Source: Begonia masoniana
Lineage: Eukaryota; Streptophyta; Magnoliopsida; Cucurbitales; Begoniaceae
Direction: 5' to 3'
NCBI GenBank assembly: GCA_022432975.1
Contig: CM039511.1
Location: forward strand, 25,969,153-26,033,152
Length of the DNA stretch: 64,000 nucleotides
Every line of letters starts with the position of its first letter. Position 1 is the stretch's first letter. The notes beneath the pieces are model-generated. The model had not been told where the DNA came from and did no database searches. It saw only the letters and a list, made by a program, of their open reading frames with translations. The position numbers were made by a program, and so were the translations under genes. This document shows positions 1 through 64,000 of this stretch, one piece after another.

Positions 1-355
1 CCCTGTACTGTGGACTTTCTCCACTTAGGAATGTTTGTATTTTAGTTTCCCTCTTTAGTTTCCTTCTTTACTGCTATTTGGAGATTTCTCATTTCGTATG
101 TTGGATAGTTGAGTATAGGTATTTTGGATTTGGTTGAGAATGGGCTGTGTGCAAGTACTTAGCATTTTGGAGGCGCTATTTTCAGGCGTTACTTTGCCGA
201 AATTTTCGGGAAGTACGCCGTGGTGCTTCAAGGTTAGGATTTAGGGAAATTAGGAAGTCTAGACAGCTATGTCAATGTTATTTTAAATTAAGCTTTAACG
301 TGGGATTAGTGAGCAAAGTAGCGCTCCGAGCCAGGGCGGGTTTGGGGGCGTTACA
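1..355 (+). mobile_element. 3' part of a long LTR (El-F/H/M type), cut by window edge
   Basis: The stretch ends in GGGGGCGTTACA and reads as the reverse complement of the start of the El-F LTR at 10916 (ccgagcc...ggg...gcgttaca, and further in the section with the tagcattttggaggcg motif). It lies just inside the 3' internal end of El-A, so it is probably a solo LTR inserted in El-A. Its 5' part and first target duplication lie outside the window. Confidence 0.75.
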
Positions 356-635
356 ATATGTACAGTCCCATTGAGAGTAGGGGATTACGAATTTAAGGTT
401 AATGTTGATGGTATAGTCGAGGTTTTGGTTTAGAATTTTAGAGATTGACCCTATGAAAGATGAGATTAGAGTTAATAAGAGGAAATTCGAATTTTTAGAG
501 ATGGAGGGAAGAGACTTTGAGGGAATTGAGAGACTGTAAGTCGAAGTGTAAGACCGCAGGGCATGAGACAATGATATTAAGGACTACAAGCTATGACAAA
601 TTTTGAGGACAAAATTTTAAATAAGGTGGATGGAA
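356..635 (+). mobile_element. El-A internal 3' end with polypurine tract
   Basis: Purine-rich, non-coding sequence ending in TTTTGAGGACAAAATTTT and then AAGGTGGATGGA immediately before the LTR. The same gaggacaaaatttt/aaggnggg signature precedes the 3' LTRs of El-F, El-L, El-E and El-D, where it marks the end of the internal region and the plus-strand primer. No coding signal is visible. It resembles the non-coding tails of El-F and El-L, so El-A may also be a gag-only derivative, but its gag lies outside the window. Confidence 0.7.
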
Positions 636-1009
636 TGTAATATCCGACTTTTCGGGTTATTAATATTTTAATATAAATGGCATTTTTGTAAATATGTCAA
701 ATCAAGCCCGTTTTACAAACAGAAGGTTTCGTTGGGATCCTAATTATTAATATGGACTTTAAGGAATTTACGAGAATTTTTGGAGTAGTAACGCTTAATT
801 CCGAGTAATTACGTTCTCCTAATATAAAGGACGTTTTAGTAAAAATAGTAAACGAGGTCTGATTTGCGAACGGACAGTTTTGTTAGGACCCAAATAATAA
901 GTTGGAATTATTGGTGAAATAAGGAGATTTGGTGAAACCGAATAGTTAGCCGATTAACGAAACGAATGACTAAATGAATATAAAATAGAAGTAAGGGCAA
1001 AATGGTAAT

Positions 1010-1187
1010 TTGCCAAATCAATTTTATACAAATAACTTAAATCTTCTTCTCCCTCATTTCTTTCTCTCCTCGCAGAAACCACAGAGCCTTCTCTCTGTTC
1101 TTCAACGGCGATCCCTCACGGCCGACGCCCGTTTCTCCTCCGATCGACTTCCGATCTTCGCGTTTTCTTCTCCACTCAACGCTATAG
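1010..1187 (+). promoter_or_regulatory. Putative LTR leader exon E1 with upstream TATA-like box (El-A)
   Basis: A TATA-like ttttatac at about 1021-1028 is followed by a CT-rich leader and then by a splice-donor match (ATAG/GTAAGA) at 1188. An ATG-initiated frame runs from 1010 through the leader to the donor, and in this copy it is in phase with the start of E2. sLTR-C has the same arrangement (ttttataaaa near 47494, CT-rich leader, donor at 47659). Transcription start and splicing are inferred from signals only. Confidence 0.35.
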
Positions 1188-1567
1188 GTAAGATTCCGTA
1201 GCTTTGGTACGTTAGGTTTCGATTTTTAAGATTTATGACGATTAGGGTTTTGTTTAGGATTTCGTTAAAAATGTCGATTAGGTTTCGTAATCGATAGATT
1301 TACTATAAATATAGATATAAAGGATGTATGGAACGTTATTGGACGAAATTATAGCGATTTGTGAGAAAAGTCGAAATTGGTGAGATTTAGGGTTTTTAGA
1401 GAAAAATTCGTAAATGGTGGTTTGTGATTTCGAGCGTAGATTGTTCGATAAAACGCCTCGATTAGTTAAATTGAAATTTTAGGAAACTCCTTTGGTTAAG
1501 GATTTTATTAATTTGGACGTTAACGGTTCAAGCGCATTTTTATGATAGTTGTTGTGTTTTGCCTTAG

Positions 1568-2199
1568 GTGCACTACGCTCGTGGACGGAGCTAGCCTTCA
1601 ACGGACGTCAGATAAGTCTCCGCGACTTGTTTGGCCGATTGGCCTACACCATATGATCTTCTGTTGTTCGAGGAAATTGGAGATTATAGATTAAGTTGGG
1701 TGAATAGGTTGGGTAGTTAGTTTTAGTTAAGTGTTATATGTTTATGTTCGTCGTTTGTATGTTTTAATTATGTTTATAGTATTGCACATGTTCACGCATC
1801 ATGTTTCTGAAAAACACGAAAAAGGAATTTCTATGCATGTTTTCATGAAAAGGGAAAGGATAAAGAAAAGGTATAAATGAATGTAATCTGGTCAAGGAGG
1901 TGGCGGTGGTTCAGACATGGCTGCTTGGGGAGCATGTTTTCCCCCCGGTTAGATACGAGGGGCTATCCAATCGCGGGATGTGCCGCTCCTATCTAGCGAG
2001 AGTGAGGCCACGATGACGTCTCTGTAATGTAACGAAATGAAATGAATAGCGAAAAGGTAGGACGCATGTTTTACAAACTGCATGCATGACATTCACTTGC
2101 ATTCACGTAGACTTACTGAGCCTTAAGCTCACGACTCATGTTTATGGTGTAGGTGACGTAGATCCAGGTGAGGATGACGTCCCTCCTCCTGATGTCTGA
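1568..2199 (+). other. LTR mini-gene blocks E2 (1568-1611) and E3 (2153-2199), El-A
   Basis: E2 follows GCCTTAG and is 44 nt, one base shorter than the 45 nt of sLTR-B, sLTR-K, sLTR-C and El-L right. E3 follows ATGGTGTAG, and its frame reads GDVDPGEDDVPPPDV before TGA at 2197. The intron ends carry CCTACACCAT (1643-1652) and ATGGTGTAGG (2144-2153), a perfect 10-bp inverted pair. The donor is mutated and the frame shifted, so this is a decayed copy of the module. Confidence 0.5.
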
Positions 2200-2615
2200 G
2201 GCAGTTGATGGATGATGGTCCGTGGGAGTGTGCTGGGCAGTCGAGGCGCGTTTTGACCCGTGGGGGAAGTATGTATAGATGTTGGGATTTTCGTGATGTT
2301 TGGGTTGATGTTAAATTGTATAGAACATATTAGGATGCTTGGTCTGGTAGTTGATAGGTTTACTTTTGACATTTCAAATGTTTTGGTAATCGTATTTAAA
2401 CGTTTTGTTAAGTCTTTTATTTGAATGTTATAGAAATGTTTTAAATGGTTTTAGGATTGGTTATGGATAGGCTCGGTTTTTAGAGCTATCCACGCAGTTG
2501 GATTTCGCAAAGTCCGCTGTAAGTTGATTGAGTTTAGAACACGTTTTAGTTGAGTTTAAATGATAAATTGATAGTAATGGAATTGGAAAATGCTTAAACG
2601 TAGAGTGATGTTTTG

Positions 2616-2880
2616 CTCTCTGGAATTTCCAGAGAGTACTTGTAAAACATTAGGGAAATGAGGTAGAAGATCCAGGGGAGGGAGAAAATGGTCGCTGCAA
2701 AGTGCAGCGCCCGATCGCTGCATTGTGCAGCGACTGGGCGCTGCAAAGTGCAGCGCCCGATCGCTGCAATGTGCAGCGACTGGGCGCTGCACACTGCAGC
2801 GATCGGGCGCTGCAATGTGCAGCGCCTACAGCGATCGGGCGTTGCAATGTGCAGCGCCTACAGCGATCAGTCGCTGCTTT
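2616..2880 (+). repeat. Palindrome island in El-A LTR
   Basis: A 10-bp-arm hairpin at 2616-2636 (CTCTCTGGAA / TTCCAGAGAG) is followed at 2690-2880 by an array of GCTGCA...TGCAGCG palindromes separated by GATCG or GACTGG spacers, far more GC-rich than the flanks. Equivalent islands lie 200-480 bp from the LTR end in sLTR-C, El-D, sLTR-K, El-L right, El-G and sLTR-M. Function is unknown; a structured RNA or protein-binding platform is possible. Confidence 0.8.
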
Positions 2881-3092
2881 CATTCATCTCTGTTTTTTCG
2901 GTTTTGCCCCTCTGCGATTTGTTTAATGTTTTAATTAGTTTTAATTGTTTATAGTTTTAAAATTAAATGTTTATAATTGTTTTAAAAGTTTTATTTAGTT
3001 TGATTTCAAAATGTTTTCCGCATAAACGCTAAGTATAAAAGAAAATGAAAAATTTATACGGGAAAAATGGGTACAGTATTAGGGGTGTTACA

Positions 3093-4064
3093 CTTACGCT
3101 TCCTCTTCAATTGTCTTTCCACCGTAATGGCTAATTGAATGACCATATCCATGGTCTCCAATTGTTACATTTCTACCGCTTCGCCTATATCACTGTTCAA
3201 CGCACGGATAAACCTTGCGATGAGTTGCTCTTCAAGCTCATCAATAGCACATCGCATATTGAGAGTCTTGAATTCCGTAAGGTACTCATTGACCGTGAAA
3301 TTGTTTTGCTTGAGATTGTGGAGTTGATGGAAGAGTTCGTGTTTGTAATGCAAGGGGACGAACCTATGGTGCATTAGGTCTTTCATGGAATTCCAAACTA
3401 AGACGGGGTAACCTAGTGTTCTCATTCTTTGGGCTTTGAGATTGGACCACCATAGTGCGGCGTGGCCCGTAAGTTCAAGGGAGGCAAGTTGTATTTATAC
3501 TCTCTCGGAGTAATCATGGCACTCGAAAGCTCTCTCAACTTTATCAACCCAATCTGAAAATGTGTGCCCGTTACACGTTCCATTTAAAGGGGGAATTGTG
3601 ATCTTAACGTTACGGAGGTCATCGTTGTCCCTACGACGATTTGGACGATAATGCTCTTCATCATCTCCTGCCCATTCCTCATCCTCCGATTCATAATAAC
3701 GTGGTCTCCTTCTTTGGGGCTCAGCTTATTCTTCTTCCTCTAAGGGTTGTTGAAAAGGGGTTTAACGTCTAGGACGTTCGGGTATAATCCTAGAGCAGGT
3801 CTCTCGTGAATGATCTCGTTCATGGGATTCTCATTGGGGAGGGTTGTTCATGTGTTCCTTAAATTGGGCTACCTCAAGGAAAATGCCCTTGATTTGTTGG
3901 GTGAGGTTAATAACCAACCCCGTTAAGGCATTGATTTGACCTTGCATGCCACCTTGCATGCTAGTCTCACCTTCGTTACGTGTGTGCTCGGGAGGGGGAG
4001 TGTCCCTAATTCGATTAGTCTCTTGGTGTTGTGTATGACGTGTAAATCAACTCCTATTAGTCAT
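3093..4064 (-). pseudogene. J1 gag, N-terminal part, cut by El-A
   Basis: The gag frame starts at an ATG at 4062-4064 and runs toward 3093, where the El-A insertion removes the rest from view. A clean stretch (3165-3425) has the gag core signature: RFVP..Y, LKQNNFTVNEYL, then RFIRALN. Upstream, an acidic SEDEEW segment and the WWSNLKA motif can be read across several stops. It assembles the virus-like particle in intact relatives. The J2 copy at 8684-9659 is a close paralogue. The style fits CRM/Reina-like chromoviruses rather than Tekay; clade assignment is tentative. Confidence 0.7.
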
Positions 4065-5324
4065 AGTTAAGTGCTAGGTTGTTAAGTTTAAATTTCAAAT
4101 TTTAATTCTCCCTAAGTTGTTTCATCCTAAATTAGTGAGGTGATTATCTCTTTAGTGTCTTAGGAAAATTTTAGGTACTAATGAGTGTTTTCAAGCTAAG
4201 ACAATAAGAGAATAAGAGTCATGCTCACACTTAACATTTAATTTGGAGTAATAAAAACAACCTAGGAAAATTTCAATAACACTTAGTAAACTAATTTTAG
4301 AATGAATTTTTTTTTTAATAACGTGTTAGTACCACAAATCCAAACAAATTCAACCAAGTTATCAACTTTAAATTAGAATCGCTAAAAATAATATTAATAC
4401 CAACTAATTAACTTCAAAAACAACACAAAAATATACTAAATCACAAGCTTGAACAAGTTAACATGCTGAAATTTTCAAGTTATATAGAACAGAATTTTCA
4501 TGTAGTGCTTGGTACTAATATGGCCGATTTCAACTTAAGCTTGATATAATCTTGCAATCAATTTGTGTAATCAATTACCAGCATATAATAGAAGTTACTC
4601 AACAAAAATTTAAATGCAAGTATCCAACAAATGATAAGAAAACCGAGGCATGAAAGTGCTAGAAAAACTGAGACAACATAACATGCAAAACCGAGTTATA
4701 CTAGTTACTTGGCTGATTTTTAACATGCATTAATAAGAGCAGATTTTGTATTAATTATTGGCATATATTTCAGATGCAAATCATAGTTCAAAACATAACA
4801 AAATGTGCTAGAAAAGCCTAAGTAATAATCATGCAAAAACCGAAGCAAAGGTAGTCATAAAACCGAGAAGAAAACAACAAGCACAGACCGATTTTATAGC
4901 ATTAGTTTTAGGGGCGATTTCATGCATCCAAAAATTCAGATTTAATCTCTTGGTTATAGGCATATCTCAGATGAAAATCATGGTTCAAATTTAACATAAT
5001 AGGGTAGAAAATCTGAGGCAAAGAATATGCAATAACCGAGAGCAAAATGTAAGAAAAACCCGAGAAGAAAGTGATGGAGATGCCTTGCCTACCTTGGCCA
5101 AAGTTATGTCCAAGCATACCACATTTTCCTTAATGTTTAAGTTATTAAATGATAAGAAAAATGGCAGCAAAGATTAAGATAAGCATAGCACAAAATAAGA
5201 ACAAAATAGGTTCAAAATTTATGCTAGAAAATAAAGAGCGGCTATCCCAATTTTGTGCCAACTTTTGACTAACGTCAAGGTAACTAAAACGCATGTGGGA
5301 AGCACCTAGCGCTCTGATACCACT
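4065..5324 (-). mobile_element. J1 5' leader between primer site and gag
   Basis: AT-rich non-coding leader of about 1.26 kb between the primer-binding site and gag, on the minus strand. It has dispersed degenerate copies of an aaaccgag/catgcaa motif but no convincing open frame. The counterpart at 9660-10903 is nearly the same by eye. A leader this long is notable for a chromovirus. Confidence 0.7.
5311..5322 (-). other. Primer-binding site, J1 (initiator Met tRNA)
   Basis: The minus strand reads TGGTATCAGAGC, the standard complement of the plant initiator methionine tRNA 3' end, two bases inside the LTR end (..CGTGTCA). This fixes the orientation of J1 and the LTR boundary at 5325. Confidence 0.9.
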
Positions 5325-6791
5325 TGACACGGGGGCCCTTAGAAAAGGGGTTGTGTATAACCCACAAAAGTGAATATGTGCTCGGGTGCTAGTGAGAATC
5401 TTAAACCCAAAAGAAAATGGAAGAATAAGGAGATGAAAATGACAAAAATAAAAGGTGTAGGTGTGTGAAGGTGGCCAAAGTTTATATGGAGTTAGAATGC
5501 AAGAAATATGAAAGAAAATGAAAAAAAGATAAAGTGAGATGAAGAGAAAATCATGGAGGTAATGAAGTGTGGTGGAAGAGAAGAAAATGCATTGAAAATA
5601 AAAGTGAAGTGTGTGGGAGTGATATGGCTTATTATGCTAGAAATGAAAATGCAAGAAAATAAAATGGATGAAGAGAAGATGGAGTTACCCTTGGTGGACC
5701 CGAGGAGCTATCTCACGTTTGAGCTCTCGGGTGCACGTTTTCCTGGAGGAAAATGACCACCGTAGGCTTATGTTTTCATCCTCAAACCCAAATCTCAAGA
5801 GAAAAGGGTGAGTGAAGTTTACGAATTCACCTAGCAACCCGAAGGCTAGGGGAATAAGGGAGGACCTCTCCACTCGATTCAAGAATCGAGGAAACACCCA
5901 AGAAGGGGCTTCTAGCCTTAGTTAGGAAAATAGCAATTTCATAAAAATGGGCAAAAGTGTTTTACACACACCAATGCAATGCTTAAATAGACAACCTAAG
6001 GTGGATTAGGGTTTGGCAAGGTGAAGATGAGCCCTTGGATTTGGAGAAGCATCAATGTCCGAGAGTGGAGATCTGGTGCGCGCGCCATCGCCGAACAAGG
6101 AGCAACCACGTGCGTGCCAATCGAGTGGAGGAGATGCTGCTCATCGCGCGCGCCATCGACGATCCAAGCTACAGCCATGCGCGCCACATCAGCGATCCGG
6201 GTGGTGCAATTAGATGGCGCTGATCAGCGCCAGCGCAGCAATCCGTGCTTCGCCTGCCCGCGCGCCATCCCCTTGTCTAGCTATTGCCCGAGAGCGCGCC
6301 AGCTGTGCGGTGAAGATTAGGGCCGAGCTACTCCTTGATCAAAGGCTTAATTTTGTCCAAGTCATTAATCCATGTTGCCACTAACACTTGTACCTGCAAA
6401 ATCCATACCTTAAAGTTGGGCTCTTCTTCAGGCTAAGGGTTCCTTTGGGCTCCATTTTGTTGATGTGCTTAAATTTGTTGAATAATTCTTCAACCCATAA
6501 TCCACCAACATACATCTAACCCTAACCACACAATCTAATGCATGATGCAAATATAATAATCCACACAAAAAGGCTAATGTATGCCAAATAAGTTCAAAAA
6601 ATAAAATTACACATTTAGAGGGCCGAGAAGACAAATTCTCATAGGCCATTTGGCGATTCCTTCCATGTGCTCCACGTGCATTCTTCCCACATAATTATAC
6701 CTACAAAAAGAGAACACGTAATAAGTAGAGAGTTTAGATAATGCAAGGGCCTTTGCTAAATTTCTTTTTGCATGCAACCCGAGGCATGTCA
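5325..6791 (-). mobile_element. J middle LTR (1467 bp), shared by J1 and J2
   Basis: On the minus strand the LTR begins TGACATGCC and ends CGTGTCA, giving TGACA/TGTCA terminal inverted repeats. At the left edge it abuts the J1 primer-binding site, so it is J1's 5' LTR. At the right edge it abuts a purine tract (GGAGAGGAT) ending J2's internal region, so it is also J2's 3' LTR. It matches 10904-10915 plus 22811-24250. It contains a strikingly GC-rich patch (about 6060-6310) with repeated gcgcgccatc motifs. Position 5330 is the uninterrupted version of the El-F target (cacgggggccctt). Confidence 0.85.
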
Positions 6792-7726
6792 TCCTCTCCA
6801 GGTGATTTGAGGATTTGACCTCAAATCCATTGGTTGACTTCTTCCCAAAGATGTCTCCCATAATTTCTCGTCTACTAGCTTCGTTGACACTCTTTAAAGG
6901 CTTGAATTTGCATGCAATGTGTAACACCTAGAAATTTCTATACGTTAGTGGCCCTTAAAATAGGTTATATTGTGAGAGTTTAATCTTAACCTTAGGGTAT
7001 AAGAGTTGGAGTTGGAGAATGAGAATTTTGGGAAAATGTATGAGAAAATACTAAATTAGAGTTGTTAGGATTATTTAGTGGTTGAAATAAAGGGAAAAAT
7101 TATTAGTAGCATACCGAGCCGGGGCAGGTTCGGGGGCGTTACACAATGAGGATATATTCTTCCGTTTGAAAGTATCTCACCAAACGATACTCTAAATGGC
7201 AAGGAGACTTTCTTTTGTATAGGTATTAAAATTGAATTCATGAGGTACTTTGGAGGGGCGATTGCTCAGGGGTGGAGTGAAGGTTTCCAAAGTATTTGAA
7301 TTCCAAATGTGATTGCAATTTATACCAAATATTTAATCATTCGACCATTAAAACCATAGGTGCAAAACCCACATCCAAATGAACCTTGTCTTTGGTTCGA
7401 TGGTAGAATTTTCGATACTCACACGGTGGGGTAAGTTGTTTTATCAATCCACCTAATTGTAGATTATGACATTTGTGGTGTCTATTGGATATAAGTTCTG
7501 TCTCAATTGGTATATTTCCACTATGGAATAAGGTAACATAAGGTGACAAGACAAAGGAATAAGTTAGCTTCTTCCAAAATAAGCGTGAAGGAGAATTGGA
7601 TCTTTCAACAAGTGGGAGGGAGTGAGATGGTCCAACAATCATACGACAAATCCCAAATAGACTCTCTTCACTTAACGCCTCCTTCTCGTGATGCCATATT
7701 GACTCTTCTCCCAATTAATAATGTAT
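6792..7726 (-). mobile_element. J2 3' internal region lacking RT, RNase H and integrase
   Basis: Between the protease frame ending at 7727 and the 3' LTR there is room for only about 0.7 kb once the mini-LTR at 6920-7143 is removed. No RT, RNase H or integrase motif is visible. An open frame at 7337-7714 has no family signature I recognise. The right end has a purine tract next to the LTR. J2 is therefore a pol-deleted, non-autonomous copy. Confidence 0.65.
6920..7143 (+). mobile_element. 224-bp mini solo LTR with CAATG target duplication
   Basis: Starts TGTAACACC and ends GTTCGGGGGCGTTACA, with CAATG on both sides (6915-6919 and 7144-7148). The ends match those of the 2.7-kb El-F LTR read in its own direction (tgtaacaccc... 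and ccgagcc..gttcgggggcgttaca), but about 2.5 kb of middle is missing. It is either a solo LTR with an internal deletion or a short LTR derivative that moved as such. Confidence 0.8.
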
Positions 7727-8590
7727 CTATTTGTCATACAGAGGATTGAGGTACCACATGATAAGGGAGGTTTCTTTTTCTTTTATGGGTACCACTCCAC
7801 GTTTTGATATTAAAAGATTTTCCTTTATTTGTCCTTCTTTACGAGTGGCCTCATCACGAGCTACTTGCTCGGGAGTCATTGGTAGAAGATTGATTTTCCT
7901 TCCTCCAAAATTAAAAGTGTAGTGATTGAGGAATCCATCATATTGAACTCTCCGATCGTAATGCCATGGTCGTCCTAATAGGTTATGGCTGGCACTCATC
8001 GGAACAACGTCGCAAAGAACCGAATCCTTATATTTTCCTATGGTGAAGTCTACGGTTATTTGTTTAGTTATCACATGGTCATTTCTATCGTCCAACCATT
8101 TAAGCTTGTACGGTGTAGGATGGTTAGTGGTTTCCAATCCTAACTTATTGACCATGTCTTCGTAGGCCGCATTGATGCAACTTCCTCCATCAATAATTAA
8201 TGAACAAACCTTATCTGTCACTGCACAACGACTTTTGAAAATATTTTCACGTTGACAGTCCTTGTCCGCATTTTTAGATATTAACACTCGCCTTATAACT
8301 AGTAGTAGGGGTCCTTCTTGAGCCGGGCATTCATCGGCTTCTTGCTCACTTTCTCCTACTACCTCTTCTTCTTCTTCCTTATTATATTTTCCTTCGTCTT
8401 CCTCACTCTCCCATTCACCCGTGGCTTCCCTAATGACCATTACACGGTGGTTAGTGCATTCATTAGCATAATGACCTTTTCCTAGGCATTTAAAACATTG
8501 GACATCACGTGCTTTTGGTCCTTTTGGTTGATTTTCTTGGGATTTGTGTGTTGGTGGGGGATTGTGAGTGGTGATTGGTCCTTTTGGAGG
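7727..8590 (-). pseudogene. J2 gag zinc knuckle plus protease domain
   Basis: A frame open from 8590 to 7727 holds the nucleocapsid knuckle CFKCLGKGHYANEC (around 8450-8500), an acidic linker, and a retropepsin-like domain with LIIDGGSC and LLGRPW. The D-G-G in place of D-T/S-G is usual in this chromovirus protease group. From the internal ATG at 8438-8440 the frame is 237 codons. A TAG at about 8591 separates it from the upstream gag. Protease matures Gag-Pol in active relatives, but here no polymerase follows. Confidence 0.75.
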
Positions 8591-9659
8591 CTAATTACGA
8601 TTGAAGGGACTCTTGTCTTCATACCTTGAGTTGGTCTTGTCGGGGTTCACATTTCTTGTTGGAAACTTGTTAGGAAAGTCGGTCTTACGCTTCCTCTTCA
8701 ATTGTCTTTCCACCGTAAGGGCTAATTGAATGACCATATCCATGGTATCCAATTGTTAGATTTCTATTGCGTTGCCTATATCACGGTTCAACCCACGGAT
8801 AAACCTTGCGATGAGTTGCTCTTTAGGCTCATCAATAGCACATCGTATATTGAGAGTCTCGAATTCCGTAAGGTACTCATCGACCGTGAAATTATTTTGC
8901 TTGAGATAGTGGAGTTGATGGAAGAGTTCGTGTTTGTAATGTCGAGGGACGAACCTATGGTGCATTAGGTCTTTCATGCAATTCAAAGTCGAGACGAGGT
9001 AACCTAGTGTTCTTATTCTTTGGGCTTTGAGGTTGGACCACCATAGTGCGGCGTGGCCCGTAAGTTCAGGGGAGGCAAATTGTATTTTTACTCTCTCAGA
9101 GTAATCATGGCACTTGAAAACTCTATCAACTTTATCAACCCAATCAAAAAATGTGTGCCCGTCACATGTTCCATTGAAAGGGGGAATTGTGATCTTAACT
9201 TTACGGAGATTATCGTTGTCCCTACGACGATTTGGACGATAATGCTCTTCATCATCTCCCGCCCATTCCTCATCCTCCGATTCATAATAACAAGGTCTCC
9301 TTCTTTGTTGCTCAGCCCATTCTTCTTCCTCTAAGGGTTGTTAAAAAGGGGTTCATTCAACGTCTAGGACGTTCGGGTACAATCCTAGAGGAGGTCTCTC
9401 GTGTAGGATCTCATTCATAGGATTCTCGTCGGGGAAGGTTGTTCATGTGTTCCTTAAATTGGGCTACCTCAAGGGAAACGTCCTTGATTTGTTGGGTGAG
9501 GTTAGTAACCAAGCCTGTTAAGGCATTGATTTTACCATGCATGCCACCTTGCATGCTAGTCTCACCTTCGTTATGTGTGTGCTCGGGAGGGGGAGTGTCC
9601 CTAATTCGATTAGTCTCTTGGTGTGGTGTATCACGTGTAAATCAACTCCTATTAGTCAT
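8591..9659 (-). pseudogene. J2 gag, broken
   Basis: Paralogue of J1 gag, starting at ATG 9657-9659 and stopped almost at once by TGA (AGT TGA). The core can be read at 8756-8986 with RFVPRHYKHELFHQL and ARFIRGLNRDI. Upstream, the acidic and WWSNLKA segments are split by stops and shifts. The region from 8684 matches J1 from 3093. The homology shows where El-A entered J1 (before CTTAC at 3093). Confidence 0.75.
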
Positions 9660-10903
9660 AGTTAAGTGCTAGGTTGTTAAATTCAAATTTGAAATTTTAA
9701 TTCTCTCTAAGTTGTTTCATCCTAAATTAGTGAGGTGATTATCACTTTAGTGTCTTAGGAAAATTTTAGGTACTAAGGAATGTTTCCTAGCTAAGACAAT
9801 AAGAGAATAAGGGTCATGCTCACACTTAACATTTAATTTAGAGTAATGAAAACAACCTAGGAAACACTTAGTAAACTAATTTTAGAATGAAATTTTTTTA
9901 TTTTTTAATAATGTGTTAGTACCACAAATCCAAACAAATTCAACCAAGTTATCAACTTCAAATTAGAATCGCTAAAAATAATATTAATATCAACTAAATA
10001 ACTTCAAAAACAGTATAGAAATATATTAAATCACAAGTTTAAACAAGTTAACATGCTGAAATTTTCAAGTTATATAGAACAGAATTTTCATGTAGTGCTT
10101 GGTACTAATATGGCCGATTTCAACTTAAGCTTGATATAATCTTGCAATCAATTTGTGTAATCAATTACCAGCATATAATAGAAGTTACTCAACAAAAATC
10201 TAGATGCAAGTATCCAACAAATGATAAGAAAACTGAGGCATGAAAGTGCTAGAAAAACCGAGACAACATAACATGCAAAACCGAGTTATACTAGTTACTT
10301 GGCCGATTTTTAACATGCATTAATAAGAGCAGATTTTGTAATTAATTATTGGCATATATTTTAGACGCAAATCATAGTTCAAAACATAATAAAATGTGGT
10401 AGAAAAGCCTAAGTAATAATCATGCAAAAACTGAAGCAAAGGTAGTGATAAAACCAAGAAGAAAACAACAAGCACAGACCGATTTTTTAGGGGCGATTTC
10501 ATGCATCCAAAAATTCAGATTTAATCTCTTTGTTATAGGCATATCTCAGATGCAAATCATGGTTAAAATTTAACATAATAGGGTAGAAAATCTGAGGCAA
10601 AGATTATGCAATAACCGAGAGAAAAATGTAAGAAAAACCCGAGAAGAAAGTGATGGAGATGCCTTGCTTACCTTGGCCAAAGTTATGTCCAAGCATACCA
10701 CATTTTCCTTAATGTTTAAGTTATTAAATAATAAGAAAAATGGAAGCAAAGATTAAGATAAGCATAGCACAAAATAAGCACAAAATAGATTCGAAATTTA
10801 TGCTAGAAAATAAAGAGCGGCTATCCCGGTTTTGTGCCAACTTTGGACTAACGTCAAGGAAACTAAAACGCATGTGGGAAGCACCTAGCGCTCTGATACC
10901 ACT
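9660..10903 (-). mobile_element. J2 5' leader
   Basis: AT-rich non-coding leader homologous to 4065-5324, ending at the primer-binding site. Small indels separate the two copies. No reliable open frame. Confidence 0.7.
10890..10901 (-). other. Primer-binding site, J2
   Basis: The minus strand reads TGGTATCAGAGC, complementary to initiator Met tRNA, two bases from the LTR end at 10904. Confidence 0.9.
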
Positions 10904-11405
10904 TGACACGGGGGCTGTAACGCCTCCGAACCCACCCTGGCTCGGTGCGCTACTTGGCTCACTCTAACCTCGATAATTCTTATAAACACCAAAATATAAA
11001 AATAAAACTGACACAGCGGAATTTAAAGCTAAGTCTCCCGAAGCTCTCTCTTGTCATACTTAGCTGTCTAGACTCACTAATTTCCCTTAATCCTAACCAT
11101 TAAGTACCACAGCGACCTCCCCAAAATTTTCGATAAAGTAACGCCTGAAAATGGCGCCTCCAAAATACTAGGTACCTGCAAACGAATAAATCCCAACCAA
11201 TCCAGAATACTCCTACTCAACTTATCCAGCATACGAAATCACCAAATAGTAGTAAAGAGGGAAACTAAAATACTAACATCCCTAAGTGAAGAAAGTCCAC
11301 AGTATAGGGCGACACATCACCATTAACTTAGCTATAACTTTCCAATCATCAACCAAAAAGGGTTATGAATTCCCATCATTTCCATAAATAGAAATCTACA
11401 ATAAA

Positions 11406-12531
11406 CTACCAAAATACAAAGCCCCATATCCCCCGAAGACCATGGTCGAGGCGCCCCGACAACTGCCCGCACCGACGTGCCCCGTGTGCCACCAACTGCC
11501 GCCTAATCCTGGCTCCATCGTCTAGCTCACCTGTAACCGCGTCGATACCTACACCACCGAACATACACACACACGTAAGCTTACGCTTAGCAAGTAGGAG
11601 ATAACAAATGCGACTAAACAAAATGCAACCAATCCTATCACATGCAGTTTCTACTCGCTATCTTATTCTCGTTTCGTTTTCTATGCATTCTTTTATCATA
11701 GAACCCCTCACCAGTGCTAACCTTGGACCTTCACGCGACTAAGCGACATCCCTATAAAGTCCCTCGCAGGTGCCACCCTAACGCGACTGGACAACTCCCA
11801 AGAAGTCCCTCGCAGGTGTCCGACTCTCACAAAGTCCCTCACAAGTGCCACCTTAACGCGACTGGGCGACTCCCTTGGAGTCCCTCGTAAGTGTCACTCT
11901 AACACGACTGGGCAACTCCACTATAGTCCCTCGCAGGTGTCCACCCTAACGCGACTGGGCAACTCTCGTAGAGTCCCTCGCAGGTGTCACCCTAACACGA
12001 CTGGGCGACTCCAACATAGTCCCTCGCAGGTGTCACCGTAACGCGACTAGGCGACTCACACGGAGTCCCTCGCAGGTGTCACCCTAACGCGACTGGGCGA
12101 CTACACTAAAACCACGCCCCAAGTGCCACCCTAACACGATTGGGTGACTCTCCTTGAGTCCCTCGCGGGTGCCACCTTAACACAACCCCACAAAACCATA
12201 TTGCCACATTGCCTTTCTACTTATCAGTTTTTGTTTCATACTTACCATTCGAAACCATGCTCATGGTCAATACAATGCTTAACCAACAAAGAAAGCAAAA
12301 GAACCAAACAACACCATTTCATACTTACCATTCGAAACCATGCTCCAGGTCAATACAATGCTTAACCAACAAAGAAAGAAAAACAACCAAACAACAAACA
12401 AACAAACAACAAATAGCTTCCTACCGTTCTGTGGTGTAGGCCCGAAGGCAACAAAATACACGTCCACTACTTACCTGATTGCTCAGCTTTAACTAGCACA
12501 CTTCTATCGATCAATTCCTTCATTCGACGAC
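11406..12531 (-). other. LTR mini-gene blocks E3 (11406-11548) and E2 (12475-12531), El-F left LTR
   Basis: Read on the minus strand, E2 (57 nt) lies between TTATTTTAG and a GTAAGTAG donor, contains an ATG, and is open in the phase that joins E3. E3 starts after GGTGGTGTAG. GTATC to the next AG/GTGAG is 18 nt, and the frame stays open for 47 codons to a TAG. The intron ends pair over 14 of 15 positions (ccuacaccac.gaac with guuc.gugguguagg). Splicing is inferred. Confidence 0.45.
11740..12190 (+). repeat. 46-bp tandem repeats in El-F left LTR
   Basis: About nine degenerate copies of a unit of about 46 bp built on CCTAACGCGACTGGGCGACT and GAGTCCCTCGCAGGTGTCAC. It lies in the part of the LTR corresponding to intron 2. 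The same array is at 20880-21335. Confidence 0.85.
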
Positions 12532-13300
12532 CTAAAATAACAAAAACTTAGCTTGATAAGTTATCAATACATTCTAAGGAATTCTTAAACCTAAAACTAA
12601 CCAACAATTAAAACAATCTCACACTTAAACACTTAAACCCGATTTTTACGCAAATTTGACCGTCAAACTTCAAACGGTCATAACTCTCTCATTTTTCAAC
12701 GGATTTTGACGCGCCACTCCAATCCGCAAACCTCTACACGTCTACTATCCATTGAAACACTCAAATCAACCAACCAAACATATTGGCCAATCCGAATCTC
12801 CAAAAACAGAATCGGCCATCAAGTGTTCCTAAACCGATTTTTGTGTAACACTCCTCTAATCTTCAATCTAACCACTCAATTTGTAATATCCGGTTCGTAC
12901 GGATTCTTGAGAATATTATTATTATATTATTGGATGGCATTTTTGTAAATATGTCAAATCGGGTCCGTTTTACGAAAAGAAAGCGTCATGACGATCCTAA
13001 CAATTAATAGGAATTTTAAAGAAATTTAGGGAATTTTCGGAATAATATCGCTATATTCCGAGTAAATACGCTTTTCGTAATATAGAGGACGTTTTAGTAA
13101 AAATAGTAAACAAGGTCCGATTTGCGAATGAACAGTTTACTAGAACCCAGATAATAAGTTGGATTTATTGACGAAATAAGAAAATTTGAATAGTCGAAAA
13201 CACGAGAGGTAGTGACGTTCAATAAATAAATAAACTAATTAAAATAAATAATAAAATAAAAAAAAATTAAAATTAAAATCTTAATTTTAATTAAAAGAAA

Positions 13301-13325
13301 ACAGAATGGCTCGAAGCCATTCTGT
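13301..13325 (+). repeat. Hairpin ACAGAATGGCT/AGCCATTCTGT
   Basis: Perfect 11-bp arms with loop CGA, immediately upstream of the GC-rich leader of sLTR-B. A related hairpin (GAATGGCTTCA/TGAAGCCATTC) is at the equivalent place in the El-L left LTR, 35936-35960. An ATG at 13306 lies inside it. Confidence 0.75.
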
Positions 13326-14258
13326 TCTTCACCGCGACCCGACAGCCCGACGACAGAGTGCCGTGCGACACCCCTCCGACGACAACGATCGCCGTTCACC
13401 GGCGTTCTCCAGCGTTCTCCGGCCAGACCGCGGCGACCAGAGTGCTCCGGCCCATCCCCGCGCACGAACCGACTCGGTGAGTGGTTTTTTTTTGCCCTGT
13501 TTTCGGTTCGGTTTTGGTCGTGGGTGACGAGCCCGAATTGGCTCCGATCTTCGACCGAATTTATCCACCTCCGGCGTGGGGTTGCCGACCCTTTGGTCGG
13601 CTACGGCTGATTGGCCGCGATGTGCTCAAATTGAGCGAAAACAGTGAATGCCCGATTTGGGCAATTTCGGGTTTTGTGTGTAGCCTCGGGATTTTGGGTT
13701 AGTTTATGTTAATTTGATGTTAGGGTAGATGATTGGTGAGGAAATTGATGAGAATTGATGAAAAATCAAAAAGGGTGAAAATTTCGGGAATGGGCAGACT
13801 CGGGTTTTTGGATTTTTGACCTATCTACAGTCAATTGTTTTAAAATTCCTTTTGGCAGGTTAAAATAGGTTATTAGGGGAGCGCGTGGCCGCTGGAATCG
13901 TTCGATTCCGATAACCGACGCGAAAGTTACGCGCGTTCAAAGTTTCGGGTCGGTTTTACCGAACCCAAATTAGAGTCCGAAATTAATAGGTTTATAGTAA
14001 TTAACGATATAAAGGACGTATTGAACGTTATTGGACGGAATTAGAGTGAATTGTGAGAAATGTTAAAATTGGAGAATTTTCGGGTTTTTAGGAAAACTCG
14101 TTAATTGTGATTTTAAACTATCGAGCGTTAATCGTTGTTTAAATACTTCGATTAGTTAGGTGAAGATTTTAGGAAATTCATTAGTTAAGGTTTTTGTTAA
14201 ATTTGGACATATTATTGTTTAAGCTCGTATTAACGACAAATTGATAACAATTGCGTAG

Positions 14259-14899
14259 GTGAACCACGCTCGTGGACGGAGCTAGCCTTGCAACGGACGT
14301 CAGGTAAGTTTTCGTGACTTACTTTGACCAATCGGTCTACACCATACTTCGATGTCGTATCGAGGATCCCTGAAGAGTTGTTTCTTTAATCTGCTTTCGG
14401 TTGGGTAGTTAGGTTTAATTGTTTATAGGTTAGTTTATTTCGGTCTTGATGGTATACATATGTTTGTTTATTGTATGGTTACATTATGCTTATAACTGTT
14501 CATGCATCACGTGTTTCAAAATGGCATGAAAATGGATTTCTGCACGAGTTTTCAAATGAAATGAATAATGAACGAAAATACGTAATCTGTATCTGGTCAC
14601 GCGGGATGGGGCTCAGGCATGGCTGTAGGGTTTGTGAGCATGTACCCCCCTCCTCTAAATCGAAAGTGGTAGTCCGACCGCGGGATGTATCCTTTCCATT
14701 TAGAGGGCTGATATCTCGGTGGCAATCTGTATGAAATGACCTGATATGTCTGATATGCATGTTTTCTGAACTTCATATGCACTGCACGCATGCATCTGCA
14801 TTTACGTAGCTTACTGAGATTTCAATATCTCATATGTGTCTGTATGGTGTAGGTGATCTTGGCTTAGGTGAGGACGAGACCCCTCCACCTGGAGAGTGA
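14259..14899 (+). other. LTR mini-gene blocks E2 (14259-14303) and E3 (14853-14899), sLTR-B
   Basis: E2 is 45 nt between TGCGTAG and CAG/GTAAGT, and E3 follows TATGGTGTAG. Joined in phase, the frame has an RSWTEL segment, then RTSGD, then GEDETPPPGE before TGA at 14897. The intron (14304-14852, 549 bp) has CTACACCATAC (14337-14347) and GTATGGTGTAG (14842-14852), an exact 11-bp inverted pair at its two ends. No transcript evidence; signals and phase only. Confidence 0.5.
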
Positions 14900-15935
14900 C
14901 GCAGTTGACGGAGAATGGCTGCGGTGGTGTGCTGGCGCAGTCGACGCTTACCGACCCGTGGGGAAGTATGTATAGGTTTTGAGGGTTTTTGGAGTGTTTT
15001 GGGCTGATGATGAATTGTATAGAAATTGTAGGATGCTTGGATCTGGTTAGGTGTTAGATTCGTATTTGATGTTTTAAACGTTTTCATTGGAACCTGTTTA
15101 TAAACTGTTTTTGTAAAGTTTTATGGGATTGTTTGATGATAGTTGATAGGTTGGTATTTTGATAGATTGACGTGCAGAGGATTAGGCAAACTATTTATAA
15201 AGCGTTTTTGTTAATTCAGTTATTTGAATGTTATGAACTGCTTGGTGATTTTGTAAACAGGAGGATATGTTACACTTTTAAACGGAACCATGCAGTTCGT
15301 TTTCATGAAAATGTACTTCATTTTAATCGTGTTTAGAGTCGGTTTTGGACAGAGTTACGAGAACGTATGAATGTTTGGAAAGTTTATGTAAAATGTATAA
15401 TTGAAATGGAGATAGAAATGATATTGTGAAGAAGTGATAAGTTGATAAATTGAGGAATGAGAGAAGGTTGAGTGGTTTTATGTAAACTGTTTTTGTATGA
15501 TAAATGAATTTTTCTTTAAAGGTTTTCGAGGATGTTTTTAATTGATTTAGAGGCTTAAAAAGAAAAATTTTGTACGGGAAATTAGGAATAGTTTGAGGGT
15601 CGTTACACAATTAACCTAAACTAACATATCCAAGTGTTAAATGATCAAAAGAGGAAGAAAAACCTCAAGAAGAACCAAATTTTTGGACTCACCAATTTAG
15701 GGTTTTCAAACCCTTACCAAATTGTGATGACCTAAATGTGCAAGTATGAGTACGACTGCGGAAAAAACCTGGGGTTATGGGGCAAACCTCGGGACCTAAG
15801 CCGAGTTTAGGCGAATCTCGTACTTGAGTATAGGCAAATCCAGGGTCGTAAAAAGGGAGTCGTCACAATCACACATCGCTTGGGGAAGTATGTGGAAATG
15901 AAACATATGTAAAGAGACCCTTCCAACACAGCAAG

Positions 15936-16045
15936 ACGCGTTTTGGAGCACAATTGGCAACGGATCCCAAAAGAACTCCGAAGTTAAAAGTGCTTCGGTG
16001 AGAGCAATTCCAGGTTGGGTGGCCTTCTGGGAAGTTCTCACCAAA
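15936..16045 (+). ncRNA. 5S rRNA-like domain in Cassandra LTR1
   Basis: Matches the plant 5S rRNA middle and 3' part: cggatccc, aactccgaagttaa, gtgcttcgg.gagagcaattccaggttgggtg and ctgggaagttctc. The first part of the 5S gene is weakly matched. In Cassandra this region holds RNA polymerase III internal promoter-like sequence. It is not a ribosomal gene in a normal tandem context. Confidence 0.85.
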
Positions 16046-16128
16046 CAAAGCCGTGAGGGGAGGATATTGGGCTACGGCCCAATCCCCAGAGCGGACAATA
16101 TCTTACTGGGAAGTGGGGTCCTTACAAA

Positions 16129-16140
16129 TGGTATCAGAGC
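16129..16140 (+). other. Cassandra primer-binding site
   Basis: TGGTATCAGAGC, two bases after the end of LTR1, complementary to the initiator Met tRNA. It sets the plus orientation of the TRIM. Confidence 0.92.
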
Positions 16141-16369
16141 CTGTACCCAACCAGAAGTGTGGCCAACGAGGACGTTGGACCTAAATGTGCACGTATGAGT
16201 ACGACTGCGGGGCAAACCTCGGGACCAAAGCCGAGTGTAGGCGAATCTCGGACTCGAGTATAGGCGAATCCCGAGTCGTAAAAAGCGAGTCGTCACAATC
16301 CCACATCGCTTTGGGAAGTATGTGGAAATGAAACATTTGTAAAGAGACCTTCCCAATATAGTAAGACGC

Positions 16370-16475
16370 GTTTTGGAGCACAATTGGCAACGGATCCCAT
16401 AAGAACTCCGAAGTTAAAAGTGCTTCGGCGAGAGCAATTCCAAGTTGGGTGACACTCTGGGAAGTTCTCGCCAAA
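16370..16475 (+). ncRNA. 5S rRNA-like domain in Cassandra LTR2
   Basis: Same domain as in LTR1, with cggatcccataagaactcc closer to the 5S consensus. Between the two LTRs a handful of substitutions are visible, so both decayed moderately after insertion. Confidence 0.85.
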
Positions 16476-17224
16476 CAAAGCCGTGAGGGGAGGATATTGG
16501 GCTACGGCTCAATCCCCAGAGCGGACAATATTTTACTGAAAAAAGGGGTCGTTACACAAATTCACCTAAAACACACTAAAAACTCCAACAAACTTCACCT
16601 AAAGTTATAAGAACCAAAACCCATGTGATTTTACCTTGAACTCACTTGAGAAATTGAAGAACAAGGGAGGAGGAAGGGCAGATATGGAGGAGAGGGAGAG
16701 AGAGCCGAAGGAGATGAAGAAGACAAGGAAAAACTTAACATTTATTATCACCTTTTTCTCTTTTTATTTTATTCATTTAATAATCATTTGAAATTACAAT
16801 TAAATCCCTCCTTTTCTCTCTTAGCAGCATACGTGAAGCATCCTAAAATCACCACTTTTTCATACAATTTTTACTAAATTTTGATTGGTTTATGAAGTTT
16901 GATTTTTCAAAGGTTTGAATTTTCAACAATGGAATTTTCAAACCTTACATAATTGCATTTGAAATTTTAATTTAATCCTCCCTTTTTTCCTTAGCAGCCA
17001 ACGTGAATCATCATTCAAACCATCCATTTCTTTTTATAATTTAATCCATTTCAAGCATTTCTATTGGTTGGTAAAACTTTGAATTTTCAACCTAACTCTT
17101 TTTGACTTTTCCACCCTTATTTCTTCTACTTGGTATCTTTGTATTATCCTTTCTCATTTCATTATCTCTTAACACTAAACTCACATACAACCTAGCACGT
17201 TATTAGAATTTTCCGGGTGTTACA

Positions 17225-18860
17225 ATCCACCCTCCTTACAAAAATTTTGTCCTCAAAATTTGTAGCCTCGTTATTCCCTAACTTCTTGACTCCAACGCTA
17301 ACCTCTTAACTTCTGGGTTGCCAGACTAACTTCCATTTATCCTTCTACCGTAAATCATCAATCGGTTGGTAATGACAATCCCTATAACTCCAAAGTTTCA
17401 ACTTCAACTAACTCTGCACCGTATAACTCGAGTATTCATATGTTCATTAATTGCAACTAAGCATTCCTCACTTATACTCTCAACCCCTCTAACTTAGTTT
17501 CAACCATAACTTTTCCTCAAGCCAAGTTCACTTAGTCACTTATCTTTCTAATTCAATATTCATCAAACACTTACCTTACACCCTCAAACCTCCAAAGTTT
17601 TACATTACTCTCATTTTCATTCTACAGTTCAATTACTTCACGCTCCTTCCTTTTAATTTCTAATTTATCACTCTCACCCTTTCGCCTATGTTCCTCAAAC
17701 AATCAAGACCTTTTAGTGGTCGTTCTATCACCCGTTCTAACACCATCATCGTATGTCCAGCTCTTAATATTTAAATCTATCAACTACTCACTCAAAGTAC
17801 TATCTGTTCTCCAATTTATGTCCATTACACTCAATTTATCCAACTTCTGTCTCAGTCATCACCAAAGTCTGTTACTCACTGAACTCCTAAGTCTGTTACT
17901 TTTCTTCTCTACTTAATCACGGCATCTAGGTTCCTAAATTATTTCAATCCTTATGTTTTTTTACTCTTCCTAGATTAAATAACCCCCAAAAACTCGATAT
18001 GCCTACTCCTTGTTCCCAATCCTTAAGTTTGAACTTCCTTTCTACTCTACCACCTCATTCCTAACTTATCACTCCTATCTCTTACACTTACTTATATCAG
18101 TCAATCAAGACAATTTATACCTCAAACCATCATGATATTTCCTTAGTATTTCAACACAACCCTCATACTCAAAGCTCTCATCTCTTAAATCCATCAACTA
18201 TTCCTCAAAGTATACTCTGAATCTTCGTACTTACATTCACTAAGTTCAATTTGTCTAACTCCTAATTTCAGTCATTACCAAACACTCTAATTCTTAGGTC
18301 TAACCAAACTTTTCCCTAACTTTACTCTCAACACTCATTTCCCCTAATACCTTAAATGATATATACTCACTTTGAATTCGACCTCATAAATTCAAAATTG
18401 AAACTTCCCTAGATTCACAACCTACCTGAATTACCCATTTTATCTAACATTCCATTAAAATTTACTTATCTCTTCGCTTACCTCTTTCTTCTTAAGTCCA
18501 TCCAAAATTCATAATTTAACCTAAGAATTCTTCTATTTATTTTGCATAATCTTAACACTCGAGTTCTAACTTACATCCTATGCTTGAACTTATCCACTCT
18601 CAAACGTATGAACTCCAGCCTAAGCTCTATTCACCAAATCATTAGTTTCGACTACGTTACATACGAGTCAAACCTTCGAAACTTTCTAATTTAACCTTAT
18701 CCCTAACGCACTATCTCTAACGCACTAAACGGTTTCACTAAGCCTTTCCTATACTGTGTCGGTCATAACCATTTTGCTTATCTACAATCATCCTTAATTG
18801 AGTAATTTTCTAAACTAATACCAACATACGTAAAGATCAAATATTTTTCTAACCTGAGTA
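17225..18860 (-). mobile_element. El-F non-coding tail replacing pol
   Basis: About 1.6 kb of strongly strand-biased sequence (pyrimidine-rich on plus, purine-rich in element sense) with many stops in all frames. It ends at the 3' LTR with a GAGGACAAAATTTTTG polypurine-type signature. Blocks match the El-L tail at 36382-38070, for example the aaatctatc..ctttcaaagtatt and aatttatccaa.tt..c.cagt stretches. No pol remnant is recognisable. Confidence 0.7.
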
Positions 18861-19922
18861 TCACCTGGTTGTCGATGTAGCTGATCCTTTCTTTACTATG
18901 GAGCAGTCTGCGGCTATATGACCGGGTTGGTTACACTTAAAACATCTAACAACTTTTGGCTTTGGACAATCTCGGGAAATATGGCCAGTTTCAAAACAGT
19001 TATAACACTCATCTGCATACTATCCACACATTCCAGGATGGACTTCCAAACATTTAGGACACTGCGGATACCCTCTCTTCTTCAATTTTTTCGGCTTCTT
19101 TACTTTTCTCTGACCATTCAAAATTTCTCCTGGCCTTTTACTCCTCTGAAGCTGTGACAAAGATCCATCACCGTCAATCTGAGTTGTAATTCCCGTGAAT
19201 ATTTGACTGAGAACTTCTGCCGGTTTAATCAATTTACCAGCAGCTTCCTCCACCTCTAAGGCTTTGGCCATCACTCGAGTAAATGGTATTCCTTCAATTC
19301 CGAATGTCTTCACCAATATCTCAATCTCTGGCTTCAAACCCTACACAAACTGAAAGATTTTGTCTTCCTCCCTACTAACCAGATGGCTGGCGAATCCGGA
19401 CAGTGATTCAAACTGCTGAATGTATTCCCCTACTGATCCGGTTTGCTTCAATGCCATAAACTCCAATCTCTTTGCAACTTGGACTGTTCGGTTATAGTAC
19501 TTGTCGAAGAATAATTCTTTGAACTCCGCCCAAGTCATACTCTGAACACGAGTGGTAGCATTTACCGTTTCCCACCAGCTTTGGGCACTGTTAGATAGGT
19601 GGAAAGTAGAACACCTCACTTTATTTTCTTCCTCCACCGCAGCGACATTAAACATATTCTCAATGGTGCATATCCAACTCTCAGCAATTGCTGGATCAGT
19701 CAAACAACCGTCAAATGCGGGAGGCTTCAATCTCCAAAATCTCTCTCCACTAAAACTTATGCCATGATTTATCATAACTCCAAACATTTCAGCTTGCCTC
19801 CCAACCATCTCTGCAAGCTGCCTTACTGACTCCTCCAGCTGATTTCTAGGCTGTTCTGGTTCATTCCTAGGTCGTCCGGGTCGTCTTGGATTCTTTGGCA
19901 TTTTCGCTCTAATCCTGTACAA
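18861..19922 (-). pseudogene. El-F gag with two in-frame TAG codons
   Basis: The gag frame runs from an ATG at 19920-19922, or more likely the second ATG at 19899-19901 (MPKNPRRPGRP), to TGA at 18861. Motifs: PPAFDG, then the capsid core WWETVNATT and FDKYYNR, QTGSVGEYIQQFESLS, and FVxGLK. The C terminus has a short CPKCLEVHPGMC knuckle and two CCHC knuckles, CYNCFETGHISRDC and CFKCNQPGHIAADC. TAG codons at 19341-19343 (where relatives have CAG, Gln) and 19020-19022 break it. Both fit C-to-T change. Tekay-type Gag. Confidence 0.85.
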
Positions 19923-20046
19923 GGTTAAAACAATCTAATCTTAGTTATAAACTAACAAAAAAGAAAGAAATAACTTAAAGTCGGTGAAGCACGTTGCATG
20001 GCGGCCGGCATTGTCGGGTAATCCTTTGAACGACTCGACCATTTAT

Positions 20047-20057
20047 GCTATGATACA
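20047..20057 (-). other. Degenerate primer-binding site of El-F
   Basis: The minus strand reads TGTATCATAGC a few bases from the LTR end at 20062, a decayed version of TGGTATCAGAGC. Confidence 0.6.
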
Positions 20058-20061
20058 ATCT

Positions 20062-22805
20062 TGTAACGCCCCTGAACCCACCCTGGCTCGGTGCGCTACT
20101 TGGATCACTCTAACCTCGATAATTCTTATAAACAAAAAAATATAAAAATAAAACTGACACAGCAGAATTTAAAGCTAAGTCTCCCGAAGCTCTCTCTTGT
20201 CATACCTAGCTGCCTAGACTCACTAATTTTCCTTAATCCTAACCATTAAGTACCACGACGACCTCCCCAAAAATTTCGACAAATTAACGCCTGAAAATGG
20301 CGCCTCCAAAATGCTAGGTACCTGCAAACGAATAAATCCAAACCAATCCAGAATACTCCTACTCAACTTATCCAGCATACGAAATCACCAAATAGCAGTA
20401 AAAAGGAAAACTAAAATGCTAACATCTCTAAGTGAAGAAAGTCCACAGTATAGGGCGACACATCACCCTTAACTTAGCTATAACTTTCCAATCATCAACC
20501 AAAAAGGGTTATGAATTCCCATCATTTCCATGAATAGAAATCTACAATAAACTACCAAAATACAAAGCCCCATATCCCTTGAAGACAATCGTCGAGGCGC
20601 CCGGACAACTGCTAGCACCGGCGTGCCCCGTGTGCCACCAACTGCCGCCTACTCCTGGCTCCATCGTCTAGCTCACCTGTAACCGCGTCGATACCTACAC
20701 CACAGAACACACACACACACGTAAGCTTACGTTTAGCAAGTAGGGGATAACAAATGCGACTAAATAAAATGCAACCAATCCTATCACATGCAGTTTCTAC
20801 TCGCTATGTTATTCTCGTTTCGTTTTCTATGCATTGTTCTATCATAGAACCCCTCACCAGTGCTAACCTTGCACCTTCACGCGACTAAGTGACTCCCATA
20901 GAGTCCCTCGCAGGTGCAACCCTAACGCGACTGGGCAACTTCCAAGAAGTCCCTTGCAAGTGTCTCACTCTCACAAAGTCCCTCACAAGTGCCACCTTAA
21001 CGCGACTGGGCGACTCCCTTGGAGTCCCTCGTAAGTGTCACTCTAACACGACTGGGCAACTCCACTATAGTCCCTCGCAGGTGTCCACCCTAACGCGACT
21101 GGGCAACTCTCGTAGAGTCCCTCGCAGGTGTCACCCTAACACGACTGGGCGACTCCAACATAGTCCCTCGCAGGTGTCACCGTAACGCGACTAGGCGACT
21201 CACACGGAGTCCCTCGCAGGTGTCACCCTAACGCGACTGGGCGACTACACTAAAACCACGCCCCAAGTGCCACCCTAACACGATTGGGTGACTCTCCTTG
21301 AGTCCCTCGCGGGTGCCACCTTAACACAACCCCACAAAACCATATTGCCACATTGCCTTTCTACTTATCAGTTTTTGTTTCATACTTACCATTCGAAACC
21401 ATGCTCATGGTCAATACAATGCTTAACCAACAAAGAAAGCAAAAGAACCAAACAACACCATTTCATACTTACCATTCGAAACCATGCTCCAGGTCAATAC
21501 AATGCTTAACCAACAAAGAAAGAAAAACAACCAAACAACAAACAAACAAACAACAAACAAACAAACAACAAATAGCTTCCTACCGTTCCGTGGTGTAGGC
21601 CCGAAGGCAACAAAATACACGTCCACTACTTACCTGATTGCTCAGCTTTCACTAGCTCACTTATATCGATCAATTCCTTCATTCGACGACCTAAAATAAC
21701 AAAAACTTAGCTTGATAAGTTACCAATACATTCTAAGGAATTCTTAAACCTAAAACTAACCAACAATTAAAACAATCTCACACTTAAACCCAATTTTTAC
21801 CCAAATTTGACCGTCAAACTTCAAACAGTCATAGCTCTCTCATTTTTCAACGGATTTTGACGCGCCACGCAAATCCGCGAACCTCTACACGTCTACTATC
21901 CATTGAAACATTCAAATCAACCAACCAAACACATTGGCCAATCCGAATCTCCAAAAACAAAATCGGCCATCAAGTGTTCCTAAACCGATTTTTGTGTAAC
22001 ACTCCTCCAATATTCATTCTAACCACTCAATTAACCTAAACTAACATATCCAAGTGTTAAATGATCAAAAGAGGAAGAAAACCCTCAAGGAGAACCAAAT
22101 TTTCGGACTCACCAATTTAGGGTTTTCAAACCCTCACCAAATTCACCTAAAACACACTAAAAACTCCAACAAACTTCACCTAAAGTTATAAGAACCAAAA
22201 CCCATGTGATTTTACCTTGAACTCACTTGAGAAATTGAAGAACAGGGGAGGAGGAAGGGCAGCTATAGAGGAGAGGGAGAGAGAGCCGAAGGAGATGAAG
22301 AAGACAAGTAAAAACTTAACATTTATTATCACCTTTTTCTCTTTTTATTTTATTCCGTTAATAATCATTTGAAATTACAATTAAATCCCTCATTTTCTCT
22401 CTTAGCAGCCAACATGAAACATCCTAAAATCACCACTTTTTCATACAATTTTTACTAAATTTTGATTGGTTTATGAAGTTTGACTTTTCAAAGGTTTGAA
22501 TTTTCAACCATGGAATTTTCAAACCTTACATAATTGCATTTGAAATTTTAATTTAATCCTCCCTTTTTTCCTTAGCAGCCAACGTGAATCATCCTTCAAA
22601 CCATCCATTTCTTTTTATAATTTAATCCATTTCAAGCATTTCTATTGGTTGGTAAAACTTTGAATTTTCAACCTAACTCTTTTTGACTTTTCCACCCTTA
22701 TTTCTTCTACTTGGTATCTTTGTATTATCCTTTCTCATTTCATTATCTCTTAACACTAAACTCACATACAACCTAGCACGTTATTAGAATTTTTCGGGTG
22801 TTACA
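20062..22805 (-). mobile_element. El-F 5' LTR (2744 bp)
   Basis: Near copy of the left LTR without nested insertions, so it gives the empty sites for both sLTR-B and Cassandra. Ends TGTAACACCCG and CAGGGGCGTTACA in element sense. E2 is at 21634-21690 and E3 at 20612-20694 (minus), both open in the joining phase. The intron-end pairing covers about 16 positions including wobble. A 46-bp repeat array lies at 20880-21335. Confidence 0.92.
20880..21335 (+). repeat. 46-bp tandem repeats in El-F right LTR
   Basis: Same degenerate array as at 11740-12190 (gcgactgggcgactc / gagtccctcgcaggtgt). Its shared order of variant units in both LTRs shows the array pre-dates the insertion. Confidence 0.85.
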
Positions 22806-24250
22806 GGGGCCCTTAGAAAAAGGGCTATGTATAGCCCACAAAAGTGAATTTGTTCTTGGGTGCTAGTGAGAATCTTAAACCCAAAAGAAAATGGAAGAAT
22901 AAGGAGATGAAAATGACTAAAATAAAAGATGTAGGTGTGTGATGGTGGCAGAAGTTTATATGGAGTTAGAATGCAAGAAATATGAAAGAAAATGGAAAAA
23001 AGATAAAGTGAGATGAAGAGAAAACCGTGAAGGAGATGAAGTGTGGTGGAAGAGAAAAATATCCATTGATAATAAAAGGGAAGTGTGTGGGAGTGATATG
23101 GCCGATTATGCTAGAAATGAAAATGCAAGAAAATAAAATGGATGAAGAGAAGATGGAGTTACCCTTGCAGACCCGAGGAGCTATCTCACGTTTGAGCTCT
23201 CGGGTGCACGTGTTCCCGGAGGAAAACAACCACCGTAGGCCTAGGTTTTCATCCTCGAACCCAAATCTCAAGAGAAAAGGGTGAGGGAAGTTTACGAATT
23301 CACCTAGCAAACTGAAGGCTCGGGGAATAAGGGAGGACCTCTCCACTCGATTCAAGATTTGAGAAAACACCCAAGGAGGGGCTTCTAACCTTAGTTAGGA
23401 AAATAACAATTTCATAAAAATGGGCAAAAGTGTTTTACAAACACCAATGGAATGCTTAAATAGACAACCTAAGGTGGATTAGGGTTTGGCAAGGTGAAGA
23501 TGAGCCCTTGGATTTGGAGAAGCATCAATGGCCAAGAGTGGAGATCTGATTGGCGCGCCATCGCCGAACTAGGAGCAGCCACGTGCACGCCAATCGGGTG
23601 GAGGAGATGCTGCGCATCGCGCGTGCCATCGACGTTCTAAGCTGCAGCCTTGCGCGCCACATTAGCGATCCGTGTGCTGCGATCAGATGGCGCTGATCAG
23701 CGCCAACGCAGCAATCCTCGCTTTGCCTGCCCGAGTCCAGCTGCTGCCCGAGTGCGCGCCAGCTGTGCGGTGAAAATTAGGGCTGAGCCACTCCTTGATC
23801 AAAGGCTGAATTTTGTCCAAGTCATTAATCTATGTTGCCACTAACACTTGTACCTGCAAAATCGATACCTTAAAGTTGGGCTCTTCTTTGGGCTAAGGCT
23901 TCCTTTGGGCTCCATTTTGTTGATGTGCTTAAATTTGTTGAATAATTCTTCAACCTATAATCCACCAACATACATCTAACCCAAACCACACAAATTAATG
24001 CATGATGTAAATATAATAATCCATACAGAAAGGCTAATGTATGCCAAATAAGTTCAAAAAATAAATTACACATTTAGAGGGCCGGGAAGACAAATTCCCA
24101 TAGGCCATTTGGCGATTCCTTCTATGTGCTTCACGTGCATTCTTCCCACATAAATATACCTACAAAAAGAGAACACATAATAAGTAGAGAGTTTAGATAA
24201 TGCAAGGGACTTTGCTAAATTTCTTTTTGCGTGCAACCTAAGGCATGTCA

Positions 24251-25672
24251 ACCTGGAGTCCCGTGGTGGAAGCTGGACTCCCACAGTTGCAGTCTGGGCT
24301 CCTGCATAGTGTATTTATTGGGAAATTTCTTCATTTCTTAATCGATCTCTTCAGTTTAGGTTCCTAGTCCGATATAAGACCCATCCATATTTTCTTAATG
24401 TTTGAAAATGATATTTATGGTGCTTATTTTCTTTTAAATTCAGGCAAGTTTGCAGACTTCGAGTCAGTGTCAGAAGATATTGCTCTTGTGCATAGGAGGA
24501 GCAACCATCGTCAATGTAGAGATTTTATGCTTTATGCATTACATTGCATTGTTTTCAAAAACTATTACTCTGGGGGGGTGCCACCTATAAAAGTATGATG
24601 TGGTATGGTCGCCAGCACATCAGTTTTATATGTATATTTACATATGATTTTCTCACGTTTATTTTCTGCATATATGATATATGGTTTTGCTGTGATCTGT
24701 TGGGAGGGTGAATCCTCTTGATGCTTTGGACGGTTTCAGTGTCAAAATATCACGAGACTATCCCGTTACACCTTTGATTGCGTGAATGTTGTATTGTTTG
24801 CACGTACAAAATATGGCAGTAGGGTGATGATAACGGTCTCCTTGGATTTCAAATCCTTAAACCTGATTAGGGTGATGATTGTGCTGGTGTTGTTTTTTCT
24901 GACTGTTGATGGCTGATCACTTGGGTGATGAGCTAGATCTACGGATCACCGTCACAGTTTCCCTCAATTTCATGAGGCGTTGTTGGGCCTTCATATCACC
25001 CATTTTCTTTGATAATATGCCAGAGGTGTCATTGTGTGACCCCCTTTTTTTATTAAGAATGTTTTCTATTAAAAATGGTGAGATTTATTTTCGATGTATA
25101 GTCATCTATGTACGTGACATGTTTTCTAACTTGCTCATTGGGGGCTTGTGGAGCCGATTTGATAAAAAGGAAGGAAGTAAGTTTCCTTAATAGTTTTGTA
25201 AACCCATGCATAGTTTTGAAATTTAATCACAGTTTGAAATGAAGATAAAAACTCATTTTTAAATCAAGATGCACTATGTATAACAATTCAAGTGAGTTAG
25301 TCACTCACCCTAACAACCTCCTTCCAATCCATGTAAAGAGAAGAGCAGTTAATCACACAACAAATTTGGGAGAGACTGCTAGTTGTTTACTTTTTGTTAG
25401 AATTGTATTGTTTTCCTTGATAAGAACTTAGTTGTGTAACTTTGGAACTGTAAACCTAGATGGTGGATTGAATTTCTTTACTTTTCTGCACAGTTTAGTA
25501 TTGTTAAGTATTTATTATATTTCGTTATCTGTTTGGGATTTCACTTTGTGGGTATCGGCCTACTAATATGTGGGCTTTGACTTTGTATTTTATTTAAAAA
25601 CATATTTGAGCTGAGTGATTGAGTTCCCCTCTCAAGCTTGGGAATCGATTTACAACCCTTGTTGACAACCTA
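24251..25672. other. Unassigned sequence, possible host DNA
   Basis: Begins exactly at the outer end of the J LTR and ends at the target duplication of sLTR-K. It does not match any other part of the window. An acceptor-like run (ctttTaaattcag) at about 24430 is followed by a short open stretch (GKFADFESVSEDIALVHRR), which could be an exon remnant; I do not recognise the protein. The rest is AT-rich with no clear gene. Confidence 0.3.
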
Positions 25673-26593
25673 TGTAACACCCGGTTTTATGGGTCATTAA
25701 AGTGTGCGCGCAATGATATTTTTGTAAATAATTGAAATATATACGTTTTGCGAATTGAGAGTGTTAATGGAATCCTTAAAATTAATATAGATTTTTGGGG
25801 AAATATGAGAATTTAATAAATTCAAACCGGAATGTAACACTCAAGTTTTCCGTTTTGACCTTATAGAGGTTTAATTTGTAAAAATAGTAAATTAAATTCG
25901 TTTGACGAACGGAAAGTTTTATTAGAGCCCTAGGAATAAATTAGAATTATTAGAGAAATAAGAAAATTTTGGAGAAACCGAACCGATAGTCGAACAATAG
26001 GATAAATGGAAAAACTAAACCAAAGGGCAAACTTGTCATTTGCCAAACCAAAATCAATTAAATGCCAAAAAAAAAACCCTTCTCTTCTCCACACTTGAAC
26101 GGAAATCACAAAGGAGAAAAAGGGCTCTGGTGATTTCTTCTCCTCCACAGCATTCTTCACATTTCAACCATTCCTCCCCCGATCTTTAACGTTCTCTTCA
26201 CGTTTCTTCTCCAAAAACACTCCCTAGGTAAGAATCTACAGTCTTGGAGCTTTAGACTTTGATTCCTAGGTTGTTAAACCATTAGGGTTTCGTAGGAATT
26301 TCATAGAAATAGTCGGGTTTTGTTAGAAAACGTTAGAAATCACCTTATTAACGATTATTGGGCGAAATAATGGATGTATTTGACATTTAGGTTAAAAAAA
26401 AAAATCGGATATGGAGCTTTGGAAAACCTCCATTAATTGAGTTTAAGATTTTGTGAGTGTAAATTTCTAGATGAAATGCTCGAGAGAGGTTTATTAGAAT
26501 TTTAAGCAATTTCCTTAGTTAGGAGTTTCGTTAGTTTACGAAATTTCGATGTTTAGGTTCGATTTTAACAAAGGACATTGTTAAATGCTTTAG

Positions 26594-27245
26594 GTGACGA
26601 GGCTCGAATCAAGGAGCTCGGTGTGCTAAGGACGCGAGGTAAGTTCTCGTGACTTACTGTGGCCGATTGGCCTACACCATGTGTCAGAATTTGTGTTGAG
26701 GATTGTTGGTGCTTGGTTTGTTTAATTGCTTTTGTTGGGTAGTTAGGATTAGTTGCTTTTATAGATTACACTTTTATCGTCTTGATGGTAAACACGATGT
26801 ATGTTTACGTTATGCTATTGTTTGTCATGCATCATTGTTTATAAATATTATGAAAAAGGAATTTGTGCTTTGATTTCATGAAAATGAAAATGTAAAGAAC
26901 GAAAGTAAAATATCATAGTAAATAACCATGACATAGGGTTATCGGGGATGAAGTTCAGACCCGGCGTTCCTTGGTGAGCGGGTTTCCCTCCCTTTAGATG
27001 GTGTGGGCTGTCTAACCGCTTGATGTGCCCTATCCATCTGTCGAGTGTTTCCGATAACCATAGACTGACGCGTACTGATAAATTAAATGATATGGATGGC
27101 TTTCATGAAAACTGCATATACATGTTCATGCATAGCATTTACATAGAACTTGCTGAGATTTTTATCTCATAGGTGTCTTTATGGTGGAGGTGACTACAAG
27201 CAAGGTGAGGACGATGTCTCTCTACCTGACGAGCCTGCAGTTTGA
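26594..27245 (+). other. LTR mini-gene blocks E2 (26594-26638) and E3 (27190-27245), sLTR-K
   Basis: E2 is 45 nt between TGCTTTAG and CGAG/GTAAGT. E3 follows ATGGTGGAG. The joined frame is open, carries LRTRGD and then GEDDVSLPDEPAV, and ends at TGA 27243. CCTACACCAT (26671-26680) pairs with ATGGTGGAGG at the acceptor with one mismatch. Confidence 0.5.
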
Positions 27246-27555
27246 TGGAGGATGCTCATGGGAGCATGCTGGCGTAGTCGACGCGAACACGACCCGTGGG
27301 AGCTATAGGTTAAGTGTTTCAAGTTGTTTTGGGTTGAAATGGGCGGGTGGGTGATAATGTAGATTTAGGATGCTTGGTGTCTGGATGAATTTTGATGTAT
27401 AGATTGTGGTTTTGATGAATTAGATTTTGACATTGATGCCTTAATTGGTTTTGGATGAAATAGAATGGATGTTGGATGATTTAGAGTTTGTTTGAGTTGG
27501 AGATGGATTTTGATGTTTTAAAAATAGGGTTGATGATTTTAGGTTATGTGAAAAC

Positions 27556-28125
27556 AGCTCTCTGGACAAAATCCAGAGAGCTAGCGGATCGATCGCAAGA
27601 ATGGGGCAATCGTTCGGTTTGGTAGATTTCCAGAGAGGAAGTTAAGCTCTTTGAAAATCCATTAAGTTTTGGTAAAGAAACGTCGACGGATTAGGAGGAA
27701 TAAAGTCTAGAGAGTGTTAAATTCTCTGGAAAATGGGGATGAGAAGTCGACCCCCTGAAAGTAAGTAATTCGGTCGAGTTGTCGTCCAAAGCATGGATGT
27801 CATCCAAAGAAGTGACATTGTCCAAAGTATGGACGTCATCCGATTATGTGGACGATAACGTCGTCCGATTATGTGGACGAATGAGTTTCAACCCGAGAGA
27901 AATTGAATATCGACCGATTTCTTTACAGAGGCCACGTTGATTGAAGAAACCCTAGAGAAATTAAGTTATCTGTTTTATGAACATCGACCGATCTCTTTAC
28001 AGAGGCCACGTCGACCGAAGAAACCCGAGAGAAATTAAGTTATCTGTTTTATGAACATCGACCGATCTCTTTACAGAAACCACATCGACCGATGAAACCC
28101 AAGAGGAATTAAATGCCAAACTAGG
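27556..28125 (+). repeat. Palindrome island and 74-bp repeats in sLTR-K
   Basis: A hairpin with 11-bp arms AGCTCTCTGGA/TCCAGAGAGCT and loop CAAAA (27556-27582) is followed by cgtcg/gtggacga inverted motifs (27777-27880) and three copies of a 74-bp unit starting at 27911, 27985 and 28059 (cgaccgat.tctttacaga). Confidence 0.8.
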
Positions 28126-28293
28126 TGATGGGTGTTGACCAAAAATGCTTGAGTCTATTCTCGCACGATTGATGAACGAATGAAAAGGGAAATGAAAATG
28201 AAAATTGTACGAGAATAGACGAGGGTAAAAGATTCAAATTTTATGAGATTTTTAGGAATAGTACAAGGGTAAATTAAGGGTCGTCACAACCTA

Positions 28294-29045
28294 CGTACAC
28301 TTTGCACTTTTGAAAATTCTAGCCAATCTATTGCATTTTCTTGATTGACCAAATTTGAATCTTCAGACTATAGTGATAAATATATTTTATAATACAAATA
28401 CTTTGTTGTTTTAACATGCTGATATGATTTAGTTAAACAATGAGATTAAGTTTTTTGGATGCAATTTCATTAAAAATTCAAACGTTATTTGTTTTGGAAT
28501 TTTGAGTTATCTATGAATTTTGGGATGTTTTAGGTCTTGTTTTATTTAGGTCAGACACTTGTGGAGAAATTTGTGCTACAATTGGGGTTTTAATTTTGGG
28601 TCAGTTATTCTTTCAAAGGCTGAGTTTTTGCAATGGTTTCATTACTCTATCGATGCGAATTTGTATCAGCATGTTAAAACAACAAAAAAAATTACATTAC
28701 ATAGTAATAAAACCATCTTTCACCCCATCAAAAAATGGATTTGATGCTCTGTTGTATTTTATCAAATGTCTCGATACAATAATGATTTTACAAATGAAAA
28801 AAATTCATTAATGATTTTAAACAAATGATATTTTGATAAATGGATTTCATACATGTCTCGATCAATAATGATTTTAAACAAATGATATTTTATATAGGGA
28901 TTTTGTTTGATGAAAATAACACATCATGCACAATAATTAGTATTGGGACACTAAAAAAAATTGTTTGGTGAAGTTGTTAGAATACTTGGTAATGTATTAC
29001 ACGTTTCTGATTGAAGGAAAAAATCTAATCTCTTTGAGCACTTTG
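28294..29045. other. AT-rich unassigned sequence
   Basis: No coding, LTR or RNA gene signal seen. It contains a local duplication of an aatgattttaaacaaatgatatttt stretch near 28810-28890. It follows the sLTR-K duplication and so continues the sequence seen before 25668. Possibly host intergenic DNA or an old transposon. Confidence 0.3.
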
Positions 29046-29424
29046 ACGAGCCAAGCCCCAAAAAAAGTTAGCTCAAAACCCACAAAGAACTAAAGGTGCT
29101 TGGGTGATAGTGTGCTCTATGATTTTTGCAAAAATGAGGATGAATATGAGGCCGAAATGAAATGCAATAAAAAGATGAAATGTAGAGGAGTGTGTTAGGA
29201 AAGTCGTGACACTGGCAACGCGAAAAGATGAACAAAAATGGATTAAACATCGTGGTGAAGGATAGCCTCTTGGAGGCCCCCAAAGATATCTTTTGTTTTG
29301 CTTTGAGGCAAAGATGTTTTCCCAAAGGAAACACCAACCACCTTAGGAAATGTTTGTCTTCTTCAACCTATATGCTCTCCAAAGAGAGAGGAAGAAGAAT
29401 GGTAAATGATATTCAAGCACCTTT
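29046..29424 (-). mobile_element. Degenerate J-like LTR fragment
   Basis: Several blocks echo the J LTR start: cccacaaag, gtgcttgggtgatagtg, tttgaggcaaagatgttttcccaaagg and caaccacc.tagg, in the same order as 5355-5780. It is strongly diverged and truncated. El-G is inserted at its right edge. Confidence 0.4.
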
Positions 29425-31706
29425 TGTAATACCCGAAACTTTATCGTACACTTTAGTTTTATCATAATTATCACATTATGCTATAAATTTGCTAATTAGT
29501 AGAAATTAATGTAATGGAAGAAATGAAAGAAGAAAAGACAAAAGATTTAAGGGTTTAAAAGGTTGAAAAGTCAAAAAAGTTTATGAACCAACAGAAAAGG
29601 AGAAGACAGATGGAAAAAATGAAATGCCTTCACGTTAAAATAGAATAGAGGAAATAGGAAAGTGAAGAAGAATAAGATTTAATGGTTGGAAAAGTCAAAA
29701 TCCAAAAGAAATGATGAAGAAGGAAAAACCTCCAATGAAGGAATGGCACCTCACTCACTTCTCTAGAATCGTCCTTCACTTTAAGTGGAGAAAGTGGGTT
29801 TTACACCTCCATTTCTTCTTCTTCACGTTGCTTTGTTTTCTCCACGGTTGACGCCTCTTCCTTCCCTCAAAAACTTCATCTCTTGCAAGAAGAACTTGAA
29901 GGTAAGTTGGATTTGAGTTAAATTGATGAAAGAGGTTGATTTTATGAGGATATAGTTGTAATTTAGTTTAGTTTTATGAAGATTTAGTTAACCCTATTAG
30001 TGATGCACGAAATTTGGTTTTCTTTTCCTCATTCCTTGTTATTTTTAAATTTAAAAGGATAATAATGCTTGTATAGGGTTAGATAAAGGAGAAGACATTG
30101 ATTTGGTCGAGAATGTACAAAAGGATAAAATTTTAGGGCAAGTTAGTTTTTGGAAATTTTCGGTTTCTTGAGTTAGTTTTCTTTGATAAATTGGGTTGAG
30201 CATGTGAAAATAGACTCTTCAAGGAGTTCATAGCCGTTGGAATTATTGAATTCGGTTATATATAGCAAAAGATATGGCATTTTGAATTTAGTATCCAATT
30301 TGACAGGAATTCTGAGTTTACATCGAGGATACCTTTTTGATGTATGTTGTTTAATTTCCATGCTTTAGGCTTGAACGTCAAAAAGGAGTTGGATCACATA
30401 TCCGAAAACCAAGCTCAGGACACGAGGTAAGTGCATGGTTGCATGTGCTTGGTCGATTTGCCTACACCATAAAGAGATGTTTAGAATGGTGATTTTTGAG
30501 TTCTTTGTTTTTATGATACATTCATGAATCATAGTTTTTTCAAAGCATAGAAAATAATTTTATGCATATGTTTTCATGTAAACAAGAGCAAAAGAACACA
30601 GAACAGTAAAATACGTAAATAGTTATTGTGGGTAGAGGAATTGAGTTTGGGCTGAGCCGATGGCGGTGCGTCCGCGGGCTCCGAGCCCTGTCCAATCCAT
30701 GATGATGGCGGTGCATCTGCAGGCTGGGCTAAGGGCAGGGGGTCTTTACAAAAAGATGGTCGTTACGCCAGAGGAACAGCAGTTAGGTCATCTTTCCTCT
30801 AAAAGAAGTGCCCCAATAACTTATGTCATGCAAGAAAATTAAAGAATAGAATCAGTGCATGTTTTATAAACAGCATAGCATAGTCATGAACATGCATTTT
30901 TACTTACATCACTTACTGAGCATTAGGCTCATTAGTTTACTTTGTGGTGTAGGTGACGATATCACAGGTGAGGATGCTGATCCTCAGTACAACTAATAGA
31001 GCAGCTGATGAAGGACGTCCATGGAATGTGCTTGGAGCTGCTAGAGCGATTTTGACTTGTGGGCCAGTCATAGATATTTTGGGTAAATATGTATAAACAG
31101 ACGTTTTAAATTTTAGTTAGATAATGGGCTTACAGATTTCTGCCATGTTTTTTCAACATAACTGGGATTGTTGTTGTTTTGAGTTGCTTAACAAAATAAT
31201 GTTGTGTTTTATTTAGGATAACTGTGAATTAGGTTGATTATGGATGAATGGATGATTTGAAGTGTGATTTTTAAGATTTTGATAATGTTCATAGGTTGAA
31301 TGAAAATGTATGGAAGTTATGGTGTTTCATGCGGAAATTTTAGGTGTGTAGTGAAGAAAATGGGGGAAAAAAGAAGAAAGGTGCGAGGTGGGTGTGTTTG
31401 GAAGGAAAAACCCGAATCTCAGCCGATCGGTCGCCCGTTTGGGCGATCGATCGGCCAAATTGATGTTTTTTATAGTGTTTGTCGAGAGGTAGCCGATTGA
31501 TCGGCAAAACACTGTTCGCAAGTACTATTCACCGAAAAAAAAAAGAAAAAAAAAATTAAAATTTGCACACATTTTATATGAAGTTTTATAAATGAAGTTC
31601 ACTCGTTTTGGGGGAAGTTTACAGACGTTTAGTATTTTTATTAAATTTTCTTATTAAATTATATGTTAAATCAAGTTAGTAACGGCCGAATTACGGGTCG
31701 TAACCA
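29425..31706 (+). mobile_element. El-G 5' LTR (2282 bp)
   Basis: Starts TGTAATACCC and ends ACGGGTCGTAACCA just before a primer-binding site. The reverse complement of this LTR family is the El-E LTR at 44968-49850. It holds a donor at 29902, E2 30369-30426, E3 from 30953, and a cgatcgg palindromic cluster at about 31410-31510. The left target duplication cannot be confirmed because the 3' end of El-G is missing. Confidence 0.88.
30369..30996 (+). other. LTR mini-gene blocks E2 (30369-30426) and E3 (30953-30996), El-G
   Basis: E2 is 58 nt between TGCTTTAG and CGAG/GTAAGT. Apart from one TGA near its start it is open and reads LRTRGD into E3. E3 then runs GEDADPQYN to TAA at 30994. GTGAC to AG/GTGAG is 15 nt. 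The El-E copy keeps the same blocks on the minus strand (E2 46377-46434). Confidence 0.42.
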
Positions 31707-31708
31707 TG

Positions 31709-31720
31709 TGGTATCAGAGC
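31709..31720 (+). other. El-G primer-binding site
   Basis: TGGTATCAGAGC, complementary to initiator Met tRNA, two bases after the LTR. Confidence 0.92.
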
Positions 31721-31858
31721 CCAGGTCAAAATCATTTCTGCAGATTGCCTAACAGCACAAGCCGCAACATGGATATTCTTTATCAACTGTAAGTATATTT
31801 ATGCATTCTTTATTAGTTAATATTTAATTAGAGTTATAAATGTGCTAGGAATAACAAA

Positions 31859-32880
31859 ATGAATAGAGGACAAATGAGAGATCAACAGAGAGAACCAATT
31901 GATCTGAACAATGTTGTCAACCGATTAACAGATTTGGTGGATCGCCAATCTCAAATAATCAAAAAATTCATTAATAAGGAAGGGCAAGGAAATCACAATG
32001 GAGGTACAAGTGATCAGAGTGGTGATCGTTTCAGGCGACTCAAACCTCTAATCTTTGATGGGCAGGCTTCGGATCCTGCTTATGCTGAAGAATGGATCCA
32101 GACTGTGGAAAGAACGTTTGATTATGCAAAGGTAAAGGAGACCGATAAAGTTACTTGTGCCACATTCTACCTTTCCAAAGATGCCAGGTTTTGGTGGGAT
32201 ACCATAACGGCTACGACGAATCTGAGAGGGATGACTTGGGAACCATTTAAGACGACATTTTATGGTAAGTACTTCAGTCGTGCGGTCAGAACAATCAAAA
32301 TGGTGGAGTTTGCTCAACTATGCCAGACTGGCTCTGTAGCTGATTACATTCGTCAATTTGAGTCTTTATCCCAATTTGCTCCTCACCTGGTGAATAACGA
32401 CGAGAATAAAATCCACCAATTTGTACAAGGTTTGAAGGCAGAAATTTTCAAAGGTGTAGAAATAGCGGGGACCAAAGACATTCCTTACACCCAGTGGTAG
32501 CTAAAGCTCTAGCAGTTGAGAGGGCTGAGCAAAAATGTTATCAACAAAGGGAATCGACCAGGAAATTCCTTCTAGAAGTTCAACCTCAGCAACAACAAAA
32601 TAAAAGATGGCAACAACCTCAACAACAGCAGCAACAACAACAACAGAGAGAGGTAAAGAGACCCAATGATGGAAATACTATTCAAGGAAAGGAGAAACAA
32701 GTACAAGGGTATGTTGCACCACAATTTCCACAATGTCCAAAATGTCAGAAGCGACATCCTTGTGAATGCAGGCTCGGTTCTAACCGGTTCTTCAATTGTA
32801 ATAAAGTCGGCCACTTTGCTAAATACTCCCCGAAGGGTAACCAGAGTTATGTAAAGCCAAATGCACCACCTAGGAACTAG
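31859..32880 (+). pseudogene. El-G gag with one frameshift and a damaged zinc knuckle
   Basis: The first frame (31859-32500, 213 codons) has the Tekay-type Gag motifs FRRLKPLIFDG, FWWDTITATT, GKYFSRAVRT and QTGSVADYIRQFESLS. A single-base shift near 32490 moves it to the 32494-32880 frame, which has a poly-Q segment (32587-32646) and the short knuckle CPKCQKRHPCEC. The canonical knuckle that should follow reads FFNCNKVGHFAKYSP, with the first and last Cys lost. TAG at 32878 separates it from protease. It is unlikely to package RNA. Confidence 0.85.
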
Positions 32881-32910
32881 AGTCAGACGAAGTCGAATGT
32901 TACACCGAGG

Positions 32911-33084
32911 GTGTTCGCTCTTATTGAAGACGATGAAGAGCAACCTTCAGTTATTTCAGGTTCAATTTTTCTTAATAATGTTGCTGCTTATACGTTAATT
33001 GACTATGGTGCTACACACTCCTTTATTTCTACAACTTTCCTGATCAAGTTAAATTTATTTCCTATGCCTGCTAATCATTGTTAT
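32911..33084 (+). pseudogene. El-G protease N-terminal part, interrupted by El-L
   Basis: Follows gag, reading SGSIFLNNVAAYTLIDYGA, then THSF. The active-site triad is D-Y-G instead of D-T-G, so catalysis is probably lost. The frame is interrupted by El-L after GTTAT at 33080-33084 and resumes after the second GTTAT at 41774-41778. Confidence 0.82.
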
Positions 33085-33530
33085 TGTAACGACCCTCATA
33101 CTATTCTTAATTTCCCGTACGACCTCATACTATTCTTAATTTCCCTACGAAAATTTTCTTTTTCCTTTAGACTTATGTTAATTGGAAAACAATTTAATAA
33201 AACGTTTAAAACAATTACAAAACAATTATTTAAACCAACATTTAAAATCAATTTAATAACTAATAGAACACTCGGCCAAGGAGGGAGGGGCAAAAGAGTC
33301 AAACAGAAAAAGACAAGTTCTTCTTTCTTTTATCACCTAAATATAACTTCAACATCTTACACCCTAACGCCCTTCTTCACCATTTCATAACAAACATACT
33401 TTTCACAATACAATTCGAGCGTAAAACCGCTCTATACTCTCACTCGGAACGACTCAGACATAGTTAAATAAAACACGTTTTCAACGAAAACAAACTGCGT
33501 GGATCCGTTTAAAACTAAACAATCCCTCAT

Positions 33531-34797
33531 TTATCAGATAGTCGTCTCATTCTCAGTTCATACATTCATTCATTTATCAGATAGTCGTCTCATTCTCAGT
33601 TCATACATTCATTCATTTATCAGATAGTCGTCTCATTCTCAGTTCATACATTCATTCATTTATCAGATAGTCGTCTCATTCTCAGTTCATACATTCATTC
33701 ATTTATCAGATAGTCGTCTCATTCTCAGTTCATACATTCATTCATTTATCAGATAGTCGTCTCATTCTCAGTTCATACATTCATTCATTTATCAGATAGT
33801 CGTCTCATTCTCAGTTCATACATTCATTCATTTATCAGATAGTCGTCTCATTCTCAGTTCATACATTCATTCATTTATCAGATAGTCGTCTCATTCTCAG
33901 TTCATACATTCATTCATTTATCAGATAGTCGTCTCATTCTCAGTTCATACATTCATTCATTTATCAGATAGTCGTCTCATTCTCAGTTCATACATTCATT
34001 CATTTATCAGATAGTCGTCTCATTCTCAGTTCATACATTCATTCATTTATCAGATAGTCGTCTCATTCTCAGTTCATACATTCATTCATTTATCAGATAG
34101 TCGTCTCATTCTCAGTTCATACATTCATTCATTTATCAGATAGTCGTCTCATTCTCAGTTCATACATTCATTCATTTATCAGATAGTCGTCTCATTCTCA
34201 GTTCATACATTCATTCATTTATCAGATAGTCGTCTCATTCTCAGTTCATACATTCATTCATTTATCAGATAGTCGTCTCATTCTCAGTTCATACATTCAT
34301 TCATTTATCAGATAGTCGTCTCATTCTCAGTTCATACATTCATTCATTTATCAGATAGTCGTCTCATTCTCAGTTCATACATTCATTCATTTATCAGATA
34401 GTCGTCTCATTCTCAGTTCATACATTCATTCATTTATCAGATAGTCGTCTCATTCTCAGTTCATACATTCATTCATTTATCAGATAGTCGTCTCATTCTC
34501 AGTTCATACATTCATTCATTTATCAGATAGTCGTCTCATTCTCAGTTCATACATTCATTCATTTATCAGATAGTCGTCTCATTCTCAGTTCATACATTCA
34601 TTCATTTATCAGATAGTCGTCTCATTCTCAGTTCATACATTCATTCATTTATCAGATAGTCGTCTCATTCTCAGTTCATACATTCATTCATTTATCAGAT
34701 AGTCGTCTCATTCTCAGTTCATACATTCATTCATTTATCAGATAGTCGTCTCATTCTCAGTTCATACATTCATTCATTTATCAGATAGTCGTCTCAT
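33531..34797 (+). repeat. 43-bp minisatellite, about 29.5 copies
   Basis: Near-perfect units of 43 bp beginning TTATCAGATAGTCGTCTCAT, first at 33531, second at 33574, last (partial) at 34778. It occupies the place in the El-L left LTR where other LTRs have E3 and the end of intron 2, and no GGTGTAG acceptor is found there. The uniformity shows recent expansion. Decayed single units continue to about 34880. Confidence 0.97.
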
Positions 34798-35136
34798 TTA
34801 TCAGTTCAAAGTCATCTCATATCAGTCATCTCATTTAAGTCGTCATAGTCATCTCATATTAGTCGTCTCATTTCATGTCATCACATTTCTTTTTCTTTCA
34901 TGAAATCCATGCATAAATTCGTTTTCATGACGTTTATAAAACAGTGATGCATGAAATAAGGCATAACATAAACATACAGCGTACATACTATCAAACAATA
35001 CAGCACTAACCCTAAAAAGGCTAACCCTAAACTACCCAACCAAAGCGAATAAACACACATAACTCCAAATATCCTCGACAACGAAACACGACATATGGTG
35101 TAGGCCTATTGGCCACAGCAAATCACGAGAACTTAC

Positions 35137-35188
35137 CTGTCGTCTGTAGCTTGCTGAGTTTCGCACCACACGTCACATATAGCTCGAC
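35137..35188 (-). other. LTR mini-gene block E2 of El-L left LTR, without E3
   Basis: The minus strand has TTGTCATAG, then 52 nt, then CAG/GTAAGTT and the ggcctacaccat motif. The block is open in the usual phase. The matching acceptor and E3 are missing; the 43-bp array sits there instead. Confidence 0.4.
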
Positions 35189-35935
35189 CTATGACAATTA
35201 TTCAAACTTCATTATAATCAAGCCTACATTCACCAATTACTCTCAAACTACTATTTCTAACATAATCCAATTCAAACCTAACTAAACGGGCCACTAGTTT
35301 GGGTTTGGTAAAAACCGACCTAAAACTTCGAACGCGCGTAACTTTCGCGTCGGTTATCGGAATCGAACAATTCCAGCGGCCACGTACTCCTCTAATAGCC
35401 TATTTTAATCTGCCAAAAGGAATTTCAAAACAAACGACCATAGCTAGGTCAATTATTGCAAAACCCGATTCTGCCCCTAATCGGAAATTTCCCCCCTTTC
35501 AATTTTTCATCAAATTCCACCTATTTCCTCACCAATCGACCACATATACCCTCAATTAGAATAATCTAACTAAAAATCGAAGTTTCCAATTAAGAAAACC
35601 CAAGGCTCCAAAACTTAGCCCTCGGTTTTTCACTAAATCCGAGCCTACCATTGCTCGGCAACCATTGCCAGCACCGAGCTCGGCTATTTGACACCGAGAG
35701 CAACCAGAAACGGCCGGCAATCGGAGCCCAATCGAGCTCAGCGATCCACGGCCACAACCAAGCAAGAAACAGGGAAAAACCGAACCAACACAAAGGGAAA
35801 CCGAGCCTTACCGGTCGGGTTGCTCGCGGAGTCAGCCGGAATCACCACGTCGCCGGCGTCTGGTCGGCGAGGGTCGGAAACCGTTAGTGAATCGTCGCGC
35901 GTCTCCTCCTCTCTCGGCGTCGGGCTCGCGCAGGG

Positions 35936-35960
35936 GAATGGCTTCATCGTGAAGCCATTC
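35936..35960 (-). repeat. Hairpin GAATGGCTTCA/TGAAGCCATTC
   Basis: Perfect 11-bp arms around TCG, at the boundary of the GC-rich leader of the El-L left LTR. It is equivalent to the sLTR-B hairpin at 13301-13325. Confidence 0.75.
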
Positions 35961-36381
35961 AATTTTTATAAAAATTGTTTTTATAAAAATTATATAATTT
36001 TTACTTATTAATTTACTTAAATACCCTTAACTCAATTCTAGGCTTAATTCTTTAATTAGTCTATCAATTCGGTTTTTCTGCAGTTTTCTTATTTCTCCAA
36101 ATATTCCAATTTAATCTTAGAGTTCTAACAAAACTTACCGTTCACAAAACGGACTTATTTTGCTATTTTTACGAATTAACATACTAAAAGGGTAAAACGG
36201 GAACTCTAGCATTACTCTTTTCGATTTGGGTTTCTAAAATTTCACTTATTCCTCTAAAAATTCCCGTAAATTTCTAGGACTCTAAGGAAACATCCCGCTC
36301 AAGAAAATACATTAATTTGCTATTTACGAAAATAACCTAAGAAATTAGAAAATCCTAAGATCCGAAAACCCGGGCGTTACA

Positions 36382-38074
36382 ATCTTCCCTCCTTAAATGA
36401 AATTTTGTCCTCAAAATTGTTGCTTAGACAATCCTCTTATTTCTCACTCCAACGCTACCACCGTAATTACTGTTGCAATACTAAATCTTGATTACACTAT
36501 AACCTTAATCATCTATCATGTAATGGCAATTCCTAGATTTTCAAATTTGTGATTCTCCTAACTATGCATTTGTAACTCAATCACTCATACGTCCATTGTT
36601 TTCAACCTAATCCATCATCACTTAATCTCTCAAATCTCTCCCAACTCAACCTCCGTTCTAGTTTTTCCTCGAATTAATTCAATCGTTTCCCTACTTTTCT
36701 CACACCTCATCCATCCAACGCATCTAAAACATCATAATCCCTCAAAGCTTCATCGATCGCTTAATACTAAGGACCTATTACATAGCCTCTTTATATTATT
36801 TCCTTCTATTCCAAGTCCTCCTCTACCTTACTATCTCGTTTCTAATCCATCACACAAATCCTTTACACCCATGGACAATGGGCATTCATGACGTTCCATT
36901 AGTCACTATAACACGATCCTAGTACTCAGGGCTCTCAATACTTAAATCTATCTCTTTTTCTTTCAAAGTATTTTCTAAGTTTTTATACTTATGTCTACAA
37001 TGCTCGATTTATCCAATTTTCACCTCAGTTGTCGCCAAACAATATCAAACTCTCAAGTCTAACTAATTAATTACACTATTCACCCAATGCCTTAAATGGT
37101 GCATATACACTTCGACATAGCTTACGAGTCGAATCTTTCCTAAACCTACAGGCTTATCTTCACTTCTAGGTCCACTTGCACAATCTCTGTGCAACTTTCT
37201 ATCCCTTCATCCAATATTTTCTAAATTCTTTTATAACATCTCATCCCTACAACCTTCTTGTTTGAAAACTTGTTGCAGATAAGTTTACGTCTTCGATTCC
37301 AATCTCATCTCACCCCCAAATCTTACTCTTCTATTTCCCTCGTACACCGATGTTCTCACTTCCATCTCGGTGGTAAGCCTTACATTTTTATGGCTCTCAA
37401 CTTACACCGTATCAACCATCATCTCTCTATTGCCTCGAGATTTGTTAACTTCCCAGGTCCGAGTAATTCCCTTATCTTCTTCATCGATACAGGTCAATAC
37501 GAACACCCCTACGTAACCGCTCAGATATTACACCAACAACATTGTATCGTTCCCTCACTCCTTTTACAAAAGGTATCGACACACTGCACGCCTTTCAAAA
37601 ATTTACTTGAACCAAATTCCTGAGTGCCACCTTTGTCCAGGTGCTTCCAACTTCTCGCGGATCTAAGTTATTTAAGTTCCTACTATATTTTCTTATCTAC
37701 TTGTACATACTAACGACACCTTGTCAATCTAGAACATTCCCTAGACTTTAAATTTCTCCTCGATTGATCACATTCTAAACTCGATGGGTCTGTCAATTAG
37801 GGTCTAGTTCTCATTTATTTAAATCTTGTACCCCATAAATTGTACCCCTCTCATAGTAATTGAATCTCAATGGTTCAATTCCCACGGTTATGCCGGGTCA
37901 TGAACTTTAACGCACAACTCTATCCCTCCTATATTCGAAGCTTATGTCATCCCCTCTCTATCTATTATTTTTATTTTATTTTATTTTATTTTTATTTTTA
38001 CGCTTACGTCAACCTATCGCACAATTATCACACTCAAATCCTCCCTCTACACTACACGTCTATTCTCTTGTTTT
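36382..38074 (-). mobile_element. El-L non-coding tail replacing pol
   Basis: About 1.7 kb, pyrimidine-rich on plus, stops in all frames, ending next to the 3' LTR with a GAGGACAAAATTTC signature. It shares ordered blocks with the El-F tail (17225-18860). No RT, RNase H or integrase motif. It starts just after the gag frame enters what would be the protease N terminus. Confidence 0.7.
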
Positions 38075-39166
38075 TCATTTCATTAACAATTGACATAAAA
38101 CCATACCTGGAATAGCTGAAGGTCTGGCCTCATCCTCAACGTTACCCTGCTCAATGAAAGCGAACATCCTCGGGGTAACCCTCTTCTGATCGATAACCGT
38201 CTTTGGACAATTATGGGCGTAGTGACCCACCTCGTCACATCTAAAACATCGGTCTGTCCCCAATCTACAAGTGCCAAAATGGGCCTTCTGGCACTTCCGG
38301 CATACGGACCTCTCAGTAGATCCCTGAATTTGCTTTCCCCTTCCCTGGTTGCCCCTTTCGTTATAAGGTCTCTTAACACCTCTATGTTGTTGTTGTTGTT
38401 GTTGCCCTCTTAGTTGCCAAACCTTGTTCTTAGGTCGAGGTCGGATCTCCTGAAAGAACCCACTTGCTGGCTCCCTCGGTCTGACGTAAGCTGGTTCAGC
38501 TGCCTCAATCTCTAGAATTCTTGCCACAATCTCTGTATAGGGCACATTCCGCACCCCTGATATAATGACATTCTTTCGGATTTCCTGACCTAGCCCTTGC
38601 ACAAACCGACGCACCTTATCTTCATTAACACTAACCTGGCGTGGTGCGAACTGGGATAGGGCCTCAAACCTCCTGACGTATTCAGCAACTGAGCCAGTCT
38701 GTCTCAATTGCATGAACTCCATTATCTTAGCCTCTCGTACTGTACGACTGAAGTACTTTTCGTAAAACACGTTTCTGAATTCCTCCCAACTCATCAGCAT
38801 CGCATCAGTTGTTACCTTGATGGAGTCCCACCAAAACTGAGCATCCAATGCTAAATGGAAGGTGACGCACATGACTTTCTCCCTATTCTCTACTTTTGCA
38901 TACGACAACATGTCTTCCATAGTCCGAACCCACTCCTCAGCAATAGAGGGGTCCGAAGATTGTCCGTCGAAAACCAGAGGTCGCAACATCTGGAACCTCT
39001 CCATACTGCTATTGTTTGGAACGGCTATGTCTTGGGCTATCTGATTCACATAGTTCACTAGGCTCTCAATTTGCTGTGCCTGCCTGTCCATATGCCGAGC
39101 CTGACGATCGAATAAATCCATCAGTCTATCCAAGGCTTCGTCCCTGGCGTCTCTACCTCGGACCAT
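38075..39166 (-). CDS. gag: Intact Gag of non-autonomous El-L (363 aa)
   Basis: Only uninterrupted retroelement gene in the window. Residues 1-50 are a charged, coiled-coil-like N terminus. LVFDG and the capsid core FWWDSIKVTT (about 110-120), EKYFSRTVRE and QTGSVAEYVRRFEALS follow. There is a Q run at 255-260. The nucleocapsid part has a short CRKCQKAHFGTC (289-300) and a canonical CFRCDEVGHYAHNC (307-320). The last residues match the start of protease in El-G and then stop. Gag forms the particle that packages element RNA in the cytoplasm. With no pol, movement would depend on an autonomous Tekay-type partner. Confidence 0.9.
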   Translation of the reverse strand: MVRGRDARDEALDRLMDLFDRQARHMDRQAQQIESLVNYVNQIAQDIAVPNNSSMERFQMLRPLVFDGQSSDPSIAEEWVRTMEDMLSYAKVENREKVMCVTFHLALDAQFWWDSIKVTTDAMLMSWEEFRNVFYEKYFSRTVREAKIMEFMQLRQTGSVAEYVRRFEALSQFAPRQVSVNEDKVRRFVQGLGQEIRKNVIISGVRNVPYTEIVARILEIEAAEPAYVRPREPASGFFQEIRPRPKNKVWQLRGQQQQQQHRGVKRPYNERGNQGRGKQIQGSTERSVCRKCQKAHFGTCRLGTDRCFRCDEVGHYAHNCPKTVIDQKRVTPRMFAFIEQGNVEDEARPSAIPGMVLCQLLMK

Positions 39167-39313
39167 TTTATAATTCCTATAAAGGTTAAAACAAATAATC
39201 CTAAGAAATTAAAATCACAGAAAGCATTTAAACGTACTTACAGTTGAGGAAGCATGTCCGTGTACTGGCTTGCGCAGTTGAGCAGTCTACAGAACCGATT
39301 TTAAAACCCGGGA

Positions 39314-39325
39314 GCTCTGATACCA
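39314..39325 (-). other. El-L primer-binding site
   Basis: The minus strand reads TGGTATCAGAGC five bases from the LTR end at 39331. Perfect match to the initiator Met tRNA complement. Confidence 0.92.
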
Positions 39326-39589
39326 TAATTTGTAGCGACCCTAATACTGTACCCAATATCCGTACCATATTATTATTATTATTTTTAACCTAATATCTTT
39401 AATTAAACTCTAGGCGGAACCTAAACCGAAATCGAAACCAGAATCGAAATCGGAATTAAAATCTAAGTTTAAAAACCATTTAAAACAAATATTAAAACTA
39501 TTTAATAAAACATTTAATAAACACTTAAAAACTATTAATAAACTTGGGAGGGTAAAATGGGCATTCTGCCGGATGAAGGTGTGCAGCGA

Positions 39590-39755
39590 TCAATCGCTGC
39601 ACGATCGCTGCACACTGAGTGCAGCGATCGCTCAGCGATCCTTGCCTTTCTCTTTCTATTCCTTCTTTCTGCCTTTTCTTTACTATTGCTCTCTGGAATT
39701 CCAGAGAGCATACACTTAAACAAAACACAACTCTCTGGAATCCTATTCCAGAGAG
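39590..39755 (-). repeat. Palindrome island in El-L right LTR
   Basis: Two CTCTCTGGAA hairpins: a perfect 20-bp palindrome at 39689-39708 and one with 11-bp arms and loop CCT at 39731-39755. Beside them is a GCAGCGATC/GATCGCTGC cluster at 39590-39645. It is at the same distance from the LTR end as in El-A. Confidence 0.82.
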
Positions 39756-40155
39756 TAATCACACGTCCATTTTACCAATTTCTCATCAATAACATAATCT
39801 ACTTATAGCCTATACTCAATCAACCAAAACGTATACCAGACCAAACTAACTTGCAGCGGACTTTGCGAAATCCAACTGCATGGATAGCTCTAAAAACCGA
39901 GCATATCCGTAACGTTCCTAAAACCGTTCAAAACATTTCAATGACATTTAATCAACAGTTTAAACCAAAACATTTGAAACATTAAACATAAAACCTATCA
40001 ACTACCAGTACCAAACATCCTATAATTTCTATACAATTTTCCTATTCTATCCAAAATAACTTAAAACCCTCAAAATTTATACATACTGTCCCACGGGTCA
40101 AATAAGCCTCGACTGCGCCAGCACACCACCGCAGCCATTCTTCCATCAACTGGAC

Positions 40156-40821
40156 TCAAGCCTCAGGAGGAGGAATCCCATCCTCACCTGGTTCCTCGAT
40201 ATCTAGGTCACCTACACCATACAATACACTATGAGATGAAATCCCAGTAAGCTATACGTAAATGCAATGCATGCTGTACGTATGAGTTCGGTAAATCATG
40301 CTTTATTTTATCTTACTATGCAATGCTCAATAGGTGTCACCGAGATCCTATCCCTCTAACCAGAGATAGCTCATCCAGCGGGCGGACTACTCTTTCCAGC
40401 TAGAGGTGGGGGGTGCACGCTTACAACACGTTCAGCCGTGCCTGAGCCCCACCTCGCGTGACCAATACGCCTTTCGGCCAATACTATACTCAATACGCCT
40501 TTCGGCCAGTGCTATGCTTTACGTTATCTTTAAAACTCTGTGCAGAAATTCATTTTCATGCTTTTCTTTAAAACAAGTGATGCGTGAACAGTTCAATATC
40601 ATACAGTAAACAAGCAATAATATGTACCATCAAGACTGTAAAGCGTAAACTATAAACTCCTAAAACCTAGCTACCCAAGCCAAATACAATTAAACAAACG
40701 CATCTCCAAAACTCCTCGAGACGACATTCGACGTACGGTGTAGGCCAATCGGCCAAAGAAGATCATGAGAACTTACCTCGTGTCCAAAACAGCTCAAGCT
40801 CCATCCACGAGCGTTGTTTGT
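40156..40821 (-). other. LTR mini-gene blocks E3 (40156-40211) and E2 (40777-40821), El-L right LTR
   Basis: E2 is exactly 45 nt between TCGCTTCAG and CGAG/GTAAGTT. The joined frame is open, with QRSWMELEL, then TRGD, then PGEDGIPPPEA before TGA (40156-40158). GTGAC to AG/GTGAG is 24 nt. The intron ends pair over 12 positions with one wobble (ccuacaccguac with guaugguguagg). Confidence 0.5.
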
Positions 40822-41778
40822 CTGAAGCGAAACACAATATCGACGTTAAAACGAGTTTAAGCAATCGATCGTCCAAATTTACAAAACTTTAACTAAGGAA
40901 ACTTCCTATAGCTCAAATCCAATTCATTGGGCTATTATTCGAGCAATTCGCGCTCAGCACCGCAAATTTCAATTTACGAGTTATTCCTAAAATCTCGAAA
41001 ATTCCTAATTTTTAACATTTTTACAATTCGATTTAACTTCGTCCAATAACGTCAAATACGTGCAATATATACTTAATCACGGCTAACCTATTAATTACGA
41101 GCCCTAATTTGCATTTTTAATCGAAAATCTAAACGAACCTAATGGTTTAAAATTCTGAAATCATCGAAATAAACGTTCTAAAACTATAGATTCATACCTA
41201 GAACGTCGATTGGAGGAGAAAACGTGAAGAAAACGGAGCGAACGGGAGAAAGATCGGAGGTCGGAACGAAGGAAATCGTCGGCGGCCGAGAGCTTGCTCT
41301 CTGGAATTTGGCGCGGGCAGAGGAGAAAAAGAGGGGAAGTGAGGAGAGAAGAGAAATTAGGTTAGTTTATAATATTGAATTGGTAATTTACGAAAATGCC
41401 CTTTTCTTTGATTTTATATAATCTTCGTCATTCGGTTCGTTAATCGTCCAATGATTTGACTTTTTCAACTTTCCACATTTTGCCAATAAGTCCAACTTAT
41501 TATTTGGGATTTAACAAAACTGTCCGTTCGCAATTTGGACCTCGTTTGCTATTTTTACGAGAACGTCTTTTACATTACGAGAAACGTATTTACTCGGAAT
41601 ATAACGTTTAATCTCCAAAAATTCCCATAATTTTCTTAAAATTCCTATAAATCGTTAGGATCGTAATGACGCTTTCTTTTTGTGAAACGGACCTGATTTG
41701 ACATATTTACCAAAAATGCCATTATATAATAAAATAATAATATTCTAAAAATCCGTACGAGTCAGATATTACAGTTAT

Positions 41779-42000
41779 GATATTCTATTACCGTCGGGAG
41801 AAAAATTGTATTCAGATCAGGTAGTACGGGATTGTATTATGTCGGTGGGAGATTATAGAATGCCTGCTGACTTAATAATCCTACCCATGAAAGGGTACGA
41901 CTTTATATTGGGAATGGACTAGTTGTTTAGGCATTTTGCCGCTATTGATTGCAGATCAAGAACAGTCTGTTTGAAAATTCGATAAAGGCCCAAACTTTAT
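41779..42000 (+). pseudogene. El-G protease continuation, truncated
   Basis: Resumes the frame interrupted at 33084: ILLPSGE, then IILPMKGYDFILGMD, a stop, then LFRHFAAIDCRS. This matches the El-D protease (VILGMDWLFRHYATINCRS). It stops matching El-D soon after, and no RT follows before sLTR-H. Confidence 0.75.
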
Positions 42001-42059
42001 CTATTCTCTCTACTCATTAAGTGTTTTTTTTTTTTGCAGGTATGAATGCACATGGAGAG

Positions 42060-44297
42060 TTTAACGCCCCCGAACCCACCCTGGTTCGGTGCCCTAATTT
42101 GCACAATAATTTTGCGTTTAAAACAAAATTTAAAATAATTTTTTGACTCGATTTTTGGGTTTTTTGAACCCTTGAAAACGGTGGGAAAACATGCGTGAAA
42201 TACGTGTCAAACGTGTCGAAAAAGATCGGGTTAAAACATATTTGAAAATCGAAAAAAATATAAAAAAAAACAGGTCTGGTCCGATCTAATCGGCGCGCGC
42301 GCACCAAACACTTCCAAATTTCCTAAAATTTTTACCATACATTCCCAACATCCCCGACTCTGTGCCCCGTAAAAATCTCAAAAAACCGACTTAAAAGGAT
42401 TAGTGAAAATATAGAGACAATAGAACCCGACGTTGTTTGTTATAAAAAAAATGGACAGAATAACGACTGCAATTTCACAAACCAAAACCTTAAATACAAA
42501 GTCTTAAAAATCATTCCACAAAACCACCACTAGCCACAATCATCCAAAATAGCTAGGAAAAATATCAACAATACAAAATACCAAAACTCTCCACCAACTA
42601 CCTGAAGAACGTGGCCGAGACGCCCCGACAAGTGCCAGCACCAGCATACTCCATGCATCATTGACTGCTGCCTAATCCTGGGCTCTCTCATCTAGCTCAC
42701 CTGAATAAAGATCGTCACCTACACCATAAAACACGAAAAGTAAGCCTAATGCTTAGTAAGTAGGGAATAACGAATGCACATAACACACAATGCAACTCAA
42801 TCTTATCACATGCAGTTTCTAACTCTCAGTTGTTCTCGGTACATGTTCGTTGCATTAATCTTATCATAAGCTGTGTGGATCAAGTAGGCACACATCTCAT
42901 AACTGTCTAAGATGGCCACGCCTTGATCCAACCAAGTAAAACCGGTTAGCACACATCCCATAATTGTCTAGGATGGCCAAGCATGATTTGCCTTACCCAC
43001 ATTGATCGTAGAACCCTATGACTGTCTAGGAGTTCATACTCTCGATGTCTTAAATATTTTAGCTAAACCACTCTCTCGCAAAGATCCCTTTGGGGTGCTA
43101 CACTCCAGCAACTATTCCCGACAAGGCCACTTTACTCGAGACCAGTTCTTGCAATCTTTTTTATCTTAATTCAATTCACATTCACGATTCAAAACAATGC
43201 ACAAAATTGTTTTCGTAACTGAAAAACTGTGATGCATGTCAGAAGAATATGCAACACAACATCGCGAAACAAGAAACTGACCGTTAATCCTACCGTTCCA
43301 TGGTGTAGGCCTAAGGCAACAAAAAGAATTCCTCTACTTACCTAACTGCTCGGCACTTGCTTGATCACTTCGTCTGGACATAAAATTACTCGCTCGACAA
43401 CCTAATAAATATAGGAAATAACTTAGAATTTCTAACCAAAACTAACAACAATACAAACCAATTCAAACTCTAAACCCTAAACCCGATTTTTCCACCAATT
43501 TTTAGTGCCCAACTTTGAACGCCCATAACTTACTCGTTTTTCAATGAATTTTGACGTTCCACCCCAATCCTTAAACCTCTACACGTCTACTATCCATTGA
43601 AACACTCAAACAATGGCCAATCTGAAATGCATAAAACAGAACCGGTGTTCTTACTCCACAAATCCGATTTTTCCATAACTCCCTTCCAATCTCAAATATA
43701 TCCCTAAAAACAACCTAAACTAATATCATTAAGGGTTTAAACTATCAATTAGGAAGAAACTAGCCAAGAGACACAAAATTTTCGGAGCTCCCAATCTAGG
43801 GTTTTTAAACCCTAACTAAAATCAACCAAAACACCCTAAAAACACCTAAAATAGACAATAAATCATACCAAACTCAAAACCCACTCAACTTACCACTCAA
43901 AACCCTTGCAAGAATTGAAGAAAATGGAGGTGAAGGATCGGCTATGGAGGCTTGAAGAACTGAGAGAAAATGAGGGAGAAAGAAGAATTTTTGCCATTTA
44001 ACCTAAAAGTTTCTTTCTCTTTTAATTTTCTTCCACCAATTTCTTTAAAATTTCAAATCAACTCTCCCTTTTCTCTCTCAAATTCCAACGTGAAGCATCA
44101 CATGAAATGCCCCTTTTTTTCACACACTTCTTTGTCATTTCATTGGCTAAACTCCTTTGACTTGTCAACCATAGCTTTTGACTCTTCATTTTGTTCAAAA
44201 CTTAAGCCCTCATTGTTCAAAACTTAACCCCTCATCCCTTAACATTAAGGTCTAAGTCTAATATCACACATGTGATAGAAAAATTCTGGGTGTTACA
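42060..44297 (-). mobile_element. sLTR-H: solo LTR, 2238 bp
   Basis: Plus-strand left end TTTAACGCCCCCGAACCCACC, right end GGGTGTTACA; same family as the El-F and sLTR-M LTRs. Flanks GAGAG (42055-42059) and GAAAG (44298-44302) are a target duplication with one mismatch. E2 is 43342-43401 (60 nt) and E3 starts at 42718 on the minus strand; the joined frame is open. Intron-end pairing covers about 16 positions including wobble. Confidence 0.8.
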
Positions 44298-44967
44298 GAA
44301 AGCTTAATTGATCGACGTGGATCACCCTCTCGGAGCCCCTTGGAGAGCTCAGGATTTATTGAAGAAATCATTAGAGCACCAGCTGGAGAATCAGAAGTCG
44401 GAATTTGTCTTTCGGGGGACAACTCTATGTAATTTTAGCCTTTATTTTTTTCTTTTATTTGGCAAACTCTAGGCCATTAGTTAGACTTTTATCATCATTT
44501 AGACTTAGTCACGTATGATGGTTTGATTAGAGTGACCACCACTTGGCCCATTGTGGAGCTATCACATGACCATCACTTGGTCCATTAATGAGCTATATCT
44601 TTGCTAATGCCTTGGCCCGTTGGGAGTTGGCATTTGGAGCATTTGGACTTGACCCATTTAGAGTTGGCATTTGGAGCACTTGGACTTTTCCCATTGGGAG
44701 TTAGCATTTGGAGCACGTGGAGGGAGACACTTGACATCATCTCGACCCTCCCTTCCTTTGGTCATCCATGGCTCTCATTACATCTTACTTATGGAAACCT
44801 TAATCTAGTCTAGGTCTCTATATATAGCCTACTCGTTGTAATGGTTAAAAACATTTTGTCAAATTTGAATAGAATTTCGTTTTCCTTTTGAGCATTGCTC
44901 TTGGAGTCCACGGTTTGTGCCCAAATCGTGAATGAGTTAGATCTCCATTGATATCCAAGCCTAAAGG
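44298..44967. other. Unassigned, retroelement-like 3' end
   Basis: Contains a direct repeat of about 43 bp, three degenerate copies at 44615-44725 (gagttggcatttggagca), then ctctatatatagcc, gttgtaatgg and a tttgagcattgctc stretch of the kind often seen in plant LTRs. No coding domain. It could be the remains of an older, unrelated LTR element. Confidence 0.3.
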
Positions 44968-47900
44968 TGTTACGACCCGTAATTCGGCCGTTACTAACTT
45001 GATTTAACGTAAAAGTTTATAAGAAAATTTAATAAAAATACTAAACGTCTGTAAATTTCCCCCAAAACGAGTGAACTTCATTTATAAAACTTCATATAAA
45101 ATGTGTGCAAATTTTAAATTTTTTTTTCTTTTTTTCGGTGAATAGTACATGTGAACAGTGTTTTGCCGATCGATTGGCTAAATTAGCCAATCGATCGGCT
45201 ACCTCTCGGCCAACACTATAAAAAACATCAATTTGGCCGATCGATCGCCCAAACCAGCGACCGATCGGCTGAGATTCGGGTTTTTCCTTCCAAACACACC
45301 CACCTCGCACCTTTCTTTCTTTTTCCCTCATTTTCTTCACTACACAACTAAAATCTCCTCATGAAACACCATAACTTCCATACATTTTCATTCAACCTAT
45401 GAACATTATCAAAATCTTAAAAATCACACTTTAAATCATCCATTCATCCATAATCAACCTAATTCACAGTTATCCCAAATCAAACACAACGTTATTTTGT
45501 TAAGCAACTCAAAACAACAACAATCTCAGTTTTGTTCACAAAACATGGTGGAAATCTATAAGCCCATTATCTAACTAAAATTTAAAACGTCTGTTTATAC
45601 ATATTTACCCAAAATACCTACGACTGGTCCATATGTCAAAATCACTCTAGCAGCTCCAAGCACACTCCATGGAGGTCCTTCATCAACTGCTCTGTTAGTT
45701 GTACTGAGGATCAACATCCTCACCTGTGATATCGTCACCTACACCACAAAGTAAACTAATGAGCCTAATGCTCAGTAAGTGATCTAAGTAAAAATGCATG
45801 CTCATGACTATGCTATGCTTTTTATAAAACATGCACTGATTCTATTCTTTAATTTTCTTGCATGACATAAGTTATTGGGGGCATTTCTTTTAGAAGAAAG
45901 ATGGCTTAACTGTTGTTCCTCTGGCGGAACGACAATCTTTTTAGAAAGACCCCCTGACCTGAGCCCAGCCTGCGGATGCACCGCCATTGGCATGGATTGG
46001 ACAGGGCTCGGTGCCTGCGGACGCACTGCCATCGGCCCAGCCCAAACTCAATTCCCCTACCCATAATAACTATTTACGTATTTTACTGTTCTGTGTTCTT
46101 TTGCTCTTGTTTACATGAAAACATATGCATAAAATTATTTTCTATGCTTTGAAAAAAACTATGATGCATGAATGTATGCCACATTGCAAAATTCTTAAAA
46201 CTGTAAACGAGTAATATACTACTAAACAATCAACAAATACACTATCATAAAAACTCACAACCTAAATTATCTACCCCCAAACCAACACTCTCAAACAAAG
46301 AACTCCAAAATCACCATTCTAAACATCTCTTTGTGGTGTACGCCAATCGGCCAAGCACATGCAACCATGCACTTACCTTGTGTCCAGAGCTTGGTTTTTG
46401 GATATGTGATCCAACTCCTTTTTGACGTTCAAACCTAAAGCATGAAAATTAAACAACATACATCAAAAAGGTATCCACGATGTAAACTCGGAATTCCTGT
46501 CAAATTGGATACTAAATTCAAAATGTCATATCTTTTGCTATATATAACCGAATTCAATAATTTCAATGGCTATGAACTCCTTGAAGAGTCTATTTTCACA
46601 TGCTTAGCCCAATTTATCAAAGAAAACTAACTCAAGAAACCGAAAATTTCTAAAAACTAACTTGCCCTAAAATTTTATCCTTTTGTACATTCTCGACCAA
46701 ATCAATGTCTTCTCCTTTATCTAACCCTATACAAGCATTATTATCCTTTTAAATATCAAAACAACAAGGAATGAGGAAAATAAAACCAAATTTCATGCAT
46801 CACTAATAAGGTTAACTAAATCTTCATAAAACTCAACTAAATTACAACTATATCCTCATAAAATCAACCTCTTTCATCAATTTAACTCAAATCCAACTTA
46901 CCTTCAAGTTCTTATTGCAAGAGATGAAGTTTTTGAGGGAAGGAAGAGGCGTCAACCGTGGAGAAAACAAAGCAACGTGAAGGAGAAGAAATGGAGGTGT
47001 AAAAACAACTTTCTCCACTTAAAGTGAAGGACGATTCTAGAGAAGTGAGTGAGGTGTCATTCCTTCATTGGAGGCTTTTCCTTCTGTAATACCCGGCTTG
47101 TACGGATTTTTGGTTTTAATATATTATATTCATATTTTATAATATAGTGGCATTTTCATAAATATGTCAAATCAAATCAGTTTCGTAAACGGAAAGCGTC
47201 ATTTCGGTCCTAACGATTTATGGGATTTTTAAGGAAATTATGAGAATTTTCGGAGTTTAGATGCTATATTCCGAGTAATTACCTCTATCGTAATATGAAG
47301 AACGTTTTGGTAAAAATAGTAAACGGGGTCCAAATTGCGAACGGACAGTTTTAATAAATCCCTGGCAATGAATAGGAGTTATTGGCAAAATATGGAACTT
47401 TCGAGAAATCGAAAAGTTGGACGATTAACGAACCGAAGGACGAAACAAAATAGAAATAAGAGCTAAGGGCGTTTTGGTAATCTGCCAAACCAATTTTATA
47501 AAATCACAATTGCTTCTCTCTTTCCCTCATTTCTTCCTGCGCGATTTACAGAGAGCTATTTCCTCTCCCTGGCCATCGACGACTTCTCACATTCCGACTT
47601 CCGTTCTCCTCCGTTTATCTTCCGTTCTTCATGATTCTTCCTCCAATCGCAATCATAGGTATGAATCTATGACTCTATAGTGTTAGTTTTCAATTTTCGG
47701 ACCGATTTCACGTTAGGGTTTCGTCAAAAATGCGAATTAGGGTTCGTAATTAATAGGGTAGCCTTGATTAAGTATATATTGCACGTATTTGACGTTATTG
47801 GACGAAGTTAAATCAAATCGTGAAAAGGTTAAAAATTAGGAATTTTTGGAAAAGTTCGTTAATTGTAATTTCGAACCATCGAGCATGAATTAGTCGTTTA

Positions 47901-48016
47901 AGTATCTCGATTTGATGAGTTAGAAGTTTTAAGGAATTCCTTAGTTAAGGTTTCGTTGAATTTGGACGTTTAGAAGTTTAAATTCGTTTTAACGATAAGC
48001 GCTTCGAATTGCTTAG

Positions 48017-48685
48017 GTGAACGACTCTCTTGGACGAAGCTCGAGAATCTGTGCGCTCAAGGTAAGTTCTCGTGACTTACTCTGGCCGATTGGCCTACAC
48101 CGTATTTCGATGTCGCGTCGAGGATGTTAAAGGATCGTTTGTTTTATTTGCTTTGGTTGGGTAGTTAGGTTAAAACGTTTTGTAGGTTATTTCATTTACA
48201 GTCTTGATGGTATATATGTGTTTGTTTATTGTATGTTTATATTATGCTCATATCTGTTCATGCATCACGTATTTCAAATGTCATGAAAATGAATTTCTGC
48301 ACGTGTTTTAAGAAAAGAAAATGAACCTCTGTAATGAATGAACGTAATCTGTCTGTATCTGGTCACGCGAGGTGGGGCTTAGGCACGGCTGTGCGTGTTG
48401 CAAGCGTGTACCCCCCTCCTCTAGCTGGAAAGAGTAGTCCGACCGCAGGATGGGCTCCCTCCGGTTAGTGGGTTGCGATCTCGGTGACAATCTGTCTGTC
48501 TGCGACGTAATGAATCTGTATCTGAATCTGAATATGCATGTTTTCTGAATGGCATACGCACGCATGCATCTGCATTTACGAAGCTTACTGAGATTTTATT
48601 ATCTCATAGGTGTCTGTATGGTGTAGGTGACGTTATAGGTGATGTAGATCCAGGTGAGGACGATGTTCCTCCATCTGATGTCTGA
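48017..48685 (+). other. LTR mini-gene blocks E2 (48017-48061) and E3 (48627-48685), sLTR-C
   Basis: E2 is 45 nt between TTGCTTAG and CAAG/GTAAGT. The joined frame is open with LSWTKLENL, then GDVIGDVDPGEDDVPPSDV, ending at TGA 48683. GTGAC to the second AG/GTGAG is 27 nt. An in-phase ATG lies in E1 eight codons before the donor at 47659. Intron ends: CCTACACCGTAT (48094-48105) with GTATGGTGTAGG (48616-48627), paired throughout if wobble is allowed. Confidence 0.52.
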
Positions 48686-49079
48686 GGCAGTTGATGTATG
48701 ATGGTCCGTGGGAGTGCGTTGGGCAGTCGAGGCGTGTATTGACCCGTGGGGGAAGTATGCATAGATTTTGGGATTTTCGTGATGTTTGTGCTGATGTTAA
48801 TTTGTATAGAACATATTAGGATGCTTGGTCTGGTAGTTGATAGGTTTACTTTTGACGTCTCAAATGTTTTTGTAATCGTATTTAAAACGTTTTGTTAAGT
48901 CTTTTATTCCGATGTTATAGGAAATGTTTTGAAATGTTTTTTTTAGGTTGTCACGGATAGGCTTAGTTTTTAGAGCTATCCACGCCGTTTGTTTCTAGGA
49001 AATTTTATCACTTTTAAAGTATTAGTATTGCGTTAAATTATGGAAGTGGATTTTTAGGTTGTTATTTGTAGAAGTATTG

Positions 49080-49320
49080 CTCTCTGGAAATTGGATTCCA
49101 GAAAGCAAATTGTGGTTTTGCTCTCTGGAGTTTCCAGAGAGTACTTGAAAAACAAAGAGAGAAAAGAGAAGAGAAGAGAAAGAGAGATGGCGATCGAAGG
49201 CAATGGTGGATCGCTGCATGCTGTGTGATCGCTGCACAGAGTGTGCAGCGATCAGGCGCTGCATGCTGCACAGCATGTAGCGATCAGGCGCTGCATGCTG
49301 CAGCGTCTGGTCGCTGCCCT
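49080..49320 (+). repeat. Palindrome island in sLTR-C
   Basis: Two CTCTCTGGA hairpins (49080-49105, 49121-49141), then a GATCGCTGCA / TGCAGCGATC cluster at 49190-49320. Same order and spacing from the LTR end as in El-A. Confidence 0.8.
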
Positions 49321-49885
49321 CTGTTTTCATGGCTGGACAGTTTTGCCCTCCCGATTGTTTTTAATTAAAATTAGTTTTTAATTAAATAGTTTTAATTGTT
49401 TTATTAAACGATTTTATGTATGTTTTAAATGGTTTTCCAAACAACACTAACGACTTTGATTCCGATTCAGTTTCCGCTTAAAGTGTAAAATAAAATGAAA
49501 AATTTATACTGGTAAATGGGTACAGTTTTTAGGGGCGTTACAGTTTTTAGGGACGTTACACCTTCTTCATCATTTCTTTTGGATTTTGACTTTTCCAACC
49601 ATTAAATCTTCTTCTTCTTCACTTTCTTATTTCCTCTATTCTATTTCAACGTGAAGGCATTTCATTTTTTCCATCTTTCTTCTCCTTTTCTGTTGGTTCA
49701 TAAACTTTTTTGACTTTTTAACCTTTTAAACCCTTAAATCTTTTCTCTTTTCTTCTTTCATTTCATTAATTTCTACTAATTAGCAAATTTATAGCATAAT
49801 GTTATAATTATGACAAAACTAAAGTGTACGGTAAAGTTTCGGGTATTACATTCTACCCTCCTTAATAAAATTTTGTCCTCAAAAT

Positions 49886-51673
49886 TTACGTACCGAATAA
49901 TTCTGGATATCGGCTCTGCATATCCTTGTGCTGCTCCCAAGTTGCCTCCTCGACATTGTGATTGTGCCATAAAGCTTTCGCTAGTGGGATTTCTTTGTTA
50001 CGTAGCATCTTTACTGCTGATTTAAGAATTCGCACTGGTCTTTCTTTGTAAGTCAGGGTTGGCTGAATTTCAATATCTCCCTGCTCCACAATTTGAGAAG
50101 GATCTCTTATACACTTTTTCAGCATCGAGACATGGAAAACGTTGTGGATCCCGTCCATGGAGGCTGGCAGCTGAAATCTATATGCTGTTTTTCCAATTCG
50201 TTCTGTAATTGCGAATGGTCCAATATATCTCAAATTTAACTTGCCTTTCCTTCCAAATCACATTACCCCTTTGAATGGCAAAATCTTCAAAAACACTTCG
50301 TCATTCACATTAAACTCCAACTCTCGCCTCCGTTGGTCTGCATAGCTCTTCTACCAGCTCTGAGCTGTTAGGATTCGTTGTCTAATAATCGCAACCTTTT
50401 CTGCAGTCTGTTGCAAAATATTTGGACCAACTAACCTTGCTTCACCGACCTCATCCCAGTATAAAGAAGACCTGCACTTTCTACCATAAAGTGCCTCATA
50501 AAGGGCCATGCCAATAGTGGATTGAAAAATGTTGTTATATCCTCTAGAATTTGAATTGTCCTCCGTCTGTCTATCTGTTTGAGGATGAAATGTTGTACTA
50601 AAAAGTTAATTGAGTTCCCATGGCTTTATGAAAACTTTTCCAAAAATGCGACGTAAACCTGGGGTCTCGGTCTGATACAATGGAGATAGCTACCCCATGC
50701 AGTCTCACGATCTCTTGAATAAACAATTCAATGAACTGATTTATAGAAAACATCATTTTTACCAGTAGAAAATTGGCTAACTTGGTTAATCAATCCACAA
50801 TCACCCATATACCATCATATCCTTTCGTTGTTCTTGGCAGTCCAACAAAAAAATCTATAAAAATCTGCTCCCATTTCCATTCTGGAATTGGTAATGGTTG
50901 CAATGTTCCGGCCGGCCTTTGATGTTCTGCTTTAATTTGCTGACATGTAATACATTCCCCGACGTACTTTGCCACCTCTCTCTTCATGTTTGGCCCCTAG
51001 AAATGCTGCTTTACATCTCTATACATTTTTGTACTACCAGGATGCACAGAGAAAGTCGACGAATGTGCCTTAAACAAAATTTCTTTTCGTAAATCAGGGT
51101 CATTAGGCACATACCACCAATCCTTAAATTTCAATATTTCATCATTGGAAAATTTGAATTCCGAAGAATCATTAGATGCCATGCTTGATTTATAATATTC
51201 ACATTTTGAATCAGCCTGTTGAGCTTCTTTAATCTTCTCCAACAGAGTCGGCCTTAAAGATATCGCTGAAAGTGTAGCTGCTAAATCTGTAACAATCTCC
51301 ATATGAAATCTTTGAATCTCTGTTTTTAGTTCAACTGGCATAACTGACATCTCATACTATTTTGTCGTAGACTTCCGACTCAAAGCATCAGCTACCCTAT
51401 TGGCCTTTCCTAGGTGATACCTGATTTCAATATCATAGTCTTTCACAAATTCTAACCACCGTCTTTGCCTCAGATTCAAGTCCATCTACGTGAATATGTA
51501 TTTCAAACTTTGGTGGTCAGAAAAGACTTCACATTGCTGGCCATATAGATAATGCCTCCATATTTTTAATGCAAAGACTACAGCCGCAAGTTGCAGATCG
51601 TGTGTCGGATAATTCTGTTTATAAGTTTTGAGCTATCTTGAAGCATACGCCACCACTTTTCCATCTTGCATCA
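49886..51673 (-). pseudogene. El-E pol: RNase H end, integrase, chromodomain-like end
   Basis: Read from right to left: RNase H ([24 protein letters not shown]), a spacer, the integrase H2C2 region (51350-50997, HPGSTKMY, then ECITCQQIK), the catalytic core start (50987-50790, WEQIFIDFFVGLP) with VSDRDPRF further on, and a C-terminal part (50233-49886) ending in PVRILKSAVKMLRNKEIPLAK..VEEATWE. Stops and shifts are frequent, worst at 50250-50620. In active relatives integrase inserts the cDNA and the C-terminal chromodomain-like part directs it to chromatin. Tekay/Del type. Confidence 0.88.
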
Positions 51674-51879
51674 AAACATGTAACGCCCCCGAAACCGCCC
51701 CGGCTCGGTGCGCTACTTTGTTAATCCAAACCATGTTTAAAACGATATTTAAAATAATCCCTCAGAAAATGTTGGAAAACGTCCGTGAAATAGGTTTAAA
51801 ATAAGTCAAAAATGTCGGAGTAAAATAACTTAGAAATAAGAAAATTTTTAAAAAAAATTTTGTTTTTTTTTTACCTCTT

Positions 51880-51920
51880 GGTGGCGATCGATCGCCGCTC
51901 AGCGGCGATCGATCGCCACC
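51880..51920 (-). repeat. Long perfect palindrome in sLTR-M
   Basis: Arms of 19 bp (GGTGGCGATCGATCGCCGC at 51880-51898 and its complement at 51902-51920) around TCA. A second, weaker copy of the gcggcgatcgatcgcc motif follows at about 51965-51995. It sits about 200 bp from the LTR end, as in the other islands. Confidence 0.9.
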
Positions 51921-53178
51921 CTCTCGGGTGCTACAGTATCCGAGTTTCTCTCTGTGGCAATTGATCGCTGCTCAGCGGCGATCGATCGCCACCCTCTCAG
52001 GTGCTACAGTGCCCGAGAGGCTGGCGATCGCGATCGATCGCCTCCGCCAATCGCGCCCTGCACCCTGCGCCACCCGACCTTTATCACTTTTCCTTCACTT
52101 TTCTTCGAGCCAAACACTTCCAAAAATTCTAAAATATTTACCATATACTCCCAACACCCCAACATTCATGTCCCGTAAAAAATTTAGAAAACCGACTTAA
52201 AACGGTTAATAACAAAAATAGAGAACGTAAACCCGACGTTATTGGTTTGAAAATAAAAACAGGCGGCGGAACGCCTAATATTCAATAAACCAAAATCTGC
52301 AATTAAAATCGGAAATTCAACCAGTTTAAAATCCCAAATACATACACCCAATATCCATAACACAACCTGTAACGCCCGGGAATTTCGTTTTAGAGATTTC
52401 GAGCTATAAGTTTCGGGCTTTAAGTATTTTAAGCATTATAGAGTTTTAATTCGTTGAAATAATAAAATAAGTCCAAATGACCAATGGTAAGTTTCGTTAG
52501 AGCCCTAAGAATAAATAGAAATATTTGGAGAAATAAGGGAATTTCGGAAAAGTTAAACCGATAGATGAAACAATGATTTAGGTTAAGAGATTTAACTAAG
52601 GGCAATTAGGTAAATTATTAAGTTAGATTTTATTAAAAAGCTTAAGTCTCTCTCTCCCTTTCTTATTTCTCCTCTTGCGCACGAAACCCCCCTCTCCCTC
52701 GCGACTTTTCTTCTCCTTCATCGCCATCTCCAACGATCGATCAACTCCTCCGTTTCCGGCGAGTTTCTCCTCTAGTTTCTTCCCCAAATCAATTCTCTAA
52801 GTAAGTTCTACCCTTTAGTTAAGTTTATTTGTGGTTTTAGGGTTTGTTTTGAGTTAGGGTTTGTGAAGAAATTTAGGGGTTGGCTAGAAATCGATAGGGT
52901 TATTAATTTATCACTCATGGATGATGTATTTGTGATTATTAAGGTTGTTGTAGTAGATTAATGGTGTTGGTTGATGTTTAATGTTAAGTTAAGGTTGTAG
53001 GAAATGTTGTAAAACACCATTAATGGAGTTTTGAAGTTGGTGAGCACCAAGTACTCGATGAAATGCCTAGATGAAGTGAATTATAGTTTTAGAAGAGTTT
53101 GTCCTAACTCGAGACGTCGATTTGTTGAGATTTAATGTTTGAAAGTCGATATTAACGATGTGTTGTTAAATGCCCTAG

Positions 53179-53795
53179 GTAACCCAAGCTCACAGGACGG
53201 TGCTCGGCATATCTAGGACGCCAGGTAAGTGAGTGTTAGGTTTTCCGGCCCCTAAGGCCCTACGTCGTACGATGTTGATAATGTTTATTGTGATGAAGTA
53301 GGAAGTTATAGGGGTTGGTAGAAAGACGGGTAGTTTAAGTAGTGCCTTAGCGATTTAGTTAGTGCTCATTTGATAGGTTTCCTTATGCGTGTTATTCCTC
53401 ATGCATCATGTTTTATTAAAGTGCATACGAACTATTTATGAGCATGTTTTATGAAAACGTCGAATTAAAGAACGATCATGAATTCTGAATGATGAATGTT
53501 ACCACGGGGCAAGTTATGAATGTTATCACGGGGCAAGTTATGAATGTTATCACGGGGCAAGTTACGAATGTTACCACGTGGCAAGTTATGAATGTTACCA
53601 CGGGGCAAGTTACGATTTTCACGGGGCAAGAAAATGGTTAAACGAAACGAAACGAAATTGTTTTACAAATGTCATGCATATATGTAATGTTATGTTTAGT
53701 ATACTCCTTACTAAGCATTAGGCTTAATGTATTTATCGTATGATGTAGGTGACGAGAACGAAGGTGAGGAACCACCTTATGATGATCAAGTGTAG
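53179..53795 (+). other. LTR mini-gene blocks E2 (53179-53224) and E3 (53749-53795), El-D 5' LTR
   Basis: E2 is 46 nt between GCCCTAG and CCAG/GTAAGT. The joined frame is open with RTPGDENEGEEPPYDDQV, ending at TAG 53793. CCTACGTCGTACG (53259-53271) and CGTATGATGTAGG (53737-53749) pair at all 13 positions with two wobbles, although both sides differ from the other LTRs. One C-G pair has become U-A. The 3' LTR keeps E2 60228-60273 and E3 60798-60844. Confidence 0.5.
53492..53630 (+). repeat. 24-bp tandem repeats in El-D 5' LTR
   Basis: Five 24-bp units (ATGAATGTTACCACGGGGCA with variants) plus a partial sixth. The 3' LTR has the same array at 60542-60680. Lies inside intron 2. Confidence 0.92.
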
Positions 53796-54261
53796 CGGTC
53801 GATGGGCGGAGCTCGTGGCGGCGGCTTGTGTTTTGGCTAGGTTGGTGACTCATGGTTAGAAGTTTTTGAGAGTCTTATTGATGTTTTGGGATTAATGGTG
53901 GGATGTACGGATTTTAGTATGATTAGATACAATTTTCGGGTGCTTGGTGATTGTATAGACAATGCACGGTGTTTTGAAATGTTCTCGATGTTTTTCTAAC
54001 AGGAGGTAAATGTTAAACTTTTGAACGGAACCACGCGGTTCGTTTTTATGAAACTTGATTTATGTTTAAAGTGAATTGTGTCGGTTTTGAGTATTCGGGT
54101 AAATGTGATGTTTGGAGGGTGTTTTATGGAGGCATGTAGAGATTGGGTAAATGTGTAGTGAGAAAAGTGATGAGATAGTGTGTTGTGTGCTTTTGTGATG
54201 AAAATGTGAAGTACAGGGCGTGTGAAGAAGAAAGGAAGAAAGGGGGAGGGGAAGAAACCGT

Positions 54262-54415
54262 GCTCTCTGGAGAAAATCCAGAGAGCATGGCGATTGCTCG
54301 CCTCCAAGAGGCGAGCAGTCGCCTCTTCCCCTGGCAATCGCTGGAGAAGCGATTGCCAAGCGGGCATGCAATCGCCTAAGGGGCGATTGCTCGCTAAGGA
54401 GCAATCGCCACCCTC
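54262..54415 (+). repeat. Palindrome island in El-D 5' LTR
   Basis: A hairpin GCTCTCTGGA/TCCAGAGAGC (54262-54286), then at least three further stem-loops with stems such as TGGCAATCGCT/AGCGATTGCCA and GCAATCGCC/GGCGATTGC. The 3' LTR equivalent is 61311-61500. Confidence 0.85.
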
Positions 54416-54658
54416 TTCTTGGCCATTTAAAAAAAATATATATTTTAATTTAATTGTTTTCTTTTATTAATTAATTGATTTAATTGTTTAAGTTTTATTG
54501 TTTTAATAATTGTTTTAAATGATTTACTAAACGAACTTTGATTTCGATTTCGATTGCAATTTTCGTCTTAAGTACAGTTAAAGAAAAAGAGTAAAGTGTA
54601 AAAAAAAAAAAAAAAAATAGTACGGAAATCGGGTACGGTATTAGAGTCGTCACAGTTA

Positions 54659-54669
54659 TGGTATCAGAG
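54659..54669 (+). other. El-D primer-binding site
   Basis: TGGTATCAGAG followed by AT where relatives have C, four bases after the LTR. Initiator Met tRNA type. Confidence 0.88.
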
Positions 54670-54812
54670 ATAAGAGTTTTAAAAGCGATTTTGTGATATG
54701 CCTGCCAAACACACCGCCGTACGGGAACTCTCCATCGACTGTAAGTGTTTAAGTTTAAGTACGATTCTTCGATGTTTATTGTTTTGTACTGTTAATGTGT
54801 TTAGGAACGAGA

Positions 54813-55850
54813 AAATGCCGAGAGCACCTAGACCGCCTACGGAGAACCCTATGGACCAATTTATGGATATATTGCAATAACAGTCGGATCAGATCGGAGT
54901 TTTACTAAATCGAGACGGAAATGGTAACGGAAGTGGACAAGTGAGTTCTTTACGGGATCAAAGTGGGGAGAGATTCCGACTGCCTTGGGCCTCCGGCTTT
55001 TGATGGACAGTCTTCGGATCCTTCGAGTGCAGAACAGTGGATTCGTAAGATCGAAAGCATGTTTGCCTATGCAAAGGTGGAGGAAGCCGATAAAGTGATG
55101 TTTGCAGCGTTTAATTTGGAGAAAGATGCAATATTACTGGTGGGATGCAATTAAGGCTACTACAGATGTGGGAGTTATGAGGTGGGAAAGATTCAAAATG
55201 GTATTCTACAACAAGTATTTCAGTCGCACTCTTTCGGGCTAGTAAGAAAGTGGAGTTCACACAATTACGCCAAACGGGGACAGTGGCTGAATATGTACGG
55301 AGATTTGATGCGCTATCTCGATATGCCGAGTATATGATCTATGAGGAAGAGGACAAAATTCATCAATTCGTGCAAGGTTTGAAACTAGAGATCTAGAAAG
55401 GGGTGATGACGGTGGATGATGAAGACGTGCCTTATCATAAAATAGTGGAAAGAGCCCTTGGACTTGATGACATCGAGATGAAGCTTCAGCGACAAAGAGA
55501 AGCGTCGATAAGGTTTGTTAGTGATGGACGACCGCGACAACAAAACCAGGGATGACAACCACAAGCACAACGCGGTGTCAAACGGGATAATGAGACGCCG
55601 AGATTTCAGGATAAGGGTAAACGTCCGCAAGGGGCGTCGCAAGCCCCAACATGCCCTATTTGCCTAAAGAATCATCATGGGGAGTGCAAACTGCATAGTG
55701 GGCGATGTTTTCGCTGTGATAAGGTGGGCCACAAGGCCGTGGATTGCCCAAGGCCGAATAGGCAGCCACCGGGTGGTCCCTCCTGGATCTTTTCTCTAAT
55801 TGAAGCCGAGGAAGCCGCCCAGCCTTTAGTCGTTACAGGTACTATTTTAG
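54813..55850 (+). pseudogene. gag: El-D gag, broken by shifts and stops
   Basis: Starts ATG 54813 (MPRAPRPP) but meets TAA at 54878. Beyond that the frame must change near 54980, 55130 and 55230 to follow LGPPAFDG, the YWWDAIKATT core, NKYFSRT and QTGTVAEYVRRFDALS. Further stops lie near 55395 and 55553. The C terminus has the short knuckle CPICLKNHHGEC and the canonical CFRCDKVGHKAVDC (about 55700-55750). The order of motifs matches El-L Gag. Not translatable as it stands. Confidence 0.85.
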
Positions 55851-55853
55851 TCT

Positions 55854-56765
55854 GTGGAAACACAGGCTCATATTCTGATTGACACTGGGGCAACCCATTC
55901 CTTCATAGCGCAGAAATATACAGTTAAATGGAAATTAGATGTCGTCCAAGCTGATCACAATTATAGTGTTATGTTGCCTTCTGGTGAGTATTTGCACTCA
56001 TATCAGGCGATACAGGGTGAGATTTTGTCTGTTGGTGGTAGGCAGTTGTATGCGAACCTAATTGTTATATGTATGAAGGGGTATGATGTGATTTTAGGCA
56101 TGGATTGGTTGTTCAGGCACTATGCCACAATCAATTGCAGGTCGGGAGTAGTTGATTTTAGACCCCCGAGTGGGGAGAATTATGGTTTACCAGCGACCCT
56201 TCGATCAAGTGAGATGCCTCTTGTATTGTCAATGAGTGCCCGGTACTCCGTAAAACCTCAATGTTTCAATTTTGTAGCAAGCATTGTGGATGTAAGGAAA
56301 CGAGACAAGTTAAAGTTGAATAACATTTCGGTAGAGGAGAATTTTACTGAAGTGTTCTTTGACGAGTTACCCAACTTGCCTGTAGGTGCCTTGTACTCAA
56401 TGAAACATGGATGTTTTGGGTTTATGGCAAGTTTTGGGGAAGTAAGCATGCGAGAGAAGTTAAAGTTATGTGACATTTCAGTGATTAAGGACTTTGCGGA
56501 GGTATTCCTAGATGAGTTGCCTGGCCTGGCTTCGGATTCGGAGATGGAGTTCACAATAGAAATTATTCCTGGTTCGGCGCCAGTGTCCAAGAATCCTTAT
56601 AGAATGGCGCCAGTTGAACTGGGGGAGTTACAAGTCCAGTTGAAAGAGCTAACAGACAAGGGCTTTGTTAGGCCGAGCGTTTCTCCTTGGGGCGCTCCGG
56701 TTTTGTTTGTAAAGAAGAAAGATGGCTCCTTAAGAATGTGCAGTGGATTACCGCGAGTTGAATAA
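55854..56765 (+). pseudogene. pol: El-D protease and RT N-terminal part
   Basis: A 303-codon open stretch. Retropepsin active site D10-T11-G12 in LIDTGATHSF, later VILGMDWLFRH. RT begins around residue 225 with PYRMAPVELGELQVQL and GFVRPSVSPWGAPVLFVKKKDG. The frame is lost at about 56740 where RT continues in another frame. The middle (residues 125-215) holds a roughly duplicated segment with KLKLNNISV.ENFTEVF and KLKLCDISVIKDFAEVF. Confidence 0.88.
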
Positions 56766-57270
56766 GCTGACCACAAAGAATAAATACCCGTTGCCGAGGA
56801 TAGATGATCTATTTGACCAGTTACAAGGGGCCACGGTGTTTTCTAAGATCGATTTACGCTCTGGGTACTATCAGTGGAAGATTAGAGCCGAAGATGTACC
56901 AAAGACTGCTTTCAGAACGTGCTACAGACACTACGAGTTTATGGTTATGTCCTTCGGCTTGACCAATGCTCCAGCCGCGTTTATGCACCTCATGAATAGA
57001 GTGTTCCGGGAATTCTTGGATAAGTTCGTAATAGTATTCATAGATGACATCTTGGTATATTTCCGAAACGACAAAGAACATGCAGAGCACTTAAAGGCTG
57101 TTATGACTACCTTGAAGCGACACCAGTTGTATGCTAAGCTTTCTAAGTGCGAATTCTGGTTGAGTCAAGTGAATTTCTTAGGCCACGTGATTTCAAAAGA
57201 AGGCGTTTCCGTGGATCCGGCCAAGATTCAAGTGGTAAGGGAATGGCCGTCGACCGGGAAATGCAAGTGA
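56743..57270 (+). pseudogene. pol: El-D reverse transcriptase core
   Basis: A 175-codon open stretch overlapping the previous frame by a few codons. It has [18 protein letters not shown] (catalytic D37), [12 protein letters not shown], and the active site FIDDILVYF (D101, D102). It also has FLGHVIS near the end. It would copy element RNA into DNA. Ends at a shift about 57263, after which [11 protein letters not shown] continues in another frame. Confidence 0.92.
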
Positions 57271-57344
57271 TGTACGGAGTTTTGTAGGCCTAGCGGGGTA
57301 TTATCGGAAGTTTATTCAAGGGTTTTTCTGTAATAGCCAAACCC

Positions 57345-57899
57345 TTGACGAACTTAACAAAGAAGGAAGTGAAGTTCAAGTGGACTAAGGCATGCGAAGA
57401 AAGCTTTCAGACCTTGAAGCAAAAGTTGACCACAGCTCCTTTACTGACCCTACCAGTGGAGAATGGGGTATACTGTATTTATTGTGACGCGTCCAAAGTT
57501 GGATTGGGATGCGTGTTGATGCAGGAAGGAAAGGTCATTGCCTATGCTTCTAGGCAATTGAAAGGTTATGAGGAAAATTACCCTACGCATGATTTAGAAC
57601 TGGCAGCGGTGGTATTTGCGTTAAAGATATGGAGACACTACCTTTACGGACAGAAGTGTGAAGTGTTTTCGGACCATAAAAGTTTAAAATACTTGTTTAC
57701 ACAGAAAGATTTGAATATGAGGCAGAGAAGATGGTTAGAATTCGTGAAAGACTACGACTTCGATATCAAGTATCATCCTGGAAAGGCAAATACAGTGGCA
57801 GATGCGTTGAGTAGGATGCCTAGGCCAGGGGAGTCGGTTGCTTTCTGTATGTCAGCTTCATTGAAAAAGGAGATGCAGGGGGGTTTGAACTTGAGTTAG
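57345..57899 (+). pseudogene. pol: El-D RNase H domain
   Basis: A 184-codon stretch with CDASKVGLG (D48), [13 protein letters not shown] (E85), and [11 protein letters not shown] (D110), the expected acidic residues. The tether [15 protein letters not shown] precedes it, and [14 protein letters not shown] ends it. It degrades RNA in the RNA-DNA hybrid. A stop at 57897 follows a shift. Confidence 0.92.
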
Positions 57900-57928
57900 T
57901 TCCAGAACTTTCGGCCCTGCTTGCTGAC

Positions 57929-58336
57929 TTGACTATACGGCCTACTCTGTTGGACAAAATAAAAGAGGCTCAACAGTTAGATACGGAAGAAAAGACGGCG
58001 ATTGTAGCAAAGTTGTCAGTTGTACCTTCTGATTACAGTTACACAGCAGATGGCATTCTGAGATTCCGAGACCGTTGGTACGTTCCAAAGGATGAAGGGT
58101 TGATGGAAGTTAGTTATGTCAGAGGCACATTCGTCATTAGTACTCAGTGCATCCAGGTAACACCAAGATGTACCGAGATTTGAAAGTGCACTATTGGTGG
58201 CCGAACATGAAGCGTGATGTGGCCAATTATGTACAATCCTGTCTTGTCTGCCAACAGGTGAAAGCAGAGCACCAAAGACCAGGTGGAATGTTGCAACCAC
58301 TACCGATTCCCGAGTGGAAGTGGGATTAAATTGCAA
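57929..58336 (+). pseudogene. pol: El-D integrase zinc-binding region
   Basis: The linker RPTLLDKIKEAQ and RFRDRWYVP are in one frame (57929-58183). The H2C2 part ([11 protein letters not shown], then [16 protein letters not shown]) continues in another frame (58147-58329), so a shift lies near 58110. TAA at 58327-58329 replaces the usual acidic codon in WKWDxIxMDF. Confidence 0.88.
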
Positions 58337-59328
58337 TGGACTTCGTAGTGGGATTACCGAGGACAGTAAAAGGACACGACAGTATATGGGTCGTGGTTGA
58401 TAGATTGATGAAAGCAGCTCATTTCTTGTCTGTAAAGATGACCTACACGATGAATCAGTTTGCAGAACTTTATGTCCAAGAAATTATTAGATTACACGGG
58501 GTTCCTATGTCAATTGTTTCAGATCGGGATCCCAGGTTTACTTCGAGATTTTGGAAAAGTTTACAAAGTGCTATGGGTACCAAATTGACTTTCAGCACGG
58601 CATTCCACCCACAGACCGACGGACAGTCTGAGAGGACGATTCAAATACTCGAAGATATGCTGAGAGCGTGCGTGTTAGAGTTTCAGTCATCGTGGAGCCG
58701 ATATTTGCCTTTGATTGAATTTGCTTATAATAACAGTTATCAGTCCACGATTGGTATGCCTCCATACGAAGCGCTTTATGGCAGAAAATGTAAGTCGCCG
58801 CTGTATTGGGATGAAGTGGGCAAAGCTAAGTTCATCGGCCCTGAAATTTTACAACAATTGTCTGAGAAGGTTGCCTTGATTAGACAAAGAATGGAGACCG
58901 CACAGAGTCGCCAAAAGAGCTACGCTGATCGGAGAAGACGAGAATTGGAGTTTGTAGTTGGTGACGAAGTGTTTCTGAAGGTTTCACCATTCAAGGGTGT
59001 GGTACGATTTGGAAGAAGAGGGAAGTTAAATCCACGATTTGTTGGACCGTTCCAGATTACAGAAAGGATTGGAGCTACAGCGCATAGGCTTCAATTGCCG
59101 TTGTCTATGGAGGGCGTGCATAATGTCTTCCACGTGTCGATGTTGAGAAAGTGTATACGGGATCCTACGCACGTGGTAGAACCTGTTGATCTTGAGATAC
59201 GGCCAACTTTGGCCTATGAAGAGAGGCCGATACGGATTTTGGAGTCTTCGGTTAAGGTCCTGCGTAATAAGTCAATCCCTCTTGTTAAAGTACTGTGGAG
59301 AAATCAAAATGTAGAGGAAGCAACATGA
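58336..59328 (+). pseudogene. pol: El-D integrase core and chromodomain-like C terminus
   Basis: A 330-codon open stretch. The catalytic triad is visible: D2 (MDFVVGLP), D63 (VSDRDPRF) and E99 (QTDGQSERT), spacing D-35-E. The GPF/Y-type region has PRFVGPFQITERIG and HNVFHVSMLRK. The end has PIRILESSVKVLRNKSIPLVKV..VEEAT, a Tekay-type chromodomain-like segment, cut by TGA where relatives have TGG (Trp). It inserts cDNA into chromatin in active elements. Confidence 0.92.
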
Positions 59329-60227
59329 GAGCGACAACAGGACATGATGGGCAGATATCCAGATTTGTTCAGGTATGTAATTTTGGGGACAAAATTCTAA
59401 ATAAGGAGGGTAGGATGTAACGCCCGAGAATTTCGTTTTAGAGATTTCGAGCTATAAGTTTCGGGCTTTAAGTATTTTAAGCATTTTAGAGTTTTAATTC
59501 GTTGAAATAATAAAATAAGTCCAAATGACCAATGGTAAGTTTCGTTAGAGCCCTAAGAATAAATAGAAATATTTGGAGAAATAAGGGAATTTCGGAGAAG
59601 TTAAACCGATAGATGAAACAATGATTTAGGTTAAGAGATTTAACTAAGGGCAATTAGGTAAATTATTAAGTTAGATTTTATTAAAAAGCTTAAGTCTCTC
59701 TCTCCCTTTCTTATTTCTCCTCCTGCGCACGAAAACCCCCCTCTCCCTCGCGACTTTTCTTCTCCTTCATCGCCATCTCCAACGATCGATCAACTCCTCC
59801 GTTTCTGGCGAGTTTCTCCTCTAGTTTCTTCCCCAAATCAATTCTCTAAGTAAGTTCTACCCTCTAGTTAAGTTTATTTGTGGTTTTAGGGTTTGTTTTG
59901 AGTTAGGGTTTGTGAAGAAATTTAGGGGTTGGTTAGAAATCGATAGGGTTATTAATTTATCACTCATGGATGATGTATTTGTGATTATTAAGGTTGTTGG
60001 AGTAGATTAATGGTGTTGGTTGATGTTTAATGTTAAGTTTAGGTTGTTGGAAATGTTGTAAAACACCATCAATGGAGTTTTGAAGTTGGTGAGCACCAAG
60101 TGCTCGATGAAATGCCTAGATGAAGTGAATTATAGTTTTAGAAGAGTTTGTCCTAACTCGAGACGTCGATTTGTTGAGATTTAATGTTTGAAAGTAGATA
60201 TTAACGATGTGTTGTTAAATGCCCTAG

Positions 60228-60844
60228 GTAACCCAAGCTCACAGGACGGTGCTCGGCATATCTAGGACGCCAGGTAAGTGAGTGTTAGGTTTTCCGACCC
60301 CTAAGGCCCTACGTCGTACGATGTTGATAATGTTTATTGTGATGAAGTAGGAAGTTATAGGGGTTGGTAGAAAGACGGGTAGTTTAAGTAGTGCCTTAGC
60401 GATTTAGTTAGTGCTCATTTGATAGGTTTCCTTATGCGTGTTATTCCTCATGCATCATGTTTTAATTAAAGTGCATACGAACTATTTATGAGCATGTTTT
60501 ATGAAAACGTCGAATTAAAGAACGATCATGAATTCTGAATGATGAATGTTACCACGGGGCAAGTTATGAATGTTATCACGGGGCAAGTTATGAATGTTAT
60601 CACGGGGCAAGTTACGAATGTTACCACTGGGCAAGTTATGAATGTTACCACGGGGCAAGTTACGATTTTCACGGGGCAAGAAAATGGTTAAACGAAACGA
60701 AACGAAATTGTTTTACAAATGTCATGCATATATGTAATGTTATGTTTAGCACACTCCTTACTAAGCATTAGGCTTAATGTATTATCGTATGATGTAGGTG
60801 ACGAGAATGAAGGTGAGGAACCACCTTATGATGATCAAATGTAG
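60228..60844 (+). other. LTR mini-gene blocks E2 (60228-60273) and E3 (60798-60844), El-D 3' LTR
   Basis: Same as in the 5' LTR, with a few substitutions that leave splice signals, phase and stop (TAG 60842) in place. Confidence 0.5.
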
Positions 60845-61310
60845 CGGTCGATGGGCGGAGCTCGTGGCGGCGGCTTGTGTTTTGGCTAGGTTGGTGACTC
60901 ATGGTTAGAAGTTTTTGAGAGTGTTATTGATGTTTTGGGATTAATGGTGGGATGTACGGATTTTAGTATGATTAGATAAATTTTTAGGGTGCTTGGTGAT
61001 TGTATAGATAATGCACGGTGTTTTGAAATGTTCTCGATGTTTTTCTAACAAGAGGTAAATGTTAAACTTTTGAATGGAACCACGCGGTTCGTTTTTATGA
61101 AACTTGATTTATGCTTAAAGTGAATTGTGTCGGTTTTGAGTATTCGGATAAATGTGATGTTTGGAGGGTGTTTTATGGAGGCATGTAGAGATTGGGTAAA
61201 TGTGTAGTGAGAAAAGTGATAAGATAGTGTGTTGTGTGCTTTTGTGATGAAAATGTGAAGTACAGGGCGTGTGAAGAAGAAAGGAAGAAAGGGGGAGGGG
61301 AAGAAACCGT

Positions 61311-61500
61311 GCTCTCTGGAGAAAATCCAGAGAGCATGGCGATTGCTCGCCTCCAAGAGGCGAGCAATCGCCTCTTCCCTTGGCAATCGCTGGAGAAGCG
61401 ATTGCCAAGAGGGCATGCAATCGCCTAAGGGGCGATTGCTCGCTAAGGAGCAATCGCCATGGGCGATCAATCGCCAGTTTTCTGGCGATTGATCGCCACC
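61311..61500 (+). repeat. Palindrome island in El-D 3' LTR with one extra hairpin
   Basis: Matches 54262-54415 but has a further 39 bp (61460-61498) forming a stem CGATCAATCGCCA/TGGCGATTGATCG. It lies between short direct repeats (atcgcca), so the 5' LTR probably lost it by slippage. Confidence 0.85.
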
Positions 61501-62274
61501 TCTTCTTGGCAATTTAAAAAAAAAATGTTTTAATTTAATTGTTTTCTTTTATTAATTAATTGACTTAATTGTTTAAGTTTTATTGTTTTAATAATTGTTT
61601 TAAATGATTTACTAAACGAACTTTGATTTCGATTTCGATTACGATTTCCGTCTTAAGTACAGTTAAAGAAAAAGAGTAAAGTGTAAAAAAAAAAAAAAAA
61701 AATAGTACGGAAATCGGGTACGGTGTCACACAACCAACTTGCAAATCTCCAAAATAGTTACGACAATATTTATAACTACTACGTACTCAACCGTCCACTT
61801 TTTAAAACAAAATCTTTATAAAACACTTACAAAAAACCATCTACAACAAACATTCACCTCCCACACTACCCGAGGAAGACAATGGTCCAGACGCCCCGAC
61901 AATAGCCTGCACCGGCGGACTCCGTACTCCTCCGACTGTAGCCTAATCCTCGGCTGTCTCATCTACCTCACCTGTATAGAACTCGTCACCTACACCACAG
62001 AACACAGAAAGTAAGCCTAACGCTTAGCAGGTAGGGAAATAATGCACAACACATCAACACATGCTCGACTCAACCCTAAACATGCAGTTTCTACTCACTC
62101 TGTTGTTTTTTTTCATTTCGGTTACATTTGTCTTTCACTTTCAGGTGAATCAAGTAGGCACACGCCCCCACACAGTCCAGGACGGCCACGCCTTGATCCA
62201 CGGAGCAAGACCGGAGGCACACGTCCTAACACAGTCCGGGACGGCCAACCGAATCTCCTCCTTGGTCGATCGTA

Positions 62275-62408
62275 GAATCCTCAGTGTACCTTTCGGCACG
62301 AGCAGGTCAAGGCAATCAGAATCCCCAGTGTTCCTTACAGCACGAACAAGTCGAGGCATTCAGAATCCCCAGTATGCTTTTCAGCACGAGCAGGTGGAGG
62401 CATTCATA
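62275..62408 (+). repeat. About 47-bp tandem repeats in sLTR-M
   Basis: Three degenerate copies of ...agcacgagcaggt.gaggcattcagaatccccagt... in the intron-2 part of the LTR. Confidence 0.75.
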
Positions 62409-63685
62409 CTCACGACACATTACGTAATTTAGCATAGCATCTCGAGTAAAATCCCTCGCGAGGTGCTCAACGAGCCACTTTCCTGACGAAGCTATTCTAC
62501 TCGAGACCAAGTTGCATATCAATTCTTATCTTTCATCCTCACCACTCACACATGCAAAACACGTGGTTTCGTAGTTTAGAAAACAATGATGCATGACACA
62601 CAATGCATGACACAAATTAAAACACAGCAACAAGCAAATAATCCCTACCGTTCTATGGTGTAGGTCCGAAGGCAACAAACACACATCCGCTACTTACCTG
62701 GTTACTCGAATTTTAATTGTCCACTTTTATTAGTCAATTCACTCATTCGATGACCTAAAATAACAAAACTCAACTTGGTAAGTCACCAATACAATCTAAG
62801 AAATTCTTAAACCTAAAACTAACCAACACTTAAAACACTTAAACCTGATTTTTACCCAAATTTGACCGTCCAACTTCAAACCGTCATAACTTTCTCATTT
62901 TTCAATGGATTTCAACGTGCCACCCACTTTGAAAACCACTACACGTCTACTATCCAACCAAACAAATCACTTAGCCAATCCAAAAATGTCAAAGACAGAA
63001 TCGGCCACCAAATGTACAAAACCGGTTTTTGTGAAATTCACTTCCAATCCATAATCTAACAACCCAAACGACTTAAACCATCGTACCTAAGGATTAAATG
63101 ACCAAAAGAGAAATAAAACCATCAAGGATAATACAATTTTTGGAATCTCTAACCTAGGGTTTTCAAACTCTCCCTAAACTTACCAAAACACCCTAAAACT
63201 ACCAACAATCAACTCCTAAGTGTAATAAACTAAAAACCCATGCTATTTTTACCTCAAAGCTGAAAGATCTTGAAGCACTAAGGTGGAGAGTGCCCAGCAA
63301 TGGAGGAGGGCAAAAATTGATGGAAATGAGGAAGAAGACCAAAATTTGTCACTTTTAAGCTAACACAAATTCTCCTTTTTAACTTTTAACCACAAATTCT
63401 TTATTTTTCTAACCCCCCCCCCCCCCCCTTTCACTCCATGGATTCCAACGTGAATCATTCAAAACAAAGCCCATTTTTATTCACACAATTATTTGAAATT
63501 TGATTGGCTTAATTACCTTTGACTTTTTCACACACTTTGAATTTCAAACCTAATCCATTTGACTTGTCAACCCTCTTCTTCACTTTGCTTTGTTTCTAAA
63601 CCTTTCATTCTTAAACATTAACCCTCTAATTGTTTAATCTTAGACCTCTACGCATTATAGAAAATTCTCAGGTGTTACAAAACAA

Positions 63686-64000
63686 CACCTAACCCGTTTT
63701 GGAAGCATCGCAATAAATGCAAAATTTACCTTCCTCAGTTGGCAGTATCAAAACAGAAGTTGTCGTCAGTTTCTATTTAAGTGTCTTAAAACTACTTTCA
63801 CAATCCTCAGACAACCAGAATTTTACACTTTTTCTGGTCAAGCGAGATAAAGGTAGAGCTATTCTTGAAAAACCCTCTATAAATCGTCGATAATAACCTG
63901 CCAAACAAAGAAAACTTCGTATGTCACCAATATTCTTAGGTTGCGGCCAGTCAATAATAGCCTGAATCTTTGAATGATATACAGAAACTCCTTTTTGCGA
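63686..64000 (-). pseudogene. El-E RT/RNase H fragment, continues past window
   Basis: Continues the RNase H interrupted at 51673: [13 protein letters not shown] near 63700, then in reverse order the RT connection (FLCLAGYYRRFIEGFSRIALPLSRLTRK). A stop lies in the KTLK.KLTT stretch. It shows El-E continues beyond 64000. Confidence 0.85.

Follow-up and report, generated by a model that had tools for sequence, protein, structure and literature searches.

Coding sequence inside an LTR, as here, is known from MMTV sag and similar LTR-encoded ORFs, although sag is a long ORF and belongs to a vertebrate retrovirus. The plant Copia elements EVADE and BARE1 are reported to produce spliced subgenomic RNAs encoding only Gag (PMC12786077, PMC3735527), the plant Ty3 (Gypsy) elements Ogre and CRR carry introns (PMC3735527; Ogre also in PMC12786077), and the C. 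elegans LTR retrotransposon Cer1 has a protein, CERV, needed for the export of unspliced RNA (PMC10309623, PMC12786077).

The stretch of 64,000 nucleotides of Begonia masoniana DNA analysed here (the window) contains LTRs that repeat an exon-like series, named E1, E2 and E3. It resembles EVADE and BARE1 in that unspliced RNA would coexist with a spliced mRNA whose coding sequence gains a new short end; the intron of those elements lies in gag/pro, whereas here the predicted exons lie inside the LTR, are mostly devoid of AUG, and have a helix over the acceptor. Splicing in Ogre and CRR is described between or within internal ORFs, in contrast to the LTR location predicted here. As with CERV, which belongs to an animal element, an extra product would come from a spliced retroelement mRNA, and by analogy Cer1 provides a precedent for a product of spliced retroelement RNA that serves the unspliced RNA. 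No spliced or coding unit in plant LTRs appeared in the open literature among the matches listed, and a sunflower study reports Tekay elements as absent from an expressed set (PMC7730604), which is of no help to a claim of expression. In viral contigs, 58 matches to a 16-letter word were obtained, none with the rest of the layout, a second word gave 0 matches, and an RT search of viral and genome contigs recovered no relative.

A shared splice-like layout in the LTRs

Plant LTR elements of the Ty3 type lie nested in one another across the window. Matches to Pfam Retrotrans_gag, RVP_2, RVT_1 and RT_RNaseH came from different elements, and the Gag, PR, RT and RNase H domains, together with an LTR pair and a tRNA primer site, identify Ty3/Gypsy LTR retrotransposons. 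The LTR pair 52368-54639/59416-61724 (the element of copies p53 and p60) is 96.4% alike, and the primer site TGGTATCAGAG stands just after the LTR. Many LTR pairs in the window are merely 60-70% alike, and have nevertheless retained the donor, the acceptor and E3. The first-pass annotation's placement in Tekay is provisional: no Pfam chromodomain, the domain that follows integrase in chromoviruses of this lineage, was found at E up to 10 in the one ORF searched, the stop-terminated ORF at 58336-59325 of a single element. Between the primer site and the gag ATG, four elements (at 31707 and 54657 on the plus strand, and 39327 and about 20060 on the minus strand) show an intron-like stretch running from ACT/GTAAGT (TTAAGT in one) to YAG/GA...AAAATG.

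A search of the window for the acceptor word, allowing up to 4 mismatches, yielded 19 matches, 13 of which were E3 acceptors and 6 of which were discarded by eye. The E2 donor position, intron 2, the acceptor and E3 were common to all 13 LTR copies, with intron 2 measuring 524-939 nt, and a pyrimidine-rich E1 with a donor could be located in 11 of them. The acceptor reads TRTGRTGKAG in 12 copies and GGTGGTGTAG in m11; that of copy K is TATGGTGGAG. The word AGGTAAGT occurs 16 times in the window against 2.3 expected, 13 of these being E2 donors (counting a fourteenth LTR copy at 35138, minus strand) and 2 being E1 donors, and AGGTGAG occurs 16 times against 4.8 expected, 13 of them at E3. The fourteenth copy, whose E2 measures 52 nt by eye, has kept its 5' half and lost E3, with a tandem array in its place. 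These results confirm that the shared splice-like layout is real and beyond chance.

The first-pass annotation had described the same order of signals in at least ten diverged LTRs, which the 13 copies bear out, and its junctions at 14303/14853, 26638/27190, 48061/48627 and 53224/53749 proved correct as positions. Its 45-nt E2 was recovered in B, K, m40 and p48, and the distances of 15, 18, 24 or 27 nt from GTGAC to AG/GTGAG were likewise recovered. The wider range of 44-60 nt for E2 agrees with the lengths of 44, 45, 46, 57, 58 or 60 nt found in the 13 copies, but the AG/GTAAGT said to bound E2 in every copy is intact in only 12 of 13, the donor of El-A having mutated to AG/ATAAGT. The features are listed below; the start of El-A E1 was guessed from composition (pyrimidine-rich after a TATA-like box), and the names TATA-like, and branch-point-like for CTTAC, are putative labels.

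1053..1187, plus strand: El-A exon 1, no ATG, donor CTATAG/GTAAGA, start approximate
1188..1567, plus strand: El-A intron 1
1568..1611, plus strand: El-A exon 2, 44 nt, own donor AG/ATAAGT
1612..2152, plus strand: El-A intron 2, 541 nt
1633..1644, plus strand: El-A hairpin P2, GGCC-GATT-GGCC
1643..1653, plus strand: El-A helix P1, 5' arm, CCTACACCATA
2117..2131, plus strand: El-A hairpin P3, TGAGC-CTTAA-GCTCA, directly 3' of CTTAC
2143..2153, plus strand: 3' arm of El-A helix P1, TATGGTGTAGG, which covers the E3 acceptor
2153..2199, plus strand: El-A exon 3, 15-nt variable part and coding tail to the stop (GDVDPGEDDVPPPDV, then stop)
14259..14303, plus strand: copy B exon 2, 45 nt
14853..14899, plus strand: copy B exon 3 to stop
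26594..26638, plus strand: copy K exon 2, 45 nt
27190..27245, plus strand: copy K exon 3 to stop
30369..30426, plus strand: copy p30 exon 2, 58 nt
30953..30996, plus strand: copy p30 exon 3 to stop
40777..40821, minus strand: copy m40 exon 2, 45 nt, in-frame ATG
40156..40211, minus strand: copy m40 exon 3 to stop
43342..43401, minus strand: copy m42 exon 2, 60 nt
42672..42718, minus strand: copy m42 exon 3 to stop
46377..46434, minus strand: copy m45 exon 2, 58 nt
45695..45738, minus strand: copy m45 exon 3 to stop
48017..48061, plus strand: copy p48 exon 2, 45 nt
48627..48685, plus strand: copy p48 exon 3 to stop
53179..53224, plus strand: copy p53 exon 2 (5' LTR, about 52368-54655)
53749..53795, plus strand: copy p53 exon 3 to stop
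60228..60273, plus strand: copy p60 exon 2 (3' LTR of the same element as p53)
60798..60844, plus strand: copy p60 exon 3 to stop
61943..61989, minus strand: copy m61 exon 3 to stop
20677..20694, minus strand: variable part of exon 3 in copy m20, with a frameshift in the tail
11531..11548, minus strand: variable part of exon 3 in copy m11, with a frameshift in the tail
35090..35138, minus strand: LTR keeping donor, P2 and P1 5' arm; E3 not found, tandem array instead

Several repeats were observed in and around these LTRs. The interior of intron 2 is variable and in several LTRs holds lineage-specific tandem repeats (11833-12181, 20977-21325, 53492-53630, 60542-60680 and 62274-62406), and at 33527-34808, in an LTR without a found E3, a 43-bp unit is tandemly repeated about 30 times at 99%. 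GC-rich palindromic blocks of the GCTGCA- and GATCGATC-type lie at 2689-2826, in El-A downstream of E3, and at 51881-52042. Two 87% repeats at 15729-16556, inside another LTR, include 5S rRNA-like matches (15940-16052 and 16370-16482) and presumably represent a Cassandra-like small element. An Rfam scan of the window returned no match above the gathering score for the intron, only two 5S-like matches elsewhere.

Coding constraint across E3, E2 and E1

Across the whole genome (795 Mb), exact matches numbered 10,768 for the E3 pattern and 7,071 for the E2 pattern, with 0 for the reversed control in both cases. A sample of 113 genome loci was examined, 27 obtained because they resemble El-A (four places being represented twice) and 86 with the E3 pattern, which fixes the acceptor and AGGTGAG; the copies are related to one another. 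After 10 matches without donor or P1 (the helix described below) and identical copies were dropped, 94 distinct copies with E3, donor and P1 were retained, all from one genome; 89 of them carried the donor AGGTAAGT. The E2-E3 joined form GGACRCGAG/GTGAC, which uses the E2 ending of at least 28 of the 86 listed E2, had 0 matches in the 795 Mb.

The variable part of E3 was a multiple of three in 93 of the 94 copies (54 of 55 distinct sequences), with 15, 18, 24, 27, 21 and 12 nt in 43, 17, 16, 11, 5 and 1 copies, respectively, and 26 nt in one copy. Intron 2 was unphased (remainders 0, 1 and 2 in 35, 30 and 29 copies), and so was the spacing from CTTAC to the acceptor (remainders in 18, 20 and 11 of 49 distinct sequences, the word being present in 77 of the 94 copies), indicating that the length phase begins at the acceptor. 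The contrast between E3 indels in multiples of three and an intron 2 free of this rule, for which the first-pass annotation had suggested looking, was found in the genome copies.

In 70 of the 94 copies GGTGAG was followed by eight codons and a stop (TGA in 60, TAG in 8 and TAA in 2). The 24 nt before the stop, referred to as the tail, varied mostly at third codon positions: variability in the first tail codon was 0.03, 0.06 and 0.51 by position and most other codons were similar, with the exceptions of the fourth, nearly invariable, the third, whose first base varies as well, and the last, in which the second base does. The tail had a pN/pS of 0.35 in frame versus 1.44 and 1.45 in the other frames (39 distinct tails), and 3' of the stop the phases differed little (0.24, 0.25 and 0.30). 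When the tails were collapsed to 17, the phase was matched by 7 of 20,000 column permutations. For E3 plus tail, this frame had the lowest pN/pS of the three in each of five length classes, although the variable part alone did not favour the frame by pN/pS (15 nt: 0.72 versus 0.50 and 0.98), only its length being phased. A second family type, with an 18-nt E3 and an end like GEVDETAED, gave 0.61 versus 0.89 and 1.14 in a sample of 13 copies, 9 of them with the stop in place. The window-only test was weak, with 0.90 for E3 plus tail (13 copies) and 0.55 in the El-A-like five.

Judged by these comparisons, E3 is coding, with a frame that ends at the stop and a tail under purifying selection. A constrained frame ending in a stop, the mark of an LTR-resident coding gene, was present in the E3 tail, and the acidic, Pro-rich end with a stop in one frame, already noted in the first-pass annotation, was borne out. 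All 13 window copies have an unchanged AGGTGAG in E3, which exceeds what the Gly-Glu codons need and makes it a possible donor, and the four elements noted above have an intron-like stretch with an acceptor directly 5' of the gag ATG; a join from E3 to gag may exist beside the coding end.

Other readings of this region were tried and rejected. Antisense frame 1 of the tail ties at a pN/pS of 0.35, but exchanges of D with E and of V with I, together with the alternation among stop codons, accord with the sense strand, and antisense coding was rejected on these grounds despite the tie. E3 as a non-coding microexon, the first reading of the window data, was overturned by the genome copies. The unspliced frame ahead of E3 is open for 11-46 codons with no Met common to the window copies, and it was dismissed as coding sequence for want of a shared Met and for its unphased spacing. 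In a protein look-up, none of 356 candidates was retained at E up to 1, and a second look-up gave no candidate.

E2 measured 45 nt in 64 of the 86 distinct listed strings and was a multiple of three in 67. Stops fell in 4 of the 64 strings of 45 nt in the E3 frame, versus 22 and 64 in the other frames; in another set, 35 distinct 45-nt E2 from fetched copies, the figures were 5 in frame and 6 and 28 otherwise. The pN/pS of E2 was 0.78 in the genome copies, versus 0.84 and 1.02 in the other frames, and 1.01 in the window-only test (13 copies). In the 94 copies, 57 E2 were multiples of three, 34 were not and 3 copies had no E2 call, and 21 copies carried a stop in E2. El-A relatives have an E2 of 43 or 44 nt; those with 43 nt (loci L064-L066 and L071-L074) occur at several places, and their E2 and E3 do not keep the phase seen elsewhere. 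E2 is usually in frame with E3 but hardly constrained: the proposed single open phase of E2 and E3 is favoured by length (67 of 86) and by the stops of the listed strings (4, 22 and 64), and weakened by the stops of the fetched copies (5, 6 and 28), the pN/pS of 0.78 and the 43- and 44-nt copies.

For E1, the last nine codons gave a pN/pS of 1.01 versus 0.62 and 1.36, without codon constraint, and E1 as a coding part of the mini-gene was not borne out. No ATG was present in E1 (last 110 nt), E2 and E3 in 50 of the 62 genome copies with a called E1, and in the 12 ATG-bearing copies the first ATG was in frame in 3; the window, where it was in frame in 6 of 7, gave a hint that the genome did not support, and no conserved AUG start was found. 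ATGs in the window copies numbered 8, versus 15.1 expected by shuffling, and their density was low across E1, E2 and E3 and jumped after GTGAG. ACG was the commonest codon at E1 position -28 (34 of 62) and at codon 6 of the 45-nt E2 (38 of 45), which offers, as a lead, a common candidate non-AUG start in both E2 and E1.

Pairing across intron 2

The acceptor region can pair with a site in intron 2, 31-34 nt after the E2 donor, forming a helix named P1 that goes beyond the earlier reading of this DNA. This donor-proximal site was the best partner of the acceptor within 900 nt in 10 of the 13 window copies and the second best in two others, m45 and p48; it was absent from the partners listed for K, whose acceptor differs by one base. 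P1 scored above every same-intron control (313-354) in 12 of 13 copies, K being the exception. Over 15 pairs, 90.3% of the cells were paired in the 13 copies, and shifting the partner by one to three columns reduced pairing to 29-50%. None of 500 shuffles reached the paired share, the count of cells with both sides altered or the covariation score, but 55 of 500 reached the 6 pairs in which both sides had changed, and 356 of 500 reached the number of further pair types. In the families P1 is extended by different letters that still pair.

Mismatches over 14 pairs in the window comprised 17 G-U, 0 A-C and 12 other cells, suggesting that P1 acts on the sense strand, with the caveat that C-to-T mutation could produce extra G-U pairs. 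Ten pairs were kept in 92 of the 94 genome copies (67 G-U, 0 A-C and 2 other cells), a count from copies whose selection had already required the 3' arm and a near match to the 5' arm. In 8 of 13 copies the minimum-energy fold included 9 or more of the 11 P1 pairs; in B, K, p48, p53 and p60 it included none. A hairpin stands beside each arm (P2 and P3); P3, 3' of CTTAC, shows a G-C to A-U change (7 and 6 copies) with 1 G-U and 1 A-C cell, its stems being named by eye, and P2 and P3 alone seldom exceed shuffles of one sequence. Comparison of the copies points to P1 as a conserved long-range helix from the E2-donor side to the E3 acceptor. Conserved long-range intronic pairings near splice sites are described for human genes, where pairing is depleted at active sites (PMC8052449), whereas P1 would cover the presumed acceptor in nearly all copies examined.

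Competing explanations and significance

The LTR sequences contain a unit in which the end of E3 is coding, lengths are phased from the acceptor onward, and a frame running to a stop, a helix and donor words are present. The conserved spliced short protein proposed in the first-pass annotation holds for the spliced-looking unit and the coding end of E3, and is unsupported for E1 and weaker for E2, splicing itself being a prediction. Our preferred explanation, which we regard as probable, is that these LTRs carry their own three-exon unit with a structured intron 2, yielding a small accessory peptide from a non-AUG start. The first exon, E1, would be poor in AUG, E2 would be short and in most copies in frame, and E3 would be the terminal coding exon, supplying an acidic, Pro-rich peptide end and the stop, with the spliceosome presumably using the sites of all three. 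The E2 donor is near perfect and the E3 acceptor lacks a pyrimidine tract and lies within the helix; on this basis we propose that the intron ends are drawn close to each other and the acceptor is yet held, leaving the RNA partly spliced. P1 would draw E2 to E3 while masking the acceptor, part of the RNA would stay unspliced and available for reverse transcription, which needs that form, and the spliced RNA would be translated into the small accessory peptide from a non-AUG start. That the unit is a gene, kept in the LTRs of a plant Ty3 lineage, for a small acidic accessory protein with a non-AUG start, in which P1 gates splicing and so sets mRNA against template, is a more specific proposal that we advance tentatively and hold to be doubtful.

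E3 could instead be the C-terminal exon of another protein, such as Gag, spliced into the 3' LTR with E1 and E2 as leaders. A coding E3 end next to weakly or unconstrained E1 and E2, mostly without AUG, would suit this, as would the spliced Gag-only RNAs described for plant Copia elements in the available text (PMC12786077, PMC3735527), but the four gag regions scanned in the window had no phase-matching donor at a common position, most of the listed E2 strings are in frame with E3, and P1 links the E2 donor to E3, and we find this account unlikely. Quite improbable in our judgement is a non-coding spliced leader, in which E3 would be a 12-27 nt microexon joined from AG/GTGAG to an acceptor before the gag ATG, so that an AUG-poor leader makes gag the first ORF. 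The invariant AGGTGAG (13/13), the YAG/GA...AAAATG acceptor at gag in the four elements examined and the scarcity of ATGs in E1, E2 and E3 with many after GTGAG all agree with it; the codon-position constraint that continues after GTGAG up to the stop does not, since it is not expected of a removed intron.

The conservation of P1 with its sense-type wobbles would also fit an RNA that is not spliced at all, P1-P3 and the flanking words forming a structural signal of the genomic RNA (packaging, dimer or export), yet this leaves unexplained the donor words at a fixed distance (89/94) and the length phase from the acceptor, and we consider it very improbable. Since the copies are all homologous and many may be old, a functionless pattern in related, decaying sequences would account for some of the likeness, but the phase-specific constraint, the pair changes on both sides and the different stops at one place argue against decay, to which we give hardly any credence.

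The preferred explanation, a three-exon unit within the LTR, bears on how these sequences are viewed, plant LTRs being usually treated as promoters and ends and not as genes. If it is true, thousands of LTRs with a spliced coding unit would supply both expressed peptides and splice sites in the neighbourhood of host genes. The P1 helix gives a direct prediction that can be tested by mutation and compensation, and the unit would provide a handle on how plant retrotransposon RNA is split between translation and replication.
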